NCBI GenBank assembly: GCA_024220525.1
Contig: JAMYWO010000099.1
Span: 1 to 59,304 of the forward strand
DNA from: Cochliopodium minus
Taxonomy: Eukaryota; Discosea; Himatismenida; Cochliopodiidae
Direction of reading: 5' to 3'
DNA: 59,304 bases
This document shows, one piece after another, positions 1-59,304 of the stretch. The translations under genes were made by a program, and so were the position numbers. Below the pieces are notes generated by a model. The model worked only from the letters and a program-made list of their open reading frames with translations, was not told the DNA's origin and made no database searches. The stretch's first letter is position 1, and each line of letters begins with the position of its first letter.

Positions 1-45
1 AGGAAGTTTTGCTATGACACACTAATTCACAAGATAATCTTAACC

Positions 46-1345
46 ATGACCAGTGCGCAATTTTCTCCGCTGAATGAAAATGACTTAAAGGTTCTTTCTA
101 TTTATTTGAAAGAATTAAAAGAGAACCAAAGTAGCTGGTTCTGTTCTTCTTTATTGTCCAAACATAGACTCTTTGAGTGGTTCTTAAATAGCGAAGGAAG
201 TAATCATTTTATTTTATTGAATTATTTTTTCATTAAAATTATTTTATTTTAAATTTTTATTATTTATTAGATTATTTATAAGGGAAATTTTGAAAACTGA
301 ATACCAGGAAGAGAGTGAAACAAATTTTAGTGATTTGATTTCAAAAGGCTGATAGACTTGGATATCGCTCTTGCCAAGGAATCACTGATCCCGAAAAGGT
401 AAAGTTCTTGGAAACAAACTATTGCAGAACAAACTCTAATAAAAAAGCATTATTCATAGTGCTCCGAATAGTGATAAAGAAGAGTTTAACATAAAAGATA
501 AACAAGTTATGGTATTTGATCTTGAATTATTCGAAAGAAAAATTTTGGAAATTTATTCTTGTTCTTTTTCCGCAAGAAATGTTTCTTTTCATTCTTTAGT
601 CATGATTTCAAGAGTAAATTATCTTGTAATGTTAAATGGGGGTGTTCATTACACTTGCAATTACCAGAATATTCACCTCTATTCCATGAGACTGTCAAGT
701 GCTTTATCTAATGTAATCAATCAATCTTTTTTAGTGCTTGAAAAGAAACTGTAACATACATCACTTAATGGTCTTTAAACCTAAAGTGGTACATTTCCAT
801 CTCTAATCAATCAAACAATCAAAAAGAAATGCTTCTGAAACACCAACTAAACACAAAAAACAGTGTATCTTAAAAGAAGAAAATTTGATACTGGATTCAA
901 AAAGTGAAAGATGATTTTAACTAACTCTCAACCATCAAATACAAGAAAATCACCATAAAATTGATCTTCAAATTCACCATTGACAATGATCTCAAAAATC
1001 TTTGGACAGAAAAACAAGAAGATTGGATGGTTGATCACAAAATTGATGTTCCTGGACTTCTCTCAAATAATATCAAACATTTTCAAGAATTGATGATTTT
1101 AGAAGGAAATTTTTGATGGGATATTGGGTTCGCCTTTGCGAGAATTGTGGAGAAATGGAGAACACTTATTCTAATGAAGTAAGTGATGGGAAAAAGAAGT
1201 ATTCCATAACAACAAAGAGGTGAGAATAGAAAGAAAAGACACTCTTCAACAGAAACAACCCAAACCAATAGAAACAGTTCCATCCAATTACAAAAATGTG
1301 CTTGAAATGAATGATTTTGAAAAGAAAATCATGGAATTGTTAATT
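46..1345 (+). pseudogene. decayed, unidentified protein-coding relic
   Basis: Coding-like stretches follow one another on the + strand in different frames across this interval, with codon usage like real genes here but no single open frame or plausible intron set that links them. The first stretch begins with an ATG at 46; a longer one covers about 450-750, and a Cys-containing piece (CENCGEMENTY) lies near 1150-1185. I count several breaks. I do not recognise the family, so I cannot say whether it was a host gene or part of a mobile element. The window edge may also cut its 5' side. The open frame at 1220-1774 is part relic and, beyond about 1400, only the antisense of the next gene. Confidence 0.5.
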
Positions 1346-1405
1346 TTTTTGTTAAAGTATAATTTTATTTATATTTCAAATTATTGTTCAGAAGAGATCC
1401 CTTTT

Positions 1406-2595
1406 TTAAATATCCAATTTGTTGATGAAAGTAACATATTCTTGGGAAGGAAGTCCGATAGGAGTAGCAATTCTCTCAATATTGATAGGAAGGAGCTCAT
1501 CCAACTCTTGTCTGATCTCGTTATATTCTTTCAACAAAGAATCAAATCTCTTTCTGGTAGCAGGATCAAAGGATTCAATCTCGCTTTGGGTATATTCAGT
1601 ACCTCTTTGTTTGAAACCATTATCAACCCAGAAATACAAGTATTTTTTGACCAATCTTCTGGTAGGATGGAGTCTTTGTTGTTCCAATTCTTGGAATTTA
1701 TCACAGTGAATTGGTTCAGTAAAGAATTGCCAATCAGATGTATCTATTGTTTATTTTTAAGAAACATATTATAAGAAAGGATATCAGAGTATAAGTAAAT
1801 TAAATGTATTGAGTCTTGATATTGAGCATATTTTCTGAATATTTTGATGTAATATTCACATAATCTTTCAAAAACCTCAATTAATTTATGTGTTTTTAAA
1901 AAAATATAAATGAGAGAATATTAATTAATATTTGAAATTATATGAAATAGGAACATATATCATAAGTAGAATAATTGTTATTTTATATTTCATATATCTC
2001 ATTGATCGTTGAAAAAAAAATTTTTATAAAATATTTTTGAATTATTTTTATAAATTTTATTTTTACCAAAAGGAGCATCAGTTGTGACTCTGATAGTTGC
2101 CTTTGGTTGAGGTGGAGCATTGTTTCCATATCTTGCAAAAAATCTCTTCCATAATACTTCTCTGGATTTGTTTCCAAAGGTAGATTCTAAGGTAGGATCA
2201 AAAGGACCACGTTTTTTTTCTCTTTCCAAATCATTATTTCTTTCATTAGCCAAATATTGTTCATATTTTTTGTTTTCTTCAATCTTTTCTTCTCTTTCTT
2301 TTAATTGTTGAGGAGTATACCATGGATACATTTGTGCAGGAGTCCATGATTTAATCTTTTCTTCTCTGATTCTTTCATGTCTCTCAGAAATCTCTTTCAA
2401 ATCTCTTTCAATATCTTGATCCCATTGTTCTTGTTCTTGATCAGTGAGAAATCCCCATTTTTGTGTGTAGCTTTCAGAGATATAGCATTCATTTTTCACT
2501 TCGTGATGATGATCAGATGCATAATTTCTTTTTGCAGTGAACAATCCTCCATAAATCTTTTTGTTCTTATACAATTTCTTTGACAATTTTAACAT
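1406..2595 (-). CDS. probable mitochondrial protein of unknown function (288 aa)
   Basis: Two exons, 2595-2067 and 1743-1406, joined by a GT-AG intron of 323 nt; together they make 289 codons including the stop. The splice joins ...VTTDAPF to DTSDWQFF and removes an Asn/Lys/Phe-rich read-through tail. The first ~27 residues are rich in Lys, Arg, Leu and Tyr with no acidic residue, which fits a mitochondrial presequence. The middle (about 60-140) is a charged Glu/Lys/Arg helix likely to form a coiled coil. A WKRFFARYG stretch and a second helical C-terminal domain follow. I do not recognise the family; a mitoribosomal or respiratory-complex accessory subunit is possible. It is divergent from the eIF4B-like gene, with 619 bp between starts. 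Confidence 0.75.
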
Positions 2596-3214
2596 TTTTC
2601 AAATAAAAAAGAAGAAAAGGAAATATATATAAATTATATAAATTTTTTTTTTTATATTTTTTATATTCTTTAGTGTAAATATATTCCAAAAAAAAAATCT
2701 AGAATACTCTTCATATTTCCTATGACAATTGGATTTAATTCAATTTATTTCATTTTAATGGATAATTTAAAGCAAAATTCAAATAATTTTAATGATTGCT
2801 TTAATACTTTATTTTTTCTCCTGAAACATTGAGAATATATTTGAATCCACTTTGAAAGAGATAATTGAAAAAAAGAGATCTTGTTATTTTCTGAATAATT
2901 TATAAAACCACCAAATATAAATAAAAAAAAAAAAAAAAAATAGCATCAAAACAAACACTACAATCAAAAAAACCAAGCATCAATCAAAAAAATTCTATAA
3001 ATGTAAATTAAAAATTCCTCAAAACAAATAAATATCAAAAATTATAATTTGTTGATTGAAAATAATAGTAAAATTTGGAAAATTATCTTCAAAAATCAAG
3101 AATAATATAGGCACAAAAAAATTATTCTTCATTTTTTTTTGAATAATATCCAAAATTATAATATATATCCTCAAAAAATAAATTAATTACTCAACCAACT
3201 TTTACATAGAAAGA
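2596..3214. promoter_or_regulatory. divergent intergenic region, presumed bidirectional promoter
   Basis: This 619-bp gap separates two divergently oriented starts. It is almost pure A/T with an A18 run near 2924-2941 and several shorter A or T runs. I see no open frame of coding character and no recognisable RNA gene. A promoter role for both flanking genes is inferred only from position. Confidence 0.35.
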
Positions 3215-4594
3215 ATGTCGAATAAAAAAGGAAAAAATAAAAAAACAACCATGTCATTACAAGATTTTCATTCCTCCACCCCAGAAATAAAGCCAGAAGA
3301 AAACAAGAGCTGGGGAGATACTGAAAGAGGAGAAAAGAGTTGGGGAGATAGAGAAGACAACAGTGAGAGAAGATTTGAGAACAGAGAAGGAGGAGAAAGA
3401 AGATATGAGAACAGAAGAGGAGAAGGAGGAGAAAGAAGATTTGACAATAGAAGAGGAGAAGGAGGAGAGGGAGGTGAAAGAAGGGAATATCGTGAAAGAA
3501 GATATGATAACAGAAGGGGAGAGGGAGGAGAAGGAGGGGAAGGTGGAGAGAGAAGAGAAAGAAGATATGATAACAGAAGAGGAGAGGGAGGAGAGGGAGG
3601 TGAAAGAAGGGAATACAAAGAAAGAAGGGGATGGGGAGAGAAAAGAGAAGAGGGAGAAGGAGGAGAGAGAAGGGAGAGAAGATTTGATAACAGAAGAGAG
3701 GATGGGGAGGGAGGTGAAAGAAGGGAGTATAAAGAAAGAAGGGGTTGGGGAGAGAAAAGAGAGGAGGGTGAGGGTGGTGAAAGAAGAGGATGGGGAGAGA
3801 GAAGAGAGGGTGGAGAAAGAAGAGGATGGGGGGAGAGGAGGGAGGGTGGGGAGAGAAGAGGTTGGGGGGAGAAGAGAAATGAGGAGAATAAAGAAGGAGG
3901 GGAGGGTGGTGAACAAGTAACAGAGGGAGGAGAAGAAAGAACAGAGAGAAGAGAATTCAGAGGTGGGGAGAGAAGACATTATGATAACAATCGTGGTGGT
4001 GGATACAATCGTGATAACAACAGAAGAAACTTTGATCGTAATGATGATAGAAGAAGAGAAAAAAGCGAGGATACTGTCGGAGAATTGACAGAGAAAACAG
4101 AGAATTTGGAATTGAACGAGAATGGAGAGAATAAAGAAGGAGGGGAAAGAAAAGAAAGAAGCCCATCCAGCGAGAGACACCACAGAGGAGGATATAATCG
4201 TGATAACAGAAATAACGAAAGAGGAGGTGAGAGAAGACATTATGACAACAATCGCGGAGGTGATAGAGGATACAATCGTGGCGGTGATAGAGGTGGTGAA
4301 CGTGGTGGTGGATTTAATAGAGATAGAGGTGAGAGAGAAGAGAAGAAGGAGTTGTCTGTTGAGGAGAGATTTTCTGGTTGGGGTGAGAAATCCAGCAGTA
4401 GCGGTAATTCTTTTGGTCATCGTGATAACAATCGCAGAAATGATAACTTTAGAAGAAATGATGATAATCGCGGTGAGAGAAGACACAATAACTTTGATCG
4501 TGATAGAAATAATCGTGGTGGATTTGATCGTGAAAATCGTAATGAGGAGAGATCCGAGAAGACCGTTCCTTCCAAAACTGAAGAGGACAAATAA
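3215..4594 (+). CDS. Arg/Glu/Gly-rich RNA-binding-like protein with eIF4B-like N-terminus (459 aa)
   Basis: Intronless frame of 459 residues. The start MSNKKGKNKKTTMSLQDF resembles the N-terminus of translation factor eIF4B (KKxxKG then T/M-S-L-x-DF) followed by a conserved-looking SWGD pair. The bulk (about 45-230) is low complexity built from ERRYDNRRGEGG and ERRGWGEKREEGEGG units. The C-terminal third (about 250-450) is RGG/DRNN-rich like disordered RNA-binding regions. No RRM is visible, unlike animal and plant eIF4B. Likely role: a disordered RNA-binding protein acting in translation initiation; it could equally be another RGG protein. Codon choice is extremely purine-biased, which produces a long but meaningless antisense frame. 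Confidence 0.7.
   Translation: MSNKKGKNKKTTMSLQDFHSSTPEIKPEENKSWGDTERGEKSWGDREDNSERRFENREGGERRYENRRGEGGERRFDNRRGEGGEGGERREYRERRYDNRRGEGGEGGEGGERRERRYDNRRGEGGEGGERREYKERRGWGEKREEGEGGERRERRFDNRREDGEGGERREYKERRGWGEKREEGEGGERRGWGERREGGERRGWGERREGGERRGWGEKRNEENKEGGEGGEQVTEGGEERTERREFRGGERRHYDNNRGGGYNRDNNRRNFDRNDDRRREKSEDTVGELTEKTENLELNENGENKEGGERKERSPSSERHHRGGYNRDNRNNERGGERRHYDNNRGGDRGYNRGGDRGGERGGGFNRDRGEREEKKELSVEERFSGWGEKSSSSGNSFGHRDNNRRNDNFRRNDDNRGERRHNNFDRDRNNRGGFDRENRNEERSEKTVPSKTEEDK
3300..4560 (+). repeat. 1.2-kb purine-strand tract with degenerate internal repeats
   Basis: The coding strand here is overwhelmingly G and A; pyrimidines are few, especially in 3360-3960. Degenerate repeats of about 100 bp (around 3600-3700 and 3710-3800) and short GAGAGAAG/GGAGGAG blocks make up the gene's low-complexity region. 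Such tracts can form triplex DNA or R-loops and are prone to length change. Confidence 0.75.
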
Positions 4595-4798
4595 TTTTTT
4601 TTTCCCCATCTTTTTTTTCAATTTAAAAAAAAAAAGTTTTTTTTGTTTTACTTTAATTTATTTATTTTTATAATTTTAAATAAAAAACTTTTTGTTTCAA
4701 AAAACTTTTTTCAAAAAAGTTAATATATATTTATTTTTTAAAAATCTCTCATTTTTCAAAAAGTATATGTCGAAAATTGATCTCCAAAAGTCAAAAGG

Positions 4799-7700
4799 TC
4801 AATTGTTATTGTAAGGATAATTAAAAGTGTTGTTTTGATTATTTCCATTGTTTGGATCATTGTTGCTGATATTTTTTACATTAAATAGTGTTTTAAGAGT
4901 ATCAATGTTTCCTTTGTTGTTAAGGTTCAATATGGGGTCGTGGAGACTGATTGGGGCACCAAGAAGCTGAGAATTAAAGTGCAAAGGAATTTCTGATGAT
5001 TTTTGTGGGGTATTACTTTTAAAAGAAAATAAAAGAATTTTAGAGATTTTAAAAAATAGATGAAAATATAAAATTACTTGAGATTTTGTTGATTGTTCAT
5101 ATCATTGTAGAGATAATCATTTTGTTGATTATTTGGAGGGAAAATGTTGACAGACGAATTGTTGGTAAGAGAAGAGTTTGTATGAGAAATAAAATGCTGT
5201 TGTTGAGGGTGAATGTTGTTATTGTTTTGTGAAGAAATATTGTTGGCGTCCATATTAAAATTGGAAAAGTTATTGTTAAGAGAAGTCAAAGACAAATTGC
5301 TGTTATTAGAGAAGACTTTGGTAGTATCGAACATGTTCATATTATTATGACTATTTACATTGTTATTAAAGTTATTATTGTTGTTATTATTGTTCTGCAA
5401 GTTTTTTGTGGGAACCACTTTTAAATTACTTCGAACAGGAACGCTCTTCTTAATTTTCTCAGATTTGGAATCATTAATCATCTCAATCTTGGGAGGATGA
5501 ATGATGACACTATTGCTCATCTTATTAAAATTATTGTCATTGTTATTAATATCGATGTTGTTAATGACGACTTTGTCATTAGGACTGTCATTTTTGTTTT
5601 TTTTGTTTTTCGTGTTTTTGGTCTTTGCAACAGGCGTCTCCTTCTTCTTCCCCCTCGGCGTCACCGTCTTCTTCGTCTTCTTCACCTGAGTCTTCGGAGT
5701 ATCCTCTCCCTCAGCATCCTTCTTCCTCTTGTTCTTGGGGCTCTTCGAATTAGTAGGAGGAGTAATGGCAACAGGATTTGGCGCCAAATTACAAATTTCT
5801 TGCGACAAAAATTGCGCTAAAATTTTCGTGACGCCATAATGTTCTCCCCTAACAAAAACAGATGAGAGAATTATTGCTCTAGCTCCTGAGTTTTGACATT
5901 TTTTAAAGGTGAGTGTGAGTGATTGGCTGAAGGTCACGTTCTGTGTCTGTTTCTTCTTTAGGTTGTCTGGGAGGGTCATTTGTTGTTCGATGATCCTTTG
6001 GATGGAGTTCATCACCTTCTTTTGGTCTCGCACCAGGATGAACTTGAGGATCGATTCGTTGAGCACTTCGTTGGGCTTTTTTTGGAAAAGCTTGGAGAAT
6101 GCGATGTTGGAATCTGTGATTGTTCCTTTTTGAAACAATAAAAAAATAAAAATTATATATATTCAAGAAATTTCGATGAGATTAAATATATAATTATATT
6201 ATAAATAGAAAACATAAAATTGAATATATTGAAATTTAGTCAATATATTTAAAATGAGAAAAATATTTTCTTCTTTCTATTTGATTGAATTTTTATACCA
6301 TCAGGCGCCAACATTATAGTTTCGAGGGGAGAAAGAGCAAAGACTTCGTTGAACCAGTTGGTCTGAGGAGAGACCCCCAAATGAGTGACGACATCATCAT
6401 GCTTGTAAGAGTAAGGCCTCAACTCGACGACATAGAAAGTCTCATTCTGGATGCTTCCGAAAGGAGAGAAGATCACTTCGAACAAAGTGGCCTGAGACTT
6501 TTTGTGGGTGTCGAAAAGCTTCAAAGATTTGAAGCAAGGGTAGTTGGGATTAGTGGCGAGGAAAGAGACGATGTTCTTCCAGATGTACTCGTCTATTTTG
6601 AGGTTTTGTGACTCGTACGTCTCGAAGATGTTTGTGTTTATGAGACGGCTCTCTTGTTCTCCGAAGGTGCTGGGCAGAGCATCGTTGCAGCATCTCAGGT
6701 AGAGGTTTTTGTCGCACAGAAAGGAGGGGAAGGGGTCGTGTTTGAAGGCGTGGTAGAAGTATTGTTGGAGCTGGTTGTTCCCATTGTTATCGAGCTTTAA
6801 GAGAGGTTTCTTGGGCATTACGGGATCAGGTTTAATGGGAGCGATGTCAAAATGGTTGGTGTCTTGCATGATGATACTACGAGGGAGTACGTTGTTGTTG
6901 TTGTTATTGTTTTCGTTGTTTGTTAAGAAATGGTTAGAGATGGTGTTTTTGTTGTTAGGAATGTTGGGCAGGTTGTCCTGTGGTAGAGACAAGAACATGG
7001 TGTTTATTTTCGACGATCCCATACCGTTGTTATTGATGTTTCCATTATTATTGTGGCCAAGGAGCTTTTGATGATCTAAGGGGGAATCTGTGCTCAACCT
7101 AGTTCCCTCCAAGAACGAAAACGAGTCGAAATTATCGTTAAAGGTGCTGAAGCTGCTAAAGATCTGGCTCTCCTTCTTGCTGTTGTCGATCGAGTTTTTC
7201 TGTGAGTCTGAGGAGGAATCGTTAGAGCTTCGGATCACTTCGTTTCTCTCGTTGGATCCTTTCGTGACCGAATCTTTCTGGTTGATTATTTCTTTGTTTG
7301 GCTCGCAAAAGGATCTGAAGATCGTTTGATGATTCATGTCACAAAGTGAGAAACAATGCTCTGTGATCAATCTTGTGATGCTTTCCAAGTCCATACTCTT
7401 TTCGATCCTTTTATGCAGCTGTATCACGTAAATGATTTGATTGTTGCCCCTTGTTGGAATGATTATGAGGCCGCTCTTTCCTAATATGGGTGTTTCTCCC
7501 CTATTTTCCTCCTTATTCTCCAACTCAAATGTTATATTATACAACCCCCCTTCCATCTCCTTCAATTCTGTCCTCATTATCATCTCCACCATCTCATCCT
7601 TCAGCTTATAGTTATATCTCCTTATCTCCTCATTGATCTCTAGTCTCTCCATCATCTCTGCCTTCACCAGATTTTTATCCCATTTTTTATGTTCCTCCAT

Positions 7701-7910
7701 ATCCCACAATCTATTCAATAATTCTTCGGGTCTCAATGATGATTGGTTTATTATCTTCAATATCATGTTATCACTGAAAACATTTATTAATTTATGTTGT
7801 TAAATTCCCTTTAGAAAAAAATTTTTTTTTTTTTCAGTGTTTTTTTACTTTATGTATTCTTTGTATCTGAATATTTTTATTCTGTCCAAATGATTATGTA
7901 TGAGGACCAT
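4799..7910 (-). CDS. START-like and double-PAS protein with Asn-rich tail (933 aa)
   Basis: Four exons: 7910-7849, 7773-6299, 6125-5078, 5015-4799; all phases agree and give 933 residues. The short first exon (20 codons) is chosen because an in-frame acceptor (TTTTCAG) sits just before the next ATG at 7766; starting there would cut into the first domain. Residues about 10-190 look like a START/Bet v1-type lipid-binding domain (WDMEEHKKWDKN motif). Two PAS-like domains follow at about 360-480 and 490-630; the second is formed across an intron (LAPDG|TITDSNIAFSKLF). A Lys-rich nuclear-type stretch and long Asn-rich, probably disordered segments end the protein. A sensor or transcription regulator is plausible; ligand unknown. 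Confidence 0.75.
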
Positions 7911-8690
7911 ATCTTCTCAATCATTTTGGTTTTGGAATTGAGCATATGAAAAATTAAATATTATTAATATTAAATTATATTTTATATTTCTAGATCTTCC
8001 ACCTTTATTCCCAAAATAAAAATTTCCTAAATTTGGATAATTCGACCCTTTCATTGACTTCTTTTGATCAAAAACTTTTTTTTTCTTTTTTGAATGATAT
8101 CTAGGAGCTAGAAAAAATTCAATTTTTTTTTATTTTTAATTTATAATTTAATTAAAGATTAAATAATCAAGTTCATAAAACCGATATCTTTCAGGTCATT
8201 GTATTTTTGTCAAGGTTATAATAATATTATTGAAGTACTTCTTTTGAATTACAAAAATCATATCAAGTTCAAGTTGATTATATTTTAAAAAAATAAAAAT
8301 AAAATAAAAAAATCATATTTCGTTCACTGTCGAAATAAAAAATTTGATAAATTAAATAAGGATCCAACAACAGATCAAAATATATGTTCAAATTATATCT
8401 ATTCATAAAACACAGTTAAATTGTAAGAGGAATTATTGAAATGAGAATTCAGTGAATAAAACAAAAAAAAGGAAATATCCAAACTAATACTTGGTAGATC
8501 CTTAAAATATCAAAATTATAAATTCTACTTTTGCTATCTCAAAAATAAAATAGAAATAGATCAATTAAAAATGGATATCTCCATATCAATATCATTTTAT
8601 TTTATAAATTAATTTAAAAAAAAAAAATTGAAGGAGAAATTTCTTGTAAATATAACATTCAAATAACATAAAATACCACACTATTATTCC
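7911..8690. promoter_or_regulatory. divergent intergenic region
   Basis: This 780-bp A/T-rich gap lies between the START/PAS gene (leftward) and PEX10 (rightward). I find no coding-like frame, tRNA or obvious repeat. It presumably holds both promoters; no motif could be assigned. Confidence 0.3.
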
Positions 8691-10058
8691 ATGGATTTAC
8701 CTAAAGCACATCAATCTGAGATATTGAGAGCCACCGAGAAAGATATCTATTGGTCCACAAAATTCACCAAAATGATGGTGGATACTATAGGATTCATAAT
8801 GGGGCCTTCATTCGAGCTGAAATATGGAGATAAGATCAAGATAGCTTCCAAATGCCTTTATTACAGCTTATCATCATTGGGTGGAAGGACAACAGGAGAG
8901 GAATACACCTCATTGTTTGAAAGAAGGTCTGAAAATAAGATAATTAGGACTTTATCCTTTCTCATACAGATTTTGATTTTTGATGGAGAAGGATGGTTAT
9001 CAAAGATAATCGATAATAGGTATGTTTTTGATAGTATTAATTGCCATATCTTTTCATAAAAAAAAAATATACATGATATTGTATTTTTGGGGATGATAAT
9101 CATAAATTCAATGTTCTATGAAAGGATATGATTTTTTTATTTGGGATTATATTTTTCCCTTTATTATTTTTTTTGTTCCACAATTAATATCACGAATTTA
9201 TATTCAAAATATATATCACAAAATTCGTTATTTCTTTGCTAAATCTATCGATCAAATCATAATAAAAGCAAAATAAAAAATTCGATTAATATAAATAAAT
9301 AATAAATAAAATAATAATTAAAATAATAAATAAAAAATCATGAAAAATAGTATATTATGAATCCTTTAAATCTTTTTCAATTATAGAATTTATCAAATAC
9401 TGAGTTCTTTGCATATGGCTGTATTTTACCTTTCCTCAAACAACCTCAATTTACAAGAAGCAAGAAGATTTTTCTCACTCACATACATCAGGCCAGAAGT
9501 TGAGAGAAACGAAGAGAAACCCAACTACAACATTTTGGGTATTTTATTATTTGTGAAAATAGGTATTTTGGCATATGATCTAATAATGAGGTAATCTGAA
9601 GTTATTTTTTTTTATTTATTTATATGAATTATTTTATTGAAAAAAATTTATTTTTTTATTTTTATTTTTTATTTTAATTTTTTTTTTGATTTTTATTAAA
9701 TTCATTTTTTTTTTATTTTGTTATTTTAGTAACCTCAAAAAGAAAGAATCTCCGCCAAAAGTTGAAAAAGAGGTGGTGGAGGAAAAAGAAGAGGATGACT
9801 TATTGAACGAAGATAACTCACATCAATGTCCTCTTTGTTTGGAGTCCATCACAAATCCCACTGCAACATCATGTGGGCATGTTTTCTGTTGGGATTGGTA
9901 ATTATTTTTTTTTATTATTTTTTTTTTTTTAATATTTTTTGATATATTTTTTTTTTTTGAACAGTATATCTTCTTGGTGTTCTTCAAATGAAAACTGTCC
10001 TTTGGACAGAGGAATGATAAGAAGGGAAGAACTCATCCTCATTTCAAATTTCTCTTAA
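8691..10058 (+). CDS. PEX10: peroxin-10, peroxisomal RING E3 ubiquitin ligase (264 aa)
   Basis: Exons 8691-9019, 9387-9590, 9730-9897 and 9965-10058 give 264 residues, somewhat shorter than animal PEX10. The N-terminal half matches the Pex2/Pex12-type membrane region (GGRTTGEEYTSLF, then helices ending LAYDLIMR). After an acidic linker, the C-terminal RING begins CPLCLESITNPTATSCGHVF and reads on as CWDC, SSWCSSNENCPLD. The last ligand position, normally Cys in PEX10, is Asp (CPLD), as in RBX1. PEX10 works with PEX2 and PEX12 in the peroxisomal membrane to mono-ubiquitinate and recycle the import receptor PEX5. The intron splits the codon of the Cys in CWDC. The gene ends only 82 bp from the convergent neighbour. 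Confidence 0.93.
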
Positions 10059-10139
10059 TGAAGAAATTAATTAAATTATTTGTACAAAATAAAATTTAAA
10101 AAATTTAAAAAAATTAGTTTTAAAACAAAAAATTAAGAT

Positions 10140-13100
10140 TTAATTTTCCAATTTATTGAAAAAAGAAGAAAATAAAAGGTAATCAGTTGTAGTGGAAGTG
10201 GAAGTTTTCAAGGTGAACTCAAGCCATTTGAATCTTTTGTTGGAAAGATCGAAAATGGCGTTCACTTCTCCACTATTGCCAAAATTGTCACTGAAACTCA
10301 ATTCCTCCAAGTTTTTCTTTTCAGTTTGATTTTTCAAACATTCATATCTTTAAAAACAAAAATAATAAATTAAATTAATCAAAAATTAAAATTAATTTAA
10401 AAAAATATTTTATTTTACCTGTATTTCTTCCATGTTTTGTCATAATAGCAACTATTCTTGTTTGTGTTTTGATTACCTGTATAGACTGTAATGTAAGATT
10501 GACCATTCCAAATACCATGTCTAACAAGATCAAATAAAATTTTTAAATTATTAAAAAATGAAAAAAAAAAAAATAGAGTTTACGTGACACTTGAAAAAAA
10601 TCTGGTGTTGACTTGGGTGTTATCAGCATGAGTACAAAACAATCTTTTTTCACCAGAACTGTGCTTACTGTAGAACCTGTAAACAAAAAAAAAAATAATT
10701 TTTTTAATTTTAAATTAAAAATTAAATTGTTGACAAAATAAAGAAAATTTGATGTAATTAAAAATTAAACATTAAATAAAATGAATTAAATAAAATGAAT
10801 TATAAATTAAAAAATATTTTTTAAAAAAAAAAATGAAAGAATTAAGTTAAAAATGAAAAAAAAAATTTAAAATAAAAGTGAATAAATATTTAAAACAAAT
10901 TTTTTTTTTTTTTTTTACCAATCTTCTTCAGATTTAACTTCAATAGGAGAGTTCTTGTAAGAAAGCTCACAAACGATTTTTTTGTCATCTTGATCGAAAA
11001 AGAGGAGGGAGAAAGACAAAGGGTCAGGGAAAGACTTGTAGAGTCTTCTCTCTTGTTCGTAGGGCTCCTCTGCGATTCTCGTTTTCACTCTGAGACAGAG
11101 CTCTCTGATCTCCTTTGGTTCTAGGGTGAGTGTTTTCTCGTTAGTCCAGTCGTATCTGTAAAACCCAGAATGGTGACCTAAAAATCAAAAAGTTTTTTTT
11201 ATTTATTGTTATATTTTTTTTTTTTTATTTTTATTTTTTTTTGTTTAAAAATTTATTTTGTTTCAATTTTTTTTTTAAAATGTGACTTTGTTTAAAATTT
11301 TTTTTAATCTTTCGTTATTTTGATCTTTTAGATTGAATTTTTTTTTATTTTTTATTTTTTACTTTTAAATTGTGAATTTTTTTTTTTTATTTTGTTAATT
11401 TTTGATTTTAATTTTTTGTTTCTCTTTTTATTTCGTAAATATTTTTTATTATTTAAATAATTTTGATTTGACTTTAAAACTTTTTTTTTAATTTTTTGTG
11501 TTTTATTAATTTTTTATTTTATTTTTTCATTTACTTTTAAAATTTAAAATTTTATTTTTTGTTCCAATTTTTTGGTTGGTTAGATTTTATTAACAATTTT
11601 TTATATTACCAAGATCAGGAGTGAGAAACTCAACATCCTGATTAGAAGAGTTTTTATAAGTAGCCCTAAATTTAGTAAGATGCATCTTGCTCTCACAAGT
11701 GTTAAGAAGCCTGACATCAACATACAAATACTGAAAGAAACCTCCGTCGTAGTAACGAGACTGGTCGGCGTAGATTTTGCCGAGCTGTGTTAAGGTGATT
11801 TTGGACTCAGAGTTGGCAACCAATTCGCTTTGTTGTTCTTCGTTTTGGGGTTTTGGAAGTTTGCTGGTTTCTTTGAAACTTTCTCCTTCTTTTTTTGCTG
11901 GTGGGATCTGTTATTATTTTATTTTTTAATATTTATTATTTTATTTTTTAATATTTATTATTTTATTTTTTAATATTTGTTATTTTATTTTTTAATATTT
12001 ATTATTTTATTTTTTTATAAAGAAGTTTTTATTTGTTTTTATTCTTTATTATTTTTTTTTTATTTTTTTTTTTTGAATTTTAGTTAGTGGGATCTTCTTT
12101 TATATTTTTATACCTCATATTTAATGTCTTCGATTTCCAATTCTGAACTTTGAACAATATCGATTTTTCCCTTTTGGAATTTACCGTTCCACACAACCTC
12201 AACAGAAGTAACACTTTCTCTTTCGTCAGTAGGAGACTTGCAAATCAACCTTTAAAAAAAAGCACAAAAAAAGATTATAATTTTTTAAACTAATAAAATG
12301 CAAAATGGAATTATTCAGTAAATATAATTAATTATTTAATTTGATATAAGTGTTTTTAAAAAGATTATTTGAAACAAAAATTTGGTATAAAATTAAAAAT
12401 ATTTCTTTTATATTGTTGGGAAATATGAAAAAAATTTTGACTGCAAAAATCAATCTCAAAAAAATTGTTCTGAAAGAATTTTGAATGCAAAAAAACTTTT
12501 CTTTACTGTATGTTACTAAGCTTTGAATTGGAGACGATGAAATAAGCTTCACAAAGGACATCTTGATAAGACTTCCCACCAATCAGAATCTTTCCGTCTT
12601 TGCTAAAGTTGATGGTGTCCTTGTACTTGATGATCTCGAGCCTCTTCTCGCCACCCGCCTTGAACAAGATGTAGATGAAGGAGTCGGTGTCGGAGCTTCC
12701 CAGTTCTACTGAGATCTCTTTGTCTTCGAAGTAATCTTGTTGCTTGATTTCGATCCATGAGTTTTTGCATTCTTTGAGGGTTCTTTCTTCCCAAGTTTTG
12801 TAATCTTATTTTTTTTTTTTTTGTTGAAGAAAAAATTTTATGAGTTTTAAAATTATAGAAGATATGACAATAAAGCAAAATAAATGTGACCAACATCTAC
12901 AAATGTATGTATAATTTAGATTTCATTTAAATAGATCTTATGTTGAGATATATAAAAATTGAATTTGAATTTTTCTGGCAGATAATTTCATATTTTATTA
13001 ATTTTGATGATTTGTTTTATTTTTTTACCTAATGCTTCCAAGATCTCTCCATCATCCAATACATCGGCTATGATATCGTCTTGATTGATGTTATACCCAT

Positions 13101-13370
13101 GTGTGGTCACTCCCATGATTCTTCCAAGAGATTCATTGGTTGTTCCCAAAAATTCTTCATATTTCTTGGAGATCACCTTTAACAATTCTTTGATGGTGGC
13201 TTTATCATCTGGAACTGCAACAACCAATTTATTTCCTTTTAATATAAGAGAAAAATTAGAAATGTGTCAAATGAAGATTTGAAATTTGGTAGTTGTATAA
13301 TTTTAAAAATGAAATGTATTAAAGATTTACCAAGATATTGTACTTTAACTTTCCTTACAGTCTTGTTCAT
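10140..13370 (-). CDS. orphan protein with ubiquitin-like N-terminus (546 aa)
   Basis: Nine exons in transcription order: 13370-13331, 13235-13029, 12804-12507, 12249-12114, 11907-11610, 11177-10919, 10676-10584, 10520-10419, 10347-10140; the sum is exactly 547 codons. Residues 5-85 (KVKVQYLGNKLVVAVPDD... DDIIADVLDDGE) look like a ubiquitin-fold/PB1-like domain. The rest is rich in alternating hydrophobic and charged residues and in Trp, Tyr and Phe, suggesting several beta-sandwich domains (about 90-190, 255-440, 445-546), with a short Lys/Glu/Gln linker near 225-250. No signal peptide, membrane segment or catalytic motif is visible. I do not recognise the family. The exon 3 donor was set at 12506/12507 because only that choice keeps the next exon open. 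Confidence 0.75.
11910..12013. repeat. 22-bp minisatellite, about five copies, intronic
   Basis: A 22-bp unit reading ATTATTTTATTTTTTAATAT plus TT recurs about five times nearly perfectly inside the intron between exons 4 and 5 of the ubiquitin-like orphan. One copy carries a G in place of A. Confidence 0.8.
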
Positions 13371-13543
13371 CTCCCTTTTTTTTTAAATATAAATTAGAAA
13401 AGAAAATATCAAATGGATTTAAGAAAAATTCAATTTGATCTATTCAATTGAAAAACAATCAACATCTCAAGTATATTCCTTTTTTTTTTTTGCAAAGTTC
13501 TTAGTTGATTTCAAAAAAAAATTGTCAAAGAAATATATACACG

Positions 13544-14570
13544 ATGAATAAGATCAAAGCTTTTCCAATCCAAGGAATTAATTTTGTAAAAGGAAATTCA
13601 TTCTCCTTGGAAGATATTTACCATAAAAAAGTGTTGGTTCTTGTAAGAATCAAGAAAAATAGAGAAAATATAAATTTTGTACATCAAAAATTAACTTTGT
13701 TATGAAATCTATATAGGAAATGTGGGCAACATGGTGTAAAAATAAAGAATAATCCCTTTAATAGAAAAAAATTTATATCAAACAAAATTTCAATAGGTGG
13801 CCCATGTTTAAAAAGTAAAATAAAAAAATCAATTTTTAAAAAGGAAAGATCTGATTATATTTGAAAATAATGTCTTATAACATACAATAAACAATAGCCA
13901 TCCCTCATCTCACAGAATTGCAACGCAAATATAAGAATAATGCGGTCTTTTTAGGAGTATCGAATGAATCAATCAATACAGTGAATCAATTCGTTCAAAA
14001 GATGGGAGATAAAATGGTTTGAAAAAAAAACTTTTTTATATATTTTAAAAAAAAGGACAATTTTCTTTTAAAAAAAAGGATTACACTGTCGCAACTGATA
14101 TCAACGGTTCATTGGATAAATATAGATCCAATTTCAACATTAGGGGAATTCCACACGCATTCATAATAGATAAAACTGGTAAATAATTTTTGTTAAATAA
14201 AAAAACAAAAAAAAATTAAGAAAACAAAAAAAAATAATAAAAAGAAAAATAAAAAAAGAAAAAAGAAAAAATAAAAATTAAAAATTAAATTGAAAATAAA
14301 AATAAATAATAAAAATTTATATTATTTTATTGTAAAGGTATCGTGCAATATAGTGGACATCCCCTCGAGTCCGAATTCGAATCTACTTTGTCCCAATTTT
14401 GCAACCAAGTGATCAAAAAGGAGTGGGACTTGAACTCGCTCAAAAAAGACGAAATTTCAAAGCTTAAGGTTGCAGAGTTGAAGGAGATCATCTCCCAAAT
14501 GAATCTTTCTTATGATGATTGTGTTGAAAAATCAGATATGGTCAAAAGAATTGTTGAAAATCTCAAGTGA
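13544..14570 (+). CDS. thioredoxin-fold (TlpA/ResA-like) protein with CGPC active site (195 aa)
   Basis: Six exons: 13544-13642, 13717-13735 (19 nt), 13797-13814 (18 nt), 13898-14016, 14079-14178, 14338-14570; 196 codons with stop. Splicing both micro-exons builds WATWCGPCLKTIPHLTELQ, a textbook redoxin active site; skipping the 18-nt exon would delete the CGPC and keep frame with WATWSIPHL. The cis-Pro loop is GIPHAFIID (about 105-113). After the fold, residues 155-195 form a charged helical tail (KVAELKEIISQMNLSYDDC) resembling a SAP or ERp29-C-like helical module. No signal peptide is seen, so a cytosolic or nuclear disulfide reductase is most likely; substrate unknown. The ATG at 13544 is the only ATG of the frame. 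Confidence 0.85.
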
Positions 14571-15194
14571 GATTAAAAAAAAACTATCCCTTTTATCTGC
14601 TCTTTAAATTATTTAATAAATAAAATCTTAAAGAAATTTCAATTTGAATGAATTTATACAATTTCGCATTTTTTCAAAAAAAAAAAAAAAAGAAGAAGAA
14701 AAAAAGACTTGTAAGAAAGTATTTTATTAGGAACTTCTATTTTCATCATTTCCGATTGGTGTGGAAGGAAATTTGATGTAGGTTTCTATTTATCCTTCTT
14801 TTCAAATCCCATCTTCGAAAATTATAAATTCTCATAATTTTTCATAAAGAACTCTTGATCACAAGAATTTCTCGTGCATTTTCTTTATTGTTTGTAATCT
14901 TAAAAAGTCTAAAGACCATTGTTTTCAAGTGAAATTAAACTCAATTTCACAAAGAAAATATTTTTGTCAAGCCTGTAGGAAGAAAGATTGAAATGAGTAT
15001 CACTAGATAATTTTAGATTGAAAAAGATCAAATTGTGAAAATTTAATTCAGTGTTTGATCATGAATTTCTAAATTGATTGTTTAATAATTGTGATGCAAC
15101 TAAACTTGTGAAATTTCTTCAACTTCATTTAACATTTAACAGCTATTATTGATGCAAAAACATGGATCTGATTTAATTCAATAAAAAATAAAAA
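14571..15194. other. intergenic, no gene seen
   Basis: A 624-bp A/T-rich gap between the thioredoxin-fold gene and the hyccin gene, both on +. It contains an A-run with AGAAG repeats near 14681-14706 but no coding-like frame or RNA gene that I can support. It should include the 3' end of one transcript and the promoter of the next. Confidence 0.4.
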
Positions 15195-17029
15195 ATGAAA
15201 GAGAATTTAGAAAAGATACCCATTCAAAAAACCTCTGATTCATCTGAACACAATTTTGAAGATTTTGGGATCTTGATCACCAAGAATAAAGAACACAATC
15301 AGCTCCTATCTGACCTCATCATCTCCATCAAAGAACAAAATCAAAAAAATGAGACATCTGTGCTCGATAAGCTTATTGTAATACATTCATATCAATCCTT
15401 ATACACAGTATTTTCATTTATCTTGATTTTATGGCATAGGAAATTAAATTGGAGGATTGTGAATCAATATGTGAAGAATTGATCAAATCTGTTCATTTCT
15501 ATTATGCTGTTGAATGGAGATTATTCAGGAATGAGGCCAATAAGGTAAATAAGAAATTATAAAACATCAAACATAATCAAACACATACTCCCATATAAGC
15601 TCGATGACAAATCACAATGATATGATTCTTATATTATTCGATACATACGTTGAATGAATAAAGATAAAATTTTATAAAAATCATTTTTGAAAGCAAAATG
15701 ATTCAGGATTTGATATATACTCAATTATATGAATAAACTATCAAATATGGAGATATATTCTTTTTTAATAATAAATTAATAAAAAAAATGGGCAATTTTC
15801 TTCCAATGATATAATCTCATATCACATTCAATTCAATTATAATTTCGATCATAAATAAATTAAATAAAATAATTTTTTTTTTTCAGTGAATTAAAATTTT
15901 TTTGTATTAAGTCAAAAATTTATGAATGGTTGTTTGTTTGGTACATCAAAGAAAGTCCAAAAATAGATTTATTCGTAAAACAGTTCATTCCTGCTTTGGT
16001 TTGGGCACATCTTTATAAAAACTCACACAATATTGAAGAGATCGGTAAAAAAAATTTTATTAAATTAATAAAAAAATAAAAAAATAATAAAAATAAAAAT
16101 AAAAAATTAAAAAGTAAAAAAAATCAAAAAAAAAAATCAAAAAAAAAAAATCAAAAAAAAAAATCAAAAAAAATTTTTATTAAAAAAAGAATTAGACACA
16201 CTTTTGCTTGGAATGGACAATCACAGCAGAAAAGAAGAGGAAATAATTCAAGTTCTCAAAAACCCCCAAAGCCCCTCCATCTACACAACCCAACCCACCT
16301 CGGATAAAATCTCGGAATTGCTCCTCATGAAATTCAAAAAGTTTAACCCAGAAAAATCTTCCTCCGTCTCCTTTTCCAACCGCGAAGCCATCATCCGCAA
16401 CTTGATTGACAAGTTTGTTGCAAAGATTGGCAAGATGCCTCAGCCTTCTGTCACTTTTTTTTGCCTCGTTGCTTTTCAGGCTAGTTCTACTGGTTATCCT
16501 TTCGCTTCCAAAACTTCTCCTTGTGCTAATCGTGTTTTCATTGCTTTGGGTAAATTATTTTTATTTTTAATTCAATTATTTCTTATTTTTTATTTTGCAT
16601 TTTAATCGTTTTTTTTATTTATTTTTAATTCTTTTTTAATTCTTTTTATTTTGACTTTAAATCATTTAAACTTTTTTAAAAAAAATTTTCAATAATTAAC
16701 CTTCAATTATTTTCATTTTAATTTTTTAAACTTTTAATTATTTAGATGAAAAAATAAAAATTGAAAAAAATAATAAATTGACCAGAAGAGTCCACCTTAA
16801 TGTGGAAATGATCCAAAGTTTCTTGAACGGATTGGTACAAGCATCAGTACACCCTTTTTTAAATGCAGACTCAATCAACGCAATTCGTATGATCTACAAC
16901 CGTGCAGTTTATCACACCTTACCTCAAATCTTATTAACTACCAATGCTTTTTTCCATTCTTTCGCCAAAGATCAGTTTTCCCAAAAATTTGTAAACACAA
17001 AAGAAGATCTCAAAATAGAACAAAATTAA
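15195..17029 (+). CDS. FAM126: hyccin/FAM126 homologue (352 aa)
   Basis: Exons 15195-15377, 15440-15544, 15912-16044, 16196-16549 and 16746-17029 give 352 residues. The hyccin pattern is clear: an N-terminal helical region, FIPALVWAHLYKNSHNIEEI then DTLLLGMDN (family: FLPELIW...EALLLGVYN), PSIYTTQP (family PS[VI]Y), MPQPSVTFFCLVAFQ, a Cys near GYPFASKTSPCANRV, and a final VHLNVEMIQSFLNGL helix with an IYNRAVYHTLPQILL segment. In animals and fungi hyccin joins TTC7 and EFR3 to hold PI4-kinase III-alpha at the plasma membrane and sustain PI4P. The third exon uses a TTAAG acceptor because the nearer CAG would open on a stop codon. It is one of several lipid- or membrane-linked genes here. Confidence 0.85.
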
Positions 17030-17119
17030 ATTCAATAAATAAAAAATTAAATTAAATAATAAAAAATTATATTTTTTTTAATAAATATTTCTTTTCTTTT
17101 TCTTTTTTTTTTTTTGAGT

Positions 17120-20077
17120 TTATTCTTCTTCGATGTATTTCCAAATTTGAGGAGGAAGAAGTTCTTTGACATGCTCCAAATATGGGATGTTAAAAGAATT
17201 TTGTGTTTCTTCCAATACGGTATGGTTGCTATCTGTCAAAATATAAACATCTTTTTCTTTGATAGGTTTTGTTTCCCTAATAAAAATAATTTATAATTAA
17301 AAAAAAATTTTAAAAAAAGAAAATTTTTTTTTTTGTAACCATTTCTGCATATTAACCCAGATGTATTCAACAGTTCCTTCTTTTATGTTTCCCTTCTTTT
17401 CTTCTTCTCTAACATATTTTGGCAAACTGAAATCTATAGCAAAATCAGCAGCAAAGAAAATGACGTTTCTTAGTTGTCTCCTTTCTTCGTCATTTGTTTC
17501 AGGAATGCTCCTTAACAAATCCAAATTTATTGTTGTTATTTTTTAATTTTTAATCAATTTTTTTTTTTTTTTTTACTTGACGAATGGAAATACGGATTGG
17601 ATAGTATTGTAAACTAATTGGTAAGGTTTTGAAAACAGACCAACGGTGTTTCCCTTTTCAAAATTGGAAAATAAATAATAAATGAAATAAAAGTGAAATA
17701 AAAATAATGTTAATGAAAATAAAAATAAATGAAAATAAAAATAGTTAATAAAAAAACCAAAATATTCAAAATAAATAAAAATAAAAAATAAATGAAATAA
17801 AAATGAAATAAAAATAATGTTAATGAAAATAAAATAAAAAATAAAAAAAAAAATATAAAATAGAAATAAATATGAAATAAAACAAAAAAAAAATTTTTTA
17901 AAAAAAAATAAAAAAAAAATATAATCAAAAAAAAATAAGAAATAATTTAAAAAAAAAAATAAAAAAATAAAAAATGAATAAAAAATAAAAATATAAAAAA
18001 AAAATAAAAAAAATTTTACAACAAAATTCAGAGCAAACAAACCAGTTTCACTCAACAAATTTTTGCAAAGCTTGATAGTTTCTTGAGTCAAAGCATGGCT
18101 AGAAGTGGTCTGAAAGCTAAAGATGTCGTGGATGATGTAGTCGTACTTTCTTCCATGCTGGTTTTTGACGAGAAAGCTTCGCACATCCTCTGTGAAGAGC
18201 CTGCAGTTTTTTTGTTGTAAGTATGCGTCCATTCCAAACGTTCTTTTTGCTACATTGACTACTGCTGGTGATATTTCTACCACATCCACTATTTTTTATA
18301 ATTAAGAAATTAAAATGGAAAATTTTGAAATTAATAATAAAAAAAATAAAAAATAAAAAATCAAAAATCAAAAAATAAAAAATCAAAAAATATAAAAAAT
18401 AAAACAAAAAAATGAAAAATAAAAAAATAAAAAATAAAAAATAAAAAAATAAAAAATAATAAATAAAAAATTAAAAAATAAAAAAATTGAGTAATAAAAA
18501 TGAAAAAAAAACAAAATTTGGAAATAAATAAATATAAATGAAAAAAATGATAAAAAGAAAAAAATATAAATAAATAAAACAAAAAAAAAATAAAAAAATA
18601 AAAAAATAAAAAATGAAAAAATGAAAAAAGATAAAAAGAAAAAAATTTTAAAAAAATACAAAAAAATGAAAAATTTGAAAATAAATAAATAAATAAAATG
18701 GAATTATAATTAAATAAAAATTAAAAATTAGAATCATTAAAAATAAAACAAAAAAATTAAAATAAAAATAAAAAAATAAAAAAATAAAAAAATAAACAAA
18801 TAAACAAATAAAAAATGATAAAACAAAAAAAAAAAAAAGTTAAAAAATTAATAAAATGATGATTTATTTTACCTTGCGTTGTTGAAGGGAGATCGAGTAA
18901 TTTCACTATTTAAAATATAAAAAAAGTGAAAAAATAGATCAAAAAAAAAATCTACCAATAGAACCCATTCCAAGTCCTCTGATGTTTCAATGATAAAAAA
19001 AAAAAAATTTTAGATTATTCATTTAAAATTATTTTTTATTTAATTTTTATTTCATTTTTTTTTTTATTTTTTATTTTTTATTTTTTATTTTTTACACCAT
19101 TTTTTTTATTTTTTTTTTACATAATCAAAACTCTTTGGGGATCAGTTTTTCTTATGAAATAGAGTGATTGCAAAATTCTGAGGTAAGCGAAAATAGGAGA
19201 ATGATGGATTTTCCCTTCTGAATCCGGAGCCATTTTCCATTCTCCTCCAATCACAGATTTACCTTGCACCATCAACCTCCATCCCTAATGATAATTTGTT
19301 TAAATAAACAAAAAAATTGATTTAAAATAAAAAAGAAATAATTTAATAAAATTAATTGCAAGTTATCTCGAAAGGGAGATTTCTAAACTTTTTTTTTTTT
19401 TATTAACTTTATCGAGTAAAAAGTATAACCAAGAATTGCAACAAAAAATTAAAACTAAAAAAAGAAAATTTCTTTCTTGTTAAGATATGTTTATCAAGTG
19501 AACAATCATTTAAATGAATAATAAAGATATTGTGATATAAGTTTTAGATTGATCCAGATTTTGAATTATGATCTGATATAAAGAGATGAAGAAAATTTTA
19601 TAAAAAAATTTCATATTCTAAAAGCAAATATTATCTTCTCAATTGATTAGATCAAGGATATTTGATCATATAAATTTATATTTGATAAATTTTCATGGTA
19701 AATTTCATAACGAATATAATTTGTTTGGAAATAGATAGTTTTACTCTTTCATTATCATCCAATGCTATCACTTTGCCATATTTATCAGCCTCCATATCCA
19801 ATATCTCCCATTTCTCTCCCTTTGGATATTCCTTCTTAGGTTGATGAGCAGATGCCCCCTTTTTATTGTTGATAACAGAGCTATGATCATGATGTGGTGT
19901 ATTGAATAATTTGTTTCTTTTAGTATTTGGACTAACAAGCATTATGAACATCACCATGATGACCACAACAAGGATAATGATGATAAAGGTCTTAATATCA
20001 ATCCCCTTTCTTTTCTCTTTCTTTTCTATTTCAATGGTATTAGGGACAGTACTTTTATTGTGCTTATTCCTCTTCAT
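17120..20077 (-). CDS. membrane-anchored spermidine-synthase-like (class I methyltransferase fold) protein (408 aa)
   Basis: Eight exons: 20077-19745, 19284-19121, 18978-18956 (23 nt), 18905-18873 (33 nt), 18288-18020, 17653-17577, 17510-17340, 17276-17120; 409 codons with stop. A Lys-rich N-terminus precedes one hydrophobic helix (FIIIILVVVIMVMFIMLV, about 31-48), giving a type II membrane topology. The SAM/dcSAM-binding core runs RVLIIGLGMGSIVKLLDLP then VDVVEISPAVVNVAKRTFG. The catalytic-region motif is YDYIIHDIFS, not the DSSDP of true spermidine synthases, so aminopropyl transfer is doubtful and methyltransfer or another activity is more likely. The GLGMGS loop is spread over tiny exons. 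The large introns hold the A-rich repeats listed below. Confidence 0.85.
17672..18840. repeat. A-rich simple and duplicated intronic sequence
   Basis: The two largest introns of the spermidine-synthase-like gene are A/T simple sequence. A segment of roughly 50 bp containing AATAATGTTAATGAAAATAA occurs twice (about 17675-17730 and 17790-17840), an internal duplication. From about 18330 to 18830 the sequence is mostly short AAAAAAT-type units. Frames here encode only Phe/Ile/Tyr/Leu strings and are not genes. Confidence 0.75.
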
Positions 20078-20363
20078 TTTTTATTTTATTTTTTAAATGT
20101 AGATATTTTCAAAAAATTCTTTTTCAATTATCTTGGGTAAAATTGTTTTGTCTTGATTTAGATACTTCAAAACTTCTCATTTTTGGTTATTTCAATCAAA
20201 TCAAGATTTTATTTTTTGGGAATATCAGAAAATAAATAATTTATAATCAAATTAAATAGTAATTAATTTAAAAATAATTAATTTAAAATGAATATTCGAT
20301 TAAAATTGGTTTTAATTCTTTTTTGTTGTCTCAAAATTTTTTTTTGTAAAAGAGGAAGTGTAA

Positions 20364-21650
20364 TTAATTGATTGGAACAAATTTCCATTGGAGATAATTG
20401 TCGTTGGTTGGATCACGATAGGTGATGAGAGGTTGAGTCATGTTTGGATTTCTACCATCAAGATAACCTTGTGAACTTCTGCTTTGAATTGCAAAGTATC
20501 CATCTTTGAGAGGGATGAGTTTCCATTGGAGATAATTATCGTTGGTAGGATTACGATAGGTGATGAGGAGTTCAGTCATGTTAGGGTTTCTACCATCGAG
20601 ATATCCTTGTGAACTTCTGCTTTGAATTGCATAATATCCTCCTTCTTCGGCGATGAATTGCCAGTTCAAGTAGTTGTCTCCTTGAGGGTTTCTGTTGGTG
20701 AGGAGTGGTTCAGTCATGTTTGGGTTTCTTCCATCAAGATATGCTTGTCCACTTCTGCTTTGGATTGCGTAAAACTTTCCAGGAACAACAGGGGAATCGA
20801 CATTGACAAAGTTCCATTGGAGATAATTGTCGTTGGTTGGATCACGATAGGTGATGAGTGGTTGGCTCATCCCTGGATTTCTACCATCGAGATATCCTCC
20901 GCTGCTTCTGCTTTGGATCGCATAATATCCTCCTCCCACTGAAATCAATTTCCATTGGAGATAATTGTCGTTGGTTGGATCACGATAGGTGATTAGGAGT
21001 TCAGTCATGTTTGGATTTCTACCATCAAGATAACCTTGTGAACTTCTGCTTTGAATTGCATAATATCCTCCTTGCAATGGAATGAATTTCCAGTTCAAAT
21101 AGTTATCTCCTTGTGGTGGTCTGTTGGTGAGGAGTGGTTCGGTCATATTTGGATTTCTTCCATCAAGATATGCTTGTCCACTTCTGCTTTGAATAGCATA
21201 GAAGGTTCCAGGTGTCACAATTTCCAATTCATTCAATTGCCATTGGAGATAATTGTCGTTGGTTGGATCACGATAAGTGATGAGTGGTTGACTCATCCCT
21301 GGATTTCTCCCATCAAGATATCCTCCGCTGCTTCTGCTTTGGATTGCATAATATCCTCCTCCCACTGAAATCAATTTCCATTGGAGATAATTGTCGTTGG
21401 TTGGATTACGATAGGTGATAAGGAGTTCGCTCATATTTGGATTTCTCCCATCAAGATATCCTTGTGAACTTCTGCTTTGAATTGCATAATATCCTCCTTG
21501 CAATGGAATGAATTTCCAGTTCAAGTAGTTATCTCCTTCTGGTGGTCTGTTGGTGAGGAGTGGTTCGGTCATGTTTGGATTTCTTCCATCAAGATATGCT
21601 TGTCCACTTCTGCTTTGGATTGCGTAGAATTTTGCTGTATTAATGCTCAT
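20364..21650 (-). CDS. nine-repeat beta-trefoil (ricin-B-like) lectin-type protein (428 aa)
   Basis: Intronless frame of 428 residues made of nine near-identical repeats of about 46 residues, each with YAIQSRS-x3-YLDGRNP-x-M...L-x-T-x-R-x-P...DNYL-x-W. Repeats follow an ABC-ABC-ABC order: A units carry SGQAYLDG and end NYLNW, B carry SSQGYLDG, C carry SSGGYLDG (the ninth reverts to SSQG). Short linkers (ELEIVTPG, VDSPVVPG) separate the triplets. Three repeats build one beta-trefoil, so three trefoils in tandem are expected. QxW/YLDGR motifs fit ricin-B-like carbohydrate-binding trefoils. No signal peptide is present, so it is probably cytosolic or released by another route. High repeat identity implies recent expansion or conversion. 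Confidence 0.85.
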   Translation of the reverse strand: MSINTAKFYAIQSRSGQAYLDGRNPNMTEPLLTNRPPEGDNYLNWKFIPLQGGYYAIQSRSSQGYLDGRNPNMSELLITYRNPTNDNYLQWKLISVGGGYYAIQSRSSGGYLDGRNPGMSQPLITYRDPTNDNYLQWQLNELEIVTPGTFYAIQSRSGQAYLDGRNPNMTEPLLTNRPPQGDNYLNWKFIPLQGGYYAIQSRSSQGYLDGRNPNMTELLITYRDPTNDNYLQWKLISVGGGYYAIQSRSSGGYLDGRNPGMSQPLITYRDPTNDNYLQWNFVNVDSPVVPGKFYAIQSRSGQAYLDGRNPNMTEPLLTNRNPQGDNYLNWQFIAEEGGYYAIQSRSSQGYLDGRNPNMTELLITYRNPTNDNYLQWKLIPLKDGYFAIQSRSSQGYLDGRNPNMTQPLITYRDPTNDNYLQWKFVPIN

Positions 21651-22215
21651 TATTTTTTTGCTTTTATGCTTCTTTTACTTTTTTTTTTTTATTTTATATT
21701 ATTTTTAAATATTATTTTAATAAAATTTTATTATTTTTATTTTATTTTATGGTAATTTGATTTTCATTTAATATTATAAGTTCATTTTTTTTAAATTTCC
21801 ATTTCTATTTCAAATTTATTTCAAAATTCATACCTTTAATATCTATTTTTTGTTCTTGAATCTTTTCTTTTTCTAATTCTCTTGTTCGATTTGTCAAATG
21901 ATTTTTTGAAGAATTATAATGATTATTAAGGAAATTGACAAAAAATAAAAAAAAAAAATAATTTTGACAAAATTCAAAAAAGTGATATATTTTAAATCAA
22001 ATAATTAATAAATCTGATTGAATCAATCTAATTTTTGTGAATAACTCCAAATTGACGACATTGTAAGATATATTTAAAATTTATTAATTTTTTTATGATC
22101 ACAAATGGTCCAAAAATCCAATTTTCTTTTATCTTTAAAGTAATAAGCATTTAATTATTGAATATATACGGAAAACAAATTTTTTTTACTTGAAAACCAA
22201 GAGTATTGTTGTAAT
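21651..22215. other. intergenic, no gene seen
   Basis: A 565-bp A/T-rich gap upstream of the leftward beta-trefoil gene and downstream of the first cysteine-rich gene. No coding-like frame, RNA gene or repeat could be supported; it probably contains the trefoil gene's promoter. Confidence 0.4.
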
Positions 22216-22686
22216 TTACAAATTACTCAATTTCTTGCAATAATCTTCAATATAAAGGTAATTCGCATTTTGGAAAAAGTTAATGATCAATGAAAGGATT
22301 GGGTGAGGGATTTTAAAGCATAAATTTTTTGCGGTTTTTATTTTTAAACAAGTTATCAATGTTTCCACTATATCATTGAATTGTTTGCCATGCAATTGAT
22401 GATTCCCAATATTCCATTTCAATACTCCAACAAAATCATGATAGCGAAGAAAACATTTGCAAAAATTGCATTCCATAGGCGAATCAAAGTTATAATCATC
22501 CACAAAACCTATATGATCTTTCGATGGTTTATTATAGACGTGATATTCTTTATTCTCTAATTGGAAATAATCTCTATCTGTTGCCCATCCTATTGGATGT
22601 GGTTTTATTTCCACACTGCTGTAAATCACGCATTTACAGTTTGGATAACTTACAAAACTGTTTTGAAAAATGCATTTGTGAATCAT
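22216..22686 (-). CDS. small cysteine-rich family protein, copy 1 (156 aa)
   Basis: The open frame extends upstream to 22779, but I place the start at 22686 (MIHKC) because the paralogue shares MI-[HY]-KC and nothing before it. Conserved features: CKC near residue 20, a FDSPMEC-x-FC-x-C cluster near 84-94, then HDFxGVLKWN, NHxLHGKxFN and a C-terminal helical KIKxAxNLxFKIPxPI segment. The spaced CxC and CxxCxC groups suggest zinc binding, perhaps a beta-tent-like (CULT/Yippee-type) fold, but this is a guess. Intronless. I do not recognise the family. Confidence 0.7.
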   Translation of the reverse strand: MIHKCIFQNSFVSYPNCKCVIYSSVEIKPHPIGWATDRDYFQLENKEYHVYNKPSKDHIGFVDDYNFDSPMECNFCKCFLRYHDFVGVLKWNIGNHQLHGKQFNDIVETLITCLKIKTAKNLCFKIPHPILSLIINFFQNANYLYIEDYCKKLSNL

Positions 22687-22899
22687 TTTTTTTTTTTTCA
22701 TTTTTAAAATTATTCCAAAATCTTTAATTTTAACGAGTTGGTTAGCTTTATTTTTTCTGTGAAATTTTTTGTATACCATCCCAATGTTTTAAGATAAACT
22801 ACCCAAAAATATCCTTTTTCAGAAAATATATTTTATTGGCGGAATTAATTAAAAAAAATTAAAAATAATTAATTAGTAGGAGGAAAATGAAATCGTTTA

Positions 22900-23334
22900 T
22901 TATAAATTATTATTGTGAAGTAAAAAATATTGGCCAAAAGTAAGTTGGAAATGGTTTATAATCATAGTGAAGATTGGTTTTGGAATTTTGAAAAACAAGT
23001 TTCTTGCTGATTTTATTTTAAAACACGTCAGCAAAGTTCCAATTATTTTGTTGAATAATTTGCCATGCAAAGAATGATTTTCAAAATTCCATTTTAAAAC
23101 TCCCATAAAATCGTGTCCTCGTAAATAACAATCACAAAAATCACATTCCATTGGAGAATCGAAATTTCTGTCATCAATATATCCTTCGAACCCAAAAACT
23201 TCTTTTTTGTTGTCTAGAAATTCTTGTTTCTCAAATTTGAAATATATTGAATAACTTAAATCTACATTTCTGAAAACAATACATTTGCAATCTGATTTTG
23301 GATAATAAGTTTCACTTGTACATTTATAAATCAT
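22900..23334 (-). CDS. small cysteine-rich family protein, copy 2 (144 aa)
   Basis: Tandem paralogue of the previous gene, also intronless; the start at 23334 (MIYKC) is chosen from the conserved block although the frame is open to 23517. It shares DCKC, NFDSPMECDFCDC, HDFMGVLKWN, NHSLHGKLFN and KIPKPIFTMIINHF. All the clustered cysteines of copy 1 are kept, evidence of selection on the metal-like site. The region between MIYKC and the Cys cluster differs most. Function unknown. Confidence 0.7.
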   Translation of the reverse strand: MIYKCTSETYYPKSDCKCIVFRNVDLSYSIYFKFEKQEFLDNKKEVFGFEGYIDDRNFDSPMECDFCDCYLRGHDFMGVLKWNFENHSLHGKLFNKIIGTLLTCFKIKSARNLFFKIPKPIFTMIINHFQLTFGQYFLLHNNNL

Positions 23335-23594
23335 TTTTTTTTTTAAATTAATATTGTTATTTTCTATTTTTTTAATTTTTTGAAATTTAAAAATTTTCAG
23401 TGAAAAATAAGATAAGCAATTTTCTTTTTTATGTTTTAAATTTAGTTTTAAATTTACACAATGTTTGGGAATAAACAACTGACACAGATATTTTTTCGAA
23501 AGAAATAAAATGTTCATTTAATGTTAAAAGTAATGATTGATTTGTAATTTAAAAGCAAAATTTGTTAATTTAATTTTTAATAAAGAAAAAAATT

Positions 23595-23874
23595 ATTTTT
23601 ATGAAATTTTTGACTTGCAAATAATGATTCTCTCTACTCCATTTCAATACTAAATTCTGTCCATTAAGTTTACAGTCGCAAAAATCGCATTTAAAAAAAT
23701 TAAACGAAATTGCTGATATACAGTTTTCCATTTAAACATCTAACTTCTTTATCTCAGACCAGGTACTCATGATTCTCTAATTTGAAAAATTAGATCGAAT
23801 AATTTAAACTAATATATGAAAAAAACACTTGAACCTGATTTGTCTTTGTTACAGTCACTACATTAGTAAATCAT
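23595..23874 (-). pseudogene. dead third copy of the cysteine-rich family
   Basis: Reading leftward from about 23874 the sequence opens with ATGATTTAC like copies 1 and 2, and near 23690-23610 encodes KCDFCDCKLNG followed by LVLKWSRENHYL, matching ECDFCDC...VLKWNFENHSL of copy 2. Stops and frame changes interrupt the rest and the C-terminal half is missing. It shows that the family expanded by tandem duplication in the order 1-2-3. Confidence 0.7.
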
Positions 23875-24067
23875 TTTATTAAAATATTTTCTTTATATAA
23901 TTTTCTTTTATTTTTTCAATAACTGTGAAAAATTTCGAAGAGATTATTTTGTTAATGAAAAAGTACAAAAACTAATTGAATTTTTTTTTTTCACAATTTG
24001 AAACTCTTGATAAATTATTTTTTCTGAAAAATTAATTCTTGTATAATGAAAAAAATAAAAAAAAAAG

Positions 24068-25836
24068 ATGGATGATGATGAAGAAATAGTTGTTAATCTT
24101 GATATTGGGGAAATAGATGAAGAAGATAATGAAGTGTTTGTTGATCTGGATGTAGGATTTGATGATGAATTGAAAAATGAAGATTTTATTGATCTTGATG
24201 AAGAGAAATTCAAATTTGAAAAGGATAATAACAGGTATTTTCCATTCCCACAAATTATATGAAAAATAACGGTTTTTTTATAAATTTTTTATATTTTCAA
24301 ATAGCTCCAATATACAACATTCTACAATAGATATTTATAAAGAGAAAAGGTAATTTAATTTAATTTATAATTGCAAAGAATTTTATAAATTTATGTTATT
24401 CCATCATAGTATTGAAAAATCACCTAAAAAGAGAAAGATATCTTCAGAAATAAAGATAGACAAGATTAGTTCACCACTAAAAAAAATAAAGAAAAATAAA
24501 TCACCACAAAAAAATATATTTGAGAGAGCAATAGATAAGATGAATATCTCGTTGACTAAAGAGGTTGTTGGTAGAGAAAAGGAAATAGAAAAGCTTACAA
24601 AATTCTGTGTTGAAAAAATAAAGAATAGAGAAAGTGGAACTTTTTATATAAATGGGAAACCAGGAATAGGTAAAAATATATATTTTTTAATAATTAAGAA
24701 AAGTGTAACGATATTATAATTTTTTTTATAAATATTCTCTGAATTTTTATATAAAAATATAAAAAAAAGGGAAAAGTTTGAGTGTGAATAATGTGATGAA
24801 TAAACTTAGAGAAAGATATGGATCAAAAATTACCATAGTTGATCTCAATTGTGCTTTATCACCATCCACATTGTTGAAAGATATCTTGATAAAGCTATGT
24901 GGAAAAGAATCTATAAAATCCAAGAATTTAGTAGAAGATTTGAATAGGATATTTAGAAAGAAAATTGTAAAGATGAATATAATCATCCTGGATGAAGTAG
25001 ATAGGCTTATTACACAACAAGAAACAAAAGCATTCAAGAAATTAATTGAAATGACAAAAGATACAGACAATAGATTGATTTTGATATCATTGGCCAATAA
25101 TCCTGAACTATCCAACAAGAATCTCAAGGATATTGAATTTGATACAAAAATTATATTCAGGCCTTATACTGCTGAACAACTCGAGAATATAATCAGGAAT
25201 AGGCTGGAGGAGATAAACCTTGAATCTTTATTTGATCCAAAAGCGATAAGTTTCATCTCAAGGAAGATGGAAGGAGATTCGGGCAAGTTTTTTTTTTTTT
25301 AAATATATATATTGAAGTCTTTTAATTGAATTTTATTTATAGGAGATATAAGAAAGGTGATCAATATTTTGAAAGAGGCATTGGTTCTTAAATCCAAAAA
25401 CTATGATCCCAAAAAAGCTGAAAGCATTTCCAAGGTGAATATGGTGATCATCAACCAGATTTGGCAGAAGAACAACACACTTTCCATCATAGCAATCGAA
25501 GAACTCAACATCTTTGCCAAAATATTGCTTTTGTCTTCAAATTTGATCTCTCAAGAAAATGTGAACAAAAGATCAACAAAGGCCAATCATATATCTGTTG
25601 ATTGTCTAAAAAATAAATTTAAGATTCTCTGTCAGAAGCTGGGTTTTGACAAGACTATTGAACACAAGTTTAGTGAGAGTTTAAATTGTCTTAAAGCTGG
25701 CAGTTTCATCCTAGGAGAGAACAAAATTAACAAATCTTTAGATATCAAGATGGTTCCCTTTGAGGATCTAGAGTTTATTTTTTTAAAGCAAGGATTGTCT
25801 GTTTTCCTTCCTTACTTTCCAAAGGATGAAGAATGA
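24068..25836 (+). CDS. CDC6: CDC6/ORC1-type AAA+ replication-licensing ATPase (492 aa)
   Basis: Exons 24068-24234, 24305-24349, 24410-24669, 24770-25282 and 25343-25836 give 492 residues. The acidic N-terminus (1-60) is followed by a Lys/Ser region with three SP-x-K sites (SPKK, SPLK, SPQK), typical CDK targets. AAA+ motifs: Walker A GKPGIGKS (split by an intron), Walker B IIILDEVDRL, sensor-1 region LISLANNPEL and sensor-2 GDIRKVINIL. A C-terminal winged-helix-like region follows. No BAH domain, so CDC6 is preferred over ORC1. It loads MCM helicase on ORC-bound origins in G1. The fourth intron starts GC (G|GCAAGT) and ends AG; only this choice restores SGDIRK. Confidence 0.88.
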
Positions 25837-26026
25837 TTTTTCTTTTCTTTTTTTTTTGATACATGTTCAATAATTCAACTAAATACCTTTTTTTTTTCAT
25901 TGGTTTTTTCCAATCTTTTTAAATTTTTTTTTTAATTTTTCTTTGAAAAAAATAAAGCAAAATTAATTAAAAAAAAAAAAAAATCAGATCAATATTTTTT
26001 AGGAATTCCCTTAATATAATTTCATA

Positions 26027-29000
26027 ATGAATACATCATCTCATATAGAACAAGAAACACTTGGATTTGATTTGGTATTTAAGAAAATTTCTACATTTTT
26101 TTTCATTTTTTCTAATATTTTTATTTGAATTGAAATTTTATGTTTGAAAGAGAAATTCATTGAGAGATTATATTGTAAATGGAAAATTAAAGCTGAAAGA
26201 CAATAAATACACTTTCATAGCGAAGGAAGCTTTTAATTTCATAAAGAACAAATATTTTTTATCCTCCAACGATTCAAAATTGATATGCCAAAAATATATG
26301 GATAAGGGATGGATTAAATCAGGAAAGGAATTGAAATTCAAGGATAATTCAGCAATATATAAATTGGTAATTTAGAAAATTAAAAGTGAACACCCGAATA
26401 TTCACAATATTAACGAATTATGAAATGATATTCATTTTTATAAACTAATTCACAACATATACTCCTATATTAACAAATAATCAACAAGATAATGATTTAA
26501 ATTTTTAATATTAGGGAAAGAAATTCATCAAATTGAATGGAATATCTTTTTTGTTGAAATATATTTACCAAGATAATGTTGAATTGCCAATATATTCATT
26601 ATTCAACAAAATGAAATCAAAAATAACCTCCTCCAACTATGATATATATACAAAGAGCAATTTCAAAAATTTTTTATCAGGAAGCGAAATTGTAGATTTT
26701 ATAGAAAAGGAATTGTCATCAACAAGAAGAGATTCGATAGAAATTGCATCCATTTTTTTGAACGAGTAAAAAAAAATTTAATTTATTAATTTTAAATTCA
26801 TTTTTGAATTTAATTTGTGAAAAAAAAGAAATCTAATAAATCATGTTCAGAATCAAAAAGAGTTTGAAGACAAAATAGATGTTTTCTATCACTTTACCAA
26901 ACAATACAACATAGAAGATTTCACAATCAAACAAGGAGGTTCGATCAACATGAAACGTGCAACAACAGAAAACTCTCCTGATGATTATTGCCTATATTTT
27001 TTCGATTCAAGAGATAGTAGAAACAAATCATGGCAAAACGCTATTAATCTTTGGAAGACTCTAAACCATCCTTGTCAAAATGGAATACGTTCATTCTTCA
27101 AATCTGGAAATGAGAGCGTTTTCGTTCAAGATAAATTTTCAACTCCTTTGTTGGATTTCTTCAAATTGTACATTGAAGCAAAGAAGGATGGGAAGTATCC
27201 CGAAGTGCTCAAAATTTTATTGAACGAGAAAAATGAGTATGTTTTTGATGAGAGATTTATCAAGAAAGTTGCTCATTCTTTGTTCTCATATTTATCATAC
27301 ATCCACAAAAAAGGTAAATAAAAAAAAGAAAAAACAAAATCCTTATTCTTATTTAAATTTATAAAAGGGATTGTTTTTGGAGGAACTTTGACATTGGAAA
27401 ATATTTGTGTTACGAGTAAAGTCGTTTTGATTGTTCCTTCTGAATTAATGACAAGATCCAAAGTGTTCTCCAAAATGATTTACTCTGCACCTGAAGTATT
27501 CAACGGAGTGTACGACTCTTCTTCTGATGTTTGGAACGCTGGCTTGCTATTGTACACTTTGTTCTATGGAAACTTTCCTCTCAATTTAAAGTCTGAAGAA
27601 GACATTAAAAACCAAATCATTTTGAAAAAGATAGAGTTCCCTGATGTTCATCCAATCACTCCCAATGCAAAAAAGTTTTTGCTTAAAATTCTCTTATTCA
27701 ATGATAGACCCACTGCGGAAAACTGTCTAAGTCACGAATGGTTCAAGAATGTGGAAGAAGTAGACAGCAAGAATTTCTACGAAGATGTCATCAAGAATTT
27801 CATCGTCACTTTTAATAAATTGAAAGAGACAAAATACGATAAAATTCTCAAACCTACTTACTCTGTTGTCTCCGATCCTCTTTTTGACAGAAAAGTGTTG
27901 GACAGTACCAACTCTACTACTCTTAGAATGTCTCAATATAAGAAGGAAGTAACTCCAACAAATGATAAAAAATTCAAGTTTTCTAGAGTAAGCTCTGTTA
28001 ACATCATCACTCAAGTATTCAACGTTTTGATTGTTGGTCCTCCAAAGTCTGGAAAATTGGATTTTGTTGAAAAGTTTATCAACCTTTCTTCAAAGTCTGT
28101 TGTCACCCCCGAAAAGATCTATCTCAACAGCTCCAAAATGCACATCTACTATTTTAAAACCGATATCGTCACCTTCAAGTTTATCATCTTGGATTCTTCT
28201 GTTGATCAGCTTCCTAAATCACAAGGAATCAAATCAGATTTGGAATCTAACAAAATTGTAGTCAAGAGATCCAACTCTGATAGCTCTATTTCTCGTTCAA
28301 CTTCTCCAGAGTCTTCAAGGAGAAGTTCTTCAGGCGAAATGGAATACAGGAAAACGTATTTGAGCTTCGGAGACTCTAAGCCTTTTTCATGGGAGGATAT
28401 AAACTGGATACACGAGTTTGCCGATTTGAATGCCATCATCTTCGTAACAAAGTGCGAGAATTTTACAAGCGATGTCAAAGCAGATCCTGTGACCATTACT
28501 TCTTTGGAGAATCTGATGAACTCTCCTTTTTTCACAAACAATAACTCTATTTTTGGAAATATACCTATTATTACTGTCGTGAATGGAAAAGATTCAAAGC
28601 CTTCGCTCCAAAAGCAAGCAATTATTACTCAAATTAAGAAACTCTTGCCCGAAAAACACATCTCCCTTGAACTTCGTTCTCAAGTTTGCTTTGTTTCCGA
28701 GTTTGACGAGGTTTCCATCAGAGAGATCCACAATGAAATTCTCCAGACAAACGCCTTCTTTTCTAAACATTCAAACGTCAGCGATTATTTCAAAAAGATG
28801 TCAGAAAGAAAGAACGATTCAATTATTCTTAGACACAACAGTTTGTTGAAATTCAACGACTTTTCTACCTCTAATCTAAATGGAGTGTTTTCTTCTCATT
28901 TAAAAACTTTGGAACTTGTAGGGGTAGAGAAATTGTTTGAAACAAAATCTCTTTCTGTTATCCTTTCTGAAATCAAAAATTCTCCTCTCAAAGATCTGAT

Positions 29001-32000
29001 GTTCTCCCATTCTGTGTTTCCAAGTGAATGTATTGATCAATTGTGCGAATATTTCGAAAATCCAGATTGTTCCATCACTTCATTAAAACTCATCCAGCTC
29101 CAATTATCAAGCGACAGTATATCTAAGATTATGGATTCTCTTATCAATAATAATACCTTGATTATCCTTGATTTATCCAGAAATCAAATGAATTCAAACT
29201 GCATCAAGAAGATTACCAATTTTGGCTATAAAACCAAAACCCTATCTCATATCCATCTTGCTGATTGTGGAATCACAAGGAATGATTTGAAATCTTTCGA
29301 AGATCTCTTCAAGTATTCCAATCAACTTTACACTCTGAATCTCAATGGAAATTCTCTTTCGAATGAATTTCTCGAGAGATTGATCAAAATAGCAGATGGA
29401 AACGAATCTTTACCACTTTGTAACTTTGTCTGCCATTCTTCTTTTCTACAACTGGAAGTCTTGGAAAAACTAAACATTTTGTTGGCCAGAAACAGGAAGA
29501 ACATTTCTAGATTGACACACGGAGAAAGTTTCTTCTCGAACGAAAATTCTAGAGAATCTGAAACAAAGTTTCTCATAAAACTTCTTCCTTCTTCTCCTTT
29601 CACCTTTTCTGTTCTACAGAAGATATTGGCAGGAAATAAGAAAGTGTTTAACATCACCGAAGTAGAGAAGATTTGTGAGGCAAACTTGAAGATGATCAAA
29701 GAAAACAAGTTGGCTTATGTAGATAATTTGATGGAGATCTTGAATTACAATGGTTCTCCTATTTCTTATTTTTTCGAAAATGGTATCCCAATGAAAGACT
29801 CTGATCTTTGCAAACTTGATCTTTCTTGGTTTGGTTTTTTCGACAAAAACTTGTCCGTTGTGAACTTTGATTTCAAAGACAATCTCTTCAAAAACTTGAA
29901 AGTAGTTTCTTTGAACCACAACAATCTTACTTTCATTCCTGAAGAAATCTTCTCTTTGACTTTTATTGAAGAACTTTACCTACAATCTAATAACATTGAG
30001 AAAATAGATGAGAACATCAAGCATTTGACCAATCTCCTCGTTTTGGATCTTAGATACAACAGCATTCAAAAAGTTCCAAAGTTTTTATGTAATCTTTCAA
30101 AGCTCAAATTTGTGTATCTCCAACACAACTTTATCAGCAAGATAAAGAAAGATTCTATTGCCAAGCTAAACTCTTTGGAAGTTCTCGCTCTTCACAACAA
30201 TCTCCTCTATAATTTGCCAAACGATATTTTTGAAAAACTTACAAATCTGAAAGAATTAACCCTTCTCAACAACTTGTTCCATCCAACTAAAGTAGATCTT
30301 CTTCAGTCTTGGCCAACTAAACAAAGATCTATCGATTTTTCTACCAATCAGCTAGAGTTTCTACCATTCGAGATTGGATTCTTCAAACATTTGGTTGTGT
30401 TGAATTTAAGAGAAAACAAACTTGAATCTATTCCTCCTCACATTTGCAACTTGACAAATCTAAAGTTTTTTGATTTGAGAAACAACGAGATTGCTTATCT
30501 TCCTCATCAAATTTGCCCTATCTTGGACAACATTCACGAGTTTTTCTTTTATGGAAATCCCATCATTGATCTTGTTAACTTCGACACTCCCATAGAACAA
30601 AACATACCAGCACAAAGAAGCCAAATCTCCCAATTAGTAGAACATCTCCAAAAATCAAAGAAAATAAAGTATAAAAGAAAGAAAATAACCATGTGCGTTT
30701 TGTACACTTCTGTCAATGACTTTAACTTCTTTGTTAACGATTTCTTGTGTGATGTTTCTTTGAAAAACAATGATGTTTCTTCTCCTGTTCTGAAAAGCAG
30801 CAGGGCATCCAACTCTAGCATCTTTGAAAACAGAATTTTGAAGAGCTTTTACTCTTCACAAGAGTTAAACCCTGTTGATAGTAAAGCTGCATACAATGAT
30901 CAAATTTTGTTGCATGAGATTTCCCAAAACAAAACAAAAATCAAAAAAGATAATTTTGATCCTTCACAAAGCAATGACAAATGGTTCTACCAAACCGAGA
31001 TTAACCAAAATGAAGGAAAATTAAAGGTAGATATCATCGGATTCAACAACATCTCCACATTATCTCACTACATGAACTTTTTATCTGAAGATTGTGATCA
31101 CATTTATACTATCATCTCCAACATCTACGGAAATGTATCTTATTTGAGCTCGGTCTTGCAAACAATCAGAACTTTCAACAAAAAACCTATCATCATCCTC
31201 GGAACAGAAAACTCTGAAGTAGATAAAAAACAAAGAAAAGAAGTTGAAAATTTGGCACTCAAAAAAATGGGGCAAATGTTTCACAACCTTTCTGGTGTTC
31301 TCTTTCTTTCAAGTGAAAACTCCAAACCATTTGCATCTCTCATAGAAAACGTTGCATCAAAGCTTCCAAAGCTGACATCTGATCAACTCCAACTTCAATA
31401 CATTTTGGAATCTGAATCAAAGTTGAGATACTTGCTTCCCATTGCCAATTACAGTGAATTCAAGCAAATCTTGTCTGAATGTCTCATCCAGGGCAATTAT
31501 TTGAATAGTTTGTCCTTCTCTCAAAACTATGGCTCCATCATTTACTTTGATGCTATCAATTACGGAAAGAACAAAATGATTCTTTTGGAACCCCAATTGA
31601 TCGTATCCATCCTCCTTTTAGCTTCGAAATCTTGTCATAAGAATAAAGGCATCTTCAATCTGACCAACTTTTACTCTGAAATCCTCATCAATCACAACAA
31701 TCTTTTCTTTTCTCCTCTTTGGTCCAACATGGTTGATTTGTTGCTCAAATCTGAATTCATCTTGGATTTTCCCGCAAATGATATCATTCTCCAACAATAC
31801 AAAAGAAATTTGAACCACAAAAAAGATTTTGATACATCACAAGAGAAATTCATTGTTCTGCCTTCCAATCTCCCCGAAACAAACGTGAATTGGGAATTGA
31901 TGAAAGATTTCTGGAAGACATTCGAAGAATTGGAGGTATCAAGTGATTTGAACAACTCCATCACTTCGCTCATCGTTCCTCAAACAACCAACTACGCATC

Positions 32001-33941
32001 TATCCACTTGCAATTTAATCTCCAAAACAAATCAAACGAAGTTTTGGGTGAAGAGGATTTTGATTCGAGCCAGTTCTCGGAAATAGAACAGTGGTACATC
32101 TTGCTCATTTTTTCTTTTCCTTTTCTGCATAGATTGTTCAAACAACTGTTGGAGTTGCCCGGTGTCAAAGCTCTTCGTATGTGGAAAAACCTTTTGATTG
32201 CCAAAATCGAGAACAAAGCAACTTTTTCTGTCGCCATTGAACTCAACGAAGACAACAAACACATTTTGAAGTTGTGTGTGAGAGGAAAAGACGCTCCCAT
32301 TCAATTCTTCATCATCAGCGACATCTTGGAGAACTACTTGACTTTGTTCGTTCAAAACAGATGTAAAGTTGCTCTCGTTTCAAAACTGATCCCCTTTTCA
32401 GAGTGTGGTGAAGAAGCTTCCCTTTTCAAAGCCAAAATGTTGGAGTCCGCTGTTTACGAAGGCATCAAGCTTGTTCAATGCACCTCTTGTTTGATGAAAT
32501 CCAAGAAACACATGATCCCTCCTTCCATGGTCAGCCCTGTTCTTTCTTTGAGATATTTTTCTCCTTTCAGATTGAATCCTAAAGATTTTCAAAACAAAGT
32601 GGAGTTGGCAAGAGGAAGTTGTGGTATTGTCTACAGAGGTCAAAAGAATCTATTCATCTTTTTCTTTTTCCCAATTAATTTTTTTCTTTTTTTTTTAATT
32701 TGATTAGGAACCTACAATGATAAACTTGTTGCTATCAAAGAATTGCATATCACTGATGGAGAAAGTGAGAAAGTTCACAATTTCGATTTGATCAGCAGAT
32801 TTCTATCGAGTTGGAGGTAAATTCTCCTTCCCATCTTTTTTATTTCATTTTTAATCTTTTCAAAATAAATTTTAAAAATTTTAATTCCTTTCTTTTTTTT
32901 TTTTTTTTAATTTAGGAGGGAAGTCCAAATCTTGTGTCTTTTGAAATACAAACCAAACATCATAGATCTCATTGGGTTTACCCTCACACCACACTCCATC
33001 GTCCTAGAATACGCAGAGTTTGGAGATCTCTTCAACTATTTGCAATCAAATCACTGCAAAGATCTCAACGTTCAAACAAAATGTAGAATAGCAGCTGACA
33101 TCGCTTCTTCTATTGAAGTGCTACATTCTTTTGAACCAAAGATTGTTCACAGAGACGTCAAGAGTTTGAACGTTTTGATCACCAACTTGGATCCTCTTGT
33201 CATCAAGCTCACTGACTTTGAGACCGCTTGTTTTCTGCCCGACACTACCACAGGAAAAGGTTTGGTTGACAATCCTATATGGATGGCTCCTGAATTCATC
33301 TTAGGACAAAGGTACCTATTCAAATTTAAATTTTTCTTTTTCAATTTTTAAAACTTTTTTTCATGAGGTACAATGAAAAGATAGATATCTACAGTTTTGG
33401 AATTGTTATGTGGGAGATTTTCACTAAAAGAACTCCTTATGAAAACACCAAGCTTTTTAATTATCAACTCACTGAGAAAATCATTGTTGACGGATTGCGC
33501 CCCGAAATCATCGAGAGCGACATGTGGGATCAAGATTATCTCTCCTTGATGAAAAGATGTTGGTCCAAACTTCCCACCGAAAGACCCTCTGCTCAAGAAG
33601 CAAAAAACATCCTCAAAAAGTTGAGTTTAGGAGAAAAAATAGTCGAAGAAGTCAACGTTGTCAGGAACCTTTTCAGTGATACTTTTATTTCTTCGCCGAT
33701 TAATCCTAGAAACGATACTGTCAAAGATAAAGTATATCACAAGTCTCCTGTTAAGAAAAGTGAGGGTATTGTTGATATTTCTTTGCAGACTGTCAACCCT
33801 AAGATGTTTTCTCCTACTATCACTAGGAGTAGAAGGTCTGTCATCCCTCCTAGGGTCAATGTGGAACTTCTCGACAAAAAAAAAAGCACTGAACTGCTTT
33901 CTTTTTTAAATGAGAAAAAGAGTTCCAATGAGGAAAACTAG
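26027..33941 (+). CDS. ROCO-type kinase A: DEP-DEP-pseudokinase-G-alpha-like-LRR-Roc(inactive)-COR-TKL kinase (2449 aa)
   Basis: Exons 26027-26074, 26151-26366, 26515-26765, 26829-27313, 27368-32638, 32708-32816, 32916-33311, 33368-33941. Domains: two DEP-like (17-195); kinase-like region (about 200-480) with no HRD or DFG, keeping APE and DVWNAG; G-alpha-like domain (about 550-800) with P-loop GPPKSGKL (557-564; Ser/Thr replaced by Leu), Ser-rich insert, WIHEFADLNAIIFV, and NGKD (739-742) for NKxD; RI-type then classical LRRs (845-1400); Roc-like (1440-1668) without P-loop; COR; TKL kinase (2073-2360) with VAIK, HRDVKSLN, DFE and APE. C-tail is Ser/Pro-rich. Likely a membrane-associated signalling kinase; the N-terminal kinase and Roc look catalytically dead. 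Tandem paralogue of the gene at 41063. Confidence 0.85.
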
Positions 33942-34057
33942 TTGATTAGTTCATCCTTTTTCAATTGTTTTTATTTATTTTTCTTGAGTTAATTAAAATT
34001 GAAATTGATTTTTTTAAAAAGCAAAATTTAAAATTCATTTATTAAAAAAAAAAAAGG

Positions 34058-35230
34058 ATGGACATTAAAAATCCTTTTGCAGAAAAAAAGAATAGCAAAC
34101 TTGCCAGTGATGTATTGGATAATGAGAAAAGATTGATCTCTATGAATTATTTTTTGAAGAAAATAAAAATTATTGATGATGAGGAAAATAAAGATGAATG
34201 GAAGAATAAATCTGGATCAAGTGAAGAGGAAGAAGGTTCTATTTTTTAATTGTGAAAATATTCATTTATCAATTATTTTATGAAAATATACTTCCTCATT
34301 ATTGGATGGATAGATACATATAAGAGTTGTGATTATCATCTATATTTAAATATTGATTGAATTCTCAATATATTATCTTTTTTTCTCAATAATCAAAATT
34401 ATTTAAAAAAAAAAACAGGAAAGGATGAATTGATAGCTGATATGTCCATTCTCTTACAAGAATTCTCAAGGAGATCATTGAATTGGCCATTGTTAAAAAT
34501 AGGGAGATATGTCCACAAGAATAACAGATACACCTACGAGAACATATGCTATACAAAGAGGTTTGATGGAAATAAAATTCATATTCCAACAGAAGTATTG
34601 GAAATCCTGATGATAAATGAAGGAAATATGATTTTGGCGGGAGGATCCATAACAGATATGATTAGAAGTAAATTTTCTTTACAAGAAAAATAAATTCAAA
34701 ACTTTATCTTTCTTCAATTAAAGTTTTTTTATTTTTACTTTATTTTTAATCATTTTTTTTTGTTTATTATTTTTTATTTTGTATTTATTTTTAATTTTAT
34801 TTTTAATCATTTTTTTTTTTTACTTTAGTTTATATTTTTTTAATTTTTTATTATTGTTTTATTTTTTTAATATATTATTTTCTATTTTATTTTTTGTTTT
34901 ATTTCATTTTTTATTTTAATTATATTTTTAATTTTTTTATTTAAAAATTTCAATTTAATTTTATTTTTAATAATTTTTTTTGATGAAAATAGTGGACGAA
35001 CCCAAAGACTACGATCTCTTCTGTATCGGAAAAAGGCCTAACATCAAAACAAACGAGATGTTGGAAACAATCAACAGTTACACCACTTTAGAAAGACCCA
35101 AAATTCAAATTATCAAGAGAATCTACTCTAGTGCAGAGCAAGGTTCCAAAAAACAATTTATTTCTTATATTTAAATATAATAAAGTTTTTATTTATTTTT
35201 ATTTTATTTTTTATTTTTTATTTTTTATTT

Positions 35231-35261
<31 letters not shown>

Positions 35262-36116
35262 ATATATTATTTTCCATTTTGTTTTTTGTTTTATTTAAAA
35301 TTTTAAAAGTTATTGGTGGTTTTGATTTGGAGCCTTCCAAATTCTTTATGAACGCCAACTTGGAGATTTTTTGCACTTACGGAGCATTGGCCAGTCTCGT
35401 CAAACTTTTCAATCCCATCAATTTTTATTCTTACAGTTCCACTTTTGAAAGGCGTATTTCCAAATACAAAAGAAAGGGTAACAAAAATAAATGTAAAAAT
35501 AAAAAAACAGTTTAATCAAAATATTTTAAATAAAAAATAGAAAATAAAAATATGAACAAAATTTTTTACTATAAAAGCAATAATAAAACAAAAAACAAAA
35601 AAAACAGTTTAATGAAAATATTTTAAATAAAAAACAAATAATAGAAAATAAAAGTATTAATAAATAAAAAACAAAAAATAAATAATAATAAAAAAAATAA
35701 TAAAAAAAAAATGTGAAAATAAAAAATAAAAATTTAAAAAAAATAAAAAATAAAACTAATTTCTTTTGAAAAGGATTCTTTCCTCTTTATTTGAACAAAA
35801 AAAATTCGTTCATCAATGGCCACTGCAAAAGGTTCTATGACTATTCGAAAGAAGAGCAAAAAGAGATCTATTTCACTGATTATGGTGTCACTTTGTCTTT
35901 CATGAGCAGATACAACATACAAGAAAAAGTGTTCAAAATTAATTTTTCTTGTTTAATGAGAAATGTAAAAAAAAATGATTATTTTTTTTTGTTTTTTATT
36001 TTTTATTTTTTATTTTTTATTTTTTATTTTTTATTTTTTTTAAATTTATTTTTTATTTTTTAAATTTATTTTTTTATTTTACTTTTTATATTTTGTTATT
36101 TTACCAACAACAGTAA
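34058..36116 (+). CDS. nucleotidyltransferase-like protein (about 312 aa)
   Basis: Exons 34058-34235, 34419-34667, 34993-35142, 35310-35477, 35774-35964. The core ILAGGSITDMI...PKDYDLFCIG (near 140-155) looks like the GG-x(n)-D-x-D signature of polymerase-beta-type nucleotidyltransferases. It is followed by GGFDLEPSKFFMN, ASLVKLFNPIN and a TFERRISKYKRKGF block, which I recall from uncharacterised proteins of protists and large DNA viruses (low confidence). An acidic N-terminus precedes it. After 35964 a GT donor can join an acceptor at 36113, giving an immediate stop (36114-36116), or one at 36176, giving an in-frame fusion to the kinase fragment downstream. Both are phase-compatible; I prefer the separate gene, weakly. 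Confidence 0.6.
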
Positions 36117-36176
36117 TTTCTACATAAAAACAATATTATTTTTTTCAATGTTTTTATTACCAATTTTATTCTTAAG

Positions 36177-37211
36177 ATTTACCTTACGAGGGAGGGACAC
36201 GTTACCCTCTCCAATTTTGGGATCTCCAAAATTTTGGCAAACCCCAACGACAGAACAAGCACTTTTTGTGGCACTAATGGTAAAGTTATGATTATTTTTC
36301 TTAGTAACTTTTAAAAAGATTAACTTTGTGATATTTGAATAGAATACTTGTCGCCAGAACTTCTTGAAGGTTAATATAAATTTTAATTTTATATTTCAAT
36401 TTTTTATAAAAAAATGTAGGAAGAGATTACGGAAAAGAAGTTGGTATGAAATACATCTGTTTATGAAACAATTTTTTTTTTAAAATTTTTCAAAAAAAGA
36501 CTACTGGGCATTGGGAACTATCATGGTGAGTTTTCACAAAAAAAAAATTTTGAATGTTTAATTTAATTTAAAAAGTTTGAATTGTTATATGGATTGCCCC
36601 CATTTTACAGCCAAGACATACAACTGATGTACCAAAAAACAATTAATGATCCTTTGACCTTTCCTATCGACATTGACCAAAACACCAAAGATTTAATAAG
36701 CCAATTTTTGCAGAAGGGTACAAACCTTAATTTTAAACTTTTTCTATTAATTTTTAAAGTTGAAACAACCATTTATTTTTTTTAATTTTTTTATTAAAAT
36801 CTAGATCCAGAGAAGAGATTGAGCGACCCACAAAAAATCATGTCGCATCCCTATTTCAAAAATATCGACTGGGAAAAAATGATTGCCAAACAAATTGTAC
36901 CACCCTACGTTCCCAACGTCCCTCCCTCCTCTACCCAACTCATTGACGAATGTTTTAAAAGCAAAATCATTGAATTATCTACCGATAAGATAACTGTAGA
37001 AAAACAAAAACTTTTTTTGGGGTTTTCTTGGTCTGCTATCCCCTTCATTTGGTCAAAAGAACATCATGCCAAATGGGGCAAGGAGTTTGATCTTGTTACC
37101 CGCACTGTTTTGCTTTGTGTCCGTTCTTTGAATCAGTCCAAGCGCACTTTATTTTTTTTCCCTAAAGTTTTGATCTATTTGATCCTCAAAGCAGTATCTC
37201 CATATTATTAA
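36177..37211 (+). pseudogene. AGC-kinase C-lobe without an N-lobe (242 codons)
   Basis: Six small exons, 36177-36279, 36343-36369, 36420-36443, 36500-36525, 36576-36717 and 36805-37211, splice cleanly into the C-lobe of an AKT/S6K/PKA-type kinase: LTREGHVTLSNFGISK, CGTNEYLSPELLEG, DYGKEVDYWALGTIM, FELLYGLPPFYSQD, DPEKRLSDPQKIMSHPYF and a LGFSW tail motif. DFG reads NFG, and no N-lobe, VAIK lysine or HRD loop is encoded in the 200 bp of T-rich DNA before it. Introns and frame remain intact, so it is either a young remnant or the second half of a fusion with the nucleotidyltransferase-like gene. As a kinase it cannot be active. Confidence 0.65.
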
Positions 37212-37356
37212 TTAAATTTGTATTTTAAATATAAATTATTATTTTGTTGAATATTCATTTTTGACAAAATTCCATATTTCTCTCCGTTATACAGCAATTC
37301 AACATTTCTTTCATATTTATTAAAAAAAAAAAATTTGTCACATTTTCCTTAATTAA

Positions 37357-40300
37357 ATGGAGAATGAAAACGAATATAACAAGAAGGTGGGCTTCTTGTT
37401 CAAAAAGGGAGCCAATAGAACTAATTGGAAGAAGAGATATTTCGTCTTGCTTGGGAATGAGTTGAGTTATTATCCATCAGAAACTGTAAAAATAAATATC
37501 ATCATACTTTTTATTTGACATAATATTTACTTTAATTAGACATGTCCAAAATTTACAACTTTGTTAGCGGATATAAATTAATTGCTAACAAAATTTGAAC
37601 TGTTGTAAAATTTTGAACATCTCTATACTTTAATATTTTGATATTTGTTATATGAAAATCCATAATCAATTACATTATAAAGAGTATCTAAAATTTCTTG
37701 GGGATGCTCATTATGCCCGAGAATAACAATCTTAGAAAGAAAAATATTTTATTTTTTGTTTTAATTTCGATGTGATTCTTGGTTTTTACTGTTTTCTCAG
37801 ATTAATTTATAAAAAAAATTTCAAATTTGTATACATCAAAGAAAAATCTTAATAAAATAAACTTAAATACCATCTTAGAGCACGAAATGCCTCAACACAA
37901 TCTATCTGTCCAACACAACAATCAAAGACGACAAATCAGAAAGGAAATCAGGAAGATCACACTGCTTCTACATTCAAAGCAACAACGCACAACAAGGAGA
38001 AAGAATCTACTACATCTCCTGCGCCAGCGAAGAAGAAAAGGAAGAGTGGATCAAAGAGATCGCCCTCCACTCCAAGATCGACGATTACATTTCTTTGGAG
38101 GAAGAAAAATATCCGCCATTCAAGCAAGGTTACCTCATTAAGAAGGGGCATGTCAGGAGGAACTGGAAGCAGAGGTGGTTCGTTCTTCGCAAAAATTTGC
38201 TGTGTTATGTAGAAATTTTTAAATATTTATTTTTAGATTTTTTATGTTTTTTTTATTAATATTTTTATTTTTATTATTAATTTTTTTTGTTTATTTATTT
38301 TTTTTATTTGAAAAAATGAAAAGTACAAGAACAGAAATGATCAGGTAAATATCAATGACTAATCAATCATTTTAAATTAGATTTCATCATTTCTACAGAA
38401 AAACAAGAAACCTCTTGGTATTAAAAAAATATATTTTTATTTTTTATTATTTTTTATTTTTGATTTTTTATTTTTTATTTTTTATTTTTTATTTTTTATT
38501 TTTATTTTTTTTTTATTATTATTTTTTATTTTTATTCATTTTATTTCATTTTTCATCTTCAAAGGAATAATTCCACTTTTGGACACCAGCACCCAGTTGA
38601 TCAAGAAAACCAATTCCGCTTATGTCTTTGTCGTGAACCACCCTTCCAGAAAAGTTTACTATTTAGCTGCCACTGGAGAAAACTACACCACTTGGTAAAT
38701 TAATACTTTTATTTTTTTATTTTATATTATTTATTTTTAATAATGATTTCTGATTTTTTATTTTTATTGTTTGTTAATTTTATTTATTTTAATTTATTCA
38801 TTTATTTTATTATTTATTTTATTATTTTTTTTTTTTATTTTTAAAAAATGATTTCTGATTTTTTATTTTTAAAAAATGATTTCTGATTTTTCATTTTTAT
38901 TGTTTGTTTATTTTATAATTTGTTTGTAAACATTTTTATAATTTTGTTTGTATTTATTCATTGCTTTTTTTTTTTTTTTCAAAAAGGTTGATCTCCATAC
39001 AAAATGCGAGCTCCAAATCATTTGAGAATGTCAAAGCAGATCAAACATTCTTGTCCACCCTGGGAAAATTAGGTATTTCTATTAATTTTTTAATTTCTAT
39101 TTTTATTTTCTTTTTTAATCATTTGTTCATTTAATTTTTTATTTATTTGGTTAAACATTTCTTTATTTCATTTTATTTTTGTGATTTTTTTTTGCGATTA
39201 TTTTTTTGTGATTTTTTATTCTTTATTTATTATTTTATTTCTATTATTTTATTTCTTAATTTTATTTTGGTTTGATTTTTATTCTTTATTTATTATTTTA
39301 TTTTAATTTTATCTTTGTTATTTCTTTTAATTAAAAAAATTTTTTTTATCATTATTAATAATTATTTTGATTTTATTTTTTGTTTTTATTTTATTTTTTT
39401 ATCTTTTTTATGGAAGATGGGGGAGGGGAATTTAAGGTCTCCAACTTAACAATGACAAAGTTCTCCAAGGTGACTCAGCTTGTTTCTGACGACACATCTG
39501 AGAACTACTATTGCGTAATCAAAGAGAACATCATTTATTTTTTGGACGATAACAAAGTAAAAAAAATAAAATAAAATAAATGAAAAAATATAAAAATGTA
39601 TGAAATAAAATATCAAATAAATTTAAATAAAATTAAAATAAAATAAAGTAATTTAAATACAAAAATTTTTAAATAAAAAAATAATCAACAATTTAATTTA
39701 AATTATTTAATTTTTAATAAATTATAAAATATAAATTATTTTAGGCTCATCATCCTAACAATGCCATTTCTCTCGAAGAATGCAAACTTGCGAAAATAAG
39801 GGGAGAATCAATTGTTTTGCTGTCTTATTACAAACAAACGTAATATCTTTTTTATTTTTCTTTTTTTTATTTTTTTATTTTTTTATTTTTTTATTTTTTT
39901 ATTTTTTTATTTTTTTATTTTTTTATTTTCTTTTTATTTTTTAGGTACGCCTTTGAATGCAAAAATGAACAAGATGCATTGAAATGGCTCAATGAACTCA
40001 ACAAAGCCAAAAAATTGGCAATCACCATGTGCAACGAGTTAAACAAGGGAGAAACTTCGGAAATCATCATCCCTTTCGCTGAAAAAAATCGCCCTCTTAC
40101 GTTGAAAGAGTAAATTAAAAATATTTTTTTTTTTATTTTATTTTTTTTTTTAATGAACATTTTTTAATTTTATTTTTTTATTTTATTTTTTTTTATCCTT
40201 TTTAATTTTATTTTCAATTTTTTATTCTAAATTTTATTTTTTTGAAGATTAAGAATTGAGCTCGAGGATCTTGGAGACTTTAAGCTTTTCAGTGACGAGG

Positions 40301-40659
40301 AGGAAATAGAGGACATCATACGTAAAGAAACTTCGAGTAAGAGCAGGGCTCTCACCATGAGAGAATTGGTAACAAAAAAATAATTAAAAAAAAATAACAA
40401 AATGAATAAAAATAAAAAATAAATAAAAATAAAAAATAAATAAAAAAAATAAATTATATATTAGGAACTTGATTTTGATGTTGATTCTGATAACTACGAC
40501 GACAGTAGTCTCAATAATAACACTAACGACTTTGGTGAGAAGGAGGATTCCAATTTCACTCCAAGAAGCGAGAGAAGAAGGGCTGTCACTTTAAAAATGA
40601 ATGAACTGAGTTTTAATGAGTTACAAAGTCAGATCATTGAAGAAGAAGAAAAATATTAA
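37357..40659 (+). CDS. triple PH-domain protein (476 aa)
   Basis: Eleven exons: 37357-37485, 37879-38208, 38324-38344 (21 nt), 38399-38417 (19 nt), 38565-38694, 38987-39072, 39417-39556, 39745-39839, 39945-40109, 40248-40368, 40465-40659; 477 codons with stop. PH1 (about 9-120) starts [20 protein letters not shown] and ends [13 protein letters not shown]2 (about 130-245) starts [22 protein letters not shown]3 (about 270-360) is more divergent and ends [12 protein letters not shown]. The C-terminal 110 residues are acidic and disordered, ending IIEEEEKY. The Lys/Arg pattern in the first strands of PH1 and PH2 (K-x(n)-K-x-R) fits phosphoinositide binding, so membrane recruitment is likely. Two micro-exons encode the PH2 loop [14 protein letters not shown]. 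Confidence 0.85.
37538..37626. repeat. palindromic MITE-like element, copy 1 (intronic)
   Basis: About 88 bp starting AGACATGTCCAAAATTTACA and ending TTGTAAAATTTTGAACATC. Left and right arms are imperfect inverted repeats; an inner pair GTTAGC/GCTAAC is also inverted. It matches the element at 52312-52396 at roughly 80 percent by eye. It sits 52 bp inside intron 1 of the triple-PH gene. Confidence 0.7.
37690..37790. repeat. intronic repeat shared with the XDH gene, copy 1
   Basis: The stretch around AACAATCTTAGAAAGAAAAA to TTTTAATTTCGATGTGATTC and TTGGTTT aligns with 50223-50290 in an XDH intron, differing at scattered positions. It has no coding character. Confidence 0.5.
39840..39944. repeat. 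(ATTTTTTT)n microsatellite, intronic
   Basis: Intron 8 of the triple-PH gene is almost entirely tandem 8-bp ATTTTTTT units. Similar heptamer ATTTTTT arrays occur in other introns of this window (near 35205-35255, 36000-36045, 38450-38510, 58330-58400) and at the right edge. Confidence 0.8.
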
Positions 40660-41062
40660 CTTTTTAAAAAAATGTATTAAAACCTTTTTTTTCACTGAGA
40701 ATTTCTCTCATTTTAAATCTTTTATTTTATTATTAATTTGTAGCCAAAGAAATAACAATACATATATAACATTCAATTTGAATTCAATCTCCAAATTTGA
40801 TACATTTTCAAAACCTGACTCTTTATGTTTCTTCATATTCTAACTTTATCAATTGTGAAGGAAATATTGTAGTCTAACGATTTGTATTCGTTTGCAGCAA
40901 GTTATAATTTGTTTTGCTTTACAATTTGATTCCATAGGGTGAAGGAAGTTTGATTTAATATGATATTTTGATGTTGATTTCACATATAAACAAATGTGAA
41001 GTATTTTTTTTTTTATTTTTTGCTGAATAGTTATTTAGATTTCAGGATTTATTTAAAAAAAA
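40660..41062. other. intergenic, no gene seen
   Basis: A 403-bp gap between the triple-PH gene and ROCO-type gene B. It is A/T-rich with no coding-like frame or RNA gene. It must hold the promoter of gene B. Confidence 0.4.
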
Positions 41063-44000
41063 ATGGATAATAATGATCAAGAAAAGATATTCAATCAACA
41101 TGATACTCTTGGATTTGATTTAGTATTGAATTAATAAATTATTTTATTTTACATAAATAATAATATGCCGTTTAATTTTATTCCAGCAAAATTGCTTCAA
41201 GAATTTAATTATATTCCAGAAAGCGAAAAAGAAAGATTCGAAATATTTTATGGTGGCCAAGGATATCATCAATCATTTGAAAGAGAAATATCAAATATCA
41301 TCACAAGAATCATCAAATATATTACAAAAATTCATAGAGAAGAGATGGATTGAGACTTCCGATAAAAAGTTAAAGGACAATTCGATATATAGATTGGTAT
41401 AACATTTTCCATATTCAATATAATTCCAAAATTATAAAGAGGTGTTCATTTGAACATTTATTTATATTTTATATACCCCATAGACGGATAGATCCTTGTT
41501 AATAAATGGAGTATCCTTTCTGCTGAAATTTTTTAGCACAGTCGAAGATTCAATAATAAATATATTGGCTCCACTCATAAATAAAATAATGTATCGTCAA
41601 GGAGAAGATACCTACACAGGATCAATATATAAAAAATGTGTTTCGGGGAAACAGATAATAGATTTTTTTGAGAAGAAATATTCAATCTCCAGAGAGGAAT
41701 CATATGAAATAGCAAATATATTGTTCTGCGAGTAAATTTGAAACAAATTTCAAATTAATATATTTTTCACCCCTTATAAATTTTAGTAATTTCATCTGCC
41801 ATGTCAGTTTTGCGACCTACATTGAAGATAATGATGAATCATTTTACTTTTTTACATCATCACTAATGATAGATAAATTCTCCATCACAGGGATCATAAC
41901 AGATCACGAGATGAAAGGCACACTGAAAAGGGCATCGATGACGGATAACAACAGAGAAGTACAGTTGTATTATTTGGAAAATAAAGAAAGCAAAGTGTGG
42001 TTAAATATGTTACCGCTTTGGAAATCTCTCTACCATCCTTATTACAATGGAATTCACAACTTCTTAAAAGTAGGAAATAATTATGTGTTTGTGAAAGACA
42101 AATTTTGTGTAACATTGCCTCAGGTGATGAAGCTTTTCAACTCTTCCAAATTAAAAAAGTCCTTCACGGATCCCATTTTAGAAATTTTTAAGGTGGGCGA
42201 TGGCAGCTCTAACCAGTGGGAGAATTATGTGTACACTGAAGATTTTGTCAAAAAAGTAGCTAAAACTATATTTTCTTTTTTAACTTATTTACACAAACAA
42301 GGTAACAAAATAATAAATAAAATTGAATTAATTCAGAATTTTATTATAAAAGGCGTTGTTTTTGGAACAATGACATTGGAAAACATTGTGTTTTGTTCTG
42401 GAAAGCAGAGTATTTATGTCACCCCATCCCTGAACATGACAAGAAACGATGTAAAATCCAATATTGTATATAGTGCACCCGAAACTTTCAGCGGAAAATT
42501 CTCGAGTTACTCCGATGTTTGGAATGCTGGTTTGTTGTTGTACTTGTTGTTGTTTGGAAAGTATCCTTTTGCAACAGATACAGAGGAGATATTGAAAGAA
42601 GAAATAACTCACAAAAAAGTTTCTTTTCCACAAAACTCTTCTGTCTCTCAAAACGCAAAAAATTTTATTACGAGTTTGTTGGCTTTTAATGATAGACCAA
42701 GCGCTACTTCTTGTTTGGATAATGAATGGATCAAAGAGAATTCCAGCTTGGTTGAGCTCACTGATAACAAGGAGAATGTTTACCCAAAAGTTTATATTGC
42801 TTCTTCTAAACTGAAATACCTTTTTGAAGAAAAATTCATCAAATCTAGCTATTCTATGTTAACAGATCCTTTGTTTGAAAAGCAGAACATATCCAAGAAT
42901 GCCTTTGACAATTTGAGCCAACTCAAAAACTCCAACCCCAATCTTAATCTTACTTCTCCTTTCTTCAAATTTTTGGTGATTGGATCTTCAAAGAGTGGGA
43001 AGACAACATTGGTCGAAAAATTGATAAATTACATTTCCAGAAATCCAATGCCTAAAGTAAAAACAATATTTATAAGTGGGAGAAAAGTTAAAAAATATAA
43101 TTTTGTGACTGAAACAACAAGCTATGAATGTATTATTGTAGATTACCCACATGAACCTTGCTTCAAACTGAAAACAAAGACTGAAGGGGAAGGATCCAAG
43201 ACTAGAGAAGTTCCCACCACAAGATCTAGATCTAAATCTGATGTCCAAAAGAGCAGAGTGATAAAGGAAGATTCGTTCATGTCTCCGAAGGAGAAAAGGC
43301 AAGTTTCACCTCTTTTTCCAGATTTGGTTCCTAATACATATGATCCCAAAAAGTTTTTTGTGAATGATTTGGATTGGTTGCCTGATTTGGCTGACCTAAA
43401 TGGTATTTTATACATTACTGATTGTTGTACCTTCGACAATGAAAATCAGGTGGATGCTGCTACTTTGTCATCCTATGAAAAATTCATCAAATCACCTTTC
43501 ATCAGTGATGGCTCTTCCATTTTCGGGAACACTCCTATCACGGTTGTCATCAACAAAGTTGATAAAAAACCAAATCTAACAAAAAACACCATCACTGGCC
43601 ATTTCTTAAAATACACTTACGGAATTTCCTCGGATCTCCGTTCTCAAGTGATCTTTGTCTCGTCTATAATAGAGGAATCGATTAAATCTGTTTTTAGTTC
43701 AATAATGAATATGGATTCTCTTTATCAAAAGAACTGTGACATGAAAGATACCTTGAAAGCAAATATAAGAGAAAAAAAAGAATCAGTGATCTTGAAGAAT
43801 CATTTTGGATTAAAATTTAATGAATCAACATTCAACAACCTTTGCCAATATTTCTCTTCATATACAGTGAACAGACTGGAAATAATTGGGATCAAGCCAA
43901 TATTCCAAATAAAGTTGATGACACAATTATTGTCAGAACTAAAGAATACTCAATTGCAACATTTGTTGTTATCTGGATGTACTTTTCCTGTAGATTGTGT

Positions 44001-47000
44001 TGAAGTTCTCTGTGAACTCATCGAAAGTCCGATTTCTTACCTTCAATCGCTCAAATTGATCAAACTAGATTTAAGTCCAGATACTGTTTATAAACTCCTT
44101 CTTTCTATTTCTTCCAACAAAAAAATTTGTTGTCTCGACTTTTCTGGCAATAATTTGAATTCCGAGTGTATAAAAAAGCTTTCTGAAGTGGTTATATCTA
44201 ATGAAAACTTGTCTCATATTTATATTTCAAACTGTAGCATAAACGAGCAAGATTTGGAGCCATTAGCTAATCAATTATTCAAGTACAGCTATGGCTTGAA
44301 TACACTGGACATTTCAGGGAATACCACTTCTAACTTTTTCCTCGAAAAGTTAATTCAAATTGCCGAGGTGAACAAGTCACTCCCTCTTTGTAATTTTTTT
44401 TGCACGACATTCCTTGATCCACTTCTTTTGATCGAGAGAATCAAACAGCTCATTTCTAGGAACAGAACGAACATCACCAGACATTCCATTGCAGATTCCT
44501 TTTTCAGAAGCAAAAGAGACAATTTGGCAAGTTATCACAATATGGTCACTTTGCTTCCTAATAACCCTCTTACAAAAAAAGTATTTATCAGCATGAGTGA
44601 CTTTTATCGAAAGACGAACAACATAAAGAAAACATCTTTGAGAACTCCTATTCAAAAGAAATCTACTAACGACAGTCCTTACATAGAGAGAAATTATGAT
44701 AGCGAATTTGAAAACTTGGATTTTTCATTTTTTAATGTTATTGATGAAGATGTTCCAAGAATAATCTATGATACACAATTAGTCATTGATAAACTGAAGA
44801 TTTTGGACTTCACCAGAAACAAATTGAGAGAATTTCCTCCAATCTTTGGCTTAAAAAACCTCGAAGCATTGTATCTTAGCTCAAATTATATTGAATCAAT
44901 ACCAGAAGAAATCAAGAGTCTTGAAGCGCTGGTTATTTTAGATTTGAGCAAAAACAGAATCTCCAAGTTTTCAAAAAACCTCACTTTTCTTAAACATCTT
45001 AAATATTTGTTTCTTCATAAGAACAATATCAGATACATCAAGCTTGGCATCATCCCCAAACTCGAAAAACTTCAAATGCTAACTCTCCACAACAATTCCC
45101 TCTATGATCTTCCCATTGATTTCTTTGATAAAAAGTTTGGAGAGGTTACCATTTCGAACAATATATTCCATTCAACTAAAAACTACATCTTCGAAAGTTG
45201 GTCGAACAACGAAACTTTTCTCTCCATTTCCAATCTTTCTATTGAATATCTTCCTTTCGAAATTGGATTTCTCACTAATCTCGTACAACTTGATCTCAGT
45301 AACAACAAACTAAAGTTTCTTCCTCCCCACATTTCTAATCTCAGAAAACTGAAAAAACTTGATCTAAGAAACAACGAGCTGATCGAGTTGACACCTCAAA
45401 TCACCTTTTTGTTTCCATTTTTGGAAGAGCTTTATTTGCACGGAAACGCTTCTCTGAAACTCCCAAGAGATTTCGAATTATTCGCAGACAAGCCATTGCA
45501 GATACATCAAATCTCCATTCTTGTGGATTTTCTCGATAAAATAGATAATGATCAACATCAAAGGAAGAAGATTACCATTACTGTATTAATAAACGATGAG
45601 AATGACTTTAGTTATTTCATCAATGATTTTCTTCAGAGAGGATTGTACAAAACAAATGAAATTTCTGTCATCAAGAAAAACTCATCAATCAACTTGGTGA
45701 TGTCAAGAAATACCATACCAATCATTGGAGAAAGAAGGGTTATCAAGTCTTTGCCAAAGAATGAAAAGAGTATCGCTGAGCTTTTCGTGAGCAAAGAGCT
45801 TATCAGAATTCAAAAGGAGAAAGAAAAAGATGATCTTTTGTTGGATAAATGGTATTATCAACTCGAGATAAGTGAGAACGATACAAAATTCAAAATAGAT
45901 TTCATAGGGATCGAAAATGAATCGTTGTTTTCTTCTTTTTCAACTCTATGTACCGAAAACTCTGATCAGATATTCGTTGTCATATCCAACATTTACGGGA
46001 ACATCAGTGATGTTACTTCCAAGATCCAAACCATAAGAAGCCACAGCAAAAAACCTGTGATCGTTCTGGGAAAAGAGATCAACTCCAAAGACATCAAACA
46101 AAGAAAAGAAATCGAAAACCTTGCTACCTCCAAGTTTGGATCCATCTTCAACAACATTCTTGGTGTATATTTTATGTCTCCCGAAAACTCTAAACCCTTC
46201 ATCAGTGCTGTTTTCAGTATTGCCACAAAACTTCCAAGGTTGTCTTATCAATTCATCGAAATGGAGTATCTCATCGAAGCAGAGTCAAAATTTAGGAATT
46301 TCCTTCCCCTCATGAGACAAGCGGAGTTCGCCAAAATGGCTTGTTATGGAAAAAACAATAACATTGATTCCGTTCTTGATCTTCTTCACAACTCTGGGGA
46401 TCTCATCCATTTTGATAAAATTAATTATGGGGAGAATAATTACATTTTTTTACAACCTTATTTATTAGCCTCTTTGATGAGACAAGCTTTCCATACTTCC
46501 AAAAAAGATGGGATCCTCAATGTTTCAAACTATTACTCTGATCTCCAACTCAACTTCAAACATCATCATCTTTCCAATGCGTGGGTAGATCCATTGTTAG
46601 AATTGTTCATACAAACCGAAATCACCATCTCATTAGATAAAAATGTGTATCTCTCAAATCAATTCAAATCTTTGCAAGATTACAATGAAAAAGGATCGTT
46701 GTTTCTCGTTCTCTCCAATTTTCCCACCTTTCAATTTGATTGGGATGTAATGAAAGATTTTTGGCAATCATTTGATATCTTGGATCCCACCCAAGAGCTT
46801 TGTCAGTCAAGGAACATCCATCTATCTCTCAAAGATGATGTCGTTAAAGTTGATGTCTTACCCAACCAACATGAAAGATGGTATCAGCTCTTGATACACT
46901 CACATCCATTTATAAATAAACTGTTCATGCAATTACTAAGACTACCAAATGTTCAACCCATTAGAATTTGGTATTAATAAGACATAAAATAATATTCAAA

Positions 47001-49134
47001 TTTAAGATTCAATTAATTTCTTTAATGAAGGAAAAATCATATCATTTGTAGAATAGAAAGGAGCACCACATTTGCATTGGGAATCTTTAAAGAATCCAAC
47101 GATGAAGAAGAAGAAACATATCTGAAATTCCGCATTACTGGAGCTCTTTCATCGAAATTCTTTTTCATCATCAACGACATCATCCTCACCTACATCAAAA
47201 TCTGCATCCAAAACAGATCCAAAATCACACTGTACAGTCAACACATCCCATTTTATGATTGCAAGAACTTTTTCTTGTTCAAAAACAAAGTTATCGAATC
47301 TTCTTTGTTTGAAGGGAAAACTAAGCTCCCTTGCCCTTCTTGCTCTAAAGATAAGAACAAATACATCCCTATTTCTTTGTTAGTACCTGATATCACTCTC
47401 TCGCATTACAACCATCTCCAATTGGATCCTCAGCAATTCGGCTCCAAGAAGGAGATTGGTGCTGGGAGCGGTGGGATCATCTATCAGTCCTTGTTCAATC
47501 CCGATATCTTGCTCAACAAATCACCTCAAATTAATGTTGCCATTAAAGAATTGAGTATTGTAGATGACAAAGAAATTGTAAATAATTTTGAATCAACATC
47601 TAATCTCATATCAGGATGGAGGTAAAGAAATAATTATTTTGGTTAAATTTAATAATCCTGATACACAATTTTATTGATCTATGTTGATTAATATTGATCC
47701 TATTATTTTTAACAATTTTCAAAACATCTAAACGAGAATCATATTAATTTTATTAAATTAATTTTATTAGGAGGGAAGTTTCTTTGCTCTGTTTGTTGAA
47801 AGGAAACGAAAACATAGTGAACATCATAGGTTTTACCCTTTTCCCTCACTCCATCACATTGGAATTCGCAGAGTTTGGAGACTTATCCTACTTCCTCGCC
47901 AACCACCAAGACAAATATACCGAGAAAGACAAATTTTTGATAGGTGCCAACATTGCTTCTGCTTTGAATGTCCTTCACACTTACCAACCTAAAATTATTC
48001 ACAGGGATATCAAAAGTCTCAACATTTTGGTTTCCAGTGTCAACCCTGTTTCTGTAAAATTGAGTGATTTTGAAACTTCTTGTTTCGTTCCACTTTATGC
48101 TTCTGGGATGTCTCCAATAGACAATCCAAAGTGGGTACCCAAAGTTTTTTTTTATAGTTTATTTTTTTTTCAATACATATTCGATTTATTAAATAGATGT
48201 CTCCAGAATTGATCATTGGTTCAAAGTAAATATTTTTACATTAAATTTATTGAAATTTTTGATAATTTTGTTTTTAAATAAAAAGATATAATGAGAAAGT
48301 AGATATTTATTCATTTGGGATCGTTTTATGGGAAATAGAAAATAAAAAACTACCTTTTGAAGAGAACAAAATGTTCAACTTTCAACTTTCTAGGGAAATC
48401 ATCTTCAATGATTTGCGCCCAACCATCCAAAACGAAGAAAAGTGGAATCCCCACTATTTGGCTGTTGTCAAACAATGTTGGTCCAAACTACCTTATCTCC
48501 GTCCTACTGCCCTCGAACTAGCTAATTATTTAACTACATTATACAAAGGAGAAACATTCGACTTGAATCTATTAAACCAAAAAAGATCTGTAAATTTTAA
48601 TTTTTTGTTAATTTTTTTATTAATTTTTTATTAATTTTTTTATTAATTTTTTATTAATTTTTTATTAATTTAAACACTAATTTCATTTCCATAAAGACTC
48701 CTTCCCACAGAAAGTTGATAGAAAAGAAACAAAAAACGCACAAAGTCAAGAAAATGAAAAAGAACGGTTCTGTTAACATCATACCTTCTTCTAGACTGAG
48801 CGACAAGATCGAGATTGTAGAGTTAGATAAGATCAAAACGGAGCTCAGTTCCACTCCAACAATCGAAGACAGTCAAAAGATCGACATTTCATCCGATCAA
48901 ATCCCAAAATTAAATGAAGTTTCTTCAACCAATTCAGAAGATGATTTGGATACTGATGAGATTGATGTCACTTCTTATTATGAAGACAACAACGACAGCA
49001 AGTTTTCTTTCAGCATCCAGTTGAACGAGGATTCTGTAGATAATCAGACTGACGAGGAGAGTGGGAATCATATTGAGTTTCACAATCATCAGGGCATCAA
49101 TGAAAAGACTATTGCGGAGTTGTTAGATCTATGA
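41063..49134 (+). CDS. ROCO-type kinase B, tandem paralogue of A (2458 aa)
   Basis: Exons 41063-41122, 41187-41396, 41484-41731, 41787-42301, 42353-46970, 47031-47621, 47771-48134, 48196-48224 (29 nt), 48286-48589, 48697-49134. Same order as A: two DEP-like domains, degenerate kinase (no HRD/DFG, SAPETF kept), G-alpha-like domain with intact P-loop GSSKSGKT (555-562), WLPDLADLNGILYI and NKVD (745-748), RI and classical LRRs (about 840-1395), Roc-like domain without P-loop but with KDIKQRKE aligned to LRRK2's THxD region, COR, and TKL kinase with GAGSGG, VAIK, HRDIKSLN, DFE and SPE. The acidic C-tail (about 140 residues) differs from A. Intron 4 is 51 nt without stops, so retention keeps frame. 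The exon at 47031 is set by IW|KNHIICRIERSTTF matching A. Confidence 0.85.
48600..48672. repeat. TTATTAATTTTT tandem array, intronic
   Basis: The last intron of ROCO-type gene B carries about five imperfect copies of a 12-14 bp unit containing TTATTAATTTTTT. Confidence 0.7.
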
Positions 49135-49289
49135 TTTTTTTTTCAAAAAGTTTTGTTTTTATCGAATTTTCAAATTAATTAAATTTTTAACTTAATGTTC
49201 AATACATTCTTTGGATCAATCTGGTTTAAAAATTTTCTGAATATTGAAATTTCAAAGTCGTTAAAATTTAAAATATAATAAAAAAAAAA

Positions 49290-52200
49290 ATGAAAGTTGT
49301 TAAGAAAAAATCAAATCTCAAATGGAGGCTTTATTCCACGAGTATCCCTCAAATCAAATTTCATGTAAATGGAAAGACTGTCATTGCCAAAGATATCAAT
49401 CCAAAAGCAACTCTCATCGAATTTTTAAGAGATCAAAGGATCTCTCTTGGAACCAAGCTGTACCCATCCTTTTCATCTAAACTATAAAATAATTATATAT
49501 TCAAATAAAAGGGGATGTTCTGGAGGGGTATATATCATGTGAAATATGATCTTTGAATTTTGAAAAATCATTAAAATTTTATTAAGGGATGTGGTGCATG
49601 TACTGTAATTGATATTTCAAAATTATCTTCTAGATTAATGTATTTACAAATCATTTTGTTTATTAGGTTGCAATAAAGAGGATAAATTCCAATGGTGAAA
49701 TATCAGAAAAGGCTTTGAATAGTTGTTTGATTCCATTAGCATCAATGGATGAGGATATTCATGTGACAACAGTAGAGGGTATTAAATTTAAATATTTTAT
49801 TTGACGGATTTTCAAATATTATTACAATGTAATAATATATAGGGTTCGGAGATTGCGAGAATCCAAATGCAGTACAAGAAAGGTTCAACATAAATCACGC
49901 ATCTCAATGTGGTTACTGTACTCCTGGGTAAAATAGAAATTTTAATTTGCATTTTATTATACGATCATATATATTCTTTTGAATGTACTTCAAAATATAA
50001 AGTCAAATCTATTTATGTGATGATATTGATTAAAGTTTAATATCTTTCTTATAATTACATATGTTATTTATAAGCTATTTTTTCGAGATCTATTTATAAC
50101 TGATCTATTGAGTATTTTGCAATAACAGAATGTCAGATTTCGGAAATTGAATATCTGGAAGATTCAAAAGAGTTTGATTCACAATATCTTTATATATATA
50201 AAAAAAATAACTGGGATCTCAAGAACTTAACGATCTTGTTAGAAAAAGAATACATTATGTTTTAATTACGATGCAATTCTTGGTTTATTGAATAATTAAA
50301 TAACAAATTTATTTCAATTGTTACAGATTTATTGTTACTCTATCCACCTTTTTGCAAAACAACCCAAACCCTACCACAGAACAGCTGAACACTTGCCTGG
50401 ATAACTACTGCAGATGCACGGGTTACAGGCCTATCATGGACGTTGCACATTCTTTCACAAGTGAGGTCAGTAAGTTTAAAGAGTTGGATTACAACAAGCA
50501 AGAGACAAAACAAAGAATAGCAGAAACCTTAAATGAAAAGGATGTCTATATTTCAAATTCTTTCGATAAAATCTCTCCCAACTTGAAAAAATTTGAAAGC
50601 AAAAATTATGAGCAGCCTAAGAAAATCTACGATAGAAAAGAAAGTTTGACTTTTGAAAAAGACAATGTCAGTTGGGTGAGACCTGCTTCTTTGGAACAAA
50701 TTACACAATCAAGAGCACTTTATCCTAATGCCATGATTTACTAGTAAAAAAATTTTTTTTCATATAATTAACTTTACCAATTTTTACTTAGTGGCACCAC
50801 TGACTTCATGACTAGGAGAAGAAAGCATTCCAAATTCATTGATGTGACTAGAATAAAAGAAATGCAGAACCTTTTCTTTATTGATACGAACCAAACATCT
50901 AGCAAGATCAAAGAGAAGTTTTCCAGCTTTGAAGGAGAAAAGATACTGAATTTGGGAGCTGCTGTCTGCTTTTCGGATTTGCAATCTTTCTTCAAGAAGG
51001 AAAGAGAAAACTCAAAAGATAGACAATCGATCCACATCTTTACTGTTCTCATAGAATCCCTTCAAAAGTTTTTTACTAACCAAGTTAGAAACGGAAGTTC
51101 TTTGGGAGGAAATTGGATGAGATCAGATTTGACTCCTTTGCTGCTTGCTTTGGACGCTAAAGTTTTAGTTGTGCCCCATGATAGTACTGATGGGAAATTG
51201 GTTTTGAGGTCCATTAGTTCTTTGATTGGTTTGAACTCTAAAGATAGAGACTTGGTTGTGAGTATCATCCTCTCTTGGTCTTCTAATGACTTCAAATTTG
51301 TTTATGCTACAAAAAACGGGCCATCTAAAGATCGACTCGTTTCTTTTGGTTCTCAAATCTCCCTTTCCAAACAAGAAAATGACTATATTATCAATAATGC
51401 AAGAATTTTCGTTGGACTCTCAATGAATAAACCTTTCTCCATTGACTGTAGTTTAGCGTCAGAGTTTCTAAGAGGGAAGGTTTTCAACGAAACTAACATT
51501 AAGGAAGCAGTTCAAATATTAGTGAACAAAAGCTTGCCTCAGACTCCTAGTGATACAACTAGAGGAGGGGCGATGGAGTTCAGACGATCTTTCGCGGGAT
51601 CCAGTCTCTATCGTTTTTTCATGAAAATTAATATTGAATTGGGATTGAATACAAACAGTGATGGAAATTCTACAGAGGATACTTTTTCGATGGAATCAAG
51701 ACCTATTTTTGGAGGGCTTCAATCGTTTCAAGTACTCGAAAAAGGAGAGTTACAAAGCAATTTCCCCACTCTCCATCACCAACTCCCTCCTGAAAAGTCC
51801 AGATACCCTGTAGGATATCCTATTCCTCATCTCCAAGGCAAAAAACACGTAACAGGAGAAGCAGAATATGTAGATGACATTCCCACTCCCCAAGGTTGTT
51901 TGTACTCTGCGAATGTTCTCAGCGACATCCCTCATGGTATCATTGAAACCATAGATATTTCCGAAGCTCTTAAATTAGAAGGAGTGGAAGGATATTTTGA
52001 CAGCTCGGACTTAGAAAAGCTAGACCCTCGATTCAAGCCAGTGGATGATGACAAAGAAAAAGTTTTCGCAAAAGGAAAAGTCCGATGTGTTAACGAGATC
52101 ATTGGTATCGTCGTTGCAACTTCGCAAGAACTCGCTAATTCCGCTGCCAAATTGATCAAGATTAAATACACTCCTTTGCCTTCTATTGTCAGCATTGAAG

Positions 52201-55200
52201 ATGCCATCGAGAAAAAAAGCTTTTATGCTTATGATCACAAGATTGTCCAAGGTGAACCAGAAAAAGAGCTTTCAAGTGCAAAGTTATCAGGTAAAAAAAA
52301 AATTTAAATTTAGACATGTCCAAATATTACAATTTTGTTAGCGGAGATAAAATTTATACAAACAAAATTTAAACTGTTGTAATATTTTTGGACATCCCAA
52401 ATATATATTTGAAAAAAAAAAAATTGAAACAAAAAAATTCTTTTTTTTTTTGTAATAGGAAAGGGTTATTTGGAAGGGAGAATGAAAGAAGGTGGGCAAG
52501 AACATTTTTATTTGGAGCCTCATGCCATTTTATGCATGCCTGTCGATCATGATGAGATGGTAGTATACTCTTGTACTCAATGTATAACCAAAAGCCAAAA
52601 CGCAGTAGCTGGTATTTTTTTCTCAAAAAAAAAAAATTTAAAAAAATTATATTTTTTAATTAAATAAACACAACATATTTTTAGGATCAATTGGAATCCC
52701 TTCCAATAAAGTCAGTATTAAAGTTAAGAGAATAGGAGGAGGTTTCGGAGGTATTTATTCTAAAAATATTTTATTTTTTTTTTTTGAATTTTAACAATAT
52801 TTTTTAATAATTTTGACAATTTTTTAGGTAAAGAAACACTAAGTACTTTTACTGCTGCGAGACTTTCAGTAGCCGCTCATGTACTCAAAAAACCAGTGAG
52901 AACCCTCATTTCTAGAGAAGAAGACATGAGAATCTCAGGTGGCAGACATCCCTTCTTGGCAGATTGGAAGGTTTCTTTCGAGGAGGATGGCACAATCAAC
53001 AGTGTTGATATGAAACTTTTTAATAATGGAGGACACACTGACTCTTGTTCCAAGTATAAAATTTAAATCTCTGTTATTTTATTTTTTTATTTTTTATTTT
53101 TTTATCTTTATTTAAATTTAATTTCTTATTAATTTTTTAATTTATTGTTTTTAATATTTTTATTTTTTTTTTATTTTTTATTTATTTTTTCATATTTATT
53201 TTTTAATATTTAATATTTAATTTGAATTTCTAGAGATACAATGGACAGAGCCCTCTGTCACTCCAACAATTGTTACAAGTTCAAAAATTTCAGCGTTCAA
53301 GGTTTTCCATGCAAGTAATAATTTTGATTGAATTTTTTTGTATTTTTTTAATTTTAATTTTAATTTTATCCTTTTTAGAACAAATTTGTATTCCAATACA
53401 GCTTTCAGAGGTTAAAAAAATTAAAAATTATTTTTTACTTATTTAAAAAATTATTTCATTTTTTAATTTTTTAATTTTTGGTTTTTTTATTTTTTTATTA
53501 TTTTTATTTTTTAATTTTTTATTTATTTATTTATTAATTTTTTTAATTTTATTCTTTTATTATTTTTATTTTTTTTTAAATAAATAATCACCCATATTTT
53601 AATAATTTAGGCTTTGGAGCTCCCCAATCAATGATGGTCATAGAGACGATACTTGATCAAGTGGCCAAAGCATGTGGACTCGAGATAGAAACCGTCAGAG
53701 AGAAAAACATGATGAAAGATGGAGACAAACAACCTTATGGACAGATTGTCAACTCCTATGTTCCTGAGATGTGGACCAAAATCAAAGACTTGTCTCAATA
53801 CGAAGAAAGGAAAAAAATCGCCAAATCTTTCAACAAGAATTCAAGATGGAAAAAGAGAGGTTACTTAACTTTTTATTGTTTATTTTTTATTTTTTATTGT
53901 ATTGTATTTTGTTTTTTATTTATTATTTCATTTTTTTTCTTCTTGAATATTTTATTTATTTTTTACTTTGTATTTTTAATTTTTAATTTTTAATTAATTT
54001 TTGATATATAATGTTAACTTTTAAATTTTAATTTTAATTTCTAATTTTTAATTTTAATTTGTATTTCTAATTTTTAATTTTAATTTTTAATTTTTTATTT
54101 TCAACAGGCCTTTCTATAATCCCAACCACCTATGGAATTTCGTTTCCTCTAAACTATTTGAACGGTGTTGGTGCATATGTAACCGCTTACATCGATGGAT
54201 CAGTCCTTGTGAGCCACGGATCGGTAGAAATGGGTAAACAAACTTTTAGTTTAAATTTAATATTAAAATAATTTTAATTTTAATTTATTTCCAATAAACA
54301 TTTTTCTTAATAAAAATTTTTCTTAATAAAAATTTTATTTTCAATTATTTTAGGACAAGGAATCAATACCAAAATGGCCCAAATTGCTGCTAACGTTTTC
54401 GGAATCGAAATGAGCAAAGTCCACATCTCTGAAGCAGCCTCTGACAAAGGTGCAAATAATTCTCCGCCAACAGCAGCTTCAGTAGGGGCGGATATATCGG
54501 GAATGGCTGTTTTGCATGGTAAAATATTTTAAATAAAATTTAAATAGAATTTAAATAGAATTTATTTTCATTTTTTTGAATATTATTATTATTTTTTTTT
54601 TGTTATTTTTTTTAAAAAAAAGCTTGTGAGCAAATCAATGATAGGCTTGAACCTTATCGTCAAAAATACCCTAATGACAACTTCTTCCAGATCATCAGCA
54701 AAGCTTACAAAGACAGAGTCAGTTTGGCTGCATACGGATACTACAAAACTCCTCATGGCGCAAGCTATGGTTATTAAAAATATTGGAATTTTATTTTTAA
54801 ATCATTTTTATTTTTATTTTTATTTTTTAATTTTTTATTTTTCAATAGATTGGTCAATGAAAACCAATGAAAACTCTCTCAGAGGTGAAATGTACAATTA
54901 TTTCACACAAGGAATAGCAGCTACAGAAGTAGAAATTGATGTACTCAGTGGATCATTCAGGTAAAAAAAAACAAAACTTTAAAAAATTCCTTTAAAATTA
55001 ACTTTTTTTTTTTTAGGGTTATCAGATCAGATGTTATGATGGATTTAGGCAAACCTCTGAATCCTTATGTCGATATTGGTCAAATTGAAGGTATTATACA
55101 AATTTTTTTTTTGGAAAAAACAACTTTTGACACAAATTAAATTTAGGCTCATTTGTGCAAGGTATGGGTTGGTGTACTGTTGAAGAATTGCTTTGGGGAG

Positions 55201-55695
55201 ATGATAGACATAACAAATGGATCAAATCAGGCAAAAATAAAAATATTAAATTGTATATTAATTTATTAAATTGCGCGAACTTGTTGAATTTATTAATTAT
55301 ATATTAGATTCAGAGAATATATTTAATTATTTTTAATGAAATTTACTTTTTTTATTTTAAAAATTCGAATTTTTATTAACTTTTTTATTTTATCCTAAAA
55401 CATAGGACAACTTCATTCAGCTGGGGTGGGAAATTATATCATCCCTTCCTACTATCATTGTCCATCTGATCTTAGAGTGATGTTATATGATAAAAGTGTA
55501 AACCCAAGAGCAATCCACAGCTCCAAAGCTATAGGCGAACCTGCCTTGTTTTTAGGATGCTCTGTTTATTTTGCCATCAAAGATGCTATCTACTCTGCTA
55601 GGGAACACAATCCCAATCTCAAAAACAGCTTTTTTGTGTTGGAATCTCCAGCTACCTGTGAAAGGATCTACAATCTATGTGCCACTTTGCTTTAA
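49290..55695 (+). CDS. XDH: xanthine dehydrogenase (1373 aa)
   Basis: Twenty exons: 49290-49459, 49512-49527, 49587-49604, 49667-49778, 49843-49927, 50327-50743, 50792-52290, 52459-52611, 52685-52750, 52828-53053, 53234-53314, 53379-53410, 53611-53859, 54108-54233, 54354-54518, 54623-54769, 54849-54960, 55017-55090, 55147-55230, 55406-55695. First 2Fe-2S: GCSGGGCGACT, on exons of 16 and 18 nt; second: QCGYCTPG and [13 protein letters not shown] domain: [13 protein letters not shown], shorter than the usual loop. Moco domain: [17 protein letters not shown] (Glu matching E802/803), SNTAFRGFG (Arg880/881) and KAIGEPALF (catalytic Glu). The Glu and Arg pair favours XDH over aldehyde oxidase. It oxidises hypoxanthine and xanthine to urate in purine breakdown. 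Intron 19 is GC-AG. Confidence 0.95.
50205..50292. repeat. intronic repeat shared with the triple-PH gene, copy 2
   Basis: Within XDH intron 5, the stretch ending TTTTAATTACGATGCAATTC TTGGTTTA aligns with 37719-37790. About 65-70 bp are alignable by eye. Confidence 0.5.
52312..52396. repeat. palindromic MITE-like element, copy 2 (intronic)
   Basis: About 85 bp starting AGACATGTCCAAATATTACA and ending TTGTAATATTTTTGGACATC, located 22 bp after the donor of XDH intron 7 and making up half of that intron. The arms are inverted repeats of about 35-38 nt with gaps. Orientation relative to the host gene is the same as copy 1. Confidence 0.75.
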
Positions 55696-55910
55696 AAAAC
55701 ATTTTTTTAAAAAAATTCAGTCAAATCTGCTCGACTTTCATTTTCAAAGAATAAAGAATTTTTTTAGAGAGACAAATTTCTCCTCATTTTTATGCATCAT
55801 TTTATGTTTCCATTTATCCATTATTTTTTTCATCTCTAAAATATTCACTTAAAATTATTAATATAAAAAAAAAATATAAAAAAAATTAAAAAATAAAAAA
55901 AAAATTGAAG

Positions 55911-57297
55911 ATGATGTCTATTGAAAACAATTATGAGTAAAAAAATAAGAAAATAAACATTCTTTATTTTAAACTAATTGAATTTTCTTTTATTTAAAGT
56001 CAATATAGGGATCAAGACACTTTAGATTTTTCTTCTGCGAATATAGACATTGATAAATTATCAGAACAACTCAAATTAAATAAATGCCTCAAACATTTGA
56101 ATCTATATTTCACCAAATTAAAATTTGATGGATTAAAAAAGATATTGGATAGTTTGGAATCAAATGACACTTTAGATTATTTGAATATATCGAGAAATGA
56201 TATCAAAAATCAAGGAGCAGAGGTAAAATATTGATATTAAGATTGTTTATTATAATGGCAATAAAATATATAATCAAAATCTAATCATCCACCATTTCCT
56301 ATCCAAATAACAATAGGAAAATTTCTTTCCATTATTTTTTTCATTTTTAATTTTTGAAATAGTTGCTTGGGGAATTCATACAAAAACATCCAAATATAAA
56401 AACATTGATATGTGGATTAAATGATATAGGAGATGATGGTAAGAAATATTCAAAAATTAAGTTGCCATATAGCTTCATTGGGTCAAATATAATATTAATA
56501 ATTAATAAGATCCTAATTAATTGATGTTGATATGACATAAAATATTTTCCAACATATAAAATTAATTTTATGAAATAGGTCTCAAATCATTATCTCAAGC
56601 ACTCAAAATTGTTATATTCGAACATTTGGACTTATCATATAATTTCATTGGAGAAAAAGGGATCTCCGTAATAATGGATTCCTTAAAATCAAATGACAAA
56701 ATAACCTATCTAGATCTGAGCAAAAATAATCTCCATAATGGTGTAAAGGAATTAACAGAATTTATCAATAAAAATACATCGCTCAGACATCTTGATCTCA
56801 GCTATAATTCCCTCACAGAACAAGGTATCCTCGAAATATCTCAATCATTAAAGCAAAATCGAAATCTGACCAGTTTGGATCTCTCCAACAACTATCTTCA
56901 GTTGCTCGGGGCCAATTATCTGATAGATATGTTGAAATATAATTATACGATCATCCAATTAGGCTTCAATGGCAACAGCATAGAGAGCAGAGAAAAAGAA
57001 TTGGAACTTTCTGATCTCATCCTCCTCAATAATATCAATTCCATCAAATTATGCATGCTCATGTGCCGTAAAAGAAGGGACAATGTGATTTCTATCCTCC
57101 CCAGGCGGTTGCTCATCCATCTATTGGATTATCTCAACTTGCAAATCAAACATCTCAAAAATTCCGTCCAAACTATCCAGAATGTCAACAAGAGAAGGCG
57201 TTCTGGAGAGTTCAAGGTTGATGATAAAGATGCCAAGAAAGTGGAGATCGACAACAATAATATGATTGATATCCCAGCAACAAATAATAATAAATAA
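55911..57297 (+). CDS. RI-type leucine-rich-repeat protein (347 aa)
   Basis: Exons 55911-55936 (26 nt), 56000-56222, 56363-56438 and 56579-57297 give 347 residues. About seven RI-type LRRs (LDLSYNFIGEKGISVIMDSL, LDLSKNNL, LDLSYNSLTEQG, LDLSNNYLQLLG) occupy residues 20-235. A helical region with MCRKRRDN follows, then a basic-acidic disordered tail ending PATNNNK. The RI-type repeats resemble the first LRR block of the ROCO-type genes (LIILDLSRNQMNS), so the three may share origin, but the resemblance is generic. Probably a protein-interaction scaffold; partner unknown. Confidence 0.8.
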
Positions 57298-57484
57298 AGA
57301 ATTTTGATCGAAATGAATGTTGTCTTTTTTTTCCCATCAACATTTAATTCTTACAAGAAACTTCTCTCGAAATCGATGAAATAAAGAATATATACATTCT
57401 TTTGGGATTGAAAAGATTAAGGATCGACATTTGTGTTGGTTTATTTTTGATTTAAGAATTTTATTCGAAAAAAAAAAATAAAAA

Positions 57485-59304
57485 ATGAATCAAGTAAATT
57501 ATATAAAGATAGTTTTCCTATTTATTTTTATTTATTCTAATCCTGATAGATTTCTTACGATGCAATTATCATTGGTGGTGGGATATTTGGAATTTCCAGC
57601 GCATTGGAATTGAATAGAAGAGGATATAAGATATTGCTGATCGATAGAAACACCATCCCTCATGAAGAAGCATCTTCCACAGACATCAACAAGATAGTGA
57701 GATTGGATTATGGTGATGATTTGTTATTGACAGAATTGGCAGAAGAAAGCGAAGAGGAATGGAGAAAATTGAATAAAAAATGGGGAGAAAATATCTATCA
57801 CGAAGATGGTCTCATCGTAATAAAAAAAATTATGAATTTGAGAACATTAAAAATGTTTTTAAATTTAAATCAAAAAATTAAAAAATTAAAAATTATTTTT
57901 ATTATTACTAAATGAAAATAGCATAACTAAAAATTATTTTGAAACTTTACTTCCCACAGGTTTTGACTACTAAAAGTATGAGCAAAACAGGATTTGAGTA
58001 TCAGAGCCAGAAAACTTTGACAAGCAAGGGAGTAAAAAAAAAAAAAAGAAAAGAAATATTTTTTTTAAAAAAAATTTTATATTTATGAAATAATCTTTTT
58101 TTTTTCTAGTACAAACTAGAAAATGTAGACAATTTAAAAACAAGATTTCCTGCTTGGAACCAAAACAAGAAATATGAAGGATACATCAATCCTCATGCAG
58201 GTTGGGTAGAAAGTGGGAAAGCAGTGTTTCGTATGGCTCAAGATGCACTAGAAAATGTACAAAAAAGATTTTTTTTTATTTCTTATTTTGTATTTTTATT
58301 TTTTATTTTTATTTTTTATTTATTAATTTTTTTTATTTTTTATTTTTTATTTTATTTTTTATTTTTTATTTTTTATTTTTTATTTTTTATTTTTTCTTAT
58401 TTTTTATTTTATTTTTTGTTTTATATTTAATTTTATTTTTTGTTTTATATTATATTTTTATTTTTTTTAAAGGGGGTCCATTTTAAAATAGCAGCGGTGA
58501 CAAGCATTTTATACAATGAAGACAACAGTGTGTCTGGAGTAAAGCTAGAGACTGGAGAGATATTCACTTGTAAAAAGGTAATTTGTGCAGCAGGTGCGTG
58601 GTCTCCCAAATTAGTTCCCTCCCTTCAAAAAGTAAACAAATAAAATAAAAATAAAATAAAAATACAAAAATAAAAATAAATAAATAAAATAAAAATAAAA
58701 ATAAATAAATATGTAAAAATAATAAAAAAAGAATGTAAAAATAAAAATAAAATAAAAAATAATAAAAAAATAAAAAAATAAAATAAAAATAAAATAAATA
58801 AATATAAAAATAAATAAAAAATCAATTAACAATTTAAAAAATAAAAAATAAAAAAATAAAATAAGAAAAATGAAAAAAAATTTTATTGAATACAAAAAAA
58901 AAAATCTTTTTTCGAAGCTCATAAAACCTACGGCACAAGTTGCATTCCACTTTCAAATACCAGAACACTTGAAAAAAGATTTTCAACACCCCAACTTCCG
59001 AACTTTTTTCTGCGACGTCGACACAGGGTTCTATGGCTTCCCATCACATCCTTTTGATGGACGTCTGAAGGTGGGGTTTCATGATTACAATGCGGAGAGT
59101 TTTTTTCCTAACAAATCTGATTTTCTTACTTATGGAAATCGTGTGAGGAAAGAAAAGGAAAAAATTTTCAGAAATTTTCTCAAAGAAAATCTTCCTTCTA
59201 TTGTACTTTAATTTTTTATTTTTTATTTTTTTCATTTTTTATTTTTCATTTTTCATTTTTTATTTTTTATTTTTTATTTTTTATTTTTTATTTTTTATTT
59301 TTTA
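57485..59304 (+). CDS. FAD-dependent amine oxidase, sarcosine/fructosyl-amino-acid oxidase-like (3' end outside window)
   Basis: Exons 57485-57493 (9 nt, MNQ), 57550-57816, 57960-58031, 58110-58256, 58473-58631 and 58918-59202, then a GT donor; 313 residues are visible. The dinucleotide-binding motif is YDAIIIGGGIFGISSALEL with IDR at the end of strand 2. ASSTDINKIVRLDYGDD followed by YHEDG is characteristic of the sarcosine oxidase/fructosyl amino acid oxidase (DAO) family, and VICAAGAWSPKL is the second FAD motif. The reading frame could run to a stop at 59209, but the family continues with a C-terminal FAD/substrate block not present here, so splicing at 59202/59203 past the window edge is more likely. 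No PTS1 can be checked. Substrate is uncertain. Confidence 0.8.
59212..59304. repeat. (ATTTTTT)n microsatellite at the right edge
   Basis: The last ~90 bp consist of tandem ATTTTTT-type units, probably the start of an intron of the flavoprotein gene. Confidence 0.75.

Follow-up and report, generated by a model that had tools for sequence, protein, structure and literature searches.

A probable subfamily of LRRK2-like kinases in one protist, with a G-alpha-like domain ahead of the leucine-rich repeats and a Roc lacking its P-loop

The 59,304-nt stretch of Cochliopodium minus DNA analysed here (the window) encodes two chains that resemble LRRK2 in layout but carry an additional G domain in front of their leucine-rich repeats (LRRs). 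We consider it fairly probable, the mechanism proposed below included, that they belong to a subfamily of LRRK2-like, ROCO-derived kinases that has expanded in the lineage of this one protist, with a G-alpha-derived G domain and a dead Roc. The genome carries 10 such loci, 2 of them in the window, and queries with the G domain and with Roc-COR recovered the identical 10; the count includes the C6 locus, taken across an apparent assembly break. An eleventh gene, at C6:64 kb, was dropped, as both C6 pieces share a stretch beside N and apparently represent one gene split by the assembly. The architecture that the sequence-only reading had described for gene 1 is present, but it is not a one-off, given the ten loci and the tandem copy among them. 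Among the titles and abstract openings of the matches listed from the open-access literature, no protein of such architecture was found.

Gene 1 (26027..33941, + strand) comprises 8 exons (26027-26074, 26151-26366, 26515-26765, 26829-27313, 27368-32638, 32708-32816, 32916-33311, and 33368-33941, all +). Its 7 GT-AG introns give an uninterrupted frame of 2449 aa bounded exactly by 26027-33941, and choosing other acceptors would add or remove no more than 3 aa. The chain runs through 2 DEP domains, a CAMK-type pseudokinase, the G domain, LRRs, a degenerate Roc, COR, and a kinase, which supports the domain order first proposed and, in a single spliced reading, its placement in one chain. We also checked whether the G domain might lie in a separate gene. 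This was ruled out because the G domain shares one open exon with the LRRs and Roc-COR, and G domain and LRRs stand in a common frame in all 7 paralogue frames scanned with Pfam. Gene 2 (41157..48634, +; putative limits) is a tandem paralogue 15 kb downstream with the same domain order, including a G-alpha-like domain at 42952..43743 (+; P-loop GSSKSGKT, NKVD) and a pseudo-Roc with missing P-loop at 45556..46149 (+). Rfam at gathering thresholds gave no match within the window.

The spliced N terminus of gene 1 matches PF00610 in 2 stretches (E 2.2e-14), in agreement with the DEP assignment. The first (26184..26363, +) lies in exon 2 and alone reaches E 0.0018, below the cut-off; the second (26653..26895, +; aa 135-194) spans an intron. 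The CAMK-type pseudokinase (26911..27750, +; PF00069 2.8e-16) is spliced over the intron 27314-27367, and its nearest PDB kinases are CDPK/CaMK. It had been called degenerate, and its HRD and DFG aspartates are indeed missing from gene 1 in the alignment. Across the paralogues, the DFG Asp is missing in all 7 rows reaching the site and the HRD Asp in 6 of 7 aligned rows, being retained in L010. The LRRs (28900..30620, +) were also recognised correctly, with matches to LRR_8 (2.3e-17), LRR_14 (1.9e-14), and LRR_4 (5.4e-14); Pfam support begins at about 29890 and the earlier repeats were placed by eye. The C-terminal kinase (32590..33608, +, spliced), by inference TKL-type, matches PF00069 (3.9e-42) and PF07714 (1.7e-41) and has VAIK, HRD, and the DFE aspartate, as expected of the kinase claimed at this end. 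The VAIK Lys, HRD Asp, and DFG-position Asp are retained in both window genes, judged by eye in these 2 of the 10 copies.

The pseudo-Roc of gene 1 (30670..31275, +) and its COR (31276..32550, +; borders approximate) have LRRs ahead and a kinase behind, the layout of ROCO group 2. The best PDB match of an 8-paralogue Roc-COR profile is LRRK2 (E 3.1e-6, profile 149-405), and the profile aligns to the LRRK2 Roc solely from the later Roc strands onward. Of the 7 paralogue frames scanned with Pfam, 5 gave COR-A, with values from 5.7e-5 to 1.2e-3 that all miss the cut-off; gene 1 and L010 have no COR-A listing. Roc-COR was placed correctly by the sequence-only reading, which overlooked, however, that the Roc is degenerate. 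Of the 10 genes, 8 could be compared in the alignment, and in every one of these 8 rows GxxxxGK[ST] is missing at Roc strand 1, hence the label "ROCO-derived, pseudo-Roc", and gene 1 is therefore without an intact canonical G site. Roc P-loops were observed in 11 of 30 COR-A loci.

The G-alpha-like G domain of gene 1 occupies 28009..28782 (+; aa 548-805). It contains the P-loop GPPKSGKL (28036-28059, +; GPPKSGK at aa 557), the strand TFKFIILD at aa 602, a variable insert of about 60 residues, the W block WIHEFADLNAIIFV (from 28405, +; aa 680), and NGKD (28582-28593, +; VVNGKD at aa 737). These blocks and SQVCFVSEFDEVSIREIHNEI had all been quoted before and are present in gene 1. Their proposed alignment with G-alpha holds in the W-block region, whereas the pairing of SQVCFVSEFDEVSIREIHNEI with G5 falls outside the significant local alignments, which cover mainly strand 4 to helix 3. 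An all-helical domain between the P-loop and switch I was not found in the G domain and is ruled out because there is no room for it: the strand-3 Asp follows the P-loop Lys by only 46 residues in gene 1, and the entire G-domain segment of L014 measures 206 aa.

On sequence comparison, this compact domain probably belongs with G-alpha and Arf among the Ras-like GTPases, and G-alpha is most likely its nearest kin. G-alpha was the sole Pfam family listed for the gene 1 domain at E≤10 (E 0.0015, 18.2 bits; curated cut-off 48.8), in a scan whose HMMER filters discard most weak matches, and was listed for 4 of the 10 copies, every score below the cut-off. The best Pfam match of the gene 2 domain was GTP_EFTU (5.5e-6, at the GTP_EFTU cut-off), and TIGR00231 small_GTP matched L012 at 9.6e-7, below its cut-off. 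When the half of the gene 1 domain from the W block to the end (W..end) was searched with phmmer, 34 of the 35 PDB sequences listed were G-alpha, many of them near-copies (best E 0.0058). A ten-paralogue profile ranked G-alpha first in the PDB (1.9e-5), as did a profile from which gene 1 and the copy that diverges most had been left out (4.5e-5) and L012 alone. The mean score of a 9-paralogue profile without gene 1 against same-genome G-alphas exceeded that of 100/100 column shuffles, and 3/100 shuffles reached the profile's best score. The likeness to G-alpha exceeds chance, yet it is modest. Among prokaryotes, a search with L012 as the only query returned 72 stretches fitting a pattern, of which 0 were confirmed as relatives.

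A competing reading, somewhat unlikely in our judgement, takes the domain as a degenerate Arf/Sar-type GTPase whose W-block likeness to G-alpha arose by convergence. Sar1 comes next after G-alpha when the discriminating W..end half is compared with the PDB (G-alpha 0.0032, Sar1 0.04, Roco Roc about 0.5), and same-genome hhalign with this half places Arf (40.9, prob 91.6) above G-alpha (35.0, prob 75.7). Family profiles favour G-alpha for 5 copies and Arf for the other 5. No single row scores higher with the domain profile than the Sar1-like L073, which reaches 16.9 bits when gene 1 is included and, without it, 15.7 bits against 10.0 for the best G-alpha. Against this stand the PDB profile searches, in which G-alpha leads with or without gene 1 and also for gene 1 alone; the proposed kinship with G-alpha is upheld in the PDB but not in the same-genome hhalign. 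In a tree of the W..end half, the G domain and G-alpha lie together on one side of a split, with Arf/Sar and Ras on the other (95/91), and a second tree joins the G domain to same-genome G-alpha (95/95). The AU test rejects grouping the domain with the Sar-like row alone (p 0.019), whereas groupings with Arf/Sar (p 0.072) and with Ras (p 0.062) are both retained. In the alignment, the loop between strand 4 and helix 3 exceeds its Arf/Ras counterpart by about 4 residues, and the G-alpha loop is longer still. The AU value for Ras also counts in favour of the idea that the domain is a duplicated Roc or another Ras/Rab domain, as do the Roc profile listed for 4/10 copies on the P-loop side, small_GTP listed for 5/7 copies, and the match of the P-loop half to the Roco chain 4wnr (6.4e-4). 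We hold this to be highly improbable, since for 8/10 copies (exceptions L014 and L016) Ras gives the weakest score among the G-alpha, Arf, and Ras profiles, the Roc of the same chain is matched with an hhalign probability of only 0.9%, and a same-genome Roc with a P-loop behaves quite unlike the G domain: its match to the LRRK2 Roc reaches 2.7e-15, and the best 60 of its 275 matches include no G-alpha. The last two results make a duplicated Roc unlikely as the origin of the domain, although the 4wnr match counts the other way; the earlier view that the domain is closer to G-alpha than to Roc is borne out by the PDB profiles.

The motifs raise the further question of whether the domain could be a working GTP switch in which unusual residues replace the missing motifs. 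The P-loop GK is retained in 9/10 copies and a strict NKxD in 7/10 (gene 1 has NGKD), gene 2 carries both GKT and NKVD, and the Lys followed by Ser/Thr that occupies the position of the Mg-binding Ser/Thr in 6/10 copies would be an example of such a replacement. This appears decidedly unlikely to us: DxxG keeps its Asp in 8/10 copies but its Gly in none, the Ser/Thr directly after GK is present in gene 2 alone (1/10), and no switch I Thr was recognisable by eye in the aligned copies. On its residues, the domain is best read as a G-alpha-derived pseudo-GTPase, and of the two in the window, that of gene 1 (GKL, NGKD) is likelier to have lost nucleotide binding. The identification as G-alpha holds at most as probable nearest kin, with the helical domain and the DxxG Gly missing, the Mg ligand in 1/10 copies, and Sar1/Arf close behind.

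In the mechanism we propose for this subfamily, the DEP domains would bring the N-terminal pseudokinase/G-domain pair to membranes or partners. The pair would take over the regulatory switch role of Roc and may gate the kinase via the LRRs, while COR and the dead Roc would form a dimer and hinge scaffold and the C-terminal kinase would be the output. The G domain would most likely act as a pseudo-GTPase, either as a protein-docking module or by holding guanine nucleotide without hydrolysis in copies that retain GxxxxGK and NKxD, such as gene 2. A bolder version, which we think unlikely, would have heterotrimeric G-protein signalling wired into an LRRK-type kinase in one polypeptide: Roc would have died, the switch would have moved to the N-terminal G-alpha-derived domain, paired with the pseudokinase as a mirror of Roc-COR/kinase, and G-alpha partners would still be met.

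LRRK2 and the Dictyostelium Roco kinases (ROCO group 2) share with the family the order LRR, Roc position, COR, and C-terminal kinase, but the family has a Roc without P-loop and, in addition, the N-terminal CAMK pseudokinase and G-alpha-like domain. DEP is found among group 2 members (PMC6337361). In this family, the LRR-COR-kinase chassis seems to do without a functional Roc and to carry another G-type module ahead of it. DAPK is grouped as a CAMK-type kinase, the DAPK1 kinase is active, and STK17, among the matches of the N-terminal pseudokinase, is a relative of DAPK. The likeness to DAPK1 lies in a CAMK-type kinase upstream of Roc-COR; DAPK1 (ROCO group 3), with its kinase ahead of Roc-COR, has a death domain and no LRR (PMC6337361), unlike the LRR-bearing family here. 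With G-alpha, the G domain shares the P-loop strand as well as the block of strand 4, loop, and helix 3 that bears W-(x)3-F-x-D-[LV]-x-[AG]-I. By definition, G-alpha has an all-helical domain separating its P-loop from switch I, whereas the domain here lacks it, along with the DxxG Gly and the insert after NKxD, has the Mg Ser/Thr in 1/10 copies, and is embedded in a kinase. To our knowledge, kinases that incorporate a G-alpha-like domain are rare. Sar1/Arf GTPases are a close second to G-alpha, and first in one test, but trees and PDB searches favour G-alpha. ARF domains occur in multidomain fusions, among which section 13 of PMC8358228 names no ROCO or kinase fusion. The pseudoGTPases of p190RhoGAP and Rnd, and EhRabX3, are comparable cases of a G fold that has lost motifs within a signalling protein (PMC5593906), but they belong to other GTPase families and lack LRR-COR-kinase. 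Compared with the Parkinson's disease kinase LRRK2, to which it is related, the chain has its usual switch decayed and a second, degenerate switch preceding the LRRs, so that the family may serve as a natural experiment on the need for Roc.

Gene 1 (26027-33941, forward strand) lies in AT-rich, intron-bearing, eukaryotic sequence and is open throughout, with seven GT-AG introns, giving a predicted protein of 2449 aa. Exon 5 (27368-32638) runs from the C lobe of the N-terminal kinase through the G domain (aa 548-805), LRRs and Roc-COR into the beginning of the final kinase. Because the G domain shares this single open exon with the LRRs, Roc-COR and parts of both kinases, a gene of its own for this domain is ruled out, as judged by the reading frame. 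The sequence-only reading had placed these domains in one chain and had called the N-terminal kinase degenerate, and both claims are borne out in the predicted protein. Two DEP stretches were found on the spliced N terminus (E = 2.2e-14). The first kinase is of the CDPK/CaMK kind (best PDB match E = 1.2e-25). Its DFG-position Asp is missing in 7/7 paralogue rows reaching that site and its HRD Asp in 6/7, and the predicted domain has lost its catalytic motifs.

The G domain is followed by LRRs, the Roc position, COR and a kinase with intact motifs, which we infer to be of the TKL type. When a Roc-COR profile of eight paralogues was compared with the PDB, LRRK2 ranked at the top (E = 3.1e-6), the alignment starting late in Roc and extending through COR; a match to the mitochondrial calcium uniporter (5e-4) is taken as chance. 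Pfam COR-A was matched by five of the seven paralogue frames scanned, all below the cut-off, and was not listed for gene 1 itself. In none of the eight aligned paralogue rows does strand 1 of the Roc position carry a P-loop. Elsewhere in the genome, GxxxxGK[ST] was found on the COR-A strand at 11 of 30 COR-A loci scanned (only ~1.5 kb of flank each, one locus being a member of the ten-locus family), and a full Roc (L080) matches that of LRRK2 at 2.7e-15. Since other ROCO genes of this genome keep their Roc P-loops, the ten-locus subfamily seems to be characterised by loss of the Roc site. Genome-wide, 69 COR-A, 78 G-alpha, 129 Arf and 164 Ras profile matches indicate a large signalling repertoire, these being exon pieces rather than genes, with one GTPase possibly matching several profiles.

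Searching the 44.65-Mb assembly (598 contigs) with the G domain of gene 1 revealed ten places, two inside the window. A second query, the paralogue L012, recovered nine of them, missing that on contig C147, and the Roc-COR of gene 1 returned the same ten loci and none besides, counting contig C6 as one gene. On C6, next to what appears to be a break in the assembly, the G-domain and Roc-COR pieces lie in the wrong order; L013 and L070 there look like one paralogue split by an assembly join, with ~26 residues repeated beside an N. Gene 2, the tandem paralogue (41157-48634, forward strand), shares the domain order of gene 1, and its P-loop (GSSKSGKT) is better preserved. The W, C, GNIPIT and NKxD-type blocks are common to the paralogous G domains despite only 25-36% identity to gene 1, which speaks for selection acting on this domain.

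Within the Ras-like GTPases, we place the G domain on the G-alpha/Arf side, with G-alpha most likely its neighbour. A profile of the ten G domains matched G-alpha in the PDB at 1.9e-5, the first non-G-alpha match being a Rab-related GTPase (0.0011) in the P-loop half. Without gene 1 and L016, G-alpha was matched at 4.5e-5 and Sar1 at 0.04, and the P-loop half drew a Roco chain (4wnr, 6.4e-4) and septins (from 0.0022). The discriminating half, from the W block to the domain end, again without these two copies, gave G-alpha at 0.0032, Sar1 at 0.04, Roco chains at ~0.5 and a few further chance-like rows. Gene 1 alone yielded G-alpha in 34 of 35 rows; L012 alone matched G-alpha-13 at 0.03, then bacterial GTPases by the P-loop. 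Pfam listed G-alpha, Arf and Roc (P-loop side) for four of the ten G domains each, all under curated cut-offs, and none of the three for L009, L010, L013 and L016. G-alpha was the only match for gene 1 (below cut-off), and GTP_EFTU the best for gene 2 (5.5e-6, at its cut-off). Against same-genome family profiles, gene 1 scored best with G-alpha (19.4 bits), ahead of Arf (8.0) and Ras (1.2). Five copies scored higher with G-alpha and five with Arf (L012, 8.0 versus 14.2 bits), Ras being lowest for eight of the ten. The best single row for the domain profile was L073 (16.9 bits), Sar1-like by eye. With small alignments, hhalign ranked Arf (40.9, prob 91.6) over G-alpha (35.0, prob 75.7) and Ras (31.9, prob 69.2, 21 columns). 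The proposal that G-alpha is the best family is supported by the PDB profiles and by gene 1 in Pfam, but hhalign puts G-alpha second to Arf and all G-alpha scores in Pfam are below the cut-off.

Trees of the discriminating half grouped the domain with G-alpha (95/91 with 26 rows, 95/95 with 24), though long branches come into play. In AU tests, neither Arf/Sar (p = 0.072) nor Ras (p = 0.062) was rejected as partner; the Sar-like row alone was (p = 0.019). A column-shuffle control (100 shuffles, profile without gene 1) was run against same-genome G-alpha, Arf/Sar and Ras. Observed best and mean scores were 10.0 and 7.1, 15.7 and 5.35, and 3.7 and 2.8, respectively; the mean was reached by 0, 1 and 3 shuffles and the best by 3, 0 and 19. 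Overall, kinship to G-alpha is likely.

The domain differs from a G-alpha proper. In gene 1 only 46 residues separate the P-loop Lys from the strand-3 Asp, a gap too short to accommodate the helical domain that G-alpha contains. G-alpha also has a long insert after NKxD, whereas the G domain lacks it and has an insert before strand 5. The P-loop GK is present in nine of ten copies, followed by Ser/Thr in one (gene 2); the strand-3 Asp is kept in eight, the DxxG Gly in none and a strict NKxD in seven. Judged from these motif losses and the differing inserts, the pattern fits a pseudo-GTPase, a class for which PMC5593906 gives p190RhoGAP and Rnd as examples.

Other features of the window include a 428-aa single ORF with eight ricin-type lectin stretches (20367-21650, reverse strand; PF14200, E = 3e-51), a spermine/spermidine synthase-like ORF (17576-18289, reverse; PF01564, E = 8.3e-7) and a xanthine dehydrogenase/aldehyde oxidase-like gene piece (50808-52304, forward). 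Two open frames of ~455 aa overlap on opposite strands (3215-4594, forward; 3257-4621, reverse), and Pfam gave no match for either at E<=0.01.

The anatomy of the gene 1 chain is well supported. A G-alpha-like domain is not named in the available portions of the compared known-protein descriptions, nor a ROCO fusion among multidomain ARF-family members in those of the ARF-family survey. Among the titles and opening abstract lines listed from the open-access literature, no protein with this combination appeared, which does not establish that none has been described. The chain comprises two kinase/G pairs, an N-terminal dead kinase with a worn G domain and a C-terminal dead Roc with intact kinase motifs. 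We infer a mechanism in which COR would keep its scaffold role, the N-terminal pair would exert control through the LRRs and DEP may contact a membrane or partner. In known Roco proteins, as PMC6337361 describes, dimerisation occurs via COR, which Roc switch II contacts. Dictyostelium is known to have kinases of two domains whose N-terminal partner is inactive (PMC1420674).
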